From positions 139,503 through 203,502 of the forward strand of contig JAKVBX010000004.1 in the NCBI GenBank assembly GCA_022446795.1: a DNA stretch of 64,000 nt, written 5' to 3'. A program made the translations under genes and the position numbers. The first letter of the stretch is position 1. Each line of letters opens with the position of its first letter. This DNA comes from Phycisphaerales bacterium (GTDB taxonomy: Bacteria > Planctomycetota > Phycisphaerae > Phycisphaerales > SM1A02). Shown piece after piece: positions 1 through 64,000 of the stretch. Below the pieces are notes generated by a model. That model saw only the letters and a program-made list of their open reading frames with translations. It ran no database searches and had not been told where the DNA came from.

Positions 1-1436
1 GGGGTTCGTCCAGACATCTGAATTGTCTCCCGCTCCCACCCCAGTTGAACCGTCCCGGATGGCCGCTGGGACTGCCCTTCCTTCTCGACGAAAACCTGCT
101 CCAGCGAGCCAACTCGGCCGGCGTGCACGGTTTCACTGACCCGACCCTGGATCTCCAGGAGTTGGTTGAGTCGCCGCCGCTTGGTCTCCTCCGGAACATC
201 ATCCGGATATCGCGTGATCGCAGTCGTGCCCGGCCGAGGCGAGTACCGGAAGATGAAGTTGTTCTTGAATGGAATCCGCTCGACCAGCTCGCAGGTCGCC
301 TGGAAGTCATCCTCGGTTTCCGTGGGAAAACCGACGATCAGATCCCCCGCGATGGCGACATCGGGAAGCCGTTCCAGGGCTCGCTGGATGAAGGCCTCGT
401 ACTGGGCAACGGTGTAGCCCCGGTTCATGAGCTTGAGGATCCGATCGGATCCAGATTGAGCCGGCACATGAAGGTACTGGCAGATCCGCGGGCACCCGCG
501 AATCACATCCAGCACGTCATCCCCGAAGTCCCGCGGATAGCTCGTGACGAAACGCAGCCGCTGGACACCCGGAACCGCCTCGTGGATGTCCGCAAGGAGT
601 TGGGCAAAGGTCGTGACGCGGCGACCGGGGGCCCCCCGATCAGCCTGCCGGAACGCTGCCAGCCCCGGACCGACCTGCGGCTGCTCCACGCCGTCAGAAC
701 CGACCGCCATGCCATGCACGTACACGTAATGATTGACCGTCTGGCCCAGCAGGGTGATCTCGATGACACCCTGGTCAACCAGCCGACGGCACTCCTCGAT
801 AATGTCCGCGGGGGGCCGATGGACCTCCGCTCCGCGGGTATTGGGAACGACGCAGTAGGTGCAGAACTTGTTGCAGCCCCGGGTAATCCGAACGTAGGCC
901 GACCGCCCGCCAGCCTCACCACGATCCGGGTCGAAGGCCCGGGCCATGTCCAACTGCTCCAGTCCATCCTCGGCCGCTCCCAGCGTGGAGGACCGCCGGG
1001 ATCGATTGCCCTGCAGCGAGACCCGGGTCGCATGATCCATGACCTCGTCCCGCATGGCATTGTCAATCAGCATGGGCAGCCGATCGAGCTGGCCGGGGCC
1101 ACACATCAGGTCAACCTGGGGCATCCGCTTCATGAGGGCCATGCCCTCACGCTCGGCCATGCAGCCCAGTACCCCGACGACCACTCGACGTCCGTCCTGC
1201 TTCTCCAGGCCCAACTCGCCGAGGCGACTCCAGACCTTGTTCTCCGCCTGCTCCCGAACCGAGCAGGTGTTGAAAAGCACCACCTCGGCCTCCTCCCGGG
1301 AATCGGTGAATCGATAGCCCAAGGCCATCAGATGGCCGCGGACGAGCTCGCTGTCGAGCTCGTTCATCTGGCAGCCAAAGGTCTGGAGGTAGACCGGGGT
1401 GCCAGCCTCGACGCGATTTACGGTCAGGTCAATCAT
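1..1436 (-). CDS. miaB: tRNA-2-methylthio-N6-dimethylallyladenosine synthase, 3' end missing
   Basis: Radical-SAM methylthiotransferase that adds a methylthio group to i6A37 of tRNAs reading UNN codons. The start is ATG at 1434-1436. The N-terminal UPF0004 domain opens with LQTFGCQMNELDSE and continues with FNTCSVREQ and GVLGCMAER, which supply the three cysteines for the auxiliary 4Fe-4S cluster. The radical-SAM part follows. The last visible residues (IQMSGRT) belong to the C-terminal TRAM domain, so only the extreme C-terminus lies outside the window. The gene is read leftwards and is divergent from the lipoprotein and ftsW genes. A rightward reading frame of more than 500 codons over the same bases is an antisense shadow. 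Family assignment is very secure; the choice of MiaB over RimO or MtaB rests on the CQMNE/CSVREQ motifs. Confidence 0.95.
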   Translation of the reverse strand, partial: MIDLTVNRVEAGTPVYLQTFGCQMNELDSELVRGHLMALGYRFTDSREEAEVVLFNTCSVREQAENKVWSRLGELGLEKQDGRRVVVGVLGCMAEREGMALMKRMPQVDLMCGPGQLDRLPMLIDNAMRDEVMDHATRVSLQGNRSRRSSTLGAAEDGLEQLDMARAFDPDRGEAGGRSAYVRITRGCNKFCTYCVVPNTRGAEVHRPPADIIEECRRLVDQGVIEITLLGQTVNHYVYVHGMAVGSDGVEQPQVGPGLAAFRQADRGAPGRRVTTFAQLLADIHEAVPGVQRLRFVTSYPRDFGDDVLDVIRGCPRICQYLHVPAQSGSDRILKLMNRGYTVAQYEAFIQRALERLPDVAIAGDLIVGFPTETEDDFQATCELVERIPFKNNFIFRYSPRPGTTAITRYPDDVPEETKRRRLNQLLEIQGRVSETVHAGRVGSLEQVFVEKEGQSQRPSGTVQLGWERETIQMSGRT

Positions 1437-1648
1437 CGGAATGGTGCATGGTACCGGCCGAATTGCCCTTGCCAGGAACCCCCGGGCCCGAGAGAGCGTA
1501 GGAGCGGGCTGGGGCCCGTACGGGGTCCGATCCTGCGGGCGATATCGCCTGCAAGAGCCGCCCCCGGGAGCGTCCCCGGGGAAGGACGGGCCATCCGCAG
1601 GTTATCCCGTGATCTCGACGCTACCATGCCGCCGATATTGAGTCTGAC
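1437..1648. other. Divergent intergenic region miaB / small lipoprotein
   Basis: About 210 bases separate two divergent genes. They hold a short inverted repeat centred near 1545 (GCGGGCGATATCGCCTGC) and a TACCAT hexamer at 1622-1627, 21 bases before the lipoprotein start, that could serve as a -10 element. I see no RNA gene or coding potential here. Confidence 0.4.
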
Positions 1649-1870
1649 ATGCCACGATTTCTCCTCCCCCTGATCCTGTGTGCACCCCTGGCCCTGCTGG
1701 GCTGTGAGTCTCCCCGGTCGCTGGAAACGGCCCAGATGGCCCCAGCGCTGTCGCCGATCGAACGTGACGTTCCCACCGAGACGGAACTGGTCACCGAAAC
1801 GGTCCCCGTGGAGGAATCGGACGTCTCGATGATCGGGGCACGGTCCCAGGTCGACACCACCTCACGCTGA
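1649..1870 (+). CDS. Small predicted lipoprotein, unknown function
   Basis: A 73-residue protein. A hydrophobic signal peptide (residues 1-18) ends in the lipobox LLGC, so Cys19 is the likely lipidated residue. The mature part, about 55 residues, is acidic and rich in Thr, Glu and Val, looks unstructured, and has no recognisable domain. It lies 52 bases upstream of ftsW on the same strand and may be co-transcribed with it. Start choice rests on the signal peptide, since there is no clear Shine-Dalgarno. Function unknown. Confidence 0.6.
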   Translation: MPRFLLPLILCAPLALLGCESPRSLETAQMAPALSPIERDVPTETELVTETVPVEESDVSMIGARSQVDTTSR

Positions 1871-1922
1871 CCGCAGCCCGCCCTTTTCCAGCCGAGATCC
1901 GTTACAGGCCGATGTTGCTGCC

Positions 1923-3068
1923 ATGATCCGGCCCGGACAGGCTCTGCTCCTCATCGTTACGGGCCTGCTCGTACTGGGCGTGATCGCGGTCCACTCCGCC
2001 GGGCTGACCGTCGGACGAGCAGATGGCGCCACGCTCACCAACCTGGTCTTTCATCGGACAACGTTGCTGGCCGCCCTGGCCCTGCTGGCCCTCGTGGCCG
2101 GGATGCTGACGCCCATCGACCGACTGGCGCCTCCTCGGCTGCACTGGTTGCCGATCGGGCTGATCGTGCTGTCCCTGGTCCTGCTGGTCATTGTCCAGGT
2201 TCCGGGCATCGGCCGTGAGGTCCACGGGGCCCGGCGGTGGATCGACGTGGGACCGATCGGGTTTCAACCCAGCGAGGTCGCCAAGTGGAGCCTCGTGCTG
2301 TTCATGGGTTGGTATCTCGTCGCCCGGTCTTCCTCGATCGGTGAATTCCGGCGTGGGTTCCTCCCCGCCGCCGCAATCATCTTCATCATCGGCGGGCTGA
2401 TCGGCATCGAGGACCTCGGGACGGCCCTGGTCGTGGTCCTCGTCGGCATGCTCATGCTCATCGCTGGAGGGAGTCGACTCTGGCATGCGTTGCTGCCAGT
2501 ACCGGTCGCCGCCGTTGGCATCGTGGCCGCCCTGTTCGCAAGCCCCTATCGACTGGATCGACTCCGCGCCTTCCTGGACCCCTATGCCGACCCACAGGGC
2601 ATCGGGTACCACGTACTGCAGTCCATGTCCGCTATCTCCGGCGGCGGTCTGGCCGGCCGTGGCCTGGGCAATGGCATCCAGAAGTTCGGCTACCTGCCAG
2701 AGGACACGACCGACTTTCTCTTTGCCATCATCTGCGAGGAACTCGGCCTGATGGGATGCCTGCTGGTGATGGCCCTGTACCTGGCCCTGTTCCTGGTGGG
2801 CCTCCGGATCCTCCGGAATACCACCCAGGCCTTCCACCGGCTGCTGGCCTTCGGCATCCTGCTCACGATCGCGGTCCAGGCGTTGGTCAACCTCGCCGTC
2901 GTCACCGGTCTGGCACCGACCAAGGGCATCGCCCTGCCTCTGTTGTCTTCCGGTGGAACAGGTTGGATCCTGATGGCCTTCTCGATCGGTCTCCTGGCCG
3001 CCATTGATCGTTCAGCTCGTTCGACCGACCACACCCCACTTCCCCTTGCCACGCCCCTCGCCGCATGA
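1923..3068 (+). CDS. ftsW: FtsW/RodA/SpoVE-family peptidoglycan glycosyltransferase
   Basis: Polytopic SEDS-family membrane protein of 381 residues that polymerises lipid II during septal or lateral wall synthesis. Visible family features are about ten hydrophobic segments, the GARRWIDVG and FQPSEVAKW motifs after the fourth helix, the long periplasmic loop ending in GYLPEDTTDFLFAI, and the C-terminal LPLLSSGGTGWI. The stop overlaps the murG start by four bases (ATGA). This is the arrangement of division/cell-wall clusters and favours FtsW over RodA. The gene is relevant to the presence of peptidoglycan in a planctomycete-like organism. Confidence 0.93.
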   Translation: MIRPGQALLLIVTGLLVLGVIAVHSAGLTVGRADGATLTNLVFHRTTLLAALALLALVAGMLTPIDRLAPPRLHWLPIGLIVLSLVLLVIVQVPGIGREVHGARRWIDVGPIGFQPSEVAKWSLVLFMGWYLVARSSSIGEFRRGFLPAAAIIFIIGGLIGIEDLGTALVVVLVGMLMLIAGGSRLWHALLPVPVAAVGIVAALFASPYRLDRLRAFLDPYADPQGIGYHVLQSMSAISGGGLAGRGLGNGIQKFGYLPEDTTDFLFAIICEELGLMGCLLVMALYLALFLVGLRILRNTTQAFHRLLAFGILLTIAVQALVNLAVVTGLAPTKGIALPLLSSGGTGWILMAFSIGLLAAIDRSARSTDHTPLPLATPLAA

Positions 3069-4213
3069 CCCCTGATTCGCCACCGCGCACCGGTCCGAGA
3101 GTCCTGATCGTCGGTGGTGGATCCGGTGGCCATATCAGTCCCGGTCTCGCGGTCGCGGAGTCGCTGGCTGGTCGCGGCGTCCACTGCCACTTCCTGTGCT
3201 CACAACGGTCGATCGACTCCACGATGCTGACCCAAGCTGGCGTCTCGTTCGAACCGGTGCCCGCACGCCCCTTCAGCACCCGTCCTCAAGGTCTGCTCAA
3301 GTGCCTGCTGGGCATGCATCAATCCAGTCGACGCGTGAAGACACTGGTATCGCAGACCCCCTGTGATGGCGTCCTGATGCTCGGTGGATTCGTAGCCGCT
3401 TCAACGATGCCGGGATTCGTCGCGTCCTCCCGCGCCGGTCGATTGAATGGACCGATCGTACTTCTCAACCTTGACCGGGTACCGGGCAAGGCCAACCGAC
3501 GGGTGGCCCGCCACGCCGACGTCGTGCTGTCCGCCGTCGATACGCTCCAGTCGGGCTTTGCCTCCCGCATCACCGGCCTGCCGATCCGATCCGCCGCCCA
3601 GCGCCCGGGCACGCCCGAGCACTGTCGCGAGGCACTGGGGCTGCAACCTGATACACCCGTGATCTTCGTCACAGGTGCGTCGCAGGGCGCCTCCAGCCTC
3701 AATCGCCTGATGCAGCGCATCCTGGAAGCCCACTGCATGCCGGTCGACAGCTACCAGGTGCTGCACTTGAGTGGTTCCCAGGCCGATGCGGCACTGGAGC
3801 AGCAGTATGCCCAGGCGGGTGTCCCAGCGGTGGTGCTGCCCTTCCTGGATCACATGGGACTGGCCTGGGGCGCCGCAACGGTGGCGATCTCCCGCGCCGG
3901 CGCCAACTCGGTCGGCGAGGTCCAGGCCAATGCCGTTCCGACCATTTTCCTTCCGTATCCCCACCATCGTGACCGGCACCAGTTCCACAACGCCCAGCCG
4001 CTGGTCGACGCTGGCGGTGCGTGCATCGTGGAAGATGATGACGACCACCAGACGGCGATGGCCGTTGCCGAACTCACCCGGTCCTTGCTTGGCGATTCAT
4101 CGAAGCGTGCCGCCATGATCACCGCCCTTGCCGCCCAGTCCACCCAGGAGGCCGCTGATCAGGTCGCCTCGACCCTGGTCGGCCCCCCAGGCACCCGGGA
4201 AGCTGGGTCCTGA
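3065..4213 (+). CDS. murG: UDP-GlcNAc:undecaprenyl-pyrophosphoryl-MurNAc-pentapeptide GlcNAc transferase
   Basis: Adds GlcNAc to lipid I to form lipid II on the cytoplasmic face of the membrane, supplying the substrate that FtsW polymerises. Family landmarks in 382 residues are the N-terminal glycine-rich loop GGGSGGHISPG (residues 17-27), GVLMLGGFVA, the second-domain loop TGASQGASSLN, ISRAGANSVGE near residue 280, and the HQFHNAQPL motif that contacts UDP-GlcNAc. It is translationally coupled to ftsW. After the stop there is a CCCCC/GGGGG mini-hairpin around 4226-4240 but no T-run. Confidence 0.94.
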   Translation: MTPDSPPRTGPRVLIVGGGSGGHISPGLAVAESLAGRGVHCHFLCSQRSIDSTMLTQAGVSFEPVPARPFSTRPQGLLKCLLGMHQSSRRVKTLVSQTPCDGVLMLGGFVAASTMPGFVASSRAGRLNGPIVLLNLDRVPGKANRRVARHADVVLSAVDTLQSGFASRITGLPIRSAAQRPGTPEHCREALGLQPDTPVIFVTGASQGASSLNRLMQRILEAHCMPVDSYQVLHLSGSQADAALEQQYAQAGVPAVVLPFLDHMGLAWGAATVAISRAGANSVGEVQANAVPTIFLPYPHHRDRHQFHNAQPLVDAGGACIVEDDDDHQTAMAVAELTRSLLGDSSKRAAMITALAAQSTQEAADQVASTLVGPPGTREAGS

Positions 4214-4368
4214 TCAGGTCATGAGCCCCCCTTGGGGGATAGCGAAACGCATCGCAATTTAGAGCAAGCTGCTGGTGGCCTTGCCCGGGGGCTGGGATAC
4301 ACTTGAAGAGGCTTCCAAGTGGACCGGAATCGCTGCTCCGGCGGACGAGGAAAGGGGTTGGACGAGCG

Positions 4369-4890
4369 ATGAGCGAGGGGCCGAACGACATGCTGACCTG
4401 TGTTGTCCTGGCGCCACTCGACCGACAGGTCGATGTCCAACTGTATGCCGCGTTGACCGAAAGAGGCTGGACACCCCGTGTCGAACATGACCCACGGATG
4501 GCCATGGCCGAAGCCTGCCTCGTCCGACGGGAACTGCGGATGCGTGCGGCCTGGCAGTTGACGTCCGGCCAGGTGCCCGGATTGGTGCTGGCCCCGCACC
4601 CGGACCCCGATGATGTCGATGAGATGAGAACGTCGATGGCTCGGCACGTTCCGGACATTCCCATCTGGTCCTTTCACGACCAGCAACTGGACCCGCTCAA
4701 CGAATCCGCCCGCATCGCGACCCGGATCACGGAAGAGGACGTCGTAACGCTTGACCCGGAAACACCGGCCCTGGTCTTCCATCCCGGCGATGAGGATCTC
4801 GAGCCGGAGCCGCTCTCCCGCGAAGAAGTCTCGATGCTTCTTCATGATCCGACCCCACCGCCGGAGTCGCCTGACCCGGAACAGTCATGA
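4369..4890 (+). CDS. Conserved hypothetical protein upstream of a GGDEF gene
   Basis: Predicted 173-residue cytoplasmic protein, acidic and without signal peptide or membrane segment. It starts MSEGPND; an in-frame TTG at 4303 would add 22 residues, but the start at 4369 follows a purine-rich stretch (GAGGAAAGG). The first 100 residues alternate short strands and helices (TCVVLAPLD, GLVLAPHPDPDD), in the style of a receiver-like Rossmann fold, but I cannot name a family. It overlaps the following diguanylate cyclase gene by four bases, which has a similar receiver-like N-terminus, so the two probably work together. A TACACT hexamer at 4298-4303 is a possible -10. Confidence 0.6.
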   Translation: MSEGPNDMLTCVVLAPLDRQVDVQLYAALTERGWTPRVEHDPRMAMAEACLVRRELRMRAAWQLTSGQVPGLVLAPHPDPDDVDEMRTSMARHVPDIPIWSFHDQQLDPLNESARIATRITEEDVVTLDPETPALVFHPGDEDLEPEPLSREEVSMLLHDPTPPPESPDPEQS

Positions 4891-6209
4891 GCAACGCCCC
4901 ATCAAGCAGATCCGCCCGACGACGCATCCTGGCCATTGGCCAGGTGCCGCTTGATGATGGCGATGGGCTGCAGCACGTTTCGTCCATCTTCGAGGCGTTG
5001 GGCGAGGTCGCGGTTGCACCCGCGTCCAGTCCGGTCGATGCCATCGTCCTGTATCTCCAGGATCATGCTGAGGCCGCGGACATCGTGCGGGCCGCCGGTT
5101 CCATCCGACGTCTCGACCCCACGGTCCAGCTCGTGGCCATCGTCAACGATCCCCCCGTCCCCGAGATTCAACCACATGTCGACTTCCAGGTCGGACTGCC
5201 GTTGACCACGGCGTCATTGGCGGACCTGCTGGATGGTCGCGTATCACCCGGGCACTCCCCACCGGCCGCACCGGAACCCACGACGCCGGTTCCGACGATC
5301 CCCGACGCGGCACCGACCCCCGAGATCAACCAGGAGTCGCCCCAGCGAGAAGGTGGACTGGGAGACACCGACCTGGTCGAGTCCCTCCTGTACGCCCCGG
5401 GACAACTCCGGGAACGCGCGATTCACATCATCGAACAGCAGACCGGGCAGACCGGGCTGCGCCTGCTGGATCGTGAAGCGGCGGGAAGCGCACCCGTTCG
5501 ATTCGGTGGCCGCACCTTCGGACATCTCTCCGCACCCGGTTGCGATGCCGATGCGATGCAACCCTGGGCCAACTGGCTCGCCCGGTGGATGGCCCTCGAG
5601 GATGCGCAGGCCACCCTGCGCCAGATGGCGTACCGCGATGAACTCACGGGCGCCTGGAATCGGCGCTATCTCAATCACTTCCTTACCGAGAGCATCGACA
5701 AGGCGCGACGACTGCGTCGACAGTTGACGGTGATGGTCTTCGATATCGATGACTTCAAGACCTTCAACGACCAGTTCGGCCACGATGCGGGCGACATCAT
5801 CCTGCGGGAGACCATCCGGCTGCTTGGATCGGTCATCCGGACAGGTGATCGAGTCTGCCGCATCGGTGGTGACGAGTTTGCCGTGGTTTTCGCAGACCTC
5901 GAAGCCCCTCGGACCGCTGGTTCCATCCATCCCGATTCCGTCGAGAAGATCGCCAGGCGATTCCAGGCACAGATCGGCCGGATGCGTTTTCCCCGCCTGG
6001 GTCTCCAGGCGCCGGGCACGTTGAGCATCTCCGGTGGACTCGCGTCCTATCCCTGGGATGCCTCCGATCCCCAGGGGCTGCTTCGGATCGCGGACCAGCG
6101 GGCACTGGAGTCCAAGCGTCGAGGCAAGAACTTCCTGACCATCGGACCCGGCGCCTCGTTCAACGAGGGCGACGAGCAACCGCCGTCCCCGACGGGTCCC
6201 CCTCGCTAG
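4887..6209 (+). CDS. Diguanylate cyclase (GGDEF) with receiver-like N-terminal region
   Basis: A 440-residue protein predicted to make cyclic-di-GMP from two GTP. Residues 1-110 look like a degenerate receiver/Rossmann domain, followed by a Pro/Thr-rich linker (about 120-160), a middle domain, and a C-terminal GGDEF domain from about residue 245. The active-site loop reads RIGGDEFAVVF. The allosteric RxxD I-site (RTGD) lies exactly five residues before it, so the enzyme should be active and feedback-inhibited. Metal- and nucleotide-binding segments (FDIDDFKTFND, FGHDAGD) are intact. The start overlaps the stop of the upstream gene (ATGA). Confidence 0.9.
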   Translation: MSNAPSSRSARRRILAIGQVPLDDGDGLQHVSSIFEALGEVAVAPASSPVDAIVLYLQDHAEAADIVRAAGSIRRLDPTVQLVAIVNDPPVPEIQPHVDFQVGLPLTTASLADLLDGRVSPGHSPPAAPEPTTPVPTIPDAAPTPEINQESPQREGGLGDTDLVESLLYAPGQLRERAIHIIEQQTGQTGLRLLDREAAGSAPVRFGGRTFGHLSAPGCDADAMQPWANWLARWMALEDAQATLRQMAYRDELTGAWNRRYLNHFLTESIDKARRLRRQLTVMVFDIDDFKTFNDQFGHDAGDIILRETIRLLGSVIRTGDRVCRIGGDEFAVVFADLEAPRTAGSIHPDSVEKIARRFQAQIGRMRFPRLGLQAPGTLSISGGLASYPWDASDPQGLLRIADQRALESKRRGKNFLTIGPGASFNEGDEQPPSPTGPPR

Positions 6210-6240
6210 AGGGCACCGCCAGACCAACAGAGATCAGTAC

Positions 6241-7125
6241 TTACCCAGCGTTCCGGCCCGGGAGGCTGCGGCCCAGTGAGTTCTCGATGGCCGTCGCGGC
6301 CGCATCCAGCGCCGTCGGATCGATATTTGTCGTGACGCCCAACTCGGTGCAGCGGGCCACGAGCGCCTCGGTTGCCAGGTTGCCCGTGGCGCCCGGCGCA
6401 TAGGGACAGCCCCCAAGGCCCGCGCAGGAGGTATCGAACCGCCGCACGCCTCGTTCCATCGCCCGCGTGCAGCAGTCGACGGCTCGCCCCTGCGTATCGT
6501 GCAGATGCAGCACGAGGTCCTCGACCGCCGACAACGAGCCGACGGCATCCAGCAGTGATTCGATGTCGGACGGCTCGGCCACGCCGATCGTGTCGCCCAG
6601 GTCGATCTCATCGACACCGATGGTGCCAAGCGAGCGGATCACGGCCGCGACCTGCTCCGGCGCGATCGGGCCTTCATATGGGCAGGCCACGACACAACTG
6701 ACGTATCCGCGTACCGGGCAACCGGCCTCGTGAGCGGCCGCAATCACCGGCTCGAATCTCGTCAGCGTCTCGGCGATGCTGGCATTGGTGTTTCGTTGAC
6801 TGAAGGTCTCGCTGGCAGCCGTGAACACCGCCACCTTGTCGACACCGGCGTCGGCCGCTCGGTGCCACCCCTCGAGGTTCGGGACCAGGGCCGAGTACGT
6901 GACACCAGGGCGCCGCGTGATCCTGGCCAGGACATCCGCCGCATCCGCCAACTGCGGCACCCACTTTGGGCTGACGAAAGCCGTGACCTCGATCTCCGGG
7001 AAGCCGCAATCCGACAGCAGATCGATGAACCGGACCTTGTCATCAACCGACACGACCTCCGGCTCGTTCTGCAAGCCGTCTCGCGGGCCGACCTCGGTGA
7101 TCATGACACTGTCGGGAAGGTCCAT
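6241..7125 (-). CDS. mvaB: Hydroxymethylglutaryl-CoA lyase
   Basis: TIM-barrel enzyme of 294 residues that splits HMG-CoA into acetyl-CoA and acetoacetate, the last step of leucine breakdown. It opens with ITEVGPRDGLQNE, whose Arg and Asp contact substrate and metal. It has the HMGL signature segment AGLGGCPYAPGATGN with the catalytic Cys, and the HLHDTQG metal-binding His pair. It is the last gene of a leftward unit whose members nearly touch (10-base gap from the small membrane protein). The related isopropylmalate synthases are much longer. Confidence 0.93.
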   Translation of the reverse strand: MDLPDSVMITEVGPRDGLQNEPEVVSVDDKVRFIDLLSDCGFPEIEVTAFVSPKWVPQLADAADVLARITRRPGVTYSALVPNLEGWHRAADAGVDKVAVFTAASETFSQRNTNASIAETLTRFEPVIAAAHEAGCPVRGYVSCVVACPYEGPIAPEQVAAVIRSLGTIGVDEIDLGDTIGVAEPSDIESLLDAVGSLSAVEDLVLHLHDTQGRAVDCCTRAMERGVRRFDTSCAGLGGCPYAPGATGNLATEALVARCTELGVTTNIDPTALDAAATAIENSLGRSLPGRNAG

Positions 7126-7135
7126 TGGACTGATC

Positions 7136-7294
7136 CTACCGGTCCTTGACCTGGTTGCGCACCAGCATGATGATCAGGAAAGCGCCGACGGCGATCGTCA
7201 GAAACGCGCCCACGCCCAGCAGCAGCAGTTCGGAGAGCGTAATGGCGCCGAGGCCCGTGTCCTCGGGTGGCAATGGCTGGGGCACCTGGTTCAT
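7136..7294 (-). CDS. Small single-span membrane protein (52 aa)
   Basis: Reads MNQVPQPLPPEDTGLG, then one hydrophobic segment of about 25 residues (around 20-45), then a basic tail NQVKDR. The ATG at 7292-7294 overlaps the stop of the upstream ygfZ-like gene by four bases (ATGA), and the stop lies 10 bases from the mvaB start. This spacing is the best evidence that it is translated. No family recognised; topology suggests N-out/C-in. Confidence 0.6.
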   Translation of the reverse strand: MNQVPQPLPPEDTGLGAITLSELLLLGVGAFLTIAVGAFLIIMLVRNQVKDR

Positions 7295-8544
7295 GGGGTT
7301 CCTCCAGGGGTCTCCAGCATGTCCAGGCCACCGACGATGGCCTCGCCAACCTCGCCCTCGGCATGAACACGAACCCGTGTTCCATCAGCGGTGACTTTCG
7401 AACGGAGCATTCCGAAAGCCAGCGGCACCGCACCCAACAGCGGACTGATTCCGCTTGAGGTCACAACGCCCACTGGTTCCGACAACGCGTCCTCATCAAC
7501 CTCGAAGACCTGGGCCCCAGCCACCGGCAGCAGGTCAGCCTGCAGCCGCAGGCCACGCAGTTGCTGCTTGGGTTTCCCCAGGTGCTGCATTCGAGCAACG
7601 ACCTCCTGCCCGGGATAACACCCCTTGGTGAAGCTCACGCACTGATCGATCAGGCCGGTCTCGTGCGGGAGATTCGTCGGACCGTAGTCAATGTTGAACA
7701 GCGGCGTGCCGCCTTCCAACCTCGCGGTATTGAATGCATACCATCCGACGGTCCGGGCGCGAGCGCCGACGATCTGGGCCTGCTGGCGAATGGCTTTCCA
7801 AACCTCGACGACGCGATCACGCGGTACGAAGAGATCACAACCGGTAGTTGCTGCGACATCGCGGCGCAGGATGGACACCGGTGTCTCCGCGATGGTCGCG
7901 GTGATGACCTCCAGTGACGACTCCGGTAGTCCACCCAATCCAGCCAGGACCGCCGAGGTCTCCGGTCCGTGGAGTCCGATGCGATACCACCGGGACGTGG
8001 CATCCTCGATCTGGACATCCTCCGTAAAGACGTGATGCTCCAGGATCTCGACCACGGCTCCAGCCTGGTGCACATCGACATCGATCAGCACATCGTCCTC
8101 GCGGGCCAGGAGGATCAACTCGGCGATGATGCGACCGGTTCGACCGGTCAGAAAGGCATGGCAGGCCCGACCCGGTGACAACGTCCCCAGGTCCTGGGTC
8201 ACCATGCGATCCAGCAGGTCAACCCGTTCCGTACCCGTGATGGCAACGGTGGCTCGATGAGGCTGGTCCAGCAAGCCGCAGCCCCGACGCATTACGGCAT
8301 ACTCGAGTTCGATCCATCCACAGGTGGCCAGAACGGCGCACGGCGGGCCGGACTGACCCTCTGCCGGTTCCCCCCAGGGGAGGTACTCCAGTTCGAGTCG
8401 ACCGGTGGCCTCACCGGTATCGGCGCCTGGCCGCGCCGCCTCCCCCAACTCCGCCTTCTCCACCGGCGTGCGGTTGGACTCCGCCTCATGTTCCGCGGTC
8501 AACGGTGAGATGGCCGCCGGATCAAGCTGTTCATGGTCTGTCAT
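7291..8544 (-). CDS. ygfZ: YgfZ/GcvT-like folate-binding protein
   Basis: About 417 residues from the internal ATG at 8544; an upstream ATG at 8589 would add 15 residues. Homologous to GcvT but carrying the YgfZ signature KGCYPGQEVVARM near residue 270, whose Cys is characteristic of the tetrahydrofolate-dependent proteins that help build or repair certain Fe-S clusters. The GcvT-like fold is visible in LLDQPHRATVAITG, VTQDLGTL and the C-terminal beta-barrel. The first 60 residues are low-complexity and poorly conserved. It lies downstream of a glutamine-amidotransferase-like gene. MiaB, in the same window, is an Fe-S enzyme whose homologue in E. coli depends on YgfZ. Confidence 0.85.
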   Translation of the reverse strand: MTDHEQLDPAAISPLTAEHEAESNRTPVEKAELGEAARPGADTGEATGRLELEYLPWGEPAEGQSGPPCAVLATCGWIELEYAVMRRGCGLLDQPHRATVAITGTERVDLLDRMVTQDLGTLSPGRACHAFLTGRTGRIIAELILLAREDDVLIDVDVHQAGAVVEILEHHVFTEDVQIEDATSRWYRIGLHGPETSAVLAGLGGLPESSLEVITATIAETPVSILRRDVAATTGCDLFVPRDRVVEVWKAIRQQAQIVGARARTVGWYAFNTARLEGGTPLFNIDYGPTNLPHETGLIDQCVSFTKGCYPGQEVVARMQHLGKPKQQLRGLRLQADLLPVAGAQVFEVDEDALSEPVGVVTSSGISPLLGAVPLAFGMLRSKVTADGTRVRVHAEGEVGEAIVGGLDMLETPGGTP

Positions 8545-8653
8545 CAGCGGTAGTGTCCTGGCAGGATCAAGCGGAATCACCCGCCCCATCGGGGGCGACC
8601 ACGGGAAGACTCACGGCGGATCATACGTCCTGCCCCGTGACCATCACCGGTTC

Positions 8654-9307
8654 TCAGGTCGCTGATGTCGCTGCTGCAATCAGTCGTCGAAACACGCCAA
8701 GGCCCAGGTGTTCATCCTCGGTTCGCTCGGGATGCCACTGCACGCCCAGGTAGAAGGGGCGCCCGGGATCCCGGATACCCTCGACCAGGCCGTCATGCGA
8801 CCACGCCACCGCCTCGAGTTGGCCTGCATCTCGCAGGGCCTGGTGATGGTGACTCGTGACAACGCCCTTGAAGATCTCGCCCTGGACCTGGTGGACCGCA
8901 TCATGGCGATGGTCCTCCGCGGTGGGCAGGGTGTCTGGGAGGTGTTGATCGAAGGTGGCACCGTGCTCGATCCCCATCAACTGCATGCCCAGGCAGACAC
9001 CGAGTACCGGCCGCTGGGGCAGGCGATCCAGGGCCGCAATCATGGCTCTTTCAAAGTCCTGCCGGCGTCGATCGACCGGCGTCGCCTCCTGGTGGGTCGT
9101 GGCCCCCCAGTCCTCCATGATCACGTCATCACCGCCGGAGAGCAGGATCCCTTCACAACAGTCGACATAGGCCTGGGCCAGTTCCGGACGAGGCGGAAGG
9201 ATCAGGGGAAGGCCCCCGGCCCGTTCCACGGCGTCCGTGTAATTTGGCGAGAGAACGATCTTTCCATCCACGATGTCAGGCGTGATACCGATTCGCGGGC
9301 GTTTCAC
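8654..9307 (-). CDS. Class I glutamine-amidotransferase-like hydrolase (peptidase C26, PuuD-like)
   Basis: 217 residues from a GTG start at 9305-9307, preceded by GGGAG. Begins KRPRIGITPD, with LLSGGDDV near residue 75, the nucleophile elbow GVCLGMQ (catalytic Cys about 110) and a C-terminal GVQWHPE with the catalytic His and Glu. This set is typical of gamma-glutamyl-gamma-aminobutyrate hydrolase and related gamma-Glu hydrolases. The substrate cannot be fixed from sequence, since no putrescine genes are nearby. It is first in a leftward unit with ygfZ and mvaB and is divergent from rpsR. Confidence 0.85.
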   Translation of the reverse strand: MKRPRIGITPDIVDGKIVLSPNYTDAVERAGGLPLILPPRPELAQAYVDCCEGILLSGGDDVIMEDWGATTHQEATPVDRRRQDFERAMIAALDRLPQRPVLGVCLGMQLMGIEHGATFDQHLPDTLPTAEDHRHDAVHQVQGEIFKGVVTSHHHQALRDAGQLEAVAWSHDGLVEGIRDPGRPFYLGVQWHPERTEDEHLGLGVFRRLIAAATSAT

Positions 9308-9408
9308 GGCCGTTCCACTCCCGGTTGGGAGCCTCCCCAGAAGGAGCTCCAAAGATCCGTTCCTGGCCCTCTTACCGGCTGCAGACTACTCCGAATCGGG
9401 CTCATGGG

Positions 9409-9436
9409 TTGTGAAAATCACGGTCTCGACTACACT
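9409..9436 (+). promoter_or_regulatory. Predicted sigma70-like promoter of rpsR
   Basis: TTGTGA at 9409-9414 and TACACT at 9431-9436 are separated by 16 bases and lie about 80 bases upstream of the rpsR start. This is one of the few places in the window where both a -35 and a -10 element are recognisable. Confidence 0.5.
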
Positions 9437-9513
9437 ACACGGCTCGTCGCCCCCGCCGCTCAGCGGCAAGGGGCTGCTGAACAACAGTATCCGTGACGAA
9501 TAGGAACCGAGTC

Positions 9514-9744
9514 ATGAATGGGCGAAAGACACGCCGAGGCAACTACATCCAGACCGATCCCAAGGGCCGCACTTGGATCGATTACAAGAACGTCGACGAA
9601 CTGCGTCGGCTCATGACGCCCAACGGGAAGATCTACTCCCGTAAGCGACTCGGGACCACGTCCAACGACCAGCGGAAGGTCGCCAAGGCGATCAAGCGGG
9701 CCCGCTTCATGGCCCTGCTGCCGTACACCGACGGCACGCTGTAG
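9514..9744 (+). CDS. rpsR: 30S ribosomal protein bS18
   Basis: 76 residues from ATG 9514, which follows AGGAA at a proper distance; a GTG at 9493 is less likely. The family core is clear: IDYKNVDELRRLMTPNGKI followed by SRKRLGTTSNDQRK and IKRARFMALLPY, which bind 16S rRNA and bS6 on the platform. In most bacteria this gene lies between rpsF/ssb and rplI. Here it stands alone between a hydrolase and a TPR gene. Confidence 0.96.
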   Translation: MNGRKTRRGNYIQTDPKGRTWIDYKNVDELRRLMTPNGKIYSRKRLGTTSNDQRKVAKAIKRARFMALLPYTDGTL

Positions 9745-9779
9745 CGTTTCATTTCATCTGCCGCATCAACCGGAGCAGG

Positions 9780-11150
9780 TCAGCCCTGGCCTTGAAGCCA
9801 TCGCTGCGCCCACGCTGACGATCGTCCACCCAGCCGTGTCACCCGGGCCAACCACAATCGAAGCCTGATCCGTCGCAGCCCTTCATCGCCGGGATCAAGA
9901 TGCAGTCCGCGGCGAACCCAGGCCGCTGCAATTCGCAGCCGACCGCGGTGCAGGGCACCCAGCGCCAGGTTGTGGATGGAGGCCAGGCAGCCGGCCTCAA
10001 GCCGAAGCACGGCTCGGCTCATGGCCATTCCCCCGCGGCAATCGCCGGACTGGTACCGGGCCCGAGCCAGCAGCTTCATCAGGTCCACATCTGTGGTTCG
10101 GGTTTCGCTCGCCGCTTCCAGCAGGACAACGGCCTCCTCGGCCAATCCGACCTTCAGCAGCATCGCCGCCACGTGAGCCAGTTCCATGGGGTCGGCGCCG
10201 ACCTGCCCGATCTGATCACAGCATCGCTCGTAAGCACGAAGGAGTGACAGCCGTGCGGCATCGGGTCGACCCAGCCGGACCTCGACTTCACCGAGGGCCA
10301 GGTCCACACCAGGATGCCCGGGATCCAGTTTCCGAACGATCTGCAGTTCCAGCAGGGCCTGCTCATGGCGTCCCATCCGGGCCAGCAAGTGGCCGAGCGA
10401 CTCATGCGCATTGACATTGGCTGGATCAAAGTCGATGACTCGTCGCAGCATGTCCGTCGCCTCGACACGGCGGTCGGCAGCCTCCAGCAACCCCGCGTAG
10501 ATCGCAAGGGCCTCGACATTGCCGGGGTCTTCCCGGACTTCTCGACTGCACAGTTGGATGGCGCGATCCAGTCGACCGGTCGACGCGTGAACCTCGGCCA
10601 ACCGGAGACGGATACGAGGGAGTCCCGGTTCCATCCGCATGGCCTCGCGGAGGCACCAGCCCGCTCGTCGATACTGTCCGCGCGTGATGAGGCTCACGGC
10701 AATTTCCAGGAGGCAGAGCGGGCTTGGCTCATCCATCGCCATCTCGGCGAGATAGAACGCCGTTTCCGCTTCATCGTGCCGCCCCTGGCCAACCAGCATC
10801 TCGATGCGACGGGCATGTGCATCCTCGTTCCGAGGATCCACCTTCAGGGCCCGATCGCACCACTTGAGGGCCCGATCCGAGTCGCCCAGCCGGGCACATG
10901 CGATGGCCGCCGATGTGACGACCTCGACCTGGTCAGGTGCCAGGGCAGCCGCTCGCTCGAAGACATCACGAGCCTGCCGGTCGCGACCGCTGTACTCCAG
11001 GACGATTCCCAGGTTGTAGAGCCACTCGGGCTGATCTGGGTTAACCGCCAGAGCCATCCTCAGTTCGACCTCCGCCTCAGCCCAGCGGCCGCGCTCGAAC
11101 ATGTCGAGTGCTCGGCTGGCGTGGTCTTCGGCTTCGAACCATTCGGTCAT
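9780..11150 (-). CDS. Tetratricopeptide-repeat protein
   Basis: 456 residues from ATG 11148-11150 (MTEWFEAEDHASRA), preceded by AGGTG. Almost the whole chain is helical TPR units; examples are WAEAEVELRMALAVNPDQPE, DRALKWCDRALKVDPRNED and HEQALLELQIVRKLDPGHP. No signal peptide, membrane segment or catalytic domain, so it is probably a cytoplasmic scaffold. A TACACT hexamer (minus strand, 11184-11189) 33 bases upstream may be the -10. Its 3' end lies 35 bases from rpsR, convergent. Confidence 0.85.
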   Translation of the reverse strand: MTEWFEAEDHASRALDMFERGRWAEAEVELRMALAVNPDQPEWLYNLGIVLEYSGRDRQARDVFERAAALAPDQVEVVTSAAIACARLGDSDRALKWCDRALKVDPRNEDAHARRIEMLVGQGRHDEAETAFYLAEMAMDEPSPLCLLEIAVSLITRGQYRRAGWCLREAMRMEPGLPRIRLRLAEVHASTGRLDRAIQLCSREVREDPGNVEALAIYAGLLEAADRRVEATDMLRRVIDFDPANVNAHESLGHLLARMGRHEQALLELQIVRKLDPGHPGVDLALGEVEVRLGRPDAARLSLLRAYERCCDQIGQVGADPMELAHVAAMLLKVGLAEEAVVLLEAASETRTTDVDLMKLLARARYQSGDCRGGMAMSRAVLRLEAGCLASIHNLALGALHRGRLRIAAAWVRRGLHLDPGDEGLRRIRLRLWLARVTRLGGRSSAWAQRWLQGQG

Positions 11151-11235
11151 CGTGGCACCTGGTGGACTTTCCCCCCGCGGAGCAGTGTACCCATGGAAAC
11201 CGACAAAGATGGCCGACCTGAGCCAATCGGGCTCG

Positions 11236-11241
11236 TACAAT
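11236..11241 (+). promoter_or_regulatory. TACAAT -10-like element, 10 nt before a start codon
   Basis: CTCGTACAAT lies just ahead of the ATG at 11252 with a 10-base spacer and no Shine-Dalgarno, which would give a nearly leaderless transcript. It decides for 11252 over a GTG at 11240, which would fall inside the promoter hexamer. Confidence 0.5.
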
Positions 11242-11251
11242 GGTCGTGGGA

Positions 11252-13414
11252 ATGATCCGAAGTCCTCAATCCGGATTCCGACCAATGCGTGGACCAGCCT
11301 GGTTGATCGCTTCGGCGATCGTGCTGTCAGGCTGTGCGGTGACCACGCCCACCCCCCCCGTGGCCGGAACCCCCGCCCCCGGGACCACCACGGGGGACAC
11401 CGCGAGCCGCACCCGCCAACTGCAGATCTTCCAGCAGACCTTGGCCAGCACCTCCGCCGACCTGGACAGTGCCACTCGCCAGGCCGCTGCTGCGGAGTTG
11501 ATCGCGCAGGGGTCTGCCGAGGCCAACAGCATCCTGACCGAGGCCCTCACCTCCGGTCGCGAGCCCGAGGTGGCCGCGGTCATTGCCGCCCTGTCGAGCA
11601 CGGACAGTCCGGACGCCGCGCTGCAGACCGCTGCCGTCGAAGCGCTTCGCTCGGCCCCACCATCAACCTGGGGTCCGCTCGGTGTGCTGCTCGCACGATA
11701 CGCGCAGACGATCCCGGCGACACTGGACGCCGTCATCAATCGTGCCGTTGACGTCAACGTACCGATCGCGGAACGCGAAGCCGCCATGGTCTGCCTGGGT
11801 GAGTTCCATGCGCAACCACTTCAGGCCGCCGCGGCAATCGTCACCGTCCTGAGACAGTCTCCTCCTGATCCGCTTTCCGAGATCGGCATGACCAGCCTCA
11901 GCCAGTTGACCGGACTGCCGCAGCATGATGATCTCGACGGTTGGTTGACCTGGTGGGATGAGAATCGAGATCGCCCGTCTTCACAGTGGTTGACCGACAC
12001 GATCCAGGCACAGAGTCGCCGTATCGCGGCGATCGAATCCGAACTGCGGCAGTCACAGGATCTCAACCGGCTTGTCGTGACTCGACTGGTCACCGTCTAC
12101 CGGGACCTGTGGCCCTTGCTGGAAGTGGAGCAGCAGATCGAGCGCCTCCCCGCGATGCTGCAGGATGACCGACCCGAGATCCGGTCCTTTGGTGTCGAAC
12201 GGATTGCCGTTCTCCTTCGCGACGTCCGTGACGGGCAGGAGACCGAGGCCATCGAGTACGCCGTCGTGGAACGACTCGGTGACCCGGAAGTTGATATCCG
12301 GCGACAGGTCGCCGCATTGCTCAGCGAGTTGTCGAATCCCAATGTCGTCGAGACCGTGACGGCCCGGCTCGAGGTCGAGTCGGATCCAGAGGTCCTCCGC
12401 GCCGCACTGCGATACCTGCAGACCCGCGGCGACCGCGCCAGCCTGGCCAGGATGCTGCCGCTGCTGGGGCGTGACGGTACCCGTGAGGCGGCGGCCGAGA
12501 CGATGTGGCTGCTCCTGAAGGACGAACCACCAAGCCCGGAGGAACAGGCGGAACTCCTGGAATCACTGGGCGATGGTCCGGCGGACTCCTCCACCCCCGC
12601 CATGGCGGCGCTCTGGGTCCTGGCCGTCCCCCCCGAACAGTTGAACCAGGCGGACAGCCTGCTGGTTCACCCCGATGCGAACACGCGCACGGTCGTTGCC
12701 GAAGCCTTGTTGCGCCGCGGTCGATATGACCCCTTGCTGCAGTACGGCAATGACGTCGCCCTGTACCAGGTGGCCCTCGAGGCCGCCCTGGAGAAGCCGT
12801 CGGAACATCACCTTGATCGCATCAACCGCCTGCTCCGCCTGCCCCCGTCGCAGGAGTCCGACCAGGCGGCGTGGTCGGAGGCCATTGCGGTTGCGGCCCG
12901 GACCGTGCCACTTGATCAGCAGGTGGCGTTGGACGAGCAACTCACGCGACATCCCGCCGTCCCCGGCGAACTGCGAGTGACCGTACTGAACCAGGCGGTC
13001 GCTGACGAAGACCTTCCGCTCTCGATCCGAATGGACATCCTGCGACGCCTGGTGCCCCTCCTGCTGGAACTGAACCAGGCCAAGACCGCCTTGGCCAAGT
13101 TGGACGCGATTCCCGACGACCAACTCGACGAGGACATGGCGGAAATGCGATTCCAGTCGGCCCTGCTGGCCCGCGTGTTTGATGCGGCGGCCCAGGTTCA
13201 TGATGAACCCGAGCCCTGGATCGCCTTCTACGAAGCCACTCGGGAAACGCATCCCGACGAGTCGGAGTCGCTGCGATCGGAGATCACCCGGCGATTCAAC
13301 AACGTCCTCGACCCGATGATGAAGGCCCGGCTCGGGATCGCCGTCGACCCCACGATGCCCGGCGCGGCTTCGGCCAACGCCGACGATGATGGCGCCGATG
13401 GACGACCACGGTGA
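11252..13414 (+). CDS. HEAT-repeat lipoprotein
   Basis: About 720 residues. The N-terminus has basic residues, a hydrophobic stretch and a lipobox (IVLSGCAVTT), so it is probably a lipoprotein; an in-frame ATG at 11285 would still include the signal. A Pro/Thr-rich linker follows, then a long alpha-helical array with HEAT-like units, for example AVIAALSSTDSPDAALQTAA, VERLGDPEVDIRRQVAALLS and VESDPEVLRAALRYL. No catalytic motif. The 3' end overlaps the start of the sirtuin gene by about 17-29 bases, so the two are co-transcribed. Probable envelope scaffold of unknown partner. Confidence 0.8.
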   Translation: MIRSPQSGFRPMRGPAWLIASAIVLSGCAVTTPTPPVAGTPAPGTTTGDTASRTRQLQIFQQTLASTSADLDSATRQAAAAELIAQGSAEANSILTEALTSGREPEVAAVIAALSSTDSPDAALQTAAVEALRSAPPSTWGPLGVLLARYAQTIPATLDAVINRAVDVNVPIAEREAAMVCLGEFHAQPLQAAAAIVTVLRQSPPDPLSEIGMTSLSQLTGLPQHDDLDGWLTWWDENRDRPSSQWLTDTIQAQSRRIAAIESELRQSQDLNRLVVTRLVTVYRDLWPLLEVEQQIERLPAMLQDDRPEIRSFGVERIAVLLRDVRDGQETEAIEYAVVERLGDPEVDIRRQVAALLSELSNPNVVETVTARLEVESDPEVLRAALRYLQTRGDRASLARMLPLLGRDGTREAAAETMWLLLKDEPPSPEEQAELLESLGDGPADSSTPAMAALWVLAVPPEQLNQADSLLVHPDANTRTVVAEALLRRGRYDPLLQYGNDVALYQVALEAALEKPSEHHLDRINRLLRLPPSQESDQAAWSEAIAVAARTVPLDQQVALDEQLTRHPAVPGELRVTVLNQAVADEDLPLSIRMDILRRLVPLLLELNQAKTALAKLDAIPDDQLDEDMAEMRFQSALLARVFDAAAQVHDEPEPWIAFYEATRETHPDESESLRSEITRRFNNVLDPMMKARLGIAVDPTMPGAASANADDDGADGRPR

Positions 13415-14132
13415 CGTGATCACCGCGGCCCGCGAGGTCGTGCGCCGGGGTCGGCGAATCACCTGCTTCTCTGGTGCGGGGCTCAGCGCGCCCTCGGGCG
13501 TGGGGACGTTCCGGGACCCCGGGGATGGCTGGTGGAGTCGATACGATCCGATGCGCCTCGCCTCACCGGACGGCTTCCATGAGGATCCCGCGCTGGTGAT
13601 GAAGTGGTACGCCGCACGTCGGCAGCAGATGGCGGAGGCAGCGCCCAATGCCGGCCACCTGGCATTGGCGGCCCGCCCGGACGTCGTCCAGGTCACCCAG
13701 AACACCGATGACCTGCTTGATCGCGCTGGCTGCAGCGACATCATTCGACTGCACGGCAACATCACCGCCGATCGCTGCCATGCCGGCTGCGGACACGTGG
13801 AATCGGTCGACATGCATGACCCACCGGGGCATCGATCATGCCCGGGATGTGGCCAGGCCGGTCTGCGACCGACTGTCGTCTGGTTCGGAGAAGCGCTTCC
13901 TTCCGATGCCTGGGAACGTGCGGAACAGGCGGCGCGATCCTGCGACGTGTTTCTCGTGGTGGGGACCAGCGCGGTTGTCTATCCCGCGGCGGGCCTGATT
14001 ACCCTGGCCGCCCACGCCGGGGCGACGGTCATCGTCGTGAACCGTGATGCCAGCAGTGCCAGTGACGTCGCGGACTTCGAACTGCTCGGATCCGCCGATG
14101 AACTGCTCCCGGCCCTGCTGGAAGCCGATTGA
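13386..14132 (+). CDS. cobB: Sirtuin, class III-like NAD-dependent protein deacylase
   Basis: 248 residues (ATG 13386; 13398 is an alternative). The NAD site reads FSGAGLSAPSGV and TFRDP. The usual QNID appears as TQNTDDL, the catalytic His is in RLHGN, and the zinc is held by CHAGC and CPGCG. The helix segment ALVMKWYAARRQ carries the Tyr-x-x-Arg pair that marks SIRT5/CobB-type sirtuins and binds the carboxylate of succinyl- or malonyl-lysine, so desuccinylase or demalonylase activity is more likely than plain deacetylation. The Ile-to-Thr change in QNID is unusual. It overlaps the HEAT lipoprotein gene and lies directly before fumC. Confidence 0.9.
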   Translation: MMAPMDDHGDVITAAREVVRRGRRITCFSGAGLSAPSGVGTFRDPGDGWWSRYDPMRLASPDGFHEDPALVMKWYAARRQQMAEAAPNAGHLALAARPDVVQVTQNTDDLLDRAGCSDIIRLHGNITADRCHAGCGHVESVDMHDPPGHRSCPGCGQAGLRPTVVWFGEALPSDAWERAEQAARSCDVFLVVGTSAVVYPAAGLITLAAHAGATVIVVNRDASSASDVADFELLGSADELLPALLEAD

Positions 14133-14219
14133 TCACGTTGGTTCGCTGGCCACGAGGCCACGCGGCTGGTACCGTCCGCCTCTTCGTTCATGAGCAGCAC
14201 TCGCACCGGAGGATCCGTC

Positions 14220-15686
14220 ATGGCTACCACGCAGACCCGGAAGAAGACGTCACGCAAGGCTAAGGTCCGCATCGAGAAGGACTCGATGGGCAAGATGGAG
14301 GTCCCGGCCGACGTGCTGTACGGCGCCTCGACGCAGCGAGCCGTGCTGAACTTCCCGATTGCCCATGACCCACTGGGCTGGGAGACCATCAGTGCCTTCG
14401 CCCGCCTGAAGCACGCCGCAGCCACGGCCAACGAGCGACTGGGCAAGTTGCCCAAGCGACAGTCCTCCCTGATCCGCAAGGCCTGCGAAACAATCTATAC
14501 GGCGCTGGACGAACCAGGCACCCGCGACGCCATGATGCGGAACTTCCCGGTCGACGTGTACCAGACCGGATCCGGAACCTCGTCGAACATGAACGTCAAC
14601 GAGGTCGTTGCGAACCTGGCCTGCCAATCGGCAGGCAAGCCCATCGGCGCTCATGACCCCGTTCATCCGAATGACCACGTGAACATGGGGCAGTCCTCCA
14701 ACGACACCATGCCGACGGCGATGCAGATCGCAGCAGCCGTACACATCAAGAATGACCTCCTCCCGAGCCTCAAACTCCTGGAGCGATCACTTCGAAAGAA
14801 GACCAGGCAGTTCGACAAGATCGTGAAGATCGGCCGGACGCACCTCCAGGACGCCACCCCGATCCGGCTCGGCCAGGAGTTCTCCGGCTACGCCGCGCAG
14901 ATCGAGTATGCCATCGAACGAGCCACGCAGGCCATGCATGAACTGGCCGGCAACATGCCCATCGGCGGGACCGCCGTGGGCACCGGCATCAACACGCACC
15001 CTCGCTTCGCGAAAATCGTCTGCAGCGAGTTGTCGAAGGCCACGGGCGTCAAGTTCACGGAGGCGGCCAACCACTTCGAAGCCCAGGCCACGCGGGACTG
15101 CGTGGTCGATGCACATGGTCACCTCAAGACGATCTCGGTCAGCCTGTCAACGATCGCCAGCAACATCAGGATCATGGGCTGCGGCCCCCGTTGCGGGATC
15201 GCCGAACTGGATCTGCCGGCGGTGCAGCCGGGGTCCTCGATCATGCCCGGCAAGATCAACCCGGTGATGGTCGAATCGGTCATGCAGGTGGCGATGCGGG
15301 TCGCCGGCAACGACGTGACGATCTCCATCGGTGGCATGGGCGGAACCGGTTCGCTGATGGAACTGAATCACGCGATGCCGCTCATGGCGCACACGATGAT
15401 GGAGACCATTCGACTGCTGTCGAACGTCACCACCGTCTTCACGACCAAGTGTGTTGATGGCCTCGTGGCGAATCGCCGGGTCATCACCGAATCGGTGGAA
15501 CGAAGCCTGATGCTCGGTACCGCGCTGGCGCCTCGCATCGGATACGACGAAGCCGCCCATATTGCACACGAGTGCTATGACAGTGGCCAGACCATCCGGG
15601 AGTACGCGCTGGAACACGATGTGCTCCCGGCAGATGAACTGGACAAGGTCCTCGACGTCACGACGATGACGTATCCGCACGAATAG
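14220..15686 (+). CDS. fumC: Class II fumarate hydratase
   Basis: Tetrameric fumarase of 488 residues interconverting fumarate and malate in the TCA cycle. The start at 14220 has GGAGG seven bases upstream; an ATG at 14190 is in frame but lacks this. Landmarks are EKDSMGKMEVPAD, GSGTSSNMNVNEV, GQSSNDTMPTAM, GRTHLQDATPIRLGQEF and the superfamily signature GSSIMPGKINPV with the catalytic Ser region. The N-terminal 15 residues are basic and Lys/Thr-rich. The 3' end overlaps the convergent hydrolase-like gene by 29 bases. Confidence 0.95.
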   Translation: MATTQTRKKTSRKAKVRIEKDSMGKMEVPADVLYGASTQRAVLNFPIAHDPLGWETISAFARLKHAAATANERLGKLPKRQSSLIRKACETIYTALDEPGTRDAMMRNFPVDVYQTGSGTSSNMNVNEVVANLACQSAGKPIGAHDPVHPNDHVNMGQSSNDTMPTAMQIAAAVHIKNDLLPSLKLLERSLRKKTRQFDKIVKIGRTHLQDATPIRLGQEFSGYAAQIEYAIERATQAMHELAGNMPIGGTAVGTGINTHPRFAKIVCSELSKATGVKFTEAANHFEAQATRDCVVDAHGHLKTISVSLSTIASNIRIMGCGPRCGIAELDLPAVQPGSSIMPGKINPVMVESVMQVAMRVAGNDVTISIGGMGGTGSLMELNHAMPLMAHTMMETIRLLSNVTTVFTTKCVDGLVANRRVITESVERSLMLGTALAPRIGYDEAAHIAHECYDSGQTIREYALEHDVLPADELDKVLDVTTMTYPHE

Positions 15687-16446
15687 TCGAGACCTCGACA
15701 TCCTCGCGAGCCAGTCGATCCGACCAGGGGATCGTTGCCGTATCGTCGCGTTCCCGTATCGAGATCCGGGGCCCCTCGGCCCCCGGTCCCACCCTCGGGA
15801 TGTCAACCCCCGCGAGCCTGGACGCGACCTGGAACAACACCGGCGTCGGTCGGATCGCCAGGCCAGCCTCGTGCAATCGGGCAATGACGCCGTCCACATC
15901 ATCCGGCCACGGATCGATGGCGACGATCTCGCTCACGGGGATGTCCGTCCGCCCGGCCACCAGCAAGGCGGTCGTCGCACCCAGCCCGTATCCCACCAGT
16001 CGAAACGGACCGTCACCCAGGACCCGCATCACGGCCAGGACGTCGTCGACCTCGTCCCGCGCCAACGTGCACTCCCCGGGCGCCTCACCATGGCCACGCT
16101 GATCAAAGACCACGAGTTCCCGGGAGTCATCGACGAAGGACGCCGCGTGCTGCAGTTCACTGATCCTGGAGTCCCCCCAGTCGTGCAGCAGGATGGTCAC
16201 GGGACCGTCAGCCCCGGTTGTCCACCGCCACGCGGGCAGATCCAGTCCATCCTCGGTCCGAACGAACCACTCCTCGGCCGTCCAACCCGCCTCGTGCGGT
16301 GCCAAGGGAGCACCACGGGCGATGGCCCGGGCAACACCGCGTCGAGGTGGTCGCCGCAGGCCCCGTGCCGTCATCACCACCGCCAGCACCAGCCAGGCGG
16401 CAGTCGCAACCACAAGAATGACAACCAGTCCCAGGACGATCTGCAT
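15658..16446 (-). CDS. Alpha/beta-hydrolase-fold protein with degenerate active site
   Basis: 262 residues with an N-terminal membrane anchor (about 3-28). The oxyanion region TILLHDWGDS and the strand VVFDQRGHGEA are typical of the fold. The nucleophile elbow, normally Gly-x-Ser-x-Gly, reads GYGLG, so the Ser is replaced by Gly. There is also no His in the last 50 residues where the catalytic His should sit. It is therefore probably non-hydrolytic (binding, scaffold) or decayed. A TAGACT hexamer (minus strand, 16453-16458) lies six bases before the ATG. Divergent from the thioesterase-paaF unit. Confidence 0.75.
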   Translation of the reverse strand: MQIVLGLVVILVVATAAWLVLAVVMTARGLRRPPRRGVARAIARGAPLAPHEAGWTAEEWFVRTEDGLDLPAWRWTTGADGPVTILLHDWGDSRISELQHAASFVDDSRELVVFDQRGHGEAPGECTLARDEVDDVLAVMRVLGDGPFRLVGYGLGATTALLVAGRTDIPVSEIVAIDPWPDDVDGVIARLHEAGLAIRPTPVLFQVASRLAGVDIPRVGPGAEGPRISIRERDDTATIPWSDRLAREDVEVSTIRADTSSS

Positions 16447-16523
16447 GACCGCAGTCTATGAGCAGGACCCGTGGATCGCCTGCCGTTGGGAGGCCCTCAT
16501 CGCATCCGGATCGCCGGCATCGC

Positions 16524-16529
16524 TACACT
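16524..16529 (+). promoter_or_regulatory. TACACT -10-like element, 9 nt before a GTG start
   Basis: GCTACACT ends nine bases before the GTG start of the thioesterase gene. No Shine-Dalgarno and no clear -35. It heads the thioesterase-paaF-paaG-paaH unit. Confidence 0.5.
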
Positions 16530-16538
16530 GCCCGCTTC

Positions 16539-16964
16539 GTGAAGCCCACCCTCCAGATCGGCCAGACGGCTGACGTGACCGTGACCGTCACCGAGGACAT
16601 GTGCCCGGCGTTCGACGGGATCGTCGTGCATCGCGTGTACTCCACGTGGTCCATGGCCCATCACATGGAACTGGCGGCTCGCAAGGTGCTCGCACCACAC
16701 CTGGAGGAGAACGAGGAGGGCATCGGCGCCCACCTGAGCATCGATCACCTCGCCCCGGCCCCGGTTGGCCAGGTCGTCCGCGTCCATGCGGAAGCGACGG
16801 ACGTCGACGAGGCCGGCGTGACCTGCGAGGTCACCGCCTGGGATGGTCAACGGCTCCTGGGCCGTGGCCGACAAGTCCAACGGGTCCTGCCCAAGTCGGT
16901 GTTGGCCCGCATCATTGAACGAGCTTCCAAGGCAGACCCTACTGCGGAGACGCCCCAGCCATGA
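16539..16964 (+). CDS. Hotdog-fold acyl-CoA thioesterase (FlK-like)
   Basis: 141 residues from GTG 16539; the start is set by the promoter-like hexamer and by the family N-terminus KPTLQIGQTADVTVTV. The region VVHRVYSTWSMAHHMELAAR and the strand GIGAHLSIDHLAPAPVGQ match the fluoroacetyl-CoA-thioesterase-type hotdog fold. In a phenylacetyl-CoA degradation operon it could play the PaaI-like housekeeping role, releasing CoA from dead-end thioesters, although it is not a PaaI orthologue by motif. Its stop overlaps paaF by four bases. Confidence 0.75.
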   Translation: MKPTLQIGQTADVTVTVTEDMCPAFDGIVVHRVYSTWSMAHHMELAARKVLAPHLEENEEGIGAHLSIDHLAPAPVGQVVRVHAEATDVDEAGVTCEVTAWDGQRLLGRGRQVQRVLPKSVLARIIERASKADPTAETPQP

Positions 16965-17737
16965 GTGAAGAACCACATCTCCTGACTGAAACCAACGGCG
17001 CCGTCGCCGTGATACGCATCAATCGCCCCAAGGTGCTCAACGCCCTGAACCTGTCACTGATGACGGACCTGGCCGAGATGATGGAGGGCTACGACGACGA
17101 TGATTCCATCAACGTCATCCTGCTCGCCGGAACACAGCGGGCCTGGGCCGCGGGCGCTGATATCGGTGACATGGCCTCGGCCTCGGTCAGCGACATGGCC
17201 CAGCGTGATCAGTTCGCCCAGTGGGAACGGATCAAGCGCATCAAGAAGCCGATCGTCGCCGCCGTCAGCGGCTTCGCCCTCGGGGGCGGCTGCGAGCTCA
17301 TGATGCACTGCGATGTCATCATCTGCTCCGAGACGGCCAGGATCGGTCAACCGGAGATCAACATCGGGGTGATGCCCGGTGCCGGTGGAACACAGCGGCT
17401 GACCCGGGCGGTCGGCAAGGCGCTCGCGATGGATGTCGTCCTGTCGGGTCGGTTTCTCTCGGCCCGCGAGGCCATGGACCATGGACTCGTCAGCCGGATC
17501 GTTCCACCGGAACACTGGTTCGAAGAGGCCCTCAAGGTCGCCACGGCGATGGCCGCCAAGCCGGCAACGGCGCTCCGCTATGCGAAGGAAGCCGTCCTGA
17601 AGGCCCACGATCTGTCCCTGAGCCAGGGACTCGAGTACGAGCGCAAGCTCTTCTACATGCTCTTCGATACCCACGATCAGAAGGAAGGCATGACCGCCTT
17701 CATGGAGAAACGCAAGCCGTCCTTTACCGGCCGGTGA
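16961..17737 (+). CDS. paaF: Enoyl-CoA hydratase (2,3-dehydroadipyl-CoA hydratase type)
   Basis: 258-residue crotonase. Both glutamates that activate water in classical hydratases are present, in GGGCELMMHCDV and in GQPEINIG, followed by the oxyanion-hole loop MPGAGGTQRLTR. The sequence ends MEKRKPSFTGR. In the paa pathway it would hydrate 2,3-dehydroadipyl-CoA to 3-hydroxyadipyl-CoA. Assignment to PaaF rather than a general short-chain hydratase rests on context: the next genes are paaG and paaH. Overlaps the thioesterase gene by four bases. Confidence 0.85.
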   Translation: MSEEPHLLTETNGAVAVIRINRPKVLNALNLSLMTDLAEMMEGYDDDDSINVILLAGTQRAWAAGADIGDMASASVSDMAQRDQFAQWERIKRIKKPIVAAVSGFALGGGCELMMHCDVIICSETARIGQPEINIGVMPGAGGTQRLTRAVGKALAMDVVLSGRFLSAREAMDHGLVSRIVPPEHWFEEALKVATAMAAKPATALRYAKEAVLKAHDLSLSQGLEYERKLFYMLFDTHDQKEGMTAFMEKRKPSFTGR

Positions 17738-17754
17738 ACGAAGGAGTGTCGCCC

Positions 17755-18564
17755 ATGACAGGCACCGCCACGCAGTACGAGACGATTGCCGTTGCCACGG
17801 CCGACCAGGTCGCCACGATCACGCTGAACCGGCCCGACGTGCTCAATGCATTCAACGACGCGTTCAGCAAGGAGATGATCGACGCCTTGAAGAATGCGGA
17901 ACGCGATCCGGATGTCCACGTGATCGTGATCACCGGATCCGGCCGCGCCTTCAGCAGCGGACAGGATCTCGAGGACCTGAAGCACAAGTACGTCCCGGGA
18001 CACGTGCCCGAACTCGGCGAGGATCTCCGGCGTCGCTACGACCCCATGATCACCCGTATTCGGTCGATGTCCAAGCCCGTCGTCGCCAGCGTCAATGGCG
18101 TCGCCGCGGGCGCCGGATGCAGCCTCGCGCTGGCCTGCGACCTGCGAATCGCATCGGAACATGCCTCCTTCATCGAGGTCTTCGTGAACGTCGGCCTGGT
18201 TCCGGATTCCGCCAGCACCTGGACGCTGCCTCGACTGGTGGGATGGGGCCGGGCCATGGACATGTGCCTGACCGGACGGAAGGTCAAGGCCGATGAGGCC
18301 CTGGCCATCGGCCTGGTCAACGCCGTCGTCTCCGCCGATGACCTGGAAGCCGAAACCCGGACCCTGGCCACGCATCTGGCGAGTCTCCCCGCCCAGGCCC
18401 TCTCGCTGACCAAGAGGCTCATGAACGAGTCCTACGGTCGCACGCTGGGCGAGCAGTTGGAGGCCGAGGCCTTTGCCCAGGACACGGCCGGCAAGACCAG
18501 TGATCACTTCGAAGGTGTCACCGCCTTCATCGAGAAACGCAAGCCCAACTTCACCGGCCAGTAG
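17755..18564 (+). CDS. paaG: 1,2-epoxyphenylacetyl-CoA isomerase
   Basis: 269-residue crotonase-family isomerase, started at ATG 17755 with AAGGAG ahead. Unlike its neighbour it lacks both hydratase glutamates (GAGCSLALACDL). It keeps the Asp in VGLVPDSASTWTLPR that corresponds to the catalytic Asp of PaaG, so it should isomerise ring-1,2-epoxyphenylacetyl-CoA to oxepin-CoA and shift double bonds of pathway intermediates. The usual Gly-Gly of PDxGGTW is Ala-Ser here. Ends EKRKPNFTGQ, resembling the paaF end, which fits an ancient tandem duplication. Confidence 0.85.
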   Translation: MTGTATQYETIAVATADQVATITLNRPDVLNAFNDAFSKEMIDALKNAERDPDVHVIVITGSGRAFSSGQDLEDLKHKYVPGHVPELGEDLRRRYDPMITRIRSMSKPVVASVNGVAAGAGCSLALACDLRIASEHASFIEVFVNVGLVPDSASTWTLPRLVGWGRAMDMCLTGRKVKADEALAIGLVNAVVSADDLEAETRTLATHLASLPAQALSLTKRLMNESYGRTLGEQLEAEAFAQDTAGKTSDHFEGVTAFIEKRKPNFTGQ

Positions 18565-18567
18565 ATC

Positions 18568-19779
18568 ATGACCTCCAACACCACACTGGGCATTCTCGGC
18601 GCCGGCGCCATGGGATCAGGCATCGCACAGGTGGCCGCCACCCACGGCTGGTCCGTGCGACTCCTCGATCGTGAACCGGACATCGTCAGCCGGGCGCTGG
18701 ACCAGGTCGCGAAGAGACTCGACAGGCAGGTCGAGAAGGGACGACTGGATCGTTCGGCGGCGGACGAGGCCGCACAGCGACTGCATCCGGCGACGTCACC
18801 CACCGACTTCCAGGACTGCGCCGTCGTACTGGAGGCCGTGGTCGAGGATCTCGATGCCAAGGTGGCCGCCATGGCGCCGTTGATCGAGGCGGTCTCCCCC
18901 ACCACGATCATCGCCACGAATACGTCGTCGCTTTCCGTCACGGAATTGGGCGAACGCCTCGGTACGCCCGAGCGGACCTGCGGCATGCACTTCTTCAACC
19001 CGGCACCGATCATGCGACTCGTGGAGATCATCCGTGGTCGCGAGACCGACCAGGAGGTCGTGGATCGAGCGGCCGAGATCGCCGCTGGCTGGGGCAAGCA
19101 CGTGGCCCGCGCAGCGGACACGCCCGGGTTCATCGTCAACCGGGTGGCCCGCCCCTACTACCTGGAGGCCTTCCGCTGTCTCGAGGATGGGTTGGCAACG
19201 CCCGAGATCATCGACGGAACAATGAAGCAACTGGGCGGATTCCGGATGGGCCCCCTGGAACTCACCGACTTCATCGGTCACGACGTCAATACCGCCACGA
19301 CACGTACGGTCTGGACGCAATGGGACAAGCCGTCACGGCTCATGCCAAGCCTGGCCCAGGAGCAACTGGTGGCCGAGGGCCAACTGGGTCGCAAGTCCGG
19401 GCAAGGCGTGTATGACTACTCTGGGGAGACCCCGGTCGCCATCGTCCGTCCCGGACACGATGCCGCGACCATCGCGGCCGGTGACCTGAAGGCCATCACC
19501 GCGTTCATCAGCCAGGCGTCGATCGAAACCGAGAACCCGGTTCAGCAAGTCATCCTGGCCCGCATCCTGTGCGCGATCTTCAACGAGGCGTTGTGGGCCC
19601 GGCACGACGGTGTCGCGGAGCCCGATGACATCGACATCGCGATGCAGTTCGGGGTCAACTACCCCCATGGTCCCTTCAACTGGATGACCACCATCGGCGA
19701 GGACGTGGTTCTAAACACGATGCAGGCGTTGGAACGAATGAGCGGCACCGGGCGTTTCACCCCTCCCGCGGGCTCCTGA
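18568..19779 (+). CDS. paaH: 3-hydroxyacyl-CoA dehydrogenase (3-hydroxyadipyl-CoA type)
   Basis: 403 residues. The Rossmann motif GAGAMGSGIAQVAATHG is at the N-terminus, HFFNPAPIMRLVEII carries the catalytic His, and GFIVNRVARPYYLEAFR opens the helical C-terminal domain, which is followed by a second partial dimerisation repeat. It would oxidise 3-hydroxyadipyl-CoA to 3-oxoadipyl-CoA with NAD. Shorter than E. coli PaaH (475). It begins three bases after the paaG stop and is the last gene of its unit; the following kinase gene appears to have its own promoter. Confidence 0.88.
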   Translation: MTSNTTLGILGAGAMGSGIAQVAATHGWSVRLLDREPDIVSRALDQVAKRLDRQVEKGRLDRSAADEAAQRLHPATSPTDFQDCAVVLEAVVEDLDAKVAAMAPLIEAVSPTTIIATNTSSLSVTELGERLGTPERTCGMHFFNPAPIMRLVEIIRGRETDQEVVDRAAEIAAGWGKHVARAADTPGFIVNRVARPYYLEAFRCLEDGLATPEIIDGTMKQLGGFRMGPLELTDFIGHDVNTATTRTVWTQWDKPSRLMPSLAQEQLVAEGQLGRKSGQGVYDYSGETPVAIVRPGHDAATIAAGDLKAITAFISQASIETENPVQQVILARILCAIFNEALWARHDGVAEPDDIDIAMQFGVNYPHGPFNWMTTIGEDVVLNTMQALERMSGTGRFTPPAGS

Positions 19780-19815
19780 ACAGGACCCGATTCAGTCCGG
19801 TGGTATCCTTGCCCC

Positions 19816-22800
19816 GTGACTCCCAAGGACCGTCATCCAAGGCCCGAGACCAACACGCCGACCATCCGGCTGGGCAATGTCACTGACGAAGGGCTGGACC
19901 TGCCGCCCCACCTCCGGCTGGAGCCAGGCGACGAGGTCGGCCACTACAAGATCGTCTCCCTCGTCGCGGAAGGCGGCTTCGGAATCGTCTACCTGGCCGA
20001 GCAGTACAGCCCGGTCCGGCGGCGCGTGGCCCTGAAGATCATCAAGCCGGGAATGGACACCCTTGCGGTCATCACCCGCTTCGAGGCGGAGCGACAGGCC
20101 CTGGCCATCCTGGATCACCCCGGCATCGCCACCGTCTACGACGCCGGTGCGACCGACGACGGCCGCCCCTACTTCGTCATGGAGTACGTCGAAGGCGATC
20201 CGATCACCGAGTACTGCGACGACCACCGGCTCGATACGACCCAACGCCTTCAGTTGATGATCGACGTCTGTGCCGCTGTCCAGCACGCGCACATGAAGGG
20301 CATCATCCACCGTGACCTGAAGCCATCGAACATCCTGGTCTCCACGGATTCCGAGGGACGACCCCAGCCCAAGGTGATCGACTTCGGCGTGGCCAAGGCC
20401 ACCAGCGTCGAGTTGACCGAGCGGTCCTTCTGCACCGAGTCGGGCCAGTTGATCGGGACGCCTGAGTACATGAGTCCCGAACAGGCGGACCTGGGCTCCG
20501 CTGATGTCGACACGCGGAGCGACGTGTATTCGCTCGGCATGATCCTGTACGAGATCGTCTCCGGCGCATTGCCCTTCGAGTCCATCGCCATGCGTCAGGC
20601 GGGGTTCAGCGAACTGTGCCGAATCATCCAGGAAGATGAACCACCCAAGCCCAGTACTCGACTGGTCTCGCTTGGTGGAGAAGCCTCGAAGGTCGCAACC
20701 CGTCGGCAGGCCCGGCCCGCCGAACTGGCCACGATGCTCCGCCGCGAGTTGGACTGGATTCCGCTCAAGGCGCTGCGCAAGGAACGGGACGAGCGATACG
20801 AGTCGGCTGCCTCCATGGCGGAAGACATCAACCGGTACCTGACGGGCGACGTTCTGATGGCCGGACCCGAGACCTCGCGGTACCGCCTTCGCAAGTTCCT
20901 GCGTCGCAACCGAGGTGGTGTACTGGCGGCGGGATTCGTCTTCGTCGCCATGCTGGCGGGCCTGTACGTCTCGCTGCTCCTGCTCGATCGAGCATGGAAG
21001 AGCGAGGACCGGCTCGTGCTGGAACTGGACCGCAAGTCACAGATGGAGGAGACGCTTTCCAAGCAGGTCAACCAGCTGGAGGAGAAGGAAGCGCTCAACA
21101 AGGCCACCAAGGAGGAACTGGCCGAGCGGATCGCCGAGTTGGAACAGGCCAAGGTGGACATCCAGCGGATCGGGTATGTCTCGAACCTGCTGGCGGCCGC
21201 CACCGCGCTGGACGCCGGCGACGCCAGTGACGCCCGGCGACTGCTCCTGATGGCGGCCGATGGTCGTGACGGCGAACTGCCATTCGAATGGCGATACCTC
21301 TGGGCCCAGGCGGAGACGAGCCTCGCCGTACTGGGACAACCCGGGGAACGAAACATCCGCGCCGTCATCGATCCGGACGGCGAATCGATCTACACCTTCT
21401 CGCCAGAGCGATTTGCCCGGTGGAACCCGATGACCATCCCCGGCGAGATCACCTCGACACCACTGGTCTCGGTGGAGACGCCCGGTCGCAATCCACGCGA
21501 GGCCCTCGTGAGCCCCGACGGTCGCTCCGCGCTCCTCGGGGCCGCCAACGGCCAACGGGACCTCATCGAAACCTCGACTGGCCGAGTGCTGGACATGCTG
21601 CCGGCGGTGGAACCCGGTCGACCGCCATTCGTCTACAGCGAAGACGGACGCCGCTTCGCCTATGGCAATGACGACCGGACGCTCCGTATCCAGAGCAGCC
21701 AGACAGCTCGCACGATCAGTGAAGTCACGCTGCCCGAGGGCGTTGAACAGGTCGCCATCGACAATACCGCGTCACGGATCGCGGCCATCAGTCGCGATCG
21801 GGTCCACCTGCTGAACGCGGCCTCCGGTGAACCGGTCGTCCAGCCACTGGGTCATGACCTGCTCGATGTCACCGCGGCCACCTTCGATCGTCCGGCGCTC
21901 CGCCTGGCCACCGCCACGATGGACGGACAGGTCCGGATCTGGGATGTCCAGACGGGTCGGATGACGTCCACGTTCACGGCCCCCATCCGATCCATCGAGA
22001 CCATCCGGTTCGGTCCGAACGAAAACCTGATGCACCTTCGTAACGCCAGGGGAACGGACATCTTCGTCAACATGCAGGATGGGCAGGTGGTCGCCGAACC
22101 GACTGGTGCCTGGTCCATGACGCCGGACTGGTCACTGCTGGCATCAGGTGATGGTCCACTCCGCATGAGGATCGACACGCTCCGAGGCAATGAGCCCCCA
22201 CGCCGCATTACCGTTGACTCACCGACGGCCACGGCCCTCACCGATGACGGCCAACAACTCCTGGCAGCGGATTCCGGTGGCAATGTGTACCTGTGGGACC
22301 TGACCCAGGCCGAGCCCGTGGCCACGCGGGTCGGGCACCACGACACCACCGTCACCCAGGTGGACTTCGTCGGTAACGGCAGCCGCATCCTCTCCGTCGC
22401 CCGCGGTGGGCCCCGCCTCTGGCCCATCACTGGTCGATCCCGCATCGACCACCTGCCACTTGATGAACATCCACCCACGCGCCTGGTCTTCGCCCCGACC
22501 ATGCCTCACCTGGTCATTGGATCAGCCACCGGGATGATCGTGGTTGCCGACCTGTCCACTGGCCAGACGATTGCCATGCTCGATGGGCACAACGGCGAAG
22601 TCGTCGACCTCCAGATCTCCCATGATGGCCAGCGGCTGCTGTCGACGGCGCGAGACAACACCGTGAAGCTCTGGGATCTGATGTCGGGCCGGGAGTTGTT
22701 TTCGACGGAACGGTCATGGTGGAGCGAGACGCCCATCGCCCTGGACCCGACTACCGGCCTGGTGATGCTGCCGGGCCAGGGGAATGCCTACATCCTGGTC

Positions 22801-23799
22801 GACATGGAGACGGGGACGCTTCAGGCGACACTGTCCGGACATGATGCAGCGGTCAGCGCAATGGCCTTTGATCCATCGGGTACGCGAGTCGTCACCGGCG
22901 ATACGGCAGGCGAGGTTCGCCTCTGGAACACGAGTTCCGGTGCCGTGGAATCACGGCTTCGTGGTCACGATGGTCCCATCGCCTCCATCGCCTTCACACC
23001 CGATGGTTCCCGCGTGGTCTCCGGATCCGCGGACACGACCATCCGCATCTGGAATGCACGCAATGGCCAGGAGATCGACGACCTGCAGATCATCGCGGGC
23101 AATCCAATCGAGTCCATGAGCCTGTCGCCTGACGGACAGCACATCGCGGCCGGCATGGCCAATGGGACGGTCCGCGCCTGGTCACTGGCCTCTGGTGACC
23201 GAGTCACGTCGCTGGACGGGGGAAACACGACGGCCAGGTCGATCACCTTCTCACCCGACGGCGGAGTCCTGGTCAGCGAAGGAGACGATGGCTCACTGCG
23301 AACCTGGAATACCACGACCTGGCAGCCGGGCGCAGACCTGGGCGGATCCGTGGCGGACTACCAGACACGTGACCTGGACAGCGCGACGACCCGCATCGCA
23401 ACCGGCCAGGGAAACCAGGGCATCCGCATTCATGATGCCCGAACCGGTGAAGCCATGTACACGCTGCGCGGACATGACACCGATGTCACCCTCGTGGCGT
23501 TCTCCCCGGCCGGTGATCGGCTCGTGTCTTCGGATTCAGACGGCAACCTGCTCATCTGGAACACGCAGACCAGCGGCCAGGCCGATGCCGCGCGACAGCT
23601 CATGCTGGACGCTCACGCGCGATTCCGGCCGATGGTCGAGCAGTGGGCCATGACCACGAACAACGATCCCGACCAACTCGTCGAGATGGCCGAGACCGAG
23701 ATTGCCACCCGGCCAGCGGACGATGGCAACGTGATTCGAACCCTGGTCCTCATGCACCTCCTCGAGGAGGAGCAGTCAGACGGAATGCCCAGCGAGTAG
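19816..23799 (+). CDS. Transmembrane Ser/Thr protein kinase with WD40 propeller
   Basis: 1327 residues from GTG 19816, preceded by TATCCT six bases upstream. The kinase domain (about 44-340) is intact: AEGGFGIVYL glycine loop, VALKIIKP lysine, IIHRDLKPSNIL catalytic loop, VIDFGVAKA and GTPEYMSPEQ. One membrane span at about 375-392 (VLAAGFVFVAMLAGLYVSLL) is followed by a coiled coil (about 400-450) and then at least a dozen WD40 repeats ending near 1270, with units such as DNTVKLWDLMSG and ADTTIRIWNARNG. Planctomycetes encode many such kinases. Ligand and substrate unknown. It sits between paaH and paaJ, but nothing links it functionally. Confidence 0.93.
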   Translation: MTPKDRHPRPETNTPTIRLGNVTDEGLDLPPHLRLEPGDEVGHYKIVSLVAEGGFGIVYLAEQYSPVRRRVALKIIKPGMDTLAVITRFEAERQALAILDHPGIATVYDAGATDDGRPYFVMEYVEGDPITEYCDDHRLDTTQRLQLMIDVCAAVQHAHMKGIIHRDLKPSNILVSTDSEGRPQPKVIDFGVAKATSVELTERSFCTESGQLIGTPEYMSPEQADLGSADVDTRSDVYSLGMILYEIVSGALPFESIAMRQAGFSELCRIIQEDEPPKPSTRLVSLGGEASKVATRRQARPAELATMLRRELDWIPLKALRKERDERYESAASMAEDINRYLTGDVLMAGPETSRYRLRKFLRRNRGGVLAAGFVFVAMLAGLYVSLLLLDRAWKSEDRLVLELDRKSQMEETLSKQVNQLEEKEALNKATKEELAERIAELEQAKVDIQRIGYVSNLLAAATALDAGDASDARRLLLMAADGRDGELPFEWRYLWAQAETSLAVLGQPGERNIRAVIDPDGESIYTFSPERFARWNPMTIPGEITSTPLVSVETPGRNPREALVSPDGRSALLGAANGQRDLIETSTGRVLDMLPAVEPGRPPFVYSEDGRRFAYGNDDRTLRIQSSQTARTISEVTLPEGVEQVAIDNTASRIAAISRDRVHLLNAASGEPVVQPLGHDLLDVTAATFDRPALRLATATMDGQVRIWDVQTGRMTSTFTAPIRSIETIRFGPNENLMHLRNARGTDIFVNMQDGQVVAEPTGAWSMTPDWSLLASGDGPLRMRIDTLRGNEPPRRITVDSPTATALTDDGQQLLAADSGGNVYLWDLTQAEPVATRVGHHDTTVTQVDFVGNGSRILSVARGGPRLWPITGRSRIDHLPLDEHPPTRLVFAPTMPHLVIGSATGMIVVADLSTGQTIAMLDGHNGEVVDLQISHDGQRLLSTARDNTVKLWDLMSGRELFSTERSWWSETPIALDPTTGLVMLPGQGNAYILVDMETGTLQATLSGHDAAVSAMAFDPSGTRVVTGDTAGEVRLWNTSSGAVESRLRGHDGPIASIAFTPDGSRVVSGSADTTIRIWNARNGQEIDDLQIIAGNPIESMSLSPDGQHIAAGMANGTVRAWSLASGDRVTSLDGGNTTARSITFSPDGGVLVSEGDDGSLRTWNTTTWQPGADLGGSVADYQTRDLDSATTRIATGQGNQGIRIHDARTGEAMYTLRGHDTDVTLVAFSPAGDRLVSSDSDGNLLIWNTQTSGQADAARQLMLDAHARFRPMVEQWAMTTNNDPDQLVEMAETEIATRPADDGNVIRTLVLMHLLEEEQSDGMPSE

Positions 23800-23807
23800 T
23801 CGAGGGC

Positions 23808-24671
23808 TCAGCCCGCGGGCTTATCCTGCTTCCGGGCCGCCTCGACCATGCCGAGATAGGCCTGCGGCTTGCTGTTGAACTTCTTCTCGCAGTGCGTGCA
23901 GCACAGGCGGACCAACTGCCCGCCCACGACCGTGTTCACCGACTTGTCGTCCAGGGGCTCGCCACTGACCACGCAGATCTGCAGCGGGTACGTCGGCAAC
24001 TGCTGCTTGATGTAGGCCTCATCCAGCTTCTTCAATGCAACCTTGAACCGGGCCGGATCATCCGTGACGTACTTCGCGCAGCCGCCGCAGCAGAACCGCA
24101 TGAGCTGGTTGCCGGCAACGGAATCCGTCGGCGTGCCCTTGACGTCAACCGGGCGACCACTGGCCAGGCAGGTCGTGAGCGGATAGCTGGGCCGCTGCCG
24201 CTTGACGATCTGCTCATCGATCTTCGCGTTGTACTTGGCCGGCTCGGCCTCGAATCGCTCGATGCACGAGGGACAACAGAAACTGATCTGTCGACCATCA
24301 ATCACCTTGGACGTCGCCGGAGGCGTAGTCGCAATCGGCTTACCGCTGACCGGGCAGGTGGGCAGCAGGTAGTACCTGGTCAGCGTCATCTCCTCGGCCG
24401 AGGATGCCGGGGTCCCGGTCTCGGGCGTTGCCTTCGGCGCCGAACCGGCGACCGCATCGAACTTGGTGTGCTGATCCTTTGTATCCAGCTTCTCAAAGCG
24501 TGCCCGGCAACCGCCACAGCAGAAGGCCACCGTCTTGCCCTCCCACTCGAGCGTCGTCTCGGGGTTGGCCGGACGCGTGGACATGGGACAGTTGGCATTG
24601 TCCGCCGCCATGACGACGACAGAGACAAGAGCAATCGCGACCAGGACAAGCAGGTTGTTTCGATGACGCAT
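23808..24671 (-). CDS. Secreted protein with four Cys-rich YHS/TRASH-like repeats
   Basis: 287 residues from ATG 24669-24671, preceded by AAGGAAGG. A signal peptide is present (about 1-22, ending VVVMAAD). Four similar modules follow. Each has a C-x-x-S first part (CPMSTRP, CPVSGKP, CLASGRP, CVVSGEP) and, some 20-25 residues later, an FCC/LCC-x-x-C second part (FCCGGC, FCCPSC, FCCGGC, LCCTHC) with an aromatic helix after it (RARFE, IERFEAEPAKY, KYVTDDPARF, KKFNSKPQAY). This is the layout of metal-binding YHS or TRASH domains, so copper or another soft metal is the likely ligand. Convergent with the WD40 kinase, 8 bases apart. Confidence 0.75.
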   Translation of the reverse strand: MRHRNNLLVLVAIALVSVVVMAADNANCPMSTRPANPETTLEWEGKTVAFCCGGCRARFEKLDTKDQHTKFDAVAGSAPKATPETGTPASSAEEMTLTRYYLLPTCPVSGKPIATTPPATSKVIDGRQISFCCPSCIERFEAEPAKYNAKIDEQIVKRQRPSYPLTTCLASGRPVDVKGTPTDSVAGNQLMRFCCGGCAKYVTDDPARFKVALKKLDEAYIKQQLPTYPLQICVVSGEPLDDKSVNTVVGGQLVRLCCTHCEKKFNSKPQAYLGMVEAARKQDKPAG

Positions 24672-24718
24672 GGCGTTTCCTTCCTTCTCTCGGGGGAAGG
24701 TCACATGGTAACGCCCCG

Positions 24719-27700
24719 TCACGGGTGGGCGGCCAACCACTCCTGGAGTCCGACCACCGATTCGTGGTCCTCCCCGAGCGACTCCTGGGCCCCTGGCAAC
24801 GTCTCCCGGGCCCGTGCCCGGGCCTCGTCCAGCCGACCCTGGCGACCATCGACAAACACCTTCGCGAGTGCGAGTCGAACGGTGTGCTCCTCTTCCAGCC
24901 CCTCGAACCCCGCGGCGGCGTCGATCATCGGTTCGATCTGCTGATCATGCCCGGGTTCCTGCGCCAGGTACTCCAGCGAACGCGCCAGGACATCCAGGCG
25001 TTCCGAGAGATCGCCTGGTGCCGTCGTGATGACGGAACGGCCACCCGGGATGGTGCGGTCGTCCGCGTATCCCTCGTCGTTGTCTCCCGACACGAATTGC
25101 CAATAGGGGTCGACAAGTTCAACCAGGCCATCGCGACGATCCTGGGCGACCGCCATCCTGATTCCTCGGGAAAGCATCTGTTCCGCAACGGCGTCGCCCA
25201 CTTCGTCGCTCGCCACGGCTTCCTCGTAACAGGTCAACACCATGCCCATGCCCTCTTGCCAGTCGGCCGGATCTTCCGACTTGAGCAATCCGACGATGAG
25301 GACGAACCGCTGGTTCAAGGAACGCTGAACACCACCACTTCCCGGCGCCATGGCATCGAGGAATTCAACCGTGGTCTCCACGAGCGGTCGGCCCTCGCTC
25401 AGCCGACCCGACAGGACCAGGGCAGATCCATAGACCGCGCGAGCCAGGAATGTCTCGGGATGGTACGGGCCATACTGCTTGATCAGTGACTCATAGGGAC
25501 CCTCGCACAACTCGATGGTCCGCTCGAGGTCCTCTTCGCTCATGTAGACATTCGCCAGGGCAACGGATGTGGAGAGCGCCGAGGCCGCATCCAGGCCCGT
25601 TGTGCGTTCGTACCCGTCAAGGGCCTCGGTCAGCAATGCCTTGGCGTTCACGACGTCACCCGTGTAGATCGAGATCATGCCAAGCAGTCGCATGGCTTCC
25701 AAGGTCTTGGGATGCGTGGAACCGAGTACGGCTCGGCAATCTTCCAGGACCTCCGAAAGACGAGCCTGCGCCCCAGCCACATCCTGCCCGAGGAAGGCCA
25801 GCGTCCCGTCGATGAGAATGATCTGCAACGTCACCGGATGCCGACTGCCCAGCTTCTTCGCGACCTCCTGCAACAGCGCATCAACGCGCGCCTGAAGGAG
25901 GGCCTGTTCCTCGCTTCCCGGCTGCCGGTTCCCACTGATGACGAACGTCATGAGATCGCTGCCAAGCACCAGGAGCCTGGCCCGATAGGTGCGCTCATCA
26001 TCTGGCCCGACGAGTTGTTCATAGCCCTCCTGGACCGCCCTGGCCAGGTCCGGAATCTGGTGATACTCACCGATCTTCTCCAGCATGTTGCACCGGATTT
26101 CCATGGCATCCAGTGTCACCAGGCTGTCCGGCCCAAGGGCTTCGCGGGTGGCATCAACCAGCTTGGCCGTCATCACGTCCGCATCATCGATGCGATCCGC
26201 GATCATCATGATCTCCGCAAGACGGATCTTCGAAGACAGGAGTTCGGGATCAGTCGACTCCCCAATCGTTTCACGGAGCGTGATGGCCTCGCGAATGTTC
26301 TGTTCCGCCTGAGGCAGCAAACCCATGTCCAGGTAGATCCGGCCAAGCGCCTGGCGGACCTCGGCCTCGACCTCGGGGAACTCTCCGAACTGCTCATCAA
26401 CACTCGCCGCCGCACGCTCCAGCACCTGGTCCATGGTCAGGGTCTCGCCCTGCGCCACCCTGGGACTCACCATCGAGATGACATGCTGCAGAAAGTCCGA
26501 GACGCGAGCGGCCCGCGCCGCCTCGGTCTCGGCCTGATCACGAGCGGACTCCGCTTCCACCAGGGCCGCTTGCGTCGCCATCTCGGCTTCCACGGCCTTG
26601 TTTCGTTCCATCAGGCTCCAGATGGTCGCCCCGGCCATCACCAGCATGATGATGCCAAGGGTCACGAGGACACCTCGATTGCGACGAGCCATCAACTGCA
26701 ACTGGTAGCCGATGCTGGGCGGCCGGGCCTCGATGGGATCACCGCGAATGTACCGCTCGAGGTCCTGCTTCAGTTCCAGGGCCGACTGGTACCGACGATC
26801 CCGGTCCTTCTCGATCGCCTTGGAGACGATGGTCTCCAGGTCGCCACGAAGGCCCCGGTCAATCGTGCTGAGCTTGGACGGCGTGCCCTCCCGGATGATG
26901 TTGGCCGCCTCGTAGAGGGGAACGGTCTTGAGGTCGTAGGGCAGTCGATTCGTCAGCAACTCGTAGAGCATCACGCCCAGGGCGTAGACGTCACTTCGCG
27001 TATCGAGAATGTCTGGATCGGCCTCGCACTGCTCCGGTGACATGTACTGCACCGTTCCGACCAGTTGCCCGACCTCGGTCTGCAGCGTAGTCACCGCCAT
27101 GTCCGAATCCGTCGCGCGGGCCACGCCGAAGTCAATGATGCGAGGATCGCCCGCTCGATCAACCAGCACGTTGCCCGGCTTGAGATCCCGGTGGATGATG
27201 CCCTTGGTGTGCCCGTGGTGGACCGCGTCACAGATCTTGCAGAACATGGTGATCATGTCATCTCGCGATGGATGAACATCATGCACGTACTCCAGGACGG
27301 TTCGGGCCCCTGCGATGTACTCCATGGCGAAGTACGGCACGCCACCAGTTCCATCGTCATACGTACCCGCTTCATAGACCTGGGCGATGCCCGTGTGGGA
27401 AAGCCGGCCCAGGATCTGCGACTCGTACTCGAATCGCCTGGCGGCCTTGGGGGAGGTGATGCCGGCCCGCATGACCTTGACCGCCACCTTGCGACGCGGC
27501 TTGTCCTGGATGGCCTCGAAGACCGTCCCCATGCCGCCGGTGCCCAGCACGCGGCGAATGCGATAGCGTCCAATCTGCCTGGGAAGCGCGGCAGAGACGT
27601 GGGAGTCGTGATCGACAACGGTCATCTGTTCCGAATCGGCGTCCAGCATCCGACGGACCTCGGTCCGAAGCGCCTCGTCGTCGCCACAGGACTCGGCCAG

Positions 27701-27781
27701 GAACTCCTCCCGGGCCGCGTCGTCAAGTCCGAGCGCTTCCTCGGCAATCCGCCTGATCTGTTCCTCGCGTGTCTCGCCCAT
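24719..27781 (-). CDS. Transmembrane Ser/Thr protein kinase with TPR domain
   Basis: 1020 residues from ATG 27779-27781 (MGETREEQIRRIAEE); the open frame extends further upstream but enters the divergent promoter region and paaJ. A short helical N-terminus (1-55) is typical of planctomycete kinases. The kinase domain (about 73-335) has GTGGMGTVFEA, VAVKVMRAG, IIHRDLKPGNVL, IIDFGVARA and GTVQYMSPEQ. A single span (VLVTLGIIMLVMAGATIW, about 365-385) and a coiled coil lead into a long TPR-like region (about 430-1010), e.g. YLDMGLLPQAEQNIREAI. Ligand unknown. A close paralogue lies at 54655-56997. Confidence 0.92.
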   Translation of the reverse strand: MGETREEQIRRIAEEALGLDDAAREEFLAESCGDDEALRTEVRRMLDADSEQMTVVDHDSHVSAALPRQIGRYRIRRVLGTGGMGTVFEAIQDKPRRKVAVKVMRAGITSPKAARRFEYESQILGRLSHTGIAQVYEAGTYDDGTGGVPYFAMEYIAGARTVLEYVHDVHPSRDDMITMFCKICDAVHHGHTKGIIHRDLKPGNVLVDRAGDPRIIDFGVARATDSDMAVTTLQTEVGQLVGTVQYMSPEQCEADPDILDTRSDVYALGVMLYELLTNRLPYDLKTVPLYEAANIIREGTPSKLSTIDRGLRGDLETIVSKAIEKDRDRRYQSALELKQDLERYIRGDPIEARPPSIGYQLQLMARRNRGVLVTLGIIMLVMAGATIWSLMERNKAVEAEMATQAALVEAESARDQAETEAARAARVSDFLQHVISMVSPRVAQGETLTMDQVLERAAASVDEQFGEFPEVEAEVRQALGRIYLDMGLLPQAEQNIREAITLRETIGESTDPELLSSKIRLAEIMMIADRIDDADVMTAKLVDATREALGPDSLVTLDAMEIRCNMLEKIGEYHQIPDLARAVQEGYEQLVGPDDERTYRARLLVLGSDLMTFVISGNRQPGSEEQALLQARVDALLQEVAKKLGSRHPVTLQIILIDGTLAFLGQDVAGAQARLSEVLEDCRAVLGSTHPKTLEAMRLLGMISIYTGDVVNAKALLTEALDGYERTTGLDAASALSTSVALANVYMSEEDLERTIELCEGPYESLIKQYGPYHPETFLARAVYGSALVLSGRLSEGRPLVETTVEFLDAMAPGSGGVQRSLNQRFVLIVGLLKSEDPADWQEGMGMVLTCYEEAVASDEVGDAVAEQMLSRGIRMAVAQDRRDGLVELVDPYWQFVSGDNDEGYADDRTIPGGRSVITTAPGDLSERLDVLARSLEYLAQEPGHDQQIEPMIDAAAGFEGLEEEHTVRLALAKVFVDGRQGRLDEARARARETLPGAQESLGEDHESVVGLQEWLAAHP

Positions 27782-27856
27782 CTCGGGTCCCCTGGGGCCG
27801 GAAGGACACAAGCCTACCACCGACGCCTGTCCACGGCCGAAACCGGCGTGATCTCG

Positions 27857-27862
27857 TAGAAT
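27857..27862 (+). promoter_or_regulatory. TAGAAT -10-like element, 9 nt before paaJ
   Basis: CTCGTAGAAT ends exactly nine bases before the ATG at 27872, with no Shine-Dalgarno. The same spacing is seen before the thioesterase gene and the E1alpha gene. Confidence 0.5.
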
Positions 27863-27871
27863 CCCCTGTTC

Positions 27872-29083
27872 ATGGCAAGACGTGCAGCAGTCATCACGGC
27901 CATCCGAACCCCCTTCGGTCGATACGGAGGCACCCTGTCGCCGGTCCGACCCGATGACCTGGCCGCGCTCGTGATCCGCGAAGCCGTCGCCCGCTCGGGA
28001 ATCGACCCGAAGCTGATCGACGAGATCTACTTCGGAGCGGCGAACCAGGCCGGAGAGGACAACCGGAACGTGGCCCGAATGGCAGGCCTGCTCGCGGGCC
28101 TCCCCGAGACCGTTCCCGGGACGACCGTCAACCGGCTCTGCGCCTCCGGCCTGGAAGCCATTGCGATCGCCGCCCGCATGATCGAAGCCGGACACGGAGA
28201 CGTCATGGTGGCCGGCGGTGTCGAGAGCATGAGCCGCGCCCCATTCGTCATGCCCAAGAGCGCCAAGGCCTTTGCCCGGACACCCGAGGTGTATGACACC
28301 ACCATCGGGTGGCGATTCACCAACCCGGCGCTGTCCGCACTTCATCACCCCTACAGCATGGGCGAGACGGCCGAGAACGTCGCCCGACAGTTCAACATCA
28401 CCCGCGAGGAACAGGATCGTTTCGCGGTCCTCAGCCAGCAGCGATGGGCACTCGCGAATGAAATGGGCTTCTTCGCAGACGAGTTGATCCCGGTCGAGAT
28501 TCCCCAGCGCAAGGGTGATCCGATCGTCTTCACGACCGACGAACATCCCCGCCCGGATACGACCATCGAAAAACTCGCCAAGCTTCGCCCGGCCTTTTCC
28601 AAGGATGACGCTGGCACGGTGACGGCCGGCAACAGTTCCGGCGTCAACGACGGTGCCGCGGCCCTGGTCCTTGTCGAGGCGGACCTCGCCCGGGCCCAGG
28701 GGCTGGAACCCCTGGCGATCATCGGACCGTCCGCGTCCGCCGGCGTCGACCCGGCGACGATGGGACTCGGACCAGTACCCGCCACTCGAAAAGCACTGGA
28801 GCGAGCCGGACTGAAAACGGACGATATCGGGCTTTTCGAGCTCAATGAGGCCTTTGCCGCCCAGTCAATTGGGTGCGTGCGCGAACTCGGGATCGACCTG
28901 GAGCGTGTCAATGTCAATGGTGGTGCCATCGCCATCGGGCACCCCCTTGGGGCCTCTGGAGCCCGCCTCGCCGCGACGCTTATTCATGAAATGCGTCGTC
29001 GAAAGGTGGACCGGGGCGTGGCTACACTGTGTGTTGGTGTCGGGCAGGGCCTGGCCACGGTGCTGGAACACCCCGGGAACTGA
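27872..29083 (+). CDS. paaJ: 3-oxoadipyl-CoA/acetyl-CoA C-acyltransferase (thiolase)
   Basis: 403-residue degradative thiolase. The acyl-accepting Cys is in [11 protein letters not shown] (about 90), the His in [15 protein letters not shown] (about 355) and the second Cys in [10 protein letters not shown] (about 388). The N-terminus [18 protein letters not shown] and the [14 protein letters not shown] segment resemble PcaF/PaaJ thiolases. It would cleave 3-oxoadipyl-CoA into succinyl-CoA and acetyl-CoA. It leads the paaJ-A-B-C-D unit, 24 bases before paaA, and is divergent from the TPR kinase. Confidence 0.9.
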
Positions 29084-29107
29084 CTCCCGGGACCTGGAAG
29101 GAATGAC

Positions 29108-30130
29108 ATGAGCGGTGCAGCCAATCCAGTCAAACCCCTTGAGATGACCGGAAACGAGGACCCGGACAAGCTCGCTGAATTCGAGCAGCGAATCGCCGAC
29201 GGTGTCCTGATCGAACCCGGGGACTGGATGCCCCAGGCCTATCGCATGGGCATGCTGGGCATGGCCGAACACCACGCCAACAGCGAGATCATCGGTGCCC
29301 TTCCCGAGGGCGAGTGGATCACGCGAGCCCCGAGCATGCGGCGGAAGCTGGCCCTGACGGCCAAGGTCCAGGATGAAGTCGGCCACGGCCAGATGCTGTA
29401 CCGGGTTTCACAGGAACTGGGCAAGAGCCGTGATGACATGCTCCGTGACCTGGTCATGGGCAAGACGAAGTACCACAACTGCTTCAACTACCCCGCCCCC
29501 ACCTGGGGTGATATCGCCATGATCCAGTGGCTCATCGACGGCGCCGCGATCATGAACCAGAAGACGCTGGCCGATGGCGCCTACGGCCCCTATGTCCGCA
29601 CGATGAACCGCATCAACATGGAAGAGGCCTTCCACTTCAAGAGCGGAGAGGACATGGTCCTCACGCTGATGAGCGGCACCCGGGCCCAGAAGCAGATGAC
29701 CCAGGACGCCTTCGATCGCTGGTGGCCGGTCTCGCTCATGTTCTTCGGCCCGGCCGACAAGCCGGATGCGGAACAGCGACCCGCCATGCGGTGGCGAATG
29801 AAGGTCGAACGCAATGACTCGCTGCGCCAGCGCTTCATCAATCGATTCGCACCCGCGGCCATGGACCTGGGCCTGGTCATCAATATCGTGACCAAGGACG
29901 AGCAGGGCCTGGTGACGTCGACGAAACCTGACGAAGGCCTGGTTCTCGACGAGACGACCGGCAACTGGTCCTTCACCGAGCCGGACTGGGACGAGTTCTG
30001 GCGTGTCATCCGAGGCAACGGACCGTGCAATGCGCATCGCCTGTCGCTTCGTCGGTTCTCCTACGAGCAGGGTGGCTGGGTCCGCCGGGCCATCGGCGCC
30101 GGTTCGACCTCCATGCCACCGGCAGCGTGA
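29108..30130 (+). CDS. paaA: 1,2-phenylacetyl-CoA epoxidase, catalytic subunit PaaA
   Basis: Ferritin-like di-iron oxygenase subunit of 340 residues (E. coli about 309). The iron ligands are visible as two Glu-x-x-His pairs, DEVGHGQMLY (about 80) and EEAFHFKSGED (about 175). Other conserved stretches are MPQAYRMGMLGM, KTKYHNCFNYP and DRWWPVSLMFFGP. With PaaC and PaaB it epoxidises the aromatic ring of phenylacetyl-CoA using O2 and electrons from a reductase. AAGGA precedes the start. No paaE reductase gene follows, unlike the E. coli operon. Confidence 0.95.
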   Translation: MSGAANPVKPLEMTGNEDPDKLAEFEQRIADGVLIEPGDWMPQAYRMGMLGMAEHHANSEIIGALPEGEWITRAPSMRRKLALTAKVQDEVGHGQMLYRVSQELGKSRDDMLRDLVMGKTKYHNCFNYPAPTWGDIAMIQWLIDGAAIMNQKTLADGAYGPYVRTMNRINMEEAFHFKSGEDMVLTLMSGTRAQKQMTQDAFDRWWPVSLMFFGPADKPDAEQRPAMRWRMKVERNDSLRQRFINRFAPAAMDLGLVINIVTKDEQGLVTSTKPDEGLVLDETTGNWSFTEPDWDEFWRVIRGNGPCNAHRLSLRRFSYEQGGWVRRAIGAGSTSMPPAA

Positions 30131-30136
30131 GCGACC

Positions 30137-30748
30137 ATGTCGAAGATCCGCGAACGACAGTTCAACCATGACGGCGAACTTCCGCCGGGTACACCGGATA
30201 CCCAGCATTGGGTCGTCTACACCCGCAAGAAGGAAGGCAACCCCTTCAAGTGGGCTGGCTCCCTGAATGCCCCGGACCTGGAACTGGCTATTCAGTTCGC
30301 GGGCGAGCACTACGGACTGGATGAAGCCTGCATCGCCGTCCTGGTCCACCATGCCGATGACCGGACCGACGGCCCCTGCGGGCTGGAACCACTGGAACCC
30401 GGGACGGCCGATGGCGACGATGGCTCGGACTGGACGGTCCTTGTTCTGCCACGCCGTGGCGGCAACCTCCAGGAAGCGGGCACGATCAAGGCGCCCGATG
30501 CGGAAACCGCCATCGCCCGTGGAACCCGAGCCCATGCCAATGGGAAGATCGTCCAGGTCTGCGTCGTTCCGACGGATCGGACGGTCGTAATCACGGGTGA
30601 TCACGACACACTGATCTGGCGCCTGCATGACATGACGTACAAGTTCGCCCGGGGCTACAGCAAGGATGTCCGCGCCAAGTGGACCCGCATCCGCGACGAA
30701 GAGACCTACGAGGACTATCGCAAGGAGGACATCCACTCGCACTTCTGA
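30137..30748 (+). CDS. paaB: PaaB-type epoxidase subunit with duplicated PaaB domain
   Basis: 203 residues, twice the usual PaaB length (about 95). Residues 24-72 (HWVVYTRKKEGNPFKWAG, then SLNAPDLELAI) are a PaaB-like module. Residues 98-151 (DWTVLVLPRRGG, then AGTIKAPDAETAI) repeat the same pattern with AG(S/T)(L/I)xAPDxExAI aligned. A charged C-terminal tail (about 160-203) follows. In E. coli PaaB bridges two PaaAC units; a tandem version could replace a homodimer. It starts six bases after paaA. Confidence 0.85.
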   Translation: MSKIRERQFNHDGELPPGTPDTQHWVVYTRKKEGNPFKWAGSLNAPDLELAIQFAGEHYGLDEACIAVLVHHADDRTDGPCGLEPLEPGTADGDDGSDWTVLVLPRRGGNLQEAGTIKAPDAETAIARGTRAHANGKIVQVCVVPTDRTVVITGDHDTLIWRLHDMTYKFARGYSKDVRAKWTRIRDEETYEDYRKEDIHSHF

Positions 30749-30769
30749 TGGTGCGCGTGGTGGCTGACC

Positions 30770-31534
30770 ATGGATGCAATGCTCGCCGATCCCCTGGCCG
30801 TCCTCGTCCTCGCCCATGCCGATGACAAACTGCTGCTCGGTCACGTCCAGAGTGACTGGACGGGCCTGGGCCCCCTGCTGGAGGAGGACATCGCCGCCTC
30901 CGCCATGTCCCAGGATGATCTCAGCCACGCCCTGATCCTCTACGAGTTCCTGGGCAAGCGATTTGACCTGGATCCTGACGTGATCGCCTTCGAGCGGGCC
31001 CCCGAGGACTACGCCTGCTGCGACCTGGTGACGTTCCCCGATGAGTTCGACTGGGCCACCTCGCTCGTCAAGCGATGGCTCGTCGCCGTCTTCACGGGAC
31101 TGGGCCTTGAGCGACTGGGTACGCTCGACGATGCCGACCTGTCCGCGCGGTGCGACCGCATCATGCCGGAACAACGTCTCCAGGTGGCTCACCTGGGCAA
31201 CTGGATCCGACGGCTCGGCAGCGCCGGTGGTGAATCGACCGCCCGGATGCAGGCCGCGGTCGACCGTGTCGCCGAGGTGACCGGCACGCTCTTCGAGGTT
31301 CCCGGCCATCGATTGGAAGAGGACGAGACCTACTGCTGCGGTCGTGATGACCTGTTCACGGAATGGAACGGGATCGTGCAGGCCACGCTCGCAGAGGCCG
31401 GCCTCACCGGTACGTTCACACTCCCGGAACGGTCCACCGTCGGCGGCCGACGAGGCACCCATGCCGGGCACTTCACGGAACAACTCACCGAGATGACCGA
31501 GGTCCGTCGGGTCTCGCCCGGGGCCTCGTGGTAA
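30770..31534 (+). CDS. paaC: 1,2-phenylacetyl-CoA epoxidase, structural subunit PaaC
   Basis: 254-residue ferritin-like partner of PaaA. Characteristic stretches are LAHADDKLLLGHVQSDW, EEDIAASAMSQDDLSHA, YEFLG, and the AHLGNWIRRLG helix. The C-terminal part carries RRGTHAGHFTEQLTEM. PaaC has the same four-helix fold as PaaA but normally lacks a working di-iron site. Its stop overlaps the paaD GTG start (31528) by seven bases. Confidence 0.92.
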   Translation: MDAMLADPLAVLVLAHADDKLLLGHVQSDWTGLGPLLEEDIAASAMSQDDLSHALILYEFLGKRFDLDPDVIAFERAPEDYACCDLVTFPDEFDWATSLVKRWLVAVFTGLGLERLGTLDDADLSARCDRIMPEQRLQVAHLGNWIRRLGSAGGESTARMQAAVDRVAEVTGTLFEVPGHRLEEDETYCCGRDDLFTEWNGIVQATLAEAGLTGTFTLPERSTVGGRRGTHAGHFTEQLTEMTEVRRVSPGASW

Positions 31535-32025
31535 CCGAGCAGGACATTCGAAAGGTGCTCTCGGGTATTCCCGACCCCGAGCTTCCCGTGAGCATCGTGG
31601 ATCTCGGCCTGGTCAAAACCGTCCACGTCGAGCAGTCCGTTGTCCGTGTCGACCTGCTTCCAACCTGGACGGGCTGTCCGGCGCTCGAAGTCATTGCAAA
31701 GGATGTCGAATCGCAGGTCGCCGCCCTGCCGGGCGTGGACACGTGCACCGTGACCTGGTGCTACGAACCGGCCTGGTCACCGGACCGCATTTCTGCGGAG
31801 GGCCAGTCGATCCTCAAGGCCCACGGGATCACCTCGCCGGGCTGTTGCTCGGAGGCACCGACCACCATTCCCCTGGGGACCTCGTTCATCGCCTGCCCCT
31901 ACTGCGGCAGCAATGAAACCCGCCTCGACAGCCCCTACGGACCGACTCGCTGCCGCTCCATCCACTTCTGCGAGTCCTGCCGGAACCAGTTTGAGCACAT
32001 GAAAGCGGTCGATCTGGAGCCCTGA
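31528..32025 (+). CDS. paaD: PaaD: MIP18/DUF59 domain with C-terminal zinc ribbon
   Basis: 165 residues from GTG 31528, the same length as E. coli PaaD. The N-terminal DUF59 domain begins EQDIRKVLSGIPDPELP and contains IVDLGLVK and TWTGCPALEV. The C-terminus has paired Cys motifs (CPYCGSNETRLDSPYG, then CRSIHFCESCRNQF) of the PaaD zinc ribbon. PaaD is needed to mature the epoxidase, probably in Fe-cluster assembly. An upstream extension to 31363 would lie wholly within paaC and is not needed. Confidence 0.9.
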   Translation: MVTEQDIRKVLSGIPDPELPVSIVDLGLVKTVHVEQSVVRVDLLPTWTGCPALEVIAKDVESQVAALPGVDTCTVTWCYEPAWSPDRISAEGQSILKAHGITSPGCCSEAPTTIPLGTSFIACPYCGSNETRLDSPYGPTRCRSIHFCESCRNQFEHMKAVDLEP

Positions 32026-32034
32026 CCGCCCTGC

Positions 32035-32040
32035 TACAAT
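32035..32040 (+). promoter_or_regulatory. TACAAT -10-like element, 9 nt before the E1alpha gene
   Basis: CTGCTACAAT, 10 bases after the paaD stop, ends nine bases before ATG 32050. No Shine-Dalgarno and no -35 match. It separates the oxoacid dehydrogenase genes from the paaJABCD unit as an independent transcription unit. Confidence 0.5.
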
Positions 32041-32049
32041 TCTCGACCT

Positions 32050-33210
32050 ATGACCACGACTGCCAGGCCATCCCACCCGGTGGCTGATTCCCTGTCCGAG
32101 ACGACCCCTGACGAATCCGGCCGCATGGACACTACCCCGATTGATCTCGGCCATATCGAGGTCCTGCAAGTCCTCGACGAGCAGGGCCATGTCGACGAGT
32201 CCCGCGACCCCGGGCTCAGCGATGCCGAACTGCTGGCCGTGCACCGGGCGATGGTGCTCACCCGGGCATTCGACTCCCGCATGCTCACCATGCAGCGGCA
32301 GGGCGAGATGGGGACGTTCGCGCCGAATCTCGGGCAGGAAGCCTGCATGGTCGGCCAGGTCTGGGAACTCACGAAGCAGGACTGGTTCAGCCCGTCCTAT
32401 CGCTCTTTCGGAGCGCAGATCCAACGAGGCTGGCCCATGGAACGGCTGTTCCTGCTGTGGGCCGGATACCACGAGGGCTTCCCCCCGCCCGAGGGCGTCA
32501 ACGACATGCCCTTCTCGATCGTGATCGGATCACACGTGCTGCCGGCCGTGGGGATCGCCATGGGCATCCGCCGTCGAAAGGACAACCATGCCGTCGTCGT
32601 GAACTTCGGCGATGGCGCCATGTCCCAGGGCGCCGTGAGTGAAGCCATGAACTTCGCCATGGTCGACCAGGCCCCGGTGGTGTTCGTCTGCGAGAACAAC
32701 GGTTGGGCCATTTCCACGCCATCGAAACTGCAGTTCGCGACCGAGCACCTCGCCGGGCGCGGAACCGGATTCGGTCTGCCCTCCATCCGGGTCGACGGTA
32801 ATGACATCCTCGGCATGATTGTCGCCATGCGGGAAGCCACGAGGCGAGCCCGCGAGGGCGAAGGTCCGACGTTCGTGGAGGCCCTGACCTATCGACTCAG
32901 CCTGCACACCACCGCAGACGATCCCAAGGTCTACCGCGACGATAGCGACATGGAACCCTGGCAGGATCGATGCCCGTTGGCGCGAATGGAGAAGTTCCTG
33001 CAGCGCCGCGGTCTGCTCACCAGCGAAGCTGCTGCTGCCGTGACCGCCGAATGCGAAGCGGAGGTCCTGGAAGCCCGTGAGAAGTTCCGGAAGATCGCCA
33101 AGGCCCGCCCCCGGGAGGTCTTCAACCATCTCTATCGATCCACCCCAGCCGAGTTGGACGCCCAGCGGGAGGAATACCTGCGTCGTCTCGATCGAAAGGG
33201 CGTGGACTGA
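32050..33210 (+). CDS. 2-oxoacid dehydrogenase E1 component, alpha subunit
   Basis: 386 residues. The thiamine-diphosphate motif runs from FGDGAMSQGAVSEAMNFA to CENNGWAISTP (about 185-220), and RYRSFG-like substrate contacts appear as SPSYRSFGAQ. The phosphorylation-loop region reads YRLSLHTTADDPKVYRD. Such E1alpha/E1beta heterotetramers act on pyruvate, branched-chain or other 2-oxoacids; sequence alone does not fix the substrate. Its place directly behind paaD suggests phenylpyruvate as a candidate (inference). The stop shares a base with the E1beta start. Confidence 0.9.
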   Translation: MTTTARPSHPVADSLSETTPDESGRMDTTPIDLGHIEVLQVLDEQGHVDESRDPGLSDAELLAVHRAMVLTRAFDSRMLTMQRQGEMGTFAPNLGQEACMVGQVWELTKQDWFSPSYRSFGAQIQRGWPMERLFLLWAGYHEGFPPPEGVNDMPFSIVIGSHVLPAVGIAMGIRRRKDNHAVVVNFGDGAMSQGAVSEAMNFAMVDQAPVVFVCENNGWAISTPSKLQFATEHLAGRGTGFGLPSIRVDGNDILGMIVAMREATRRAREGEGPTFVEALTYRLSLHTTADDPKVYRDDSDMEPWQDRCPLARMEKFLQRRGLLTSEAAAAVTAECEAEVLEAREKFRKIAKARPREVFNHLYRSTPAELDAQREEYLRRLDRKGVD

Positions 33211-34193
33211 TGGCCCAATGCACGATGGTCGAGGCCCTGAACCTGGCGCTGGATGAAGCCATGGCTGCCGATGACGGCGTGATGGTCATGGGCCAGGACG
33301 TGGGCGTCAACGGCGGCGTCTTCCGCGTGACCAAGGGGTTGTTCGAACGCTACGGCCACGACCGTGTGATGGATACACCCCTGGCGGAGTGCGGCATCAT
33401 CGGCACCGCCGTCGGGATGTCCGTCTACGGACTGAAGCCCGTGGTTGAGATCCAGTTCTCGGGTTTCACCATGCAGGCCTTCGACCAGATCGAGCAGAAC
33501 ATGGCCCGGCTTCACAACCGGACGATGGGTCGATTCCAGATGCGCATGGTGCTGCGAACGCCATTCGGCGGCGGCATTCGCGCGGTGGAACATCACAGCG
33601 AATCACGCGAAGCGTACTGGGCGCACACCCCGGGCCTGAAGGTGGTCATTCCATCCGGCCCCCGGAACGCTCGCGCCCTGCTGGCCTCGGCCATCGATGA
33701 CCCGGACCCGGTGATCTTCTACGAACCCAAGGCCGTCTATCGCGCCTTCCGGGAAGACGTGCCCGAGCAACGCGAGACGATGCCCATCGGCGTCGCCGAG
33801 ATCGTCCGACCAGGCAAGGACCTGACGCTCATCAGCTATGGCGCGATGATGCGACCGGCCCGCGAAGCCGTGGAGGACCTCGCCGACGAACATGGCCTCG
33901 ATGTGGAACTCATCGACCTGCTGACCGTCTCCCCGATGGATACCGCCACCCTCTGTGACTCCGTGTCCCGGACCGGCCGCTGCGTGATCGTTCACGAGGG
34001 TCACCGGACCTGCGGGATCGCTTCGGAAATCATCGCACGGCTCAACGAGACGGCCTTCGAGTACCTGGAGGCACCCATTCGTCGCCTGACGGCCTATGAC
34101 ATTCCGTTCCCCTACTTCCAGACCGAGCAGCACTTCCTTCCCGATGCCGATGACATCGTGGAGGCGGTCCGCGAGACGATGGCGTGGGAGTGA
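33210..34193 (+). CDS. 2-oxoacid dehydrogenase E1 component, beta subunit
   Basis: 327 residues beginning AQCTMVEALNLALDEAMAAD. Typical stretches are GQDVGVNGGVFRVTKGL, TPLAECGIIGTAVGMS and LRTPFGGGIRAVEHHSES, with the catalytic-loop His. The C-terminal transketolase domain contains RCVIVHEGHRTCGIASEI. It forms the alpha2beta2 E1 with the preceding gene. Two bases separate it from the E2 start at 34196. Confidence 0.92.
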   Translation: MAQCTMVEALNLALDEAMAADDGVMVMGQDVGVNGGVFRVTKGLFERYGHDRVMDTPLAECGIIGTAVGMSVYGLKPVVEIQFSGFTMQAFDQIEQNMARLHNRTMGRFQMRMVLRTPFGGGIRAVEHHSESREAYWAHTPGLKVVIPSGPRNARALLASAIDDPDPVIFYEPKAVYRAFREDVPEQRETMPIGVAEIVRPGKDLTLISYGAMMRPAREAVEDLADEHGLDVELIDLLTVSPMDTATLCDSVSRTGRCVIVHEGHRTCGIASEIIARLNETAFEYLEAPIRRLTAYDIPFPYFQTEQHFLPDADDIVEAVRETMAWE

Positions 34194-34195
34194 CC

Positions 34196-35536
34196 ATGCC
34201 GACTACCAGAGAATTCAAGCTTCCTGACCTGGGCGAAGGTGTCCATGAAGGCCAGGTCATGCGCCTGCTTGTCTCCGAGGGGGAGCAGGTCGCCGAGGAC
34301 CAGCACATCATGGAGGTGGAGACCGACAAGGCTGCGGTCGAGATTCCCTCCCCGGTCACGGGACGCGTCCAGCGCATCCATGTCGAGGAAAAGCAACTGG
34401 TTCACGTCGGCGACGTGATGTTCACCTTCGAGTCCGATGAGGCCTCGGCACCCGGCACACCAGCGCCGGAGCCGTCGAGCACGCCAGTCCAGTCCAGTCG
34501 ACCCGCCCCACCACCGCGATCAGGGACGGGGCGTCGAACACCAGCTTCACCCTCCGTTCGGCGATTGGCCCGGCAGATGGGGATCGAGATCAGCACGGTC
34601 CAGGGATCCGGCCCGGGTGGCCGCGTGACCCGACGGGACCTGGAACAGCACGGGACAACCACGGTCCCCACTCCACCCCCCGCCCCGGTCATTCCCGCGA
34701 CACCGACAGCACCCACGACGCCAACAGCCGCCCCGGCTCCCCAGGCTGTTCCGGCAACGCCGGTCGTCTCCAGGGCACCGAGCCCGCCGGCCTCGGCGCT
34801 GGCCCTCGACATCGAGGGTCGCGTTGACACCGATCACTATGGAGAGATCGTCCGGGCGCCACTCACCCAGGCACGCAAGGCCATCTCGCAGGTGATGAGC
34901 ACTGCCTGGATGACGATCCCACATGTGACGGACTGCAATGACGCCGACATCACGGAACTGGAGACCCTCCGCCGGAGCTTCCAGGATCCGGGTCGACCGG
35001 AGCGACGGATCACGACGCTCGCCTTCGTCATTCGCGCGGTCTGTCGCGCCCTGTCGACATTCCCGATCCTCAATGCCTCGCTGGATGAAACCAGCGGCGA
35101 GATCATCTTCCGCCGATACGTGAACATCGGCATCGGCGTGGACACGCCACGAGGACTGGTCGCCCCGGTCATCCGCAATGCCGATCGCATGGGCGTCGGA
35201 GAACTCGCCGATCACCTGCAGGTCATCGGCGACAACGCCCGCAACGCGACCTTCTCGATCGAGGATACGCGTGGCGGCACGTACACGATTTCGAACGCCG
35301 GCGCGATGGGCCAGACGCGGTACTCAACACCGATCATCACGCCCGGCCAGGTGGCCTGCCTTGCGGTAGGTCGAGCCCGGAAGATGCCCTGGGTCGTCGA
35401 CGACGAGGTCGTCCCCCGGCTGATCCTGCCGCTGAGCCACTCCATGGATCACCGGCTGGTGGACGGGGGACGTGAAGTGCCCTTCATCGGGCATGTCATT
35501 GACGACCTGGAGAATCCCATGCGATTCATGCTTTGA
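34196..35536 (+). CDS. 2-oxoacid dehydrogenase E2 (dihydrolipoamide acyltransferase)
   Basis: 446 residues. An N-terminal lipoyl domain (3-77) has the lipoylated Lys in VETDKAAVEIP. A Pro/Ser-rich linker leads to an E3/E1-binding domain (about 120-155, SPSVRRLARQMGIEIS). A second Ala/Pro/Thr-rich linker follows, then the catalytic domain from about 210, ending with the active-site HRLVDGG. One lipoyl domain and this layout are like branched-chain-type E2. The E3-binding domain is intact, yet no intact E3 gene lies in the window. MPTTREF was preferred as the start over a GTG at 34184 that overlaps E1beta. Confidence 0.93.
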   Translation: MPTTREFKLPDLGEGVHEGQVMRLLVSEGEQVAEDQHIMEVETDKAAVEIPSPVTGRVQRIHVEEKQLVHVGDVMFTFESDEASAPGTPAPEPSSTPVQSSRPAPPPRSGTGRRTPASPSVRRLARQMGIEISTVQGSGPGGRVTRRDLEQHGTTTVPTPPPAPVIPATPTAPTTPTAAPAPQAVPATPVVSRAPSPPASALALDIEGRVDTDHYGEIVRAPLTQARKAISQVMSTAWMTIPHVTDCNDADITELETLRRSFQDPGRPERRITTLAFVIRAVCRALSTFPILNASLDETSGEIIFRRYVNIGIGVDTPRGLVAPVIRNADRMGVGELADHLQVIGDNARNATFSIEDTRGGTYTISNAGAMGQTRYSTPIITPGQVACLAVGRARKMPWVVDDEVVPRLILPLSHSMDHRLVDGGREVPFIGHVIDDLENPMRFML

Positions 35537-35562
35537 TCGCCCGTTCCCGGAAGGAAGATCCC

Positions 35563-36687
35563 ATGCGCCGAATCCTGCTGTCGCTCCTGTTGCTTGCCAC
35601 TCCTGCTGTTGCGCAACCGGTCAAGCCAACGTCACTTGAACACGTCCCGGCCCCCGGCCTGAGCGCTGGCGTCAAGGCGCCGCCCCTGCACGTGAACTCA
35701 TGGGTCAAGGGCGAACCGGTCAAGACGTACGAGGAAGGCAAGATCTACATCGTCGAGTTCTGGGCCACCTGGTGCGGCCCCTGCATCCGCGGCATCCCCC
35801 ACCTGAGCGAGTTCCAGGCCGAGCACAAGGACGTTGAAGTCGTCAGCATCGCGATCTGGCAGCGGGAAGAGACCCAGGAACAGCGCAACACGGTTGTCAC
35901 CGAATTCGTCGAGTCGCGTGAGACGCTCGCCAAGGACAAGGATGATCCGAACCTGGCGATGGCCTACACCGTGGGCGTGGACCAGGACCGCAAGACGGCT
36001 GCCGCCTGGATGGACGCATCCGGGCGAATGGGCATTCCATCGGCCTTCATCGTCGGTCGAACCGGCAAGGTGGAGTGGATGGGCCATCCCTACAGCAAGG
36101 GCGCCATGGAAGAGGCGTACAAGGCGTACGTCGAAGGAACGTGGGATCGCGAGGCGTTCAACAAGTCGTACCTGGAGGCTAATGCCTTCGCAATCACCCG
36201 GGGTCGTGTTCGAGAAGCCCTTCGCGAAGCCGAAGCGACCAACTCGACACGACTGGCGCTCATGGTGATTGATCGCGCCATCACCGCGTTTCCAACCGTG
36301 ACGTCCTTCCGCATCGACAAGCTGTCCCTGCTGATGACCGTCGGTGACAACCCCGTCCGCGCCGAGGCCTATGCCCGTGAGTTGACGGAATTGGAGTGGA
36401 ACTCACCCTCGACGCTCAACGCCATCGCATGGATGATGGTAGATGAGCCGAAGGTCAAGAAGCGAAACCTCGACCTGGCGTTGAAGTGCGCCTCCCGCGC
36501 CGACACGCTCGAGAACCACCAGGATGCCAACATCCTCGATACGCTGGCCCGCGTGTACTGGGAACGAGGTGATCACGCTCGGGCGATCAGCATCCAGGAA
36601 GCCGCTGTCGAGCGAGCCTCGGTATCGATGAAGTCGAAGATGCAGGAAACGCTTCAGCAGTACCGGGAAACCACTCCCGGGGCCTGA
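35563..36687 (+). CDS. Exported TlpA-like thioredoxin with helical C-terminal domain (paralogue 1)
   Basis: 374 residues from ATG 35563 with GGAAGGA upstream. A signal peptide (1-19, ending AVAQP) is followed by a TlpA/ResA-type thioredoxin domain (about 35-185). The redox motif W70-C-G-P-C74 is in WATWCGPCIRGIPHL, and there is a cis-Pro-containing IPSAFIVGR. Residues 190-374 are alpha-helical and TPR-like (LALKCASRADTLENHQDA). Likely periplasmic disulfide reductase or oxidase. The next gene is a paralogue with the same architecture. It follows the E2 gene by 26 bases, so it may be co-transcribed. Confidence 0.85.
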   Translation: MRRILLSLLLLATPAVAQPVKPTSLEHVPAPGLSAGVKAPPLHVNSWVKGEPVKTYEEGKIYIVEFWATWCGPCIRGIPHLSEFQAEHKDVEVVSIAIWQREETQEQRNTVVTEFVESRETLAKDKDDPNLAMAYTVGVDQDRKTAAAWMDASGRMGIPSAFIVGRTGKVEWMGHPYSKGAMEEAYKAYVEGTWDREAFNKSYLEANAFAITRGRVREALREAEATNSTRLALMVIDRAITAFPTVTSFRIDKLSLLMTVGDNPVRAEAYARELTELEWNSPSTLNAIAWMMVDEPKVKKRNLDLALKCASRADTLENHQDANILDTLARVYWERGDHARAISIQEAAVERASVSMKSKMQETLQQYRETTPGA

Positions 36688-36700
36688 AGTCCGCACAGAC

Positions 36701-36742
36701 GGCCAAGCAAGGCCCCGGTTTTGGCCGAGTTCAGGCTTGGCC
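36701..36742 (+). terminator. Hairpin between the two TlpA-like genes
   Basis: GGCCAAGC at 36701-36708 pairs with GCTTGGCC at 36735-36742, with a smaller internal AGGCC/GGCC stem. It lacks a T-run, so it may be a stabilising or attenuating hairpin rather than a full terminator. Confidence 0.4.
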
Positions 36743-36842
36743 AACCGGCCCCCCGCGATTAGGGGTATCGTGCCTGATCGGCCCCGGCGATCGTCCCCGG
36801 TCGCCGCCCCCATATGGAATATCCCATACCACGGAGTCTCCC

Positions 36843-37940
36843 ATGCCTCGCATCCTGACCTCTATCGTCGCCGGCCTGGTCTTGACCGCTGGCCTCGCCG
36901 TCGCGCAAGACGCCGCCGACTCGGCGGAAACCAACAAGCCCAAGAAGGTGCTCACCGTCGGCGACAAGGCTCCTTCGATCAAGCACATCACCTGGATCAA
37001 GGGTGAGCCGGTCGAGTCCTTTGCCAAGGGCAAGGCCTACGTCGTCGAGTGCTGGGCCACGTGGTGTGGACCGTGCATCCGCGGCATTCCCCACCTGACC
37101 AAGCTCCAGAAGGAATACAAGGACAAGGTCCGCATTCTCGGGATCGCCATCTGGGAACGAGGCGACAACCCCCTGCCGACCGTCAAGAAGTTCGTCACGG
37201 CCCAGGGCGACAAGATGGACTACACCGTCGGCATGGAGCAGAACAACTCCATCGCCGAGCATTGGATGAAGCCCGCTGGGCAGAACGGCATTCCGTGTGC
37301 GTACCTCGTCGGCAAGGACGGCCACATCGAGTGGATCGGACACCCCGGGACGATCGATCCCGTGCTCAAGTCCTACGTGGATGGCACCTGGGATCGCGAA
37401 GCCTTTGCCACCGAGTTCCGCAAGACACAGGAACGCGAGCGGGTCATGGACACGCTGTATGACAAGCTCTACGCCGCCAGTTCCAGCGGCGACCTGAGCG
37501 TGTCGATCAAGATCATCGACGAAGCCATTGCGAAGCACCCGGACATGCCGGAACTCGAGGAAATGAAGTTCCGCTTCATGCTGCGATCCGAGAAGCATGC
37601 CAAGGATGCCTATGCCCTGGGTGAGAAGATCATCACGGCCCACTGGGATGACTCCCAGATGCTCAATGCCATGAGCTGGGATGTCCTGGACAACCCGGAC
37701 GTCAAGCATCGCGACATCAACTTCGCCCTGAAGGCTGCGGAGCGTGCCAACAACCTGACCGATGGCAAGGATCCGGCCATCCTCGATACCCTCGCCCGTG
37801 CCTGGTTCGACAAGGGTGAGATGGACAAGGCCATCGCCATCCAGGAGAAGGCCGTCGAGCACGCTGAAGAGGGCCAGATGAAGGACGAGCTCAAGGCCAC
37901 GCTCAAGAAGTACATCGAGGCCCAGCCCAAGGTCGGCTGA
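36843..37940 (+). CDS. Exported TlpA-like thioredoxin with helical C-terminal domain (paralogue 2)
   Basis: 365 residues; ATG 36843 preceded by GGAG. Signal peptide 1-22 (ending GLAVAQD), thioredoxin domain with W74-C-G-P-C78 in WATWCGPCIRGIPHL, IPCAYLVGKDGHIEWIGHP around the cis-Pro, and a helical C-terminal half (DINFALKAAERANNLTDG) ending in charged residues. The redox-motif segment is identical to that of the upstream gene and the C-terminal halves correspond, so this is a tandem duplication. Unlike paralogue 1 it has an extra Cys two residues before the motif region (VECWATWC). Confidence 0.85.
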   Translation: MPRILTSIVAGLVLTAGLAVAQDAADSAETNKPKKVLTVGDKAPSIKHITWIKGEPVESFAKGKAYVVECWATWCGPCIRGIPHLTKLQKEYKDKVRILGIAIWERGDNPLPTVKKFVTAQGDKMDYTVGMEQNNSIAEHWMKPAGQNGIPCAYLVGKDGHIEWIGHPGTIDPVLKSYVDGTWDREAFATEFRKTQERERVMDTLYDKLYAASSSGDLSVSIKIIDEAIAKHPDMPELEEMKFRFMLRSEKHAKDAYALGEKIITAHWDDSQMLNAMSWDVLDNPDVKHRDINFALKAAERANNLTDGKDPAILDTLARAWFDKGEMDKAIAIQEKAVEHAEEGQMKDELKATLKKYIEAQPKVG

Positions 37941-37969
37941 TCCGCCTCACGACAGGTGACTTGATCCCC

Positions 37970-37998
37970 GGCGGGGGCGTCGATCCGGCGCCCCCGCC
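37970..37998 (+). terminator. Strong GC hairpin after the TlpA-like pair
   Basis: GGCGGGGGCG at 37970-37979 pairs perfectly with CGCCCCCGCC at 37989-37998 around a nine-base loop, about 30 bases beyond the stop codon. No T-run follows. It is probably the end of the transcription unit. Confidence 0.55.
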
Positions 37999-38048
37999 GT
38001 TGCGCGCCCAGTGCAGTACAGTGCACACAGCAACTGGGAGCACGCCAA

Positions 38049-39194
38049 GTGGTCGTCGGTGAATTTTCACAAGATGCAGAGGTACTGGTCGTCGGTGCCG
38101 GCCATGCGGGCCGAGCGGCGGCCCGAGCAGCTGCCGCGTTGGGCAAGCAGGTCATCCTCGTCGACCCGCAGGCCGAGGTCGTGATTCCCGATGTTGAGGT
38201 ACTGACGGGAAGCGTTCGATTCGTTGACAAGCGATCCGTCCAGGTGACCGGCGAGCATGTCTCGCGTGTTCGATTCACTCGCGCCATCATCTGCACCGGC
38301 TGTCGCCTCGGGCCGGCCGACTTCCGCGGGCTGGACGCCACCCGGGCTCCCTGGGATCGGTGCGACGACAGTGTCCTGGTCACGGGCTCGGGCCCGCTGG
38401 CCCTGTCGACCGCCTGCCGACATGCCAAGACCGGAGCCGATGTCGTCCTGGCCTGCCCCCGATCCAGCCTGCTGCCCAGCTTCGATCCCGTTCTCGCGGG
38501 CGTCGTGGTCGATCACCTGGCTGGCAGCCAGGTGGATCTTCTTCCGGATGTCGAGTTTGCCGGTGCGACGCCGGAATCCGATTCCGTCCGCGTGGTCCTG
38601 GGTGATGGCACCGTCCTGGGCGAGTTCGACTGGGTCATCCCCGCGGAACCTGACGGTGGTCTGGTCGAGACACTTGAGTTGAACAACACTGCTGTGGAGG
38701 TTGATGACCAGGGGTGGATCCAGGTTGATGATGTCGGTGCCACGGCCGAGCACCGTATCCGCGCCGCCGGCGGTGTCACCGGTCGTGCGCTGGAGCCGGC
38801 AGTAGCCCGGCGACATGGCCAGGTTGTTGCGGCGGCCACCTGCGACGCCGATGCCAGTTGGGACCCGGTTGCGATCCCGTCATACGTGGACGCTCCTCTC
38901 CCCGTGAGTTGGTGTGGCCTGAATGAGGCCGCCGCCGAGTCCCAGGGTCACGAGACCAGCAGTACCGGAATCGGCGAGGGAACCCAACTCGTCCGTCTCG
39001 TGCATGATCGTTCCAGCGGGCTGCTCCTGGGCGCGGGCGGCTCGGGACCCGCCGCCCGGATCGTCGCGGAAGCCACGGTCATCGCGATTGAAATGGGCGC
39101 CACCATCGAGGATCTCGCAGCCGTGATCTCGGCAGAGACCGACGGACCATCCCTCGCGGATGCCGCCCGTGCGGCCTGGAAACAACCCTCGTGA
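38049..39194 (+). CDS. Degenerate dihydrolipoamide-dehydrogenase (E3)-like protein
   Basis: 381 residues (a normal E3 has about 460), GTG start with GGGAG upstream. The FAD Rossmann motif VVGAGHAGRAAA is present. The segment that should follow, containing the redox disulfide (GGTCLNxGCIPSK in E3), is missing: the chain jumps from LGKQVILVDPQ to a GEHVSRVRF/AIICTG region. The NAD fold reads LVTGSGPLALS. The FAD-contacting Gly-Asp is AAGGV, so the Asp is lost. The C-terminal dimerisation domain is recognisable (SWCGLNEAAAESQG, TIEDLAAVISAET), but the catalytic His-Pro of AHPT is replaced by TDGPS. So it is an E3 homologue without catalytic residues. Located 2.5 kb after the E2 gene. Confidence 0.75.
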   Translation: MVVGEFSQDAEVLVVGAGHAGRAAARAAAALGKQVILVDPQAEVVIPDVEVLTGSVRFVDKRSVQVTGEHVSRVRFTRAIICTGCRLGPADFRGLDATRAPWDRCDDSVLVTGSGPLALSTACRHAKTGADVVLACPRSSLLPSFDPVLAGVVVDHLAGSQVDLLPDVEFAGATPESDSVRVVLGDGTVLGEFDWVIPAEPDGGLVETLELNNTAVEVDDQGWIQVDDVGATAEHRIRAAGGVTGRALEPAVARRHGQVVAAATCDADASWDPVAIPSYVDAPLPVSWCGLNEAAAESQGHETSSTGIGEGTQLVRLVHDRSSGLLLGAGGSGPAARIVAEATVIAIEMGATIEDLAAVISAETDGPSLADAARAAWKQPS

Positions 39195-39691
39195 AGATCG
39201 GGCTCTTTGTCGGCATCGTCCTCGTGATCCTGGCGGGGTCAACAGCCCTGCTCATCCTGATGATCAACACGCCCAAGTCGACGGTTCTCCCCGTCATCTT
39301 CACCATCTACGTAGTTGGCGAAGTCGTCGCCATCATGTTCCTGGCCTTCCACATGCTGTGGCGACCGATTGCTGGCCAGTACCCACCGCAAGCACACGGT
39401 GAAGATGCCATCACCCGAAAGATGCAGAGCTTCTCGCTGGGCATCGTCAACATGGGCATGAGTATCAACGCTACGGCGGACTCGGCACACCTTCACCTGG
39501 AACCGGTGGCCTGGCTTCGCTTCTTCGGCGCCTCGCGTATGAGCATTCCCTGGACGGACCTGAAGCCTCATGGCCGCGGTGGTCGATCCGCTCGGCTGGG
39601 AACAACCGGTCCGGTACTGCAGGGACCCAAGTGGTGCATGGAACTCGTCCAGGCATCAGAACCGGACGAAGACGATACGCCCCAGGGCTGA
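39191..39691 (+). CDS. Membrane protein of unknown function
   Basis: 166 residues from GTG 39191, overlapping the stop of the E3-like gene by four bases. Two hydrophobic helices (about 3-24 and 33-54) are followed by a soluble domain with a central SIPWTDLKPHG stretch and an acidic C-terminal tail. The middle (HLHLEPVAWLRFFGASRMSIPW) resembles beta-rich PH-like membrane proteins, but I cannot assign a family. Translational coupling suggests it acts with the E3-like protein. Confidence 0.65.
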   Translation: MKIGLFVGIVLVILAGSTALLILMINTPKSTVLPVIFTIYVVGEVVAIMFLAFHMLWRPIAGQYPPQAHGEDAITRKMQSFSLGIVNMGMSINATADSAHLHLEPVAWLRFFGASRMSIPWTDLKPHGRGGRSARLGTTGPVLQGPKWCMELVQASEPDEDDTPQG

Positions 39692-39701
39692 ACCAGGCCG
39701 T

Positions 39702-40301
39702 TCAGCGTCCAGCCGACTTCTTCGTTTCATACAGGACATCCGGTACGCGCGGTCGATCAGGTTCAACCTGTGACAGGGGTTCGCACTCGTGCCCCGTCGC
39801 CGCATGGCGCCTGGCCAGGTGCTGGTAGACCTCGGTCCCCCGGCTTTTCCAGCCGATCTCCTTCTCGGAGAGTTCCCGGATGAGCTTCGCGGGTGATCCC
39901 GCGAACAACGTCGCCGGTGGAATCTCGGTCCCTTCCTTGACGAAGGCCAGGGCACCGACGATGGAATTCTCCCCCACCACCACGTCGTCCATCAGCACCG
40001 CGTTGATGCCGATGAGGGCATTTCGACCCACGCGGCATCCATGCAGGACTGCCCCATGGCCGACATGTCCATCTTCCTCGATGACCACGTCCTTGCCGGG
40101 GAAGCAGTGCACGACGCAGGTGTCCTGGATATTGCTGCCCGCCTTCATTTCCAGCCGTCCGATGTCACCCCGCAGCACGGCATTGGGACCGACCAGGCAG
40201 CCGGCCCCGATGATCACGTCACCGATCAACACCGCCGTCGGGTGAACGAACGCGGTCTCATCAACGACCGGGCGAACGCCTTCGTACTCGTAGCACGGCA
40301 T
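39702..40301 (-). CDS. paaY: PaaY-like gamma-carbonic-anhydrase-family hexapeptide-repeat protein
   Basis: 199 residues forming a left-handed beta-helix: repeated hexapeptides such as [20 protein letters not shown] and [15 protein letters not shown]. Zinc ligands typical of the family are in CVVHCFPG and [12 protein letters not shown]. PaaY of other bacteria is a thioesterase that protects the paa pathway from dead-end CoA thioesters. The C-terminal extension ([12 protein letters not shown]) also matches PaaY. It shares ATGA with the upstream paaN gene, confirming one operon. An unspecified gamma-CA is the alternative. Confidence 0.88.
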
Positions 40302-41989
40302 CAGCCCACCGTCTCCTCGACCGCGGCCGGAACCGGAACGCGGCAGGCAACCGTTCGGAAGCGGCCGGCGACGTACGCCGTGTCACAGAGCGTGGCGTTG
40401 CCGGAGGGATTGGCCCCCGAGACATGGAAGTCACTGAAGGCCGCTGACTGGTTGACCCAGATGTGTCCCGTGAGATTGCAGGACGTAGCCACACCGGCGT
40501 CGGTCATGGCATCAACGGCCTGCTCGATCACGGCATCGTCACGGCTGTAGACGACACAGGTCAGTCCACCGTGCTGCCTGGCGCCGTCCGAGGCCAGGGC
40601 GATCGACTCCTCCGTGCTCGCCGTCTTCACGATGTACACGATGGGACCGAACATCTCCCGCTGGAAGACACCCGTGTCACTGCTGTCCACCTGGACGACC
40701 AGGGGTGTCGCCGTGCGGGCGTCCGCGAACCGCTCGTTCTCAATGGCTCCGGAGGGGCGAAGAACCTTCCCGGTGGCCGCCTTCTGCACACGGGTCGCCG
40801 TATCCTCGGATTGGATCGCACCGCAGACCTCCGCCGCCCGAGCTGGATCCGAAAGGAACCAGTCCAGGGCCTTGATGATCGCGGCGGCCGTGTCATCGAA
40901 GGAGACCCGCCCATCAGGCGTATCGATGCCGTCGGCCGGAATGTAGATGTTCTGCGGCGTGGTGCACATCTGTCCCGAGTACAGGCTGAGCGAAAACGCC
41001 ATGTTCCCGGTCAGGGCCTTGAGGTTCTCACAGCCGTCCAGGATCGCCGTGTTGATGCCCGCCTTCTCGGTATAGACCTGGGCGTGCCGAGCGTTCTCCT
41101 CGATCCAGTCACCGAATGCATTGCCACCCGTGAAGTCGACGATGCCGACCTCGGGCCGCATGACCAGGTCCTGCGCCACCGGCGAGTCCGGTGTATCGCA
41201 GGCCATCGTGACGACGTTGGGATCGAAGCCCGCCTCCGACAGGACCTCGCGGGCAATCGTCGCCGTCAGGGCCAGGGGCAGCACGGCACCGGGGTGTGGC
41301 TTGATGATCACCGCGTTCCCGGTGGCGAGACTCGCGAAGATGCCTGGATAGCTGTTCCAGGTCGGGAACGTCGAGCAGCCGATGGTCACGGCCACCCCGC
41401 GGGGAATGAGGCGGAAGGTCTTGTCCAGCGTGACCGTGTCCGTCTTGGACACCCGCTTGGTCCAGGTGGCGTGGGACGGACAGTGGTTCATCTCGCGCCA
41501 CGCATAGGCCAGTGCTTCCAGTCCACGGTCCTGCGCGTGCGGACCACCGGCCTGGAAGGCCATCATGAAACCCTGGCCCGTCGTATGCATGACCGCGAAG
41601 CCCATCTCGAAGGACCGACGGTTGAGGCGATGCAGGATCTCCAGGCAGACGCCCACGCGACATTCGGGCGTCGCCCGTTTCCAGGAATCCATGGCAGCGG
41701 CTGCTGCCGAGACCAGGACATCGAGATCCGCCTGGGGATAGGTCGTGCCGGTCTCGATGCCATACGGAGAACGTTCGCTGCCGACCCAGTCGACCGTGCC
41801 AGGCTGGTCGATCTCGAATCGGTTGCCCAGGGTCGACTTCCAGGCGGCCAGGCCATCGTCGCGAGCCGTCTCTCCGTAGATCTTTCCGCTGGGAACCTCG
41901 GGGTAGGCCGCCCAGAATTCGCGGCTGTCGATGGCAGTAAGCGCCGCTTCCAGCGTCTGTTGGTGGCGTTGGAACATTTCGTGTGACAC
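40301..41989 (-). CDS. paaN: PaaN: aldehyde dehydrogenase of phenylacetate degradation
   Basis: 562 residues from GTG 41987-41989, with AAGAGGTG upstream. ALDH-superfamily protein of the PaaN type: [20 protein letters not shown] in the NAD-binding half, [17 protein letters not shown], and the nucleophile Cys in [16 protein letters not shown]. The C-terminus has SFSDFH-like [17 protein letters not shown]. It would oxidise the semialdehyde formed on ring opening of oxepin-CoA to 3-oxo-5,6-dehydrosuberyl-CoA. Unlike PaaZ (about 680 aa) it has no C-terminal MaoC-type hydratase domain. Overlaps paaY by four bases. Confidence 0.9.
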
Positions 41990-42048
41990 CGGTTTGCACC
42001 TCTTGAGGGGGCGGAATGAAGCCGCGTCTCATCGTCGCGATCGGGCGT

Positions 42049-42084
42049 ATTGTAGCGCAGCTTTCATCGAAGCTGGGCTACAAT
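42049..42084. promoter_or_regulatory. Divergent promoter inside a 15-bp near-perfect inverted repeat
   Basis: ATTGTAGCGCAGCTT at 42049-42063 and AAGCTGGGCTACAAT at 42070-42084 are inverted copies with one mismatch and a six-base spacer. The outer six bases of each arm give TACAAT reading outwards, so the repeat places one -10 element before paaN (42049-42054, leftward) and one before the permease gene (42079-42084, rightward). It could be an operator for a dimeric repressor as well as a symmetric promoter. Confidence 0.65.
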
Positions 42085-42131
42085 GGCATCCGCCACCTGC
42101 AGGCGACGGCGGCGCAACGGATTGCACCCCC

Positions 42132-44222
42132 ATGGCTGGCCCTTCACAAGCCAATTTACGCAAAGACATCTCCCTGCTGGGCGTCTTTACCCTCTCCCTG
42201 GGGACGACGATCAGCAGTGGGTTCTTCCTGCTGCCCGGGATCGCCTTCTCCAAGGTCGGGCCCGCGATCCTGCTGTCGTACCTGCTGGCCGGCATGGTCT
42301 TCATCCCCCCGCTGCTGTGCAAGTCGGAACTGGCGACCGCCATGCCCAAGGCGGGCGGAGCCTACTTCTACCTGGATCGCGCCTTCGGGCCCATGATTGG
42401 TGCCGTCGCCGGCCTGAGTACCTGGATCTCGTTGACGCTGAAGACGTCGTTCGCCCTGGTGGGATCGGGCTTCTACATCGGTCTCTTCCTTGACGACCCA
42501 CCCATCCTGCTCATCGCCATCGGCTTCGCGATCTTCTTCGGCATCGTCAATACGGTCGGTGTCGGCAAGACCACGAAGATGCAGGCCTTCCTGGTCCTGG
42601 CCGTCATCGGCATGCTGGCCTGGTTCATTGTCCAGGGCGGCGTAAACGTCAACACCAGCCACTTCGATGACTTCCTGGGAGAAAGTGGTTTCACGATCGT
42701 CTCGATGACCGGCGTTGTCCTGGTCTCGTACATGGGACTGACCAAGGTCGCCAGCGTCGCCGAGGAGGTCCGGGACCCGGAACGCAATATCCCGCTCGGC
42801 ATCATCCTGGCCTTGATCTGCGCGATCCTGATCTACCTCTGCGGCATCGCCGTGATGATCGGGACCGTACCCGCCGAGGAACTCGCCACTACGTACACGC
42901 CGGCCGCGTTGGCTGCGGAAGCCTTCGCTGGGCGTGGTGGCATGATCGTGATCTCGATTGCCGCACTCGCCTCGTTCCTGTCCGTGGCCAACGCCGGCAT
43001 CCTCAGCGCCTCGCGATATCCCATGGCGATGAGCCGGGATCACATGATCCCAAGCATCTTCCGGCGACTGGGTCGCTTCGGAACCCCGGTACCCGCCATT
43101 GCCCTGACGGTCTCATTGATCATCGTGCAGATTCTTGTCCTGGATCCCCTGGTGATCGCCAAGTACGCCGGCACGATGAAACTGCTCCTCTTCACGATGC
43201 TGAGCATTGCCCTGATCGTGATGCGAGAGAGCAAACTGGACTCCTATGACCCCGGCTACAAGGTCCCCTTCTACCCCTGGCTGCCCATGATCGGCATCCT
43301 CGGCTGCCTGCTGGCCATGATCTTCCTCGGGTGGGTCCCGATCGTCTTTGCCGCCAGCCTGGTCGTCGTCGGCATCATCTGGTTCCGGGCCTATGCCGCG
43401 CCGCGGGTCCGGCGAGAGGGTGCGATCTATCACCTGTTCTCCCGGCTTGGTCGGCCCGACTACGACCCGCTGGATATCGAGTTGAGAGGCATCATCAAGG
43501 AGAAGGGACTCCGCCCCACCGACCCCTTTGACGAGATCATCGCGCGATCCCATGTCCTGGAATGCCAGCCCGACGACTCGTTCAGCAGCATCGCCTCCAA
43601 GGCTGCCCGCGTCCTTTCCGAGGAGACCGGCCATGCCGAGGAGGAATTCCAGAAGATGTTCCTGGAGGGAACACGGGTCGGCGCCACACCGGTCATGGGC
43701 GGCGTCGCCCTGCCTCACCTCCGGATGGACGGACTGAACCGACCACACCTGGTGCTGGTCCGCTGCCGGGAACATCTCGACGTCGAGGTCGGCTACGGAA
43801 CCGCCGAGTCGATGCACATGGCGCATGTCCATGCGCTCTTCTTCATGGCCAGCCCGGACTCCGACCCCACGCAGCATCTCCGCCTCCTGGCCAGCCTGGC
43901 GTCCGCGGTCGAGCAAGATGGTTTCATGAACCGGTGGTTGGAGGCGGACACACCGGCGGGCCTCAAGGCCGCGCTCCTGCGAAATGACAGGAGCATCACG
44001 CTGGCCATCGAGGACCGTGGCCCCTGCCGAGCCTGGATCGGCAAGCCGCTTTCGCAGATCGAGTTCCCGGAAGAGGTCCTGGTCGCCCAGATCTACCACC
44101 AGGGTGAACGACACGTGCCCACCGGCAAGACGGTTCTGGCCGCTGGCGATCACGTCATCGTGATCGGTGAAGCGGCGGGGATCGCCGCCTTGCGGGAACA
44201 GTTGGAACTGGACGCGTCCTGA
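42132..44222 (+). CDS. APC-superfamily amino-acid permease fused to PTS-IIA-like and TrkA-C-like domains
   Basis: 696 residues. The first 425 or so form about 12 membrane spans of the APC family; the first helix has the unwound motif region GTTISSGFFLLPG and a PKAGGAYFYLDRAFG follows. After a linker comes a type-2 PTS EIIA-like domain (about 460-615). Its conserved GVALPH contains His529, the position phosphorylated in true EIIA proteins. Residues 625-696 are a TrkA-C-like ligand-binding domain (RAWIGKPLSQIEFP, AGDHVIVIGEA). The fusion suggests a transporter gated by phosphorylation state and a small ligand. Divergent from paaN. Confidence 0.88.
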   Translation: MAGPSQANLRKDISLLGVFTLSLGTTISSGFFLLPGIAFSKVGPAILLSYLLAGMVFIPPLLCKSELATAMPKAGGAYFYLDRAFGPMIGAVAGLSTWISLTLKTSFALVGSGFYIGLFLDDPPILLIAIGFAIFFGIVNTVGVGKTTKMQAFLVLAVIGMLAWFIVQGGVNVNTSHFDDFLGESGFTIVSMTGVVLVSYMGLTKVASVAEEVRDPERNIPLGIILALICAILIYLCGIAVMIGTVPAEELATTYTPAALAAEAFAGRGGMIVISIAALASFLSVANAGILSASRYPMAMSRDHMIPSIFRRLGRFGTPVPAIALTVSLIIVQILVLDPLVIAKYAGTMKLLLFTMLSIALIVMRESKLDSYDPGYKVPFYPWLPMIGILGCLLAMIFLGWVPIVFAASLVVVGIIWFRAYAAPRVRREGAIYHLFSRLGRPDYDPLDIELRGIIKEKGLRPTDPFDEIIARSHVLECQPDDSFSSIASKAARVLSEETGHAEEEFQKMFLEGTRVGATPVMGGVALPHLRMDGLNRPHLVLVRCREHLDVEVGYGTAESMHMAHVHALFFMASPDSDPTQHLRLLASLASAVEQDGFMNRWLEADTPAGLKAALLRNDRSITLAIEDRGPCRAWIGKPLSQIEFPEEVLVAQIYHQGERHVPTGKTVLAAGDHVIVIGEAAGIAALREQLELDAS

Positions 44223-44228
44223 AGACGA

Positions 44229-44414
44229 TCAGCAGTCGAGGCAGCGGACCTCGGCGAAGATGCGGTCTTCCTCCGCCTTTTCCTCGCGTGCGAAGTTGAT
44301 CAGGCAACGAAGGGCCTTGCCGTGATCGGGCAGGCCGTGCTTCGAGACGATTGCGTTGAGGTACTCCACCTGGCCCGTTGACAGCTCGATGGAAACGGTC
44401 TTCTTGTCATCCAT
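44229..44414 (-). CDS. Small protein (61 aa), possible ribbon-helix-helix fold
   Basis: Begins MDDKKTVSIELSTGQVEYLN; one short strand is followed by helices (GLPDHGKALRCLINFAREE) and a Cys-rich end (CLDC). The strand-helix-helix order recalls small DNA-binding or regulatory proteins, but there is no firm family match. It starts in the gap between two rightward genes and is convergent with the permease gene (6 bases between the stops). Confidence 0.55.
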   Translation of the reverse strand: MDDKKTVSIELSTGQVEYLNAIVSKHGLPDHGKALRCLINFAREEKAEEDRIFAEVRCLDC

Positions 44415-44447
44415 GGCCGGCATCCTATCACGCGGTACCATGCCGGC

Positions 44448-45026
44448 ATGACAACCACTGATACCACCACCACCGCCCGAGACACCGTCAAGGGACTGGC
44501 CACCTGGATGCTCCTGGTTGATGGCATTCTCCTGGTCATGCTCGGCGCCATCGTGATCATCGGGGTCGATCCCGCCACCGTGGACACGACGCTCGTCCGG
44601 GTCTTCGGTGGCGTCCTGTGTGTCGCCGGGGGTCTGCTGGGCGCCCGCCTGTGGGTGATGACCCGGGACCGTGACCTGCATCCGCTGATGTGGCTCATGT
44701 CGATCGTCCCGGTCGTCCTGGGCGTCATCCTCCTGGTGTGGCCAGTGAGATCCCAGGAAGCCCTGACGCTTGTCCTCGCCCTGGCGTTGATCATCCGAGG
44801 CGTACTCGAGTCGAGCTTCGCCCTGGGCCGACGAACCCATCCCGGTTGGCCGTTCCTGCTGGGACACGGCATTGCCGCCCTGGTGATCGGCATCCTGTTC
44901 TGGATCGTGCCGACCTTCGCGGTCGTGCTGCTGATCCTGTTCATGGGCATCGACCTCATCATGCAGGGCGTTCGAAACATCTCGTTGACGCGTGATCTCA
45001 AGCAGCAGGTTCGACGTCTCGGATGA
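44448..45026 (+). CDS. HdeD-like (DUF308) membrane protein
   Basis: 192 residues with six predicted helices arranged as repeated pairs (MLLVDGILLVMLGAIVII, VLGVILLVWPVRSQEALTLV, ALVIGILFWIVPTFAVVLLI). The GVRNISL end fits the DUF308/HdeD family, which in E. coli contributes to acid resistance; its molecular role is unknown. TACCAT at 44436-44441 lies six bases before the ATG, another possible leaderless start. Confidence 0.75.
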   Translation: MTTTDTTTTARDTVKGLATWMLLVDGILLVMLGAIVIIGVDPATVDTTLVRVFGGVLCVAGGLLGARLWVMTRDRDLHPLMWLMSIVPVVLGVILLVWPVRSQEALTLVLALALIIRGVLESSFALGRRTHPGWPFLLGHGIAALVIGILFWIVPTFAVVLLILFMGIDLIMQGVRNISLTRDLKQQVRRLG

Positions 45027-45037
45027 ACTGAATACCC

Positions 45038-45538
45038 ATGCCACCCACGGAGCACACGTTCGAGGAGGCGGTCACGCTCATCACGGAGCGGGCCTATGAC
45101 GACGCCTCCCCCGTCGAGGAACTGCTCCCTCGAATCGCGTGGAAGGCGTTCGCCTTCGGCCTGGATGTGCGATTGTCCGACTCGGGAACACGGATCACGC
45201 AACCACCCGGGAAGGCGATGACCGACCTGGAAACGGCGCTTGACCACTTCCACGAGATCCTCATTGCCGAGGAATGCCAGGAGGCACTCGCCCGGGCTGC
45301 GCAAGATCGAAATGTCACCAAGCTGGCAGCTGCGATTCAACTGCACGTCGCCCGGTACGTCACCGATCGAGCCGTGACCATCATGGATATCGACGCCCAC
45401 CGACTTGAACATGCCGTGGGACTGGCGTCATTCTGCCTCTGCAGCAGCCTGCGGCTGGTCGACGTGGATGGCCCGCTTGCCGAGATCTACTGGCACGAGG
45501 TCTCGACCGCCCGTGGGGATTGCCTTCACTCCGGGTAG
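45038..45538 (+). CDS. Hypothetical protein
   Basis: 166 residues, mostly helical and acidic, starting MPPTEHTFEEAVTLITERAY. No signal peptide or span and no motif I can name. It follows the HdeD-like gene by 11 bases and probably shares its transcript. The 3' end overlaps the convergent TPR gene by 13 bases. Confidence 0.6.
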   Translation: MPPTEHTFEEAVTLITERAYDDASPVEELLPRIAWKAFAFGLDVRLSDSGTRITQPPGKAMTDLETALDHFHEILIAEECQEALARAAQDRNVTKLAAAIQLHVARYVTDRAVTIMDIDAHRLEHAVGLASFCLCSSLRLVDVDGPLAEIYWHEVSTARGDCLHSG

Positions 45539-46830
45539 ATTCGGCCAAGCAGCGTCGGCGCCTGGGGCGCATCCTGCTCCTCGAGAACGCGGAAGCAGCG
45601 GAGCGCCTCGGCACGTTCCCCGGCATCGGCATGGAGAATGCCCAATGCGGCATTCGCATCCACGTTGAGCGGATCATGTGACAGGGCCGCCGTGAGACAC
45701 GTCCTGGCCTCGGCCAGATCACCACGCTTCATCGCCAGTTCAGCCAGCATGGTCCAGGCATCCGGCTGGTCTTCTCGCAACGACACGGCTCTTCGAAGGG
45801 TCTTCTCCGCCTCGTCGTGTTCACCGAGCCGGTAGTACTCCCGGCCCAGCCGCGGATAGACCCGGCTGTAGCCCGGGCGAACCTGGAGCGAAGTCATGTA
45901 CGCCGCGATGGCCTGGGCCGAGTTCCCGAGTCGACTATGAAGCATGCCGAGATTGAGGTAGGCCCGGGCGGTCTCCAGGTCCCGCTCGATGCACTGGTTG
46001 AGCGCTTCCATCGCTTCGACATTCCGCCCCCGGTAGCTCTCCACCCAGGACAGCACGATGTAAACCCGACCGACATCAGGATCCAGTTGGATGCATCGCT
46101 GCAGGGCCTCGGCCGCCTCATCCCATCGCTTGAGACGGAAGAGGGAGATGCCCAGGTTGGTGAAGACCCGCCGGGAATCCGGCTGGATGTTCCGGGCATG
46201 CTGAAGCGCGTCGATGGCCTCGTCGTAGTCTCCCGAATCCGCCAGGATCGCCCCGAGGTTGACCCACGCCTGGTAGAAGCCGACGTTGAGGTCCACCGTC
46301 TCCCGCAGTGCGGCGATGGCTTCTTCCGACCGGCCCAGGCGCATCTGGAGATTGCCGAGGTTGTATCGCAGCGGTGGACTCGACGGTCGCAGTTGGCAGG
46401 CCCGTTCGCTGTGCGACAACGCCTCTTCCAACTGTCCCATCTCGCACAGGGCGCAGGCCATGCCCGACCACGCCTCGATCGTGTTGGTATTGATGTCCAG
46501 GGCGGCCCGGAAGGAGCTGATCGCTTCCTCGTGATTCCCGAGTTTCTCCAGGGCGTAGCCGCGAAGGGCGTAGGCCCGGGCCTTCAGGCCGTCATTGGCA
46601 GGCAGCGACCCCAGGCAACGGTTGAACGCCCCCTGGGCGATTTCCCACGAGTCCGACTGGAGCAGTTGCAGCCCGTAGTCGAACCACTTGGCCGCCCCGG
46701 CATCCGTAGACGGCTGGTGCTGCTCAACATCGTTGACGATTCCGTCCCCGAGGAGCGTATCGTCATCCAGGCAGAGGCCCAGCCCGTAGGTGTCCCCTTC
46801 CTTGCGTCGAATCTCATCTGACTGACCCAT
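45526..46830 (-). CDS. Tetratricopeptide-repeat protein
   Basis: 434 residues. At least ten TPR units run from about residue 50 to 410, for example HEEAISSFRAALDINTNT, YDEAIDALQHARNIQPDSR and HDEAEKTLRRAVSLREDQP. No signal peptide or catalytic domain. The start at 46830 (MGQSDEIRRK) is chosen over an in-frame ATG nine bases upstream because a TAGCAT hexamer (minus strand 46840-46845) ends nine bases before it, matching the spacing seen at other genes. Confidence 0.85.
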   Translation of the reverse strand: MGQSDEIRRKEGDTYGLGLCLDDDTLLGDGIVNDVEQHQPSTDAGAAKWFDYGLQLLQSDSWEIAQGAFNRCLGSLPANDGLKARAYALRGYALEKLGNHEEAISSFRAALDINTNTIEAWSGMACALCEMGQLEEALSHSERACQLRPSSPPLRYNLGNLQMRLGRSEEAIAALRETVDLNVGFYQAWVNLGAILADSGDYDEAIDALQHARNIQPDSRRVFTNLGISLFRLKRWDEAAEALQRCIQLDPDVGRVYIVLSWVESYRGRNVEAMEALNQCIERDLETARAYLNLGMLHSRLGNSAQAIAAYMTSLQVRPGYSRVYPRLGREYYRLGEHDEAEKTLRRAVSLREDQPDAWTMLAELAMKRGDLAEARTCLTAALSHDPLNVDANAALGILHADAGERAEALRCFRVLEEQDAPQAPTLLGRIYPE

Positions 46831-46952
46831 GGCAGCCAAATGCTACCATGCTCCGCGTCCTCTCAGAAAGGGGCGGCGACTCCGCAGGCCCCTGCCGAAT
46901 CACCTGCCGTGCCGACAACAGAGGCCGCCCCCCTGTGGATCCGGAGAATTCC

Positions 46953-47153
46953 ATGACCCTGAAGGCCGAGACTCACCGCGCATCGCACTTCTTTGGATGG
47001 CTCTTCCTGCTCGTGGCATTGGCCTCCTGGTGCGTTTTCTTCCTCATCGATGACGGGCAGGTCGCCGAGTACATGTGGTGGCCCGCGCTGCTGGTCGGCA
47101 GCATCAGTTCCATCCTGTTCGGGATGATCTTCTTCAAGGGTCTCTTTGACTGA
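46953..47153 (+). CDS. Small two-span membrane protein (66 aa)
   Basis: Starts at ATG 46953 behind CGGAGAATT. Two hydrophobic helices (about 13-31 and 42-62) are joined by an acidic DDGQVAEYM loop; the short C-terminus is FKGLFD. No known family. The next feature, tRNA-Arg, begins three bases after the stop, so processing of a common transcript is possible. Confidence 0.6.
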   Translation: MTLKAETHRASHFFGWLFLLVALASWCVFFLIDDGQVAEYMWWPALLVGSISSILFGMIFFKGLFD

Positions 47154-47156
47154 ACA

Positions 47157-47230
47157 GCCCCGGTAGCTCAGTTGGATAGAGCACGGCTTTCCTAAAGCTG
47201 AGGTCGCAGGTTCGAGTCCTGCCCGGGGTG
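47157..47230 (+). tRNA. tRNA-Arg (anticodon CCU)
   Basis: 74 bases fold as a standard cloverleaf. The acceptor is GCCCCGG/CCGGGGT with one G-U pair, the anticodon loop TTCCTAA gives CCT, reading AGG codons, and the T-arm is GCAGG-TTCGAGT-CCTGC. Discriminator base G. The 3' CCA is not encoded (TTG follows). Confidence 0.95.
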
Positions 47231-47279
47231 TTGACGGCCACCCCCGCCTGGAGCGAGTGGTCCCGATACCACGAAGTGC

Positions 47280-47702
47280 ATGACCGACATGGACGAGATC
47301 ATCTCGAGGCTGCAATTGGAGCCCCACCCCGAGGGCGGTTTCTACCGCGAGACCTTCCGCAGCGACGCCACCTTGCCGTCCGGGCGGGCCCTGGCGACGT
47401 CGATTCTCTTCCTGTTGCCATCCGGTGTCACCTCGCATTGGCACCGTGTCGATGCGGAGGAACTCTGGATTCACCAGGCCGGTGCGGAACTTGATCTTCA
47501 CGTGGCGGAGGATGGCCAGGCGCCGGTCACGCACCAACTCGGTCCGGGAGGATCATCCAGGCCACAGGTACTGGTCCCACGTTCGCACTGGCAGAGTGCG
47601 CAATCACGGGGCGACTGGACGCTCGCCGCATGCGTCGTGACACCCGGGTTCCTCTTCGAAGGCTTCGAGATGGCACCGGAGGGGTGGTCACCTCCCGGGT
47701 AG
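47280..47702 (+). CDS. Cupin-fold protein of the DUF985 family
   Basis: 140 residues. The typical family N-terminus LQLEPHPEGGFYRETFRS is followed by TSILFLLPSGVTSHWHRVDAEELW, with the metal-type His and Glu residues. LVPRSHWQSA and CVVTPGF(x)FEGFEM form the C-terminal strands. Homologues are small beta-barrel sugar-binding or epimerase-like proteins; the reaction is unknown. It is convergent with glpD, with stops adjacent (47702/47703). Confidence 0.85.
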   Translation: MTDMDEIISRLQLEPHPEGGFYRETFRSDATLPSGRALATSILFLLPSGVTSHWHRVDAEELWIHQAGAELDLHVAEDGQAPVTHQLGPGGSSRPQVLVPRSHWQSAQSRGDWTLAACVVTPGFLFEGFEMAPEGWSPPG

Positions 47703-49271
47703 TCAGGACAGCAGGTACCCCGACGCCAGTTCCTGGAAGTCCTTCGTCTGCTGAGCGATCCAGGACTCGTCCCGACCCAGTTCTCCAGCCATCAACCGAG
47801 CAACGTCCTCGGCACACTCCGACGCCGCGGCCGCATCGAGCAGGAGTGCCCGCGTGCGCCGAGCCAGGACGTCCTCGACCGTCCGAGCCAGTTCGAAACG
47901 CGTCGCATGCACAGCAACACCCCGTGGGTATGGAAGGTGCTCGTGCAGGAGCTCACGCCCGCCATCAACCTCGTCGCAGACGCCCATGACCTCGCCCGCG
48001 TCGGCACCGTAGACCCGAAGCCAGTTCTCGCTGGGCATGGCCGGATCTTCGCGATCAAGCCAGCCACGGAGGTGCAGATCCTCTGTCCGGCATGGTTGCC
48101 GCTCAAGACCCCCCACGTCGATGGCATGGTCCATCACATCGGCAGCCATTCGACGGAACGTCGTCCACTTGCCTCCGATGATGGTCACCAGCCCACCGCG
48201 GGAAACGAGAACCTCGTGCTCCCGCGAGATCTTCTTCGTCGCCTGTTTCTCATGCTTGACCAATGGGCGCAGTCCGGCGAAGACGCTCAGCACGTCACTT
48301 CGTTGTGGATCGCGAGCCAGGTACCGGGCGGCATTCCGAAGGATGAACTCCACTTCCTGGTCGCTGGCCCGGGGTTCGAGGATCGGCTCGGGTGCCTTCT
48401 CGTCAGTCGTCCCGACGAGGCACCGCTCGTGCCAGGGAATCACGAACAGGACGCGACCGTCATCGGTATGCGGAACCATGATCGCCGTGTCGCCCTTGAG
48501 GAACGACTGGTCAAGGACCAGGTGAACGCCACGGCTGGGTTCGACGACGGATTCCGACTCCGCGTCATCCATCCGACGAATCGCGTTGGAAAACACACCC
48601 GTGGCATTGATGACGACCCGCCCCCGGGCCTCATGCGACTGTCCGGTTTCAGCGTCCTGGAAGGACACACCACAGACATGGTCATCATCATCCCGGAGCA
48701 AGCCAGTCACCGGCGAATGATTCACCATGGTCGCCCCGTGATCCATGGCCGTGCGCACGAGCGTCGCACACATGCGGGAGTCGTCGAACTGGCCATCGTG
48801 ATATTCCGTGCCACCATCCAGGCCTTCCGACTCCAGGTTGGGAATGCACTCCAGGGTCTTCTTGGCATTCAGGCTCCTGGACTTGGCCAGGTTCAGCTTT
48901 CCGGCCAGGAGGTCATAGAGCTTCAGGCCGATGCCGTAGAACGGACCCTCCCACCACTTGTATCGCGGGACGACGAACGCGAGATTGGTCACGAGGTGTG
49001 GCGCGTTGTTGTACAGCAGGCCTCGTTCATGCAGCGCCTCTCGCACCAGCGAGATGTTGCCCTGTTGAAGGTACCTCACGCCACCGTGAACCAACTTGGT
49101 GGAACGGCTGCTGGTGGCCTTGGCGAAGTCCACCTGCTCCAGCAGGAGCGTGCGATACCCCCGGGCTGCGGCATCAACCGCTGAGCCGAGTCCACTGGCA
49201 CCGCCACCGATGACGATGACATCCCATGTGCCTTCCGCGGTCGCCTGCTTGATCAGGGTGTCACGATCCAT
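47703..49271 (-). CDS. glpD: Aerobic glycerol-3-phosphate dehydrogenase
   Basis: 522 residues from ATG 49269-49271. FAD motif WDVIVIGGGASGLGSAVDAA, then LLEQVDFAKATSSRSTKLVHGGVRYLQQGN, the hallmark of GlpD, with the C-terminal helical domain (about 390-522) containing EHLPYPRGV. It oxidises sn-glycerol-3-phosphate to dihydroxyacetone phosphate at the inner membrane, passing electrons to quinone. Its start overlaps the glpK stop by 11 bases, so glycerol kinase and dehydrogenase form one operon. Confidence 0.95.
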   Translation of the reverse strand: MDRDTLIKQATAEGTWDVIVIGGGASGLGSAVDAAARGYRTLLLEQVDFAKATSSRSTKLVHGGVRYLQQGNISLVREALHERGLLYNNAPHLVTNLAFVVPRYKWWEGPFYGIGLKLYDLLAGKLNLAKSRSLNAKKTLECIPNLESEGLDGGTEYHDGQFDDSRMCATLVRTAMDHGATMVNHSPVTGLLRDDDDHVCGVSFQDAETGQSHEARGRVVINATGVFSNAIRRMDDAESESVVEPSRGVHLVLDQSFLKGDTAIMVPHTDDGRVLFVIPWHERCLVGTTDEKAPEPILEPRASDQEVEFILRNAARYLARDPQRSDVLSVFAGLRPLVKHEKQATKKISREHEVLVSRGGLVTIIGGKWTTFRRMAADVMDHAIDVGGLERQPCRTEDLHLRGWLDREDPAMPSENWLRVYGADAGEVMGVCDEVDGGRELLHEHLPYPRGVAVHATRFELARTVEDVLARRTRALLLDAAAASECAEDVARLMAGELGRDESWIAQQTKDFQELASGYLLS

Positions 49272-50766
49272 CGGTCGTATCCTCTCCAGCCCAGGCTCGG
49301 GCTCGTTCAACACCTCGGCTCCATCGATCCAGGATCTGCTGCCGGACCGCGTCTTCCATCTCGGGTTCGAATCGGTGATCGAGCGCCCAATGGTCGCCCA
49401 TGGACTCGACGCTGTCGAGTGCTCCAGCCGCCAGTGCGGCCATCGAGGCGGCTCCGAAGGCGGTCGTCTCCAGCATCGTGGGCCGCAACACATGGACATT
49501 CAGCAGATCCGTCTGGATCTGCATCAACTGGTCGCTGGCCGCCGCGCCGCCATCGACCCGGACTTCCTTCAACGGAATACCCGAATCACGCTCCATCGCG
49601 TGCAGCAGATCCACGACGCTGCAGGCCACGCCATCCAGGGCCGCACGAGCCACGTGAGCCGCGGTGCTGCCACGCGTCAACCCGAGGATTGCCCCCCGTG
49701 CCCAGGGATCCCAGTAGGGCGCCCCCAGGCCTGCAAAGGCCGGAACCAGCACCACGCCTCCGGAGTCCGGAACCGTGGCCGCCAGTTCATTGACTTCCGG
49801 CGCCGAATCGATGATGCCCAGGCCATCTCGAAGCCACTGCACCGTTGCGCCACCCATGAATACGCTGCCTTCCAGGGCATAGGTACAGGAACCATCGGAC
49901 GTACTCCAGCCGATGGTCGTCAGGAGCTTGTTCTCACTCATGACCGCCTCCTCTCCCGTGTTCAACAGGAGGAAGCAACCCGTGCCATACGTGCTCTTGG
50001 CCATCCCGGGCTTGACGCAGGCCTGGCCGAAAAGCGCCGACTGCTGGTCACCGATCATGCCGCGGACCGGAATCGATCCACCAAGCACGGTCGTCTCACC
50101 CAGATCGCCACTGCACGGAACCACATCAGGCAGGACGCTGGCGGGGATATCGAAGAGGGCCAGGAGATCATCATCCCACTGGCGAGCGTGAATGTCATAC
50201 AGCAACGTCCGACAGGCATTGCTTTCATCCGTCGCGTGGACCCGACCTTCGGTCAGGTTCCACAGCAACCAGCATTCGATCGTGCCGAAGGCCAGGTGAC
50301 CATCCCTGGCGGCCGCTCGCGCGCCGTCGACGTTGTCGAACAACCACGCCAGCTTGCTGGCGCAGAAGTACGGGTCCAACAGCAGGCCGGTCTTGTCACG
50401 GACCATCTCGTCGTTGCCACCACCACGCCATCGGTCCATGACGTCGGCGGTTCGGCGGTCCTGCCAAACGATCGCATTGTGAATCGGTTCACCCGTTCGG
50501 CGATCCCAGAGTACGACCGTCTCACGCTGGTTGGTGATACCGATGCCCGCCAGCTCAGCGGGTTCGACCCCGGTCTGGCGCAGGACATCCTGCGCCATCC
50601 TGGTCTGCGCCGCCGCGATCTCGGTCGCATCGTGCTCGACCCAGCCGGGCTGGGGGAAGATCTGCTTGAACTCCTGCTGAGCGGTACCGAGGTTCTGGCC
50701 GTTCAGGTCGAAGACGATCGCTCGACAGCTGGTCGTCCCTTCATCAAGTGCAAGTAGTCGTGTCAC
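49261..50766 (-). CDS. glpK: Glycerol kinase
   Basis: 501 residues from GTG 50764-50766, with GGGAGG six bases ahead; this gives the family's normal length and N-terminus TRLLALDEGTTSCRAIVFD. Sugar-kinase landmarks are PGWVEHDATEI, VVLWDRRTGEPIHNAIVWQDRRT, GMIGDQQSALFGQ and the C-terminal ATP region RVDGGAAASDQLMQIQ. It phosphorylates glycerol to glycerol-3-phosphate for GlpD. No glpF or glpR gene is visible next to it. Confidence 0.96.
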   Translation of the reverse strand: MTRLLALDEGTTSCRAIVFDLNGQNLGTAQQEFKQIFPQPGWVEHDATEIAAAQTRMAQDVLRQTGVEPAELAGIGITNQRETVVLWDRRTGEPIHNAIVWQDRRTADVMDRWRGGGNDEMVRDKTGLLLDPYFCASKLAWLFDNVDGARAAARDGHLAFGTIECWLLWNLTEGRVHATDESNACRTLLYDIHARQWDDDLLALFDIPASVLPDVVPCSGDLGETTVLGGSIPVRGMIGDQQSALFGQACVKPGMAKSTYGTGCFLLLNTGEEAVMSENKLLTTIGWSTSDGSCTYALEGSVFMGGATVQWLRDGLGIIDSAPEVNELAATVPDSGGVVLVPAFAGLGAPYWDPWARGAILGLTRGSTAAHVARAALDGVACSVVDLLHAMERDSGIPLKEVRVDGGAAASDQLMQIQTDLLNVHVLRPTMLETTAFGAASMAALAAGALDSVESMGDHWALDHRFEPEMEDAVRQQILDRWSRGVERARAWAGEDTTDGS

Positions 50767-51177
50767 GTGGACCTCCCTACGGGGCATCTTGAGGCGGACC
50801 GCCGACACTGGCAACCAACCGTCGACAAGTTGTCCACAGATTTGGCGGTACGAACATCAACTTCTCGTCAATAAGACGATTCACGACAAGTTCAGTAGCC
50901 AACGATATCTAGCAGGAACTCGACCGGTTGTACGGCGGCCAACTCCGCAACTAACCAGAATCCATGGGCCGATCCGCACCATCCGGTACCAAAAACCGAA
51001 TAAAATGTTTATGCGTGCCGCGGTCCATTGACCGATAACGAGATGGGGCTGGGGAGTTCCCTCGACAGAAAAGCACGCAGAGACTTCCTTCTCTTCTCTT
51101 CCGTCACCTCTGGTCGCCTAGCGGCCGGAGGTGATTTTTCTTGGGAGCGCCTCAACAAGCCACTGCCATCATTGTGT
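50767..51177. other. Non-coding stretch between glpK and the FGE gene
   Basis: About 410 bases, noticeably more AT-rich around 50860-51020 than the rest of the window. It holds the glpK promoter region (leftward), an AT-rich patch at 50991-51014, and a rightward hairpin with T-run at 51104-51139. I see no convincing protein-coding gene. TTGTCCACA at 50831-50839 resembles a DnaA box but stands alone. Confidence 0.5.
51104..51139 (+). terminator. Intrinsic terminator without an upstream gene
   Basis: TCACCTC at 51104-51110 pairs with GAGGTGA at 51128-51134, with extra pairs inside (GG/CC and GC/GC), and is followed by TTTTTC. This is the best rho-independent terminator shape in the window. On the plus strand there is no gene upstream of it: glpK and the FGE gene are both read leftwards. 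It may end a small RNA starting somewhere in 50900-51080. Confidence 0.6.
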
Positions 51178-52239
51178 TTACGGTTCGACCGGCCGTCGGT
51201 CCGACGGACCCTGCTCGTCTGCTGGCTCCGGCGGTGGTCCATTGGCAACGCATCGGAACCCGGTGTGCGACAGGCCGGTATCGATCGCCGTTCCCCGTCG
51301 GGCCGCCACCCGGTAGGCCGTGCAATAGGATTGATGGCACAGGAATGACCCTCCTCGGGTCACTCGCTTGGGCACCAGCGGCTCTGCCGGGTCCCATGAG
51401 GCCTCGGGCCCTGTTGGATTCCTGGTTGGCTCCTGAGCAGCCCTCCGGGCATAGGTATCCGGCCGATACCAGTCCGCACACCACTCCCAGACGTTGCCCG
51501 CCAGGTCGTGAATCCCATACCCATTAGCTGAATAGGAGCCCACCGGGGCGACCCCGGCGTGCCCATCGGCGGCCAGGTTTCGATGGGGAAACTCCCCCTG
51601 CCAGATATTGGCCGGGGTAAAGGCCTCAGAGGGCTTCGTGTCTCCCCAGGCAAACACCTGGTCTTCCAGGCCCCCCCGAGCGGCATACTCCCACTGGGCT
51701 TCTGTCGGCAGCTTCTTGCCCGCCCAGCGGGCGTAGGCCTGGGCATCTTCGAAGGCCATGTGGGTCACGGGCAAGGACTCTCGTCCATTGATTGAACTAT
51801 CCGGCCCGGAGGGGTGCCGCCAGTTGGCCCCAGGCACCCACTGCCACCACTGGCCGACATTGTCCAAGGGGACCGCCTCGGGTGGCGGAATGAAGACCAC
51901 GGCGCCGGGCTGGAGTACCTCGTCCGGGGGCTTGGGCGTACCTGGTGGGACCTGCTTCTTCAGTTCTTCCCAGTCGATGGGCCGCTCGGCCACCGTCAGG
52001 TAGCCAGTCTCTTCCGCGAAGGTCGCGAACTCACCAACCGTCACCTCGTGGACATCCATCCAGAAGCCGTCGACCACGACGGGGTGACGAGGCCCTTCCT
52101 CCGGGGCCTGGGCATTGTTCCGCCCCATGTGAAAGGTGCCCCCGGGGACCCAGACCATCCCCGTCCGATCCAGCTCCGGTTTCGGGGCCGGGGCCGGGGG
52201 TGGCGATTCGAGCAACAGGACCAGGAACAGCCAGAACAT
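51178..52239 (-). CDS. Formylglycine-generating enzyme (sulfatase-modifying factor)
   Basis: 353 residues. A short hydrophobic signal (1-13) and a Pro-rich stretch precede the FGE fold, which starts MVWVPGGTFHMGR. Typical stretches are MDVHEVTVGEFATF, LPTEAQWEYAARGG and DLAGNVWEWCADWY. The C-terminal segment RGGSFLCHQSYCTAYR retains both active-site cysteines (Cys301 and Cys306, five apart as in human FGE), so it should convert a sulfatase Cys or Ser to formylglycine. Many FGE-fold paralogues lack these. No sulfatase gene lies in the window. The export signal suggests it acts outside the cytoplasm. Confidence 0.9.
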   Translation of the reverse strand: MFWLFLVLLLESPPPAPAPKPELDRTGMVWVPGGTFHMGRNNAQAPEEGPRHPVVVDGFWMDVHEVTVGEFATFAEETGYLTVAERPIDWEELKKQVPPGTPKPPDEVLQPGAVVFIPPPEAVPLDNVGQWWQWVPGANWRHPSGPDSSINGRESLPVTHMAFEDAQAYARWAGKKLPTEAQWEYAARGGLEDQVFAWGDTKPSEAFTPANIWQGEFPHRNLAADGHAGVAPVGSYSANGYGIHDLAGNVWEWCADWYRPDTYARRAAQEPTRNPTGPEASWDPAEPLVPKRVTRGGSFLCHQSYCTAYRVAARRGTAIDTGLSHTGFRCVANGPPPEPADEQGPSDRRPVEP

Positions 52240-52327
52240 CGCCTGATCCTACCCCGACTGGAGGGCAAGGGAGATCGTCCCCGGGATCGCCTAAACTACT
52301 GGTTCACCCCAATCGGAGACCAGATCC

Positions 52328-52810
52328 ATGCCCATCGAAACCGGACAAAAAGCCCCTGACTTCGCACTCTACGACGGTGACGGCAACGTCACCAAGCTCT
52401 CGGACATGTCCGGTAGCCCGGTCGTTGTCGCCTTCTTCCCCGCCGCCTTTACAGGCGTCTGCGAGAAGGAACTGTGCACCTTCCGTGACTCCATGAGCGC
52501 CTTCAACGACGTTGGCGCCAAGGTTGTCGGCATCTCGGTGGATTCCCGCTTTGCCAATGCCGCCTTTGCAGCTGCAAACAACCTGACCTTCCCGATCCTC
52601 TCGGATTACAACCGCGAGACCATCACGGCCTGGGACCTGGTCTTCCCCGATCTGGCCGGCATGGCGGGATACGACGTGGCCCGCCGATCCGTCTACGTGA
52701 TCGATGGGACCGGCAACGTCTCCTGGTGCTGGCTGAGTGACTCACCTGGTGACGAGCCGCCCTACGCGGACGTCCAGCAGGCCGTCGCCGCACTGGCACA
52801 GACCAGCTGA
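52328..52810 (+). CDS. Peroxiredoxin (AhpC/TSA family, AhpE/BCP-like)
   Basis: 160 residues. Starts PIETGQKAPDFALYDGDGN; the peroxidatic site is FFPAAFTGVCEKELC, with the Pro-x-x-x-Thr-x-x-Cys motif (Cys about 47) and a second Cys five residues later. GISVDSRFAN and RRSVYVIDGTGNV follow. It reduces H2O2 or organic peroxides in the cytoplasm. GGAGA precedes the start. It is followed by a strong hairpin terminator. Confidence 0.92.
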   Translation: MPIETGQKAPDFALYDGDGNVTKLSDMSGSPVVVAFFPAAFTGVCEKELCTFRDSMSAFNDVGAKVVGISVDSRFANAAFAAANNLTFPILSDYNRETITAWDLVFPDLAGMAGYDVARRSVYVIDGTGNVSWCWLSDSPGDEPPYADVQQAVAALAQTS

Positions 52811-52830
52811 TCAATTCGTTCATCAATTCC

Positions 52831-52866
52831 GCAGACACCCCGCCCTGACCCGGGCGGGGTGTCTGC
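52831..52866 (+). terminator. 14-bp stem terminator of the peroxiredoxin gene
   Basis: GCAGACACCCCGCC at 52831-52844 pairs without mismatch with GGCGGGGTGTCTGC at 52853-52866 around an eight-base loop, 20 bases beyond the stop. Only TTC follows, so the T-run is short. Confidence 0.7.
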
Positions 52867-52883
52867 TTCAGGACCATCGCAAC

Positions 52884-52914
52884 ATCGCCCCGGCACATCA
52901 TGTGCCGGGGCGAT
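52884..52914. terminator. 31-base perfect inverted repeat, likely terminator of the leftward PEP-CTERM gene
   Basis: ATCGCCCCGGCACAT at 52884-52898 is mirrored exactly by ATGTGCCGGGGCGAT at 52900-52914 around a single central base; as RNA it would form a long stem with a small loop. It lies between the two convergent genes, 57 bases past the end of the leftward one, and has no T-run on either strand. Confidence 0.6.
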
Positions 52915-52970
52915 GCCAGAAATCACCAGTTCATTGCGATGTCGATACACGTGCGTGTATCGAACACGTT

Positions 52971-53555
52971 TCAGCGCCGTCGCCGTCGGCTCCAGAATCC
53001 TCCTGCGGCCAGGAGGGCCAGGGCCGAGGGACCGGGAACGGCTGTGACCACGAAATTCAAATCGATGTGGTCATTGAATGGGCCCGTTTCCTGGGCCCAC
53101 CACGTATAGGTTCCAGCACCGAGCGCGCCACTGAATCCGATGGATCCAAGCCCGCCACCGATGTTCTGGAGGATGTCATTCCCCAGGTCAAGCTCACCGA
53201 AGTGGGCATAGCCCAACAGGGTGGTCACGTCCGGGGCATCCGGTGGGGTTGGGAAGACGGAACCCGAGGCCACGGCGATGAACGCCAGGTCATCCTCGGA
53301 CACCCAGTCATCCACGATGATTGCCGAGAGTTGATACCCCTCTTCAATCGTAAACGTCCAATACTCACGATCAGCAGAGACGCTGTCGAATATCACGTGG
53401 TTGTTGACACCCTTGGTGAACATCTGGGTCGGATTCAAGTAATCGCCCGAGAGGTCACCATCGATGGCTTCATCCCACATGAGATCGGCAGACGCCACCG
53501 AAGCAGTTGCAACAACTGCCATCAGGCCTGCTGTGATTGCTGTCAATCTCTTCAT
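52971..53555 (-). CDS. PEP-CTERM-like exported protein (paralogue A)
   Basis: 194 residues from ATG 53553-53555 (MKRLTAITAGLMAVVA). A signal peptide cleaved near SVASAD is followed by a beta-rich acidic ectodomain (WTFTIEEGYQLSAIIVDDW, LLGYAHFGELDLG). A C-terminal sorting signal comes last: VPGPSALALLAAGGFW and a run of five Arg. The usual Pro-Glu-Pro is Pro-Gly-Pro. Predicted to be handled by an exosortase; none is in the window. It is a clear paralogue of the next gene. Confidence 0.82.
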   Translation of the reverse strand: MKRLTAITAGLMAVVATASVASADLMWDEAIDGDLSGDYLNPTQMFTKGVNNHVIFDSVSADREYWTFTIEEGYQLSAIIVDDWVSEDDLAFIAVASGSVFPTPPDAPDVTTLLGYAHFGELDLGNDILQNIGGGLGSIGFSGALGAGTYTWWAQETGPFNDHIDLNFVVTAVPGPSALALLAAGGFWSRRRRR

Positions 53556-53689
53556 TGATCGGCTCTTCCAATCTGGTTCTGTGTGCCTGACAAGTCGTCC
53601 CCCACACACATGCAACCAGGCACTATGTCTCTTCCAAGTTCTTCTCCGTGAAACGTGTCATACGTTTCACATCACGATCACGCTCATGC

Positions 53690-54268
53690 TCAGCGACGAC
53701 GTCGTCGTCCTGCCACACCAGCGAGGGCCAGAACAGCCAGTCCAGCCGGAGCCGGAATGGGTGTCACCACGAAATTCAGATCCCACGTTGCAGGATCAGC
53801 GCCACCCTGTCGAACCCAGAACGAGTAATCGCCAGGTCCCAGTGGTGCCGTGAAGCCCTGCGATCCCGGGCCGGAGCCCATGGTCGGCAGAATGTCCTGG
53901 CCAACGTCCAAGGTGCCGTAGTGGGCATAACCAAGAAGATCGCCCACGTTCGGATTCGCTGGATCAACCGAGAACCAGTCACCGGTGACGACACCGAGAA
54001 ATCCCAGGTCATCCACTGATTCCCAACCCTCGACGATCAATGCCGAGAGCTGCGTTCCCTCTTCGATCGTAAACGTGAAGAACTTGCTGATACCACTGAC
54101 AGTCGTTCCGATGACATCGTTGCTGCCAGTAGCCAGTGTTCCAAAGTCGGTCGGCGTGAAGCGATCCGTCGACAGCTGTCCATCAACTGCTTCATCCCAC
54201 ACGATGCCGGCCGTTGCCGACATAGACAAGGCACTCAAAATCATCCCCGCCCCTATGAGTTTGCCCAT
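53690..54268 (-). CDS. PEP-CTERM-like exported protein (paralogue B)
   Basis: About 192 residues from ATG 54268 (MGKLIGAGMILSALSM); in-frame starts at 54277 and 54295 are possible. Signal peptide ending SATAG, then the same ectodomain as paralogue A in parallel order (WDEAVDGQLS, FTFTIEEGTQLSALIVEGW, LLGYAHYGTLDVGQDILP, LNFVVTPIPAP). A C-terminal hydrophobic helix is followed by five Arg. The sorting motif reads Pro-Ala-Pro. Adjacent, same strand, about 135 bases apart: a tandem duplication. Confidence 0.82.
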   Translation of the reverse strand: MGKLIGAGMILSALSMSATAGIVWDEAVDGQLSTDRFTPTDFGTLATGSNDVIGTTVSGISKFFTFTIEEGTQLSALIVEGWESVDDLGFLGVVTGDWFSVDPANPNVGDLLGYAHYGTLDVGQDILPTMGSGPGSQGFTAPLGPGDYSFWVRQGGADPATWDLNFVVTPIPAPAGLAVLALAGVAGRRRRR

Positions 54269-54654
54269 TCGGCACATGCGATTCACATGTCTCATAGAGC
54301 TCTATCTCCCTTCTGTACACAAGTGGTACGGTGATCTCCTTCTCTCCCCTGACAGGGAGACACTCGGAAACTACCACCTCACGTTCAGCGCTTCAACGAG
54401 ACAGTCCGAACTAGTTCCAGTTCGATGTTTGGCGAACTGATGTCATCTGCACATGTGCTTGAATGACAACGGCGTAATGATGATCGCCGTGTTCAAACCG
54501 GCCAACAGGACAACCGCATGTCGTGGGGCACGATCATCCAGACATCGCACGAACGCACAACAAGTTGCGCCCTTCAATGATCATGGAATTGTCAGGCCTC
54601 GGGCTCCCGAACACGGCAAGGCGGCGATCCGGGAGGCAGACACTGCCGCCGAAG
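54269..54654. other. Non-coding stretch upstream of the PEP-CTERM pair
   Basis: About 390 bases. It contains a 10-base palindrome GAACTAGTTC at 54408-54417, with GAAC/GTTC repeats around it, and a GGCGG/CCGCC pair near 54630-54652 just beyond the kinase stop. Probably the promoter of the leftward PEP-CTERM genes and the 3' region of the kinase gene. Nothing else recognisable. Confidence 0.4.
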
Positions 54655-56997
54655 TCAGGACCCGGCGGCCGTGGTCGCGCCTCGCATGACCACCAGGATG
54701 CGATCCATCACATCGCCAAGCGCGATGTTGTCGGGATTGGCCTCGACCGTGGGCTGAAGGACCAGGACCGCCTCGCGGCATCGCGTTGGAAGCGTCTCCG
54801 TCGCCTTGAGGTACTCGTGCAGGACCACGAGTTCATCGAGGTACACCAGGACAACCTCACGAGCCTGCGCACTCGACGGGTTTCGGGAGCACTGGACCAC
54901 GATGATGGACCAGCCACGCCCCAGGTGATCCAGGGCCATCTCGCGTTGATCCGTATCCGCCGCAGCCTTGGCGACGTAGTAGTGACCCCAGCCCAGGTTG
55001 TGCTGGGCCTCGGCGTTGGAATCGTCGGCCTCGGCCAAGGCCGTGAAGAGGGCCAGGGCCTCCACCTGTTTGTCCAGTGCCTTCTGGGGGTCTTCGGCCC
55101 GAAGGGCATAGCCAATCCGCCTGGCCAGTTGAGCCGCGTCTTCCCGCAGGGAAGTTGATCCTGGGTATCGCTGCAGACCAGCCACCAGGATTCCATCAGC
55201 CTTGACCAGGGCGGCCCGTGCCATGGAACGGTCCCCCATGGCATCGCGGACATCGCTGATGTCCTGGTACACGGCAACGAGCAGCCGGTAGGTAGCGACA
55301 TGATCCCGCTCGTCCTGGCAAAGCGTTTCCAGGCTCGCCGCCAGGGGCGTCAGGATGTTCATCGCGTCGAAGTAGGCCTCCGCACTGGTGTGCATCAAGG
55401 CAATCCGCCGCTGTGCCCTCGCTCGCATCTGCCGGAGACCAAGATTCCCGGGATCCTCATCGGCCGCCTCGGCCCAAAGGGCTTCGGCTGAACGCAGGTG
55501 CTCCAGGGCCTCGTCATGCTGTCCAAGTGATCCCTCTCGCTGCCCACCGAGGGCCTGGGCCAGGTCCTGGTGCGCCCGGGCGAGGATCTTGATGTCCTCC
55601 GCGGTCCGCGTGGACTCGTCCAGCGAGTTGAGATAGTCGAGAACGCCACGAGCCATGATCGCCCTGGTCTGGATACTGCCATCCATTCGGCGCAATTGCG
55701 TGTAGGTGCCTTCAAGTGTCTGCTTGGCCAGTTGCCGGTTCGCAAGCAGCCGCTGCTCGGATTCCTCCGTCTTGGCTTCCAACTGGGTGTTCGTCGCCTG
55801 GAGTTGTTGATTCAGGCTATCCGACTCGGACCATGCCACGATGGCGAGGACCAGGCCGACAGTGATCGCCAGGATGATCGTGGCCGCAGAGACCACGGTC
55901 CCTCGGTTACGCCGGGAGAACATCAGGAGGTGATAGCCCATGCTGGCCCGGCGGGCATCGATGGGCTCGTTGTCAAGATACCGCTGGATGTCACGACCAA
56001 AGGAAGCGGCCGAGTCATATCTCCTGTCACGGACCTTCTCGAGCGCCTTGAGCGAGATCGTCTCGAGATCACCACGGATGACCCGGGTGATGGTCGAGGG
56101 CCGCCGTGGCAACTCCTCACGAATCACCCGCATCGCTTCGTCAATGGCCCGCTTGGTCAGGTCATAGGGCAGGCGATCGCAGAGCACCTCGTAGAAGATC
56201 ATGCCCAACGAGTAGACATCGGTCCTCGTATCCAGGTTGGCCGGCTCACCACTGCATTGCTCGGGACTCATGTACTGCAGGGTGCCCACGATCTGCCCGA
56301 GGCTCGTCTGCATGGTCCGGATCGCAGCATCCGCATCGGTCGCTCGGGCAACGCCGAAGTCGATGATCTTGGGATTCCCCGCGGAGTCGACCAGGATGTT
56401 CTCCGGCTTGAGATCGCGGTGAATCACGCCCTTCTGGTGACCGTGATGGACGGCATCACAGACCTTGGTGAACAGCCGAAGGCGTTCCTCCATGGTCAGG
56501 TTGGACCGCCGCACGTATTCCGTGATCATCTGCGCGCCCGGGATGTACTCCATCGCGAAGTACGGCCGCTCACCGAACTGGTCCGTGAACGTACCGGCCT
56601 CGTAGATCTGCGCGATGTTCGGATGCCGCAGGCGACCCAGCACCTGCGCCTCGAACGCGAACCGTCTCAGCACGGGCTCGGTCAGCCAGCCGGGCTTGAC
56701 CACTTTCAGGGCGACGCGTCGCTTGGGACTTTCCTGGATGGCCTCGTAGACCGCTCCCATGCCCCCGTACCCGATCACGCCCGTCACACGGTAGGGCCCG
56801 ATCTGCTCGGGAACGCTGACCGTTCCACCGGGCGCATTGGGATCGCTGCCCGTCCCCGAGGGCATCTCGAAGTCCGAGTGCGCCTGCTCGATGGTCGGTT
56901 CCAGGGTCTGGTCATCGCGCGTGACATCGTCACGAGTCGGGTCTTCACCGCGATGAGACTGGTCATGTGGGTCCGGCATGTTGGTGTCATCTGGCAT
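54655..56997 (-). CDS. Transmembrane Ser/Thr protein kinase with TPR-like C-terminus
   Basis: 780 residues; the ATG at 56995-56997 has AGAAGG upstream and a TAGAAT hexamer 17 bases before it. An acidic N-terminus (1-65) precedes the kinase domain (about 69-330): GYGGMGAVYEA, VALKVVKPG, VIHRDLKPENIL, IIDFGVARA, GTLQYMSPEQ. One span (VVSAATIILAITVGLVLAIV, about 362-382), a coiled coil (about 390-430) and helical repeats follow. It is the closest relative of the kinase at 24719-27781; the segment from YMSPEQC to the membrane span is co-linear. It has a shorter sensor part. Confidence 0.92.
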   Translation of the reverse strand: MPDDTNMPDPHDQSHRGEDPTRDDVTRDDQTLEPTIEQAHSDFEMPSGTGSDPNAPGGTVSVPEQIGPYRVTGVIGYGGMGAVYEAIQESPKRRVALKVVKPGWLTEPVLRRFAFEAQVLGRLRHPNIAQIYEAGTFTDQFGERPYFAMEYIPGAQMITEYVRRSNLTMEERLRLFTKVCDAVHHGHQKGVIHRDLKPENILVDSAGNPKIIDFGVARATDADAAIRTMQTSLGQIVGTLQYMSPEQCSGEPANLDTRTDVYSLGMIFYEVLCDRLPYDLTKRAIDEAMRVIREELPRRPSTITRVIRGDLETISLKALEKVRDRRYDSAASFGRDIQRYLDNEPIDARRASMGYHLLMFSRRNRGTVVSAATIILAITVGLVLAIVAWSESDSLNQQLQATNTQLEAKTEESEQRLLANRQLAKQTLEGTYTQLRRMDGSIQTRAIMARGVLDYLNSLDESTRTAEDIKILARAHQDLAQALGGQREGSLGQHDEALEHLRSAEALWAEAADEDPGNLGLRQMRARAQRRIALMHTSAEAYFDAMNILTPLAASLETLCQDERDHVATYRLLVAVYQDISDVRDAMGDRSMARAALVKADGILVAGLQRYPGSTSLREDAAQLARRIGYALRAEDPQKALDKQVEALALFTALAEADDSNAEAQHNLGWGHYYVAKAAADTDQREMALDHLGRGWSIIVVQCSRNPSSAQAREVVLVYLDELVVLHEYLKATETLPTRCREAVLVLQPTVEANPDNIALGDVMDRILVVMRGATTAAGS

Positions 56998-57045
56998 GGG
57001 TCGTACCTTCTGTGATTCTACGTCCCTCTCGCCTCCACCTCTCGC

Positions 57046-60000
57046 TCAACACTCCGACCCCCAGGCAGACAGCAGGAACAGGAGATCGTCGACGTTGACG
57101 AACCCGTCATCATTGAAGTCCGCAGGGCAATCCGAGCAGGCCCCCCACTGGTTCAGCACCGCCAGGACATCATCGACGTCGACCGAGTCATCCCCGGTGG
57201 CATCACCCGGGCAGGTACAGGACCCCGGCGTCCACGCCCCCGTCGTGTTGCTGGTCCCGACACTGATCGTGTACTGGTCAGCCGGTACGCCATTGACATA
57301 AATCAGGTCCGACGCGGCATCTCCATCGATGTCACCGGCGGTGGCCAGTGCGCCAACTCCGACAGAGACATCGGCCAGCACGACTTCTCCGCCACCCTGC
57401 AGGTCACTGTCGTTGCGGATGATCCGGATCGGCTGCGAGCCCCGAAGCCCTGGTGGTCCAGGCGGGACGATGATGTCCTCATCGCCGCCATCGAGATCCA
57501 GGTCCGCCACCAGGATCCCGGTACCGGTCAAGTCGATGATGTCCGGGGGCGTACCCCCAACTGGGCCATAGAGGATGCCGGCACCCGAGGGCGAAAGCAC
57601 CACGAAGACGTCGTCGGTGCCATCCAGGTCAAGATCCGTGATCGCCAGGCCCGTGATGGGCGATCCATTGATGCCAAAGGATGAACCCGTCGCCGCGAAG
57701 CCACCGTCATTGTCGAAGAAGGACACGGTCCCGTCGGCATTGGAGACCACGATGTCATCTTCCTTGCCGGAGGTGCCCCCGACCTGGCCGGGCCGAACCC
57801 CGCCCGGTGACAGCCCCGTGGTGTGCACGGATGGCGGATCGAAACCGAGCGCACGAAAGCTCGTCGAGTTCCGGAAGACCTGCAGCGTGTTGGACCCCTC
57901 GTTGACGACCGCAAGATCGGGCTTGCCATCACCGTTGTAATTGAAGACGCAGACCGCAGAGGGATCGACCTGGGTATCCAGGTCGAGTGTCAACGAGTAT
58001 CCACCGGCACCATCGTTGAGCAGGATTCGCACCTGGTCCAGCGATCGACTGGTCACGATGAGGTCGGCCGTACCGTTGTCGTCCAGGTCCGCCACCGTCA
58101 TGTCGGTGGGATCCAGTCCGACCAGCACATGCCCGAGCGGGCACAGCGTCCCATTGGTGTTGCGGTAAACCGCCACCGAGCCCGCCGCCAGTTGATCGCG
58201 AACCAGGACAACGACATCGTCATCGAGATCCCCGTCCACGTCGAAGGCCTTGATGCTGATGGCATCACCGGCACCGATCGGTCCGTCCACGGCCGTGTTG
58301 AATCCGAACGGAATCGGCAGGGTATCGAGCTCCGCCGTGATGTCTCCACCGCCACGGGTCGCCACCGGGGTCTCGATGTCGAAATAGACGCTGCCGTCGT
58401 AACCGGGCACGAAGTAGGTCGTGAACTCGCCCTCGATGAAGTCAGCGCCGAAGAGCGTCAATGACGAACCCGCCGGTGGCGTCGCCATCCCGAAGGGAAT
58501 CTCGATGGACATCGGACCCGCGAGACGAGCCGTTCCAACGACGTTGATCAAGCCCGTGAAGACCCCGTTCCAATAGGTCCAGGTGCGACCGGCATAGACC
58601 ACACCCTCGGCATCCTCGCTCGTGGCGTCATAGTCACCGATGATCTTCAGCACCATGTCATTGCCGAAGGAGATTCCACCCGTCACCACACCCTGGTTGA
58701 TGATGTCTCCGCTAATCGTGCCTTCGCCTCCCAGCAGGCCCTCGGGATGAACGAACACCCCTGATCCGCTGGTCTGGATGGCGGCATCCGGACCCGACAG
58801 CGTTATGTCGCCGGACTGCAGCGTGAGATTGGTCGTACTCGCGTCGCTCAGGACGAGCGTCGTACTGTCACCCACGGTCATACCACCGGTCACGACGTTC
58901 ATGGACGTCGCTTCAAGCGAGGCCAGGCCACCGAGCGTGATATGGCCCCAGCCGGCCTCGCCAAGCGTGATCGACGATCCGACGAATCCAGCCGTGTCCT
59001 GCATCGTGAGTCGGCCGAGCGTTCCGTCGCCGGGCCCGATCTGCAGCGGACCACTCAGGTCAAATGAACCACTCAGCATGTCCATGTTCACATCGCCCGT
59101 GGAACCCACGATCATGCCGGCGTCACCCGCGACAATCAGGTTGCCGAACCCGAAGTCGAACGTGATGTCACCCGCGTAGGCATCGAGCGTGTTGCACAGT
59201 GCCTCCTTGTCCACGCTGACGTCAAACGTCCCGGGTACACCGAAGAGCACAGTGGTGTTCTCATCTGGAATCGTGCTACCGATCCAACTCGCCGGATCAT
59301 GCCAATTTCCGCCACCGGGTGCATTCCAGTAGCGGTACTCGCCGTAGAAGAGACCCAGCCCACGATCGCCATCGAATCCCGGCGCACCGACCAGGATGTC
59401 GGTCCCCGAGACGGCGATGGACCGGCCGACCTCTGATGGCGCACCACCGATGAAGGCACTGGCCACCAGTCGCTCGGTTTCAGAGAAAGCTGGACCGGAC
59501 TCGCTGATCACATGGACGCAGCCGGAGTCCGCATCATTTCCGGATCCCAGTGGGGAGCCGACGTAGATGGTGGCCCCAGAGACGCCAACCGAGGTTCCCA
59601 GGCGATCAAAGGCCTCCAGGTCAGTCGGAAGGATGCGATTCTGAGCCGTCCACCCAACCGCCGAATCATCAAGGTACACGGCATAGTTGCCGGCCTCACC
59701 GAACTGGAGCGGTGCACCGATCGCAACAATGTCACCATCGATCGCCACGGCCGCACCGAAATCGCTGCCGATTTCCGCCTCCAGCGGATCGAGACGTGCG
59801 TCGTGGGTCCACGCTCCAGCCGTGCTGCGGTTGAAGACGTCCACACCACCCGCGTCGGGAATCCCGGCCAGGGTCGCTCCTGACGGTTCACCAATGACGG
59901 CGCGGGAGCCATCGAAGTCAATCGATGAGCCGAAGGCCGCATCATCCACGGGCTGTGAAGACTCCAGCGACGCCTCCGGGTTCCAGGCCCCGGGGCCACC

Positions 60001-60582
60001 GCTGTAGACCGTTACCGATCCACGTTGCGAGCCGCTTGTCGAGTCTGACGGGCTGCCGCCGAGGATGACCGTTCCGGAAATCGACACGGCATATCCGAAT
60101 TGCTGGTTCGCCGCACCATTCCAGGGCAACAGGACTTCGCCATCGGCGACCTGGCCATCCTCCATCTCGTAGACCAGGACCGCGCCGGTCGCAATGCCAT
60201 CAATCGAAGCGAAGGGCGCGCCCACCACGATGGTGCTGCCATCCACGGCCACCGAGGTTCCGAAGCCGGAACCGATGTAGCCTGCACCCGGCGAGAGGAC
60301 CGTGACCAGTTCCATCGCCTGGCCTGTCCAGTTGTAGATGGCCACCAGACCAGTCGCCCCATCTTCACCAACGGCATCCGGCGCCCCAAGCAGGACCGTC
60401 GTGCCATCGAATGCCATCGACGATCCGTACTGATCACTACCCCCCGACACATCGACTTCGAGTTGGAGGAGTTCCTCTTTAAAGGTCACCCCTCGGGCAT
60501 CAGCTCGCGCGGCAACGGCCCCAACCGTCACGAGGACCGCGACGGCCCACCACGCCGTAGATGCGATTTTTGTCATTTCCAT
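57046..60582 (-). CDS. Large secreted FG-GAP/VCBS beta-propeller protein with C-terminal dockerin
   Basis: 1178 residues from ATG 60580-60582 (MEMTKIASTAWWAVAVLV, signal peptide ending AAARADA). N-terminal FG-GAP repeats (about 40-400, e.g. GSSMAFDGTTVLLGAPDAVG, GTSVAVDGSTIVVGAPFA) are followed by an autotransporter-like beta-helix region rich in Thr/Ser/Gly (about 440-700) and VCBS/FG-GAP units (about 760-1110, e.g. DVDGDLDDDVVVLVRDQL). A dockerin type I pair closes the chain: DATGDDSVDVDDVLAVLNQWG and DFNDDGFVNVDDLLFLLSAWG. Cell-surface or secreted; the partner cohesin is not in the window. Confidence 0.85.
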   Translation of the reverse strand: MEMTKIASTAWWAVAVLVTVGAVAARADARGVTFKEELLQLEVDVSGGSDQYGSSMAFDGTTVLLGAPDAVGEDGATGLVAIYNWTGQAMELVTVLSPGAGYIGSGFGTSVAVDGSTIVVGAPFASIDGIATGAVLVYEMEDGQVADGEVLLPWNGAANQQFGYAVSISGTVILGGSPSDSTSGSQRGSVTVYSGGPGAWNPEASLESSQPVDDAAFGSSIDFDGSRAVIGEPSGATLAGIPDAGGVDVFNRSTAGAWTHDARLDPLEAEIGSDFGAAVAIDGDIVAIGAPLQFGEAGNYAVYLDDSAVGWTAQNRILPTDLEAFDRLGTSVGVSGATIYVGSPLGSGNDADSGCVHVISESGPAFSETERLVASAFIGGAPSEVGRSIAVSGTDILVGAPGFDGDRGLGLFYGEYRYWNAPGGGNWHDPASWIGSTIPDENTTVLFGVPGTFDVSVDKEALCNTLDAYAGDITFDFGFGNLIVAGDAGMIVGSTGDVNMDMLSGSFDLSGPLQIGPGDGTLGRLTMQDTAGFVGSSITLGEAGWGHITLGGLASLEATSMNVVTGGMTVGDSTTLVLSDASTTNLTLQSGDITLSGPDAAIQTSGSGVFVHPEGLLGGEGTISGDIINQGVVTGGISFGNDMVLKIIGDYDATSEDAEGVVYAGRTWTYWNGVFTGLINVVGTARLAGPMSIEIPFGMATPPAGSSLTLFGADFIEGEFTTYFVPGYDGSVYFDIETPVATRGGGDITAELDTLPIPFGFNTAVDGPIGAGDAISIKAFDVDGDLDDDVVVLVRDQLAAGSVAVYRNTNGTLCPLGHVLVGLDPTDMTVADLDDNGTADLIVTSRSLDQVRILLNDGAGGYSLTLDLDTQVDPSAVCVFNYNGDGKPDLAVVNEGSNTLQVFRNSTSFRALGFDPPSVHTTGLSPGGVRPGQVGGTSGKEDDIVVSNADGTVSFFDNDGGFAATGSSFGINGSPITGLAITDLDLDGTDDVFVVLSPSGAGILYGPVGGTPPDIIDLTGTGILVADLDLDGGDEDIIVPPGPPGLRGSQPIRIIRNDSDLQGGGEVVLADVSVGVGALATAGDIDGDAASDLIYVNGVPADQYTISVGTSNTTGAWTPGSCTCPGDATGDDSVDVDDVLAVLNQWGACSDCPADFNDDGFVNVDDLLFLLSAWGSEC

Positions 60583-60803
60583 ATCGTGCCGCGACTCGGT
60601 GATGCCTGGGTTCCCCCCATTGTTCCCCGGCTTGGCCATGATGCAACCCGCAAACCCCACGGAATGGCCCCTGTCGGCAAAGACACCATCCCCGAGGCCC
60701 TACAGACGGACTTTGTCCCCAATTTGTCCTCGGCCATGCTCCCGAGCCACCGGGATCCTCGGCCCCAGGACCCACCGGGCCCCTGGCCGTCGCCGACGGC
60801 GAG

Positions 60804-62264
60804 TCAGGCCAGGAGCGGGTCGATCACGGTGCCATGCACATCGGTCAGTCGAAAATCGCGCCCCTGGTAGTGATAGGTCAGTCGCTTGTGATCAACACCG
60901 AGCAGGTGAAGCAGCGTGGCCTGAAGGTCGTGAACATGCACCGGGTTCTCGACCACGTTGTATCCGTACTCATCCGTCGTGCCATAGGTCAGGCCCTTCT
61001 TGACGCCGCCGCCAGCCATCCACATCGTGAAGCAGCGCGGATGATGATCTCGACCATAGTCGGAGACGGTCAGGGGTCCCTGCGAGTAATTCGTTCTGCC
61101 AAACTCGCCGCCCCAGACCACCAGGGTCTCCTCGAGCATGCCGCGTCGCTTGAGATCCATGACCAGCGCCGCTGACGCCTGGTCGGTGTCCCTGGCCTGG
61201 ATGCGAATCTGCGAGGGCAGGCTCCCATGCTGGTCCCACCCCTGGTGATACAACTGGATGAAGCGGACATCACGCTCGGCCAGCCGCCGGGCCAGCAGGC
61301 AGTTCGCAGCGTAGGTCCCCGGGTCACGCGCGTCCTCGCCATACAGGTCGAAGACTTCCTGGGGTTCATCCGAGAGGTCCGTGGCCTCCGGAACCGACAT
61401 CTGCATTCGATAGGCCATCTCGTACTGTGCGATCCGTGATCGAATGGCCGGATCCATTTCGCGTTCCAACTGCGCTTCATCCAGATCACGCAGGCCATCA
61501 AGCATCTGCCGGCGGATGTGCGGCGAGATTCCCTCGGGATTGGTCAGGTAGAGCACCGGATCACGACCGGGCCGCAACTGCACACCTTGGTAGCGACTCT
61601 CGAGAAATCCGCTCTCCCAGAGCCTGGCATAGAGCGGCTGGCCGCCCTTGTCCTTGCTGACCAGGACGATGAAAGAAGGCAGATTCCGGTTCTCGCTGCC
61701 AAGGCCGTAGCTGATCCAGGATCCCATCGAGGGGCGGCCCGCGATCTCCGAACCCGTCTGGAAGAAGGTGATCGCCGGGTCATGGTTGATCGCATCGGTG
61801 TGAACGGATCGCACGAAGCACAACTCGTCCACGATGCCCGCGGTATGGGGCAGCAGCTCACTCACCCAGGCACCACAACGGCCATGGCGATTGAAGGCGA
61901 ACTGCGCCCCCGCCAGTGGCAGGGTCGACTGGTTGCCGGACATCCCGGTCAATCGCTGTCCCTGCCGGATCGAGTCGGGGAGTTCGCGTCCGTTGTGTTT
62001 TTCCAGCAGCGGCTTGTAGTCGAACAGGTCAAGCTGCGACGGACCACCGCTCTGGAAGAGAAAGATGATGCGCTTCGCGCGAGGTGCGAAATGTGGTGGC
62101 TTGAACACGTTCTCCACACCAGGTCGTGCCGCCTGCCCGACGGTTTCCGCCAGTGACGTGCCCGCGAGCGAACCCAATGCCATCGCGCCCAGTCCCATCG
62201 TCATGTTCGACAGGAAGTGCCGGCGGGTCTCGCCCAGGAGATCAAGCTGGATAGGTTCCTTCAC
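60804..62264 (-). CDS. DUF1501 protein with Tat signal
   Basis: 486 residues. The twin-arginine motif TRRHFLSNM (about 13-21) and hydrophobic stretch mark it for Tat export. The DUF1501 sulfatase-like fold follows: RIIFLFQSGGPSQLDLFDYKP near the N-terminus, YHQGWDQHGSLPSQI, and VVWGGEFGRTNYSQG with DYGRDHHPRCF toward the end. Such proteins are typical of planctomycetes and are usually paired with DUF1549/DUF1553 (PSD1) proteins, as here. Exact activity unknown. Begins 10 bases after the upstream PSD1 gene. Confidence 0.9.
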   Translation of the reverse strand: MKEPIQLDLLGETRRHFLSNMTMGLGAMALGSLAGTSLAETVGQAARPGVENVFKPPHFAPRAKRIIFLFQSGGPSQLDLFDYKPLLEKHNGRELPDSIRQGQRLTGMSGNQSTLPLAGAQFAFNRHGRCGAWVSELLPHTAGIVDELCFVRSVHTDAINHDPAITFFQTGSEIAGRPSMGSWISYGLGSENRNLPSFIVLVSKDKGGQPLYARLWESGFLESRYQGVQLRPGRDPVLYLTNPEGISPHIRRQMLDGLRDLDEAQLEREMDPAIRSRIAQYEMAYRMQMSVPEATDLSDEPQEVFDLYGEDARDPGTYAANCLLARRLAERDVRFIQLYHQGWDQHGSLPSQIRIQARDTDQASAALVMDLKRRGMLEETLVVWGGEFGRTNYSQGPLTVSDYGRDHHPRCFTMWMAGGGVKKGLTYGTTDEYGYNVVENPVHVHDLQATLLHLLGVDHKRLTYHYQGRDFRLTDVHGTVIDPLLA

Positions 62265-62274
62265 GTGTACCAGC

Positions 62275-64000
62275 CTACCTCCGCATCACCGCAGCGTCGG
62301 CGTTCATCATCGTGGAACAGACAATCACCAGGGCCGCCCGTGCTGCTGCATCGTCCAATGACTCACCGTCGGGAATGGCCAGGATCGCTCGAGCGGCATC
62401 CAGGTCCTCAGCCAGCACCTGGCGCTCCCGCTCATGAAGCGCCAACAGGACATCCCGTTCATTGGACGTGGGTGGTCGACTCGTCAACAACCGCCACGCC
62501 ATCGTGATGCGATCCGTCGTGGAGGGTCCAGCCTCCTGCTCGACACGCTCCGCCAGGATCCGTGCCGCTTCGACGAACTGTGGATCATTCAGCAATACCA
62601 GCGCCTGCAATGGCGTACTGGTGGTCTGTCGCCTCGCGAGACAGACATCACGCTTGGCCGCATCGAAGATCATCATTGATGGTGGCGGCGAGGTCAGCTT
62701 CCAGAACGTGTAGAGGCTGCGGCGATACAGCGAGTCACCGGTCCCTTGCGGATAGACACTGCCGCTCTTTTCCTGCCACAGGCCCGCGGGTTGGTAGGGA
62801 TAGACGCTTGGCCCGCCGACACGCTGGACCAGCAATCCACTCGTAGCCAGGGCATGATCACGGATCATCTCCGCCGACAGGCGTCCACTGGGGCCCCTGG
62901 CGAGCAGCCTGTTCTGTGGATCGATCCGGCGATGCGCTTCCGATGCACGTGATGACTGCTGGTAGGTCTCGGACATCGCCATCCGCTTGAGCATGGCCTT
63001 GACATCCCAGCCGGAATCAATGAAGTCGAGCGCCAGTTCATCCAGGAGTTCGGGGTGTGATGGCAGCAGCCCCTGGTTCCCGAAGTCCTCCGGGGTGGCC
63101 ACGATGCCGGTATTGAATAGAACAGCCCACAGACGATTGACGGCCACGCGTGCCGCCAGTGGGTTCTCACGATCCAGGGTCCATCGGGCCAGTCCCAGGC
63201 GGTTGCGCGGCAACTCCTCGGGGAAGGACATGATGCTCGCGGGCGTGTCCGGTTCAACGGCTTCCAGCCTGGCGTCGTATCGCCCACGGTCCAGGACATG
63301 ACTGACCCGCGGTTCCTCCAACTCGACCATGGTCATGATCTCGGTGGGTTGATCCAGTGCGCCGGCCAACTCCCGCCGCGCCACCTGGACCGCCTCACGG
63401 GCCTCCATCCACTCCTGGTCGTGCGTAGCGAGGTAGTAGTCGAACGCTTCCTCGGTTCCCGCGACCACGGCATCGGCCAGTGCACGTTCATCAAAGAGTT
63501 GTCGAGCCTCGACCGGTGTCAATGCCCGGTTGAAGACCCGCAGATCGTCCACCTGTCCATGCTTGAAGCCACGGTCGCGGAACCGCTGGCCGATGGTCAT
63601 CGCCCCGGGCCCACCCCCGGTGATGGGTTTCGTGAGGTGATCCTGTTCGATCTCCACGTCGACGACCTCACCATCGATGAACATCGACAGCCCGTCAGCC
63701 CGCGACGATCCATCCGAGACCAACGTGATCTGCATCCATCGGTTGAGATCCAGTGGCGTGGTGCCACGGATGCTGATGGCATTGCCGGGCCAGAAGTGAA
63801 CCAGCGACCAGGTGGGATGGCCATCCTCGATCAGCAGTTGATAGCCCTGGCTGCCCGCGTCCGTCCAGGACCGGGAGCGATGCAGAATGACCGCGCGATC
63901 CGTCCAGCCTGGCACCTTGATCCAGAGTGACAGCGTGAAGGGATCACTACGCGTGAATGCCGCCACGGTCGGGAAACGGGCGTTGTTCTCACCCGAGAGC
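62275..64000 (-). CDS. DUF1553/PSD1-domain protein with LamG-like domain, 5' end missing
   Basis: The open frame runs through the right edge (LSGENNARFPTVAAF is the most upstream readable part), so the N-terminal part, normally with cytochrome-c-like PSC1 and DUF1549 domains, lies outside. Visible are a concanavalin/LamG-like domain (SDPFTLSLWIKVPGW to DDLRVFNRALTP, about 64000-63490) and then the DUF1553 domain (NRLGLARWTLDRENPLAAR, VNRLWAVLFNTGIVATPEDF, LKRMAMSETYQQS). A GTG at 63966 is not the true start. It is followed by the DUF1501 gene in the usual pairing. Confidence 0.88.
   Translation of the reverse strand, partial: LSGENNARFPTVAAFTRSDPFTLSLWIKVPGWTDRAVILHRSRSWTDAGSQGYQLLIEDGHPTWSLVHFWPGNAISIRGTTPLDLNRWMQITLVSDGSSRADGLSMFIDGEVVDVEIEQDHLTKPITGGGPGAMTIGQRFRDRGFKHGQVDDLRVFNRALTPVEARQLFDERALADAVVAGTEEAFDYYLATHDQEWMEAREAVQVARRELAGALDQPTEIMTMVELEEPRVSHVLDRGRYDARLEAVEPDTPASIMSFPEELPRNRLGLARWTLDRENPLAARVAVNRLWAVLFNTGIVATPEDFGNQGLLPSHPELLDELALDFIDSGWDVKAMLKRMAMSETYQQSSRASEAHRRIDPQNRLLARGPSGRLSAEMIRDHALATSGLLVQRVGGPSVYPYQPAGLWQEKSGSVYPQGTGDSLYRRSLYTFWKLTSPPPSMMIFDAAKRDVCLARRQTTSTPLQALVLLNDPQFVEAARILAERVEQEAGPSTTDRITMAWRLLTSRPPTSNERDVLLALHERERQVLAEDLDAARAILAIPDGESLDDAAARAALVIVCSTMMNADAAVMRR

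Follow-up and report, generated by a model that had tools for sequence, protein, structure and literature searches.

The textbook phenylacetate (paa) pathway is defined by PaaK, a ligase that activates free phenylacetate at the expense of ATP. How phenylacetyl-CoA is supplied where the paa genes are accompanied by genes for a 2-oxoacid dehydrogenase complex and PaaK is missing is the question raised by a locus in a 3.54-Mb, 96%-complete genome of the Phycisphaerales (Planctomycetota). All coordinates refer to the window, that is the whole stretch of 64,000 nucleotides analyzed.

Gene order and architecture of the linked complex

The classical paa genes paaF, G, H, J, A, B, C and D as well as paaN and paaY are present, so that a paaABC(D) epoxidase is combined with genes for downstream β-oxidation as expected for a phenylacetyl-CoA pathway. 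The initial annotation had put genes for E1α, E1β and E2 right after paaD, and they are indeed found there, E1α starting at 32050 after the end of paaD at 32025:

16961–17737, plus strand: enoyl-CoA hydratase, probable paaF (PF00378, 257 bits; positioned as paaF in relatives)
17760–18564, plus strand: enoyl-CoA isomerase/hydratase, probable paaG (PF00378 over residues 195–447; 60% identity to the PaaG region of G025, a planctomycete of another class)
18568–19779, plus strand: 3-hydroxyacyl-CoA dehydrogenase, probable paaH (PF02737, PF00725)
27872–29083, plus strand: paaJ-like thiolase (pcaF/paaJ family, 569–572 bits, slightly below cut-offs)
29108–30130, plus strand: paaA, phenylacetyl-CoA epoxidase subunit (TIGR02156, 379 bits)
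30137–30748, plus strand: paaB-like epoxidase subunit of unusual length (203 aa; PF06243, 48 bits; TIGR02157 below cut-off)
30770–31534, plus strand: paaC (TIGR02158, 139 bits)
31528–32025, plus strand: paaD (TIGR02159, 143 bits; likely GTG start at 31528)
32050–33210, plus strand: E1α of the proposed phenylpyruvate (aryl-2-oxoacid) dehydrogenase (PF00676, 238 bits; TIGR03181, 408 bits, cut-off 411; own clade, 100/100)
33210–34193, plus strand: E1β (PF02779, PF02780)
34184–35536, plus strand: E2 dihydrolipoyl acyltransferase (lipoyl PF00364, E3-binding PF02817, catalytic PF00198 with HSMDHRLVDG motif)
38049–39194, plus strand: E3-derived flavoprotein without the redox-active CxxxxC segment (TIGR01350, 95 bits, cut-off 409)
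39702–40301, minus strand: paaY hexapeptide protein (TIGR02287, 287 bits, below the cut-off of 320)
40301–41989, minus strand: paaN-type semialdehyde dehydrogenase (TIGR02288, 802 bits)
41931–44222, plus strand: APC-family amino-acid permease fused to EIIA and TrkA_C domains (PF00324/PF13520, PF00359, PF02080; linked in many relatives)

PaaA, PaaC, PaaD and PaaN score above their equivalog cut-offs and PaaB above the Pfam cut-off only. The genes paaJ, paaA, paaB, paaC and paaD immediately precede E1α in this order, E1α and E1β share one base, and paaY and paaN follow the E1α-E1β-E2 run on the opposite strand. The paaG start was taken at residue ~180 within the open reading frame 17221–18564. 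For paaD the open reading frame list extends to 31363; the true start near 31528, within the 3' end of paaC, had been overlooked, as had the E3-like gene, which is part of the same run as E1α, E1β and E2. E2 could also start at 34196, where there is an in-frame ATG.

Both ThDP-binding E1 subunits are intact (PF00676, PF02779 and PF02780 above cut-off) with conserved GDG...ENN and YR motifs, and E2 contains all three domains expected of a 2-oxoacid dehydrogenase complex. The linked E3 copy is degenerate in the window, lacking CxxxxC, while an intact dihydrolipoyl dehydrogenase occupies the orthologous position in most clade members outside the window's lineage. The genome contains one true E3 (contig C7, 517 bits), which may serve the complex from a distance. 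In total, four E2 catalytic domains, three E1α-type subunits and one SucA-type E1 are encoded. The three further E1 enzymes, which had escaped the initial annotation, belong to a pyruvate dehydrogenase (PDH; contig C17, TIGR03182, 418 bits), to a complex resembling branched-chain 2-oxoacid dehydrogenase (BCKDH) that adjoins a gene for a Leu/Phe-type amino-acid dehydrogenase (contig C12), and to 2-oxoglutarate dehydrogenase.

Conservation of the arrangement and phylogeny of E1α

The association of the E1 genes with paa genes is old and conserved. The E1α clade was sampled at 54 loci of the genome collection, 44 of which have at least 4 kb of upstream sequence and could be tested for paaD. In 38 of these 44, paaD lies directly 5' of E1α, and the arrangement is therefore not due to chance. 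E1β is the next gene after E1α in 41 of 46 loci, and the usual order in the clade is paaF-G-H-J-A-B-C-D-E1α-E1β-E2-E3-paaY-paaN. Where E1α is found outside a paa cluster, paaA is still present elsewhere in the genome in five of six cases. In G025, E1α-E1β-E2-E3 follow paaA-C-D-E-X, the last of these encoding the phenylacetate-operon repressor PaaX; E1α and E1β are 52% and 64% identical to those of the window, and G025 is the only one of the linked loci in which a relative of PaaE was found. Across the phylum paaA is carried by four of 294 genomes, only G025 among them being independent of the window genome, so that the phylum-wide co-occurrence of paaA and E1 was not treated as statistics. The Phycisphaerae with a paa-linked E1 complex are uncultured bacteria from ocean and sediment.

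The paa-linked E1α proteins form a monophyletic clade with 100/100 support, and the PDH and BCKDH-like E1α of the same genome are placed elsewhere in the tree, the deep branches of which towards the Hs, Tth and Gst references are long and unsure. With separate PDH and BCKDH-like enzymes present, the linked E1 is thus not the genome's own PDH or BCKDH, and it differs from the 2-oxoglutarate dehydrogenase of the genome as well. Neither circumstance named in the initial annotation as speaking against a dedicated function, a position inside a housekeeping PDH or BCKDH clade or being the sole such complex in the genome, was encountered. E1β is 87–92% identical to its nearest relatives and 53% to its BCKDH-like paralogue.

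These findings bear on the idea that the enzyme is a second or broad-range branched-chain oxoacid dehydrogenase acting on Leu-, Ile- and Val-derived or mixed oxoacids, with phenylpyruvate as a side substrate at most, which would lie next to paa genes since both pathways channel amino-acid carbon into CoA esters. The TIGR03181 type is common to BCKDH and Firmicute-type PDH enzymes, in agreement with this idea. The genome, however, already has a PDH and a BCKDH-like complex, the paa-linked clade is separate and distinguished by many specific residues, and genes for Val, Leu or Ile catabolism were not identified at the locus, which has paa genes on both flanks. We consider such a function unlikely.

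Absence of PaaK and other sources of phenylacetyl-CoA

The ligase had been reported missing from the vicinity of the complex, and the same proved true of the entire genome: the best match to TIGR02155 (PaaK) scores 46 bits, the cut-off being 646, and is a generic FadD-type ligase on contig C78. None of 38 genomes contains PaaK above the cut-off. No match at E≤1e-20 was obtained in 28 of 33 paa-linked genomes, and the remaining five encode PaaK-family ligases scoring 154–251 bits, far enough from 646 to make it unlikely that they are PaaK; for the ligase of this kind in G025, the nearest solved structure is that of 2-hydroxyisobutyryl-CoA synthetase. Gaps of 2–4 kb between paaD and E1α at four loci (L082, L086, L088, L110) do not hide PaaK, as the open reading frames therein bear no resemblance to it in tblastn searches. 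Indolepyruvate:ferredoxin oxidoreductase (IOR) was not found in the window genome either (best match 33 bits). The complex is thus genetically coupled to a phenylacetyl-CoA-consuming pathway, with neither of these other sources of its substrate detected.

At least one FadD-type ligase of the window genome might nevertheless act on phenylacetate. If such an unrecognized AMP-forming acyl-CoA ligase supplied the pathway, the dehydrogenase complex would have some other role in the pathway or do nothing specific. Apart from the ligase on contig C78 and the PaaK-like ligases of some relatives, this would agree with the occurrence of paaA in Phycisphaerae of other families with neither E1 nor PaaK adjacent, which shows that genomes without a linked E1 may lack a linked ligase too. 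It would leave unexplained, however, why E1α-E1β-E2-E3 have been kept between paaD and paaY/paaN across such divergence, and it fits poorly with the 28 linked genomes in which the family is not detected. We regard this explanation as improbable, somewhat more so than a branched-chain function.

Proposed reaction and relation to known systems

Linkage, separate clade, absence of PaaK and IOR and nearby amino-acid genes make formation of phenylacetyl-CoA from phenylpyruvate the best reading, and the complex probably catalyzes this reaction. The proposal of a phenylpyruvate dehydrogenase in the initial annotation is thereby strengthened, the linkage now extending over dozens of genomes with an aminotransferase or permease nearby. 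An aminotransferase gene precedes paaF on the same strand in four loci (L106, L107, L108, L125), a different one is divergent from E1α in two others (L092, L094), and in the window's lineage the APC permease lies beside paaN; the cluster of the window itself yielded no aminotransferase.

In this reading, a dedicated aryl-2-oxoacid dehydrogenase complex would obtain its decarboxylase, E1α2β2, and its acyltransferase, E2, from the three genes. Import of phenylalanine would be followed by transamination to phenylpyruvate, in some relatives by the cluster-encoded aminotransferase. After decarboxylation of phenylpyruvate on the ThDP of E1, the phenylacetyl group would move to the E2 lipoyl domain and be transferred by E2 to CoA, while the housekeeping E3 encoded on contig C7 would reoxidize the lipoyl group with NAD+. 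The phenylacetyl-CoA formed would be epoxidized by PaaABC and degraded by the other Paa enzymes. Such a route needs neither ligase nor ATP, and a dedicated complex of this kind would explain how the paa pathway runs without an ATP-consuming activating enzyme.

The closest solved structures are 1w85/3duf (PDH) and 1dtw (BCKDH). The E1 pocket lies at the α/β' interface, and in human BCKDH it contains the bulky residues Phe85 and Met87 (PMC12655727). Upon sequence comparison, all 51 clade members have Thr and Ala at these positions; the clade-specific residues F120, F144 and F155 are near them in the sequence, and further clade-specific residues are near the YR motif and the substrate loop. The differences from BCKDH might leave room for a phenyl ring. 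The motif RQG[EQ]MGTF, with Thr at the position of human Phe85, was rejected as a diagnostic marker for phenylpyruvate because the clade of the genome's BCKDH-like paralogue shares this Thr, a point in favor of the branched-chain alternative. Furthermore, the altered residues would indicate size and aromatic lining rather than one particular ring, and the specificity of PaaABC in this clade is a predicted one, so that 4-hydroxyphenylpyruvate or indolepyruvate could be the main substrate, with hydroxyphenylacetyl-CoA or indoleacetyl-CoA entering a Paa-like route. As paaABCD, J, N and Y match families of the phenylacetyl-CoA pathway and PaaX adjoins E1α in G025, this appears very improbable, more so than either of the other two alternatives.

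Ligase-free formation of phenylacetyl-CoA is in itself known. PglB/PglC from the pristinamycin (phenylglycine) pathway of Streptomyces pristinaespiralis have been proposed to convert phenylpyruvate to phenylacetyl-CoA (PMC7089894, PMC10685826). Compared by description, they resemble the window complex in being PDH-like E1α/E1β proteins with the same proposed reaction. They are, however, biosynthetic and part of an antibiotic cluster, for which the listed pgl genes, pglA-E, include no dedicated E2 or E3, whereas the window complex is predicted to be catabolic, has its own E2 (ancestrally also E3) and is fixed within the paa cluster. Indolepyruvate/phenylpyruvate:ferredoxin oxidoreductase, known from Pyrococcus and suggested for Desulfococcus (PMC5109826), achieves the same net conversion of arylpyruvate to arylacetyl-CoA without a ligase, but is an oxygen-sensitive iron-sulfur enzyme of anaerobes that reduces ferredoxin. 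BCKDH and Geobacillus-type PDH share architecture and mechanism with the window complex and differ in clade, gene neighborhood and clade-specific residues. The classical paa pathway differs in possessing PaaK.

In the literature searched, entry into the paa pathway by way of a catabolic NAD-linked complex seems not to have been described. We lean towards the broader view that the obligate entry into a rewired, PaaK-free paa pathway in Phycisphaerae is an aerobic and NAD-linked complex dedicated to the dehydrogenation of phenylpyruvate and derived from a BCKDH/PDH-type ancestor. If so, these bacteria would degrade phenylpyruvate derived from phenylalanine instead of free phenylacetate, and phenylalanine carbon would enter directly as a CoA ester with a gain of NADH, avoiding free phenylacetate. 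Pathway-calling tools would then misread the paa pathway of this lineage as incomplete. The 2-oxoacid dehydrogenase family would gain a dedicated catabolic member for aryl-oxoacids, and the change in specificity could be traced on the tree beside the PDH and BCKDH relatives.

A 2-oxoacid dehydrogenase complex encoded within the paa cluster

The window belongs to contig C34 of a genome of 3.54 Mb (96% complete), and its closest relatives in the named genome collection are without exception Phycisphaerales/Phycisphaerae MAGs (Planctomycetota). Probable paaF, paaG and paaH come first along the plus strand, followed by kinase genes and then by paaJ-paaA-paaB-paaC-paaD-E1α-E1β-E2, with the following coordinates:

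16961-17737, plus strand, probable paaF
about 17760-18564, plus strand, probable paaG
18568-19779, plus strand, probable paaH
32050-33210, plus strand, E1α
33210-34193, plus strand, E1β
34184-35536, plus strand, E2

As stated in the initial annotation, the E1α-E1β-E2 genes directly follow paaD, the gap being 24 bp. E1α and E1β overlap by one base and E2 also overlaps E1β, so that all three are read as a single transcription unit with paaABCD. After E2, the plus strand encodes two thioredoxin-fold proteins, an E3-derived protein and a small hypothetical one; paaY and paaN follow on the minus strand, and then an amino-acid permease gene on the plus strand.

E1α matches PF00676 and TIGR03181 (408 bits, slightly below the cut-off of 411), E1β matches both transketolase-like domains, and E2 has lipoyl, E3-binding and acyltransferase domains. 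On contig C17 the same genome encodes a canonical PDH, made up of an E1α that exceeds the TIGR03182 cut-off, E1β and E2, together with a 2-oxoglutarate dehydrogenase; on contig C12 it has a BCKDH-like E1α-E1β-E2 set immediately 3' of a leucine/phenylalanine-type dehydrogenase gene. The paa-linked set is thus an additional complex.

Distribution and phylogeny of the linked complex

An E1α alignment, searched against one genome per GTDB species, hit 56 loci, almost all of them in Phycisphaerae. Their common order is paaF-G-H-J-A-B-C-D-E1α-E1β-E2-(thioredoxin-fold)-E3-paaY-paaN, joined by the permease in the wider lineage of the window. Among 54 clade loci, paaD lies directly upstream of E1α in 38 of the 44 with at least 4 kb upstream, and E1β comes next after E1α in 41 of 46. 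In G025, a planctomycete from a different class, paaJ has paaF, paaG and paaH upstream of it, while paaA, paaC, paaD, a PaaE-type reductase gene and paaX lead directly into E1α-E1β-E2-E3. Because the linkage persists although E1α is only 52% and E1β 64% identical to the window proteins, it is strong evidence for a shared function. Two relatives deserve mention: the L105 contig that holds the paa/E1 cluster and paaN also bears, right downstream of them, a PDH-type E1α/E1β pair (19447-21182; 28%/35% identical), and L108 (WYBR01000033.1), filed as Vicinamibacteraceae (Acidobacteriota), has a cluster that nests among planctomycete sequences, nearest L125, and is probably a mislabelled planctomycete genome.

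The phylogenetic comparison proposed in the initial annotation sets the complex apart from the housekeeping enzymes. In a maximum-likelihood tree of 88 E1α sequences, all paa-linked proteins and six unlinked copies from other Phycisphaerae form one clade (support 100/100), outside which the BCKDH-like and PDH E1α of the window genome fall; the human BCKDH, Thermus and Geobacillus PDH references sit on long branches, so that it is uncertain how the deep groups relate to one another. Of the six genomes whose copy is unlinked, five have kept paaA. E1α genes of this clade lacking adjoining E1β or paa genes occur at L114 (10001-11068), L115, L117, L118 and L123; most of these genomes have paaA elsewhere, and E1β-like genes are located on other contigs.

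Within the class, paaA is present in 65 of 397 genomes, all genomes compared being MAGs. E1 adjoins it in eight of 40 neighbourhoods fetched, plus the window; for two families of the window's order, one of them its own, the proportion is 8/9. Other families have neither E1 nor PaaK alongside paaA inside the fetched stretch; their paaA commonly belongs to a shorter paaA/C/D set. A linked E1 is therefore not universal in paaA carriers, nor is absence of a linked PaaK exclusive to E1 carriers. A further type of PaaA (about 50% identical) is encoded in neighbourhoods L201-L220 (families f95/f104 and others of the class); its short paaA-paaC-paaD set has no paaJ, E1 or PaaK nearby and, in L214, is close to gyrA.

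Proposed formation of phenylacetyl-CoA and the putative substrate

The reported lack of phenylacetate-CoA ligase extends to the whole window genome, where the best TIGR02155 score, 46 bits (cut-off 646), belongs to a FadD-type ligase. None of the 38 genomes carrying the E1α clade has PaaK over cut-off; of the 33 in which the cluster is linked, 28 lack any match at E≤1e-20. Weaker matches in other genomes represent a PaaK-like family; among solved structures, the G025 member is nearest to 2-hydroxyisobutyryl-CoA synthetase. Indolepyruvate/phenylpyruvate:ferredoxin oxidoreductase (IOR), the other known ligase-free enzyme, is likewise absent from the window genome (best 33 bits versus 651).

The conversion of phenylpyruvate to phenylacetyl-CoA by a pyruvate dehydrogenase-like complex is described for PglB/PglC of the phenylglycine pathway (PMC7089894, PMC10685826), so that reaction and enzyme type have a precedent, albeit a biosynthetic one; IOR enzymes catalyze the same reaction, but anaerobically (PMC5109826). 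No catabolic complex feeding paa was found in the literature covered on phenylpyruvate dehydrogenase or on paa in Planctomycetes, which takes in few subscription journals. The paa-linked set, a 2-oxoacid dehydrogenase complex, appears to have specialised as the step by which carbon enters the phenylacetyl-CoA pathway; phenylpyruvate is its quite probable substrate.

L106, L107, L108 and L125 each have an aminotransferase gene upstream of paaF, on its strand and at a distance of about 0.5 kb or more; in L092 and L094 a different one is divergent to E1α. In the window's lineage, paaN is followed by an APC-family amino-acid permease gene. These genes point to an amino-acid-derived 2-oxoacid; none of the families refers to phenylalanine by name. 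The window permease (41931-44222) is fused to PTS EIIA-like and TrkA_C domains, and the fused form is linked to paaN in many relatives.

In human BCKDH, docking places αPhe85, αMet87, αTyr113, αMet146 and αLeu164 in hydrophobic contact with the side chain (PMC12655727). The paa clade has Thr and Ala at the first two positions (51/51 each), Tyr at the third, Pro/Ile/Val/Leu at the fourth and Ile/Val at the fifth. S119, F120, W128, F144, F155 and N185 (window numbering) are fixed or nearly so and differ from other E1α, and E1β has Y136/W137. These residues are consistent with a pocket that is roomier and more aromatic; the Thr is suggestive only, since BCKDH-like paralogues share it.

E3 and neighbouring genes

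Most members outside the window's lineage encode an intact dihydrolipoyl dehydrogenase (CxxxxC, often C-terminal HPHP) 3' of E2. At this position the window encodes an E3-like flavoprotein (38049-39194) from which the redox-active CxxxxC segment is gone, as in its nearest relatives (L071-L074, L076); we read the gene as a decaying or repurposed E3. The sole true E3 of the genome is encoded on contig C7 (517 bits) and would have to serve every complex.

In the marine lineage, E2 and the E3-like gene are separated by the genes of two thioredoxin-fold (AhpC/TSA-ResA-like) proteins (window 35533-36687 and 36843-37940). These proteins measure 365-384 aa and have long C-terminal extensions; the first also gives a weak TPR signal. 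Between paaH and paaJ, the paa cluster of the window's lineage is interrupted by two kinase-like genes of the Ser/Thr type (19816-23799, plus strand; 24719-~27600, minus strand), both very large, one with WD40 and the other with TPR repeats. PaaB (30137-30748), at 203 aa, is roughly double the normal length; its family match is limited to residues 23-72, and its latter half may represent another copy.
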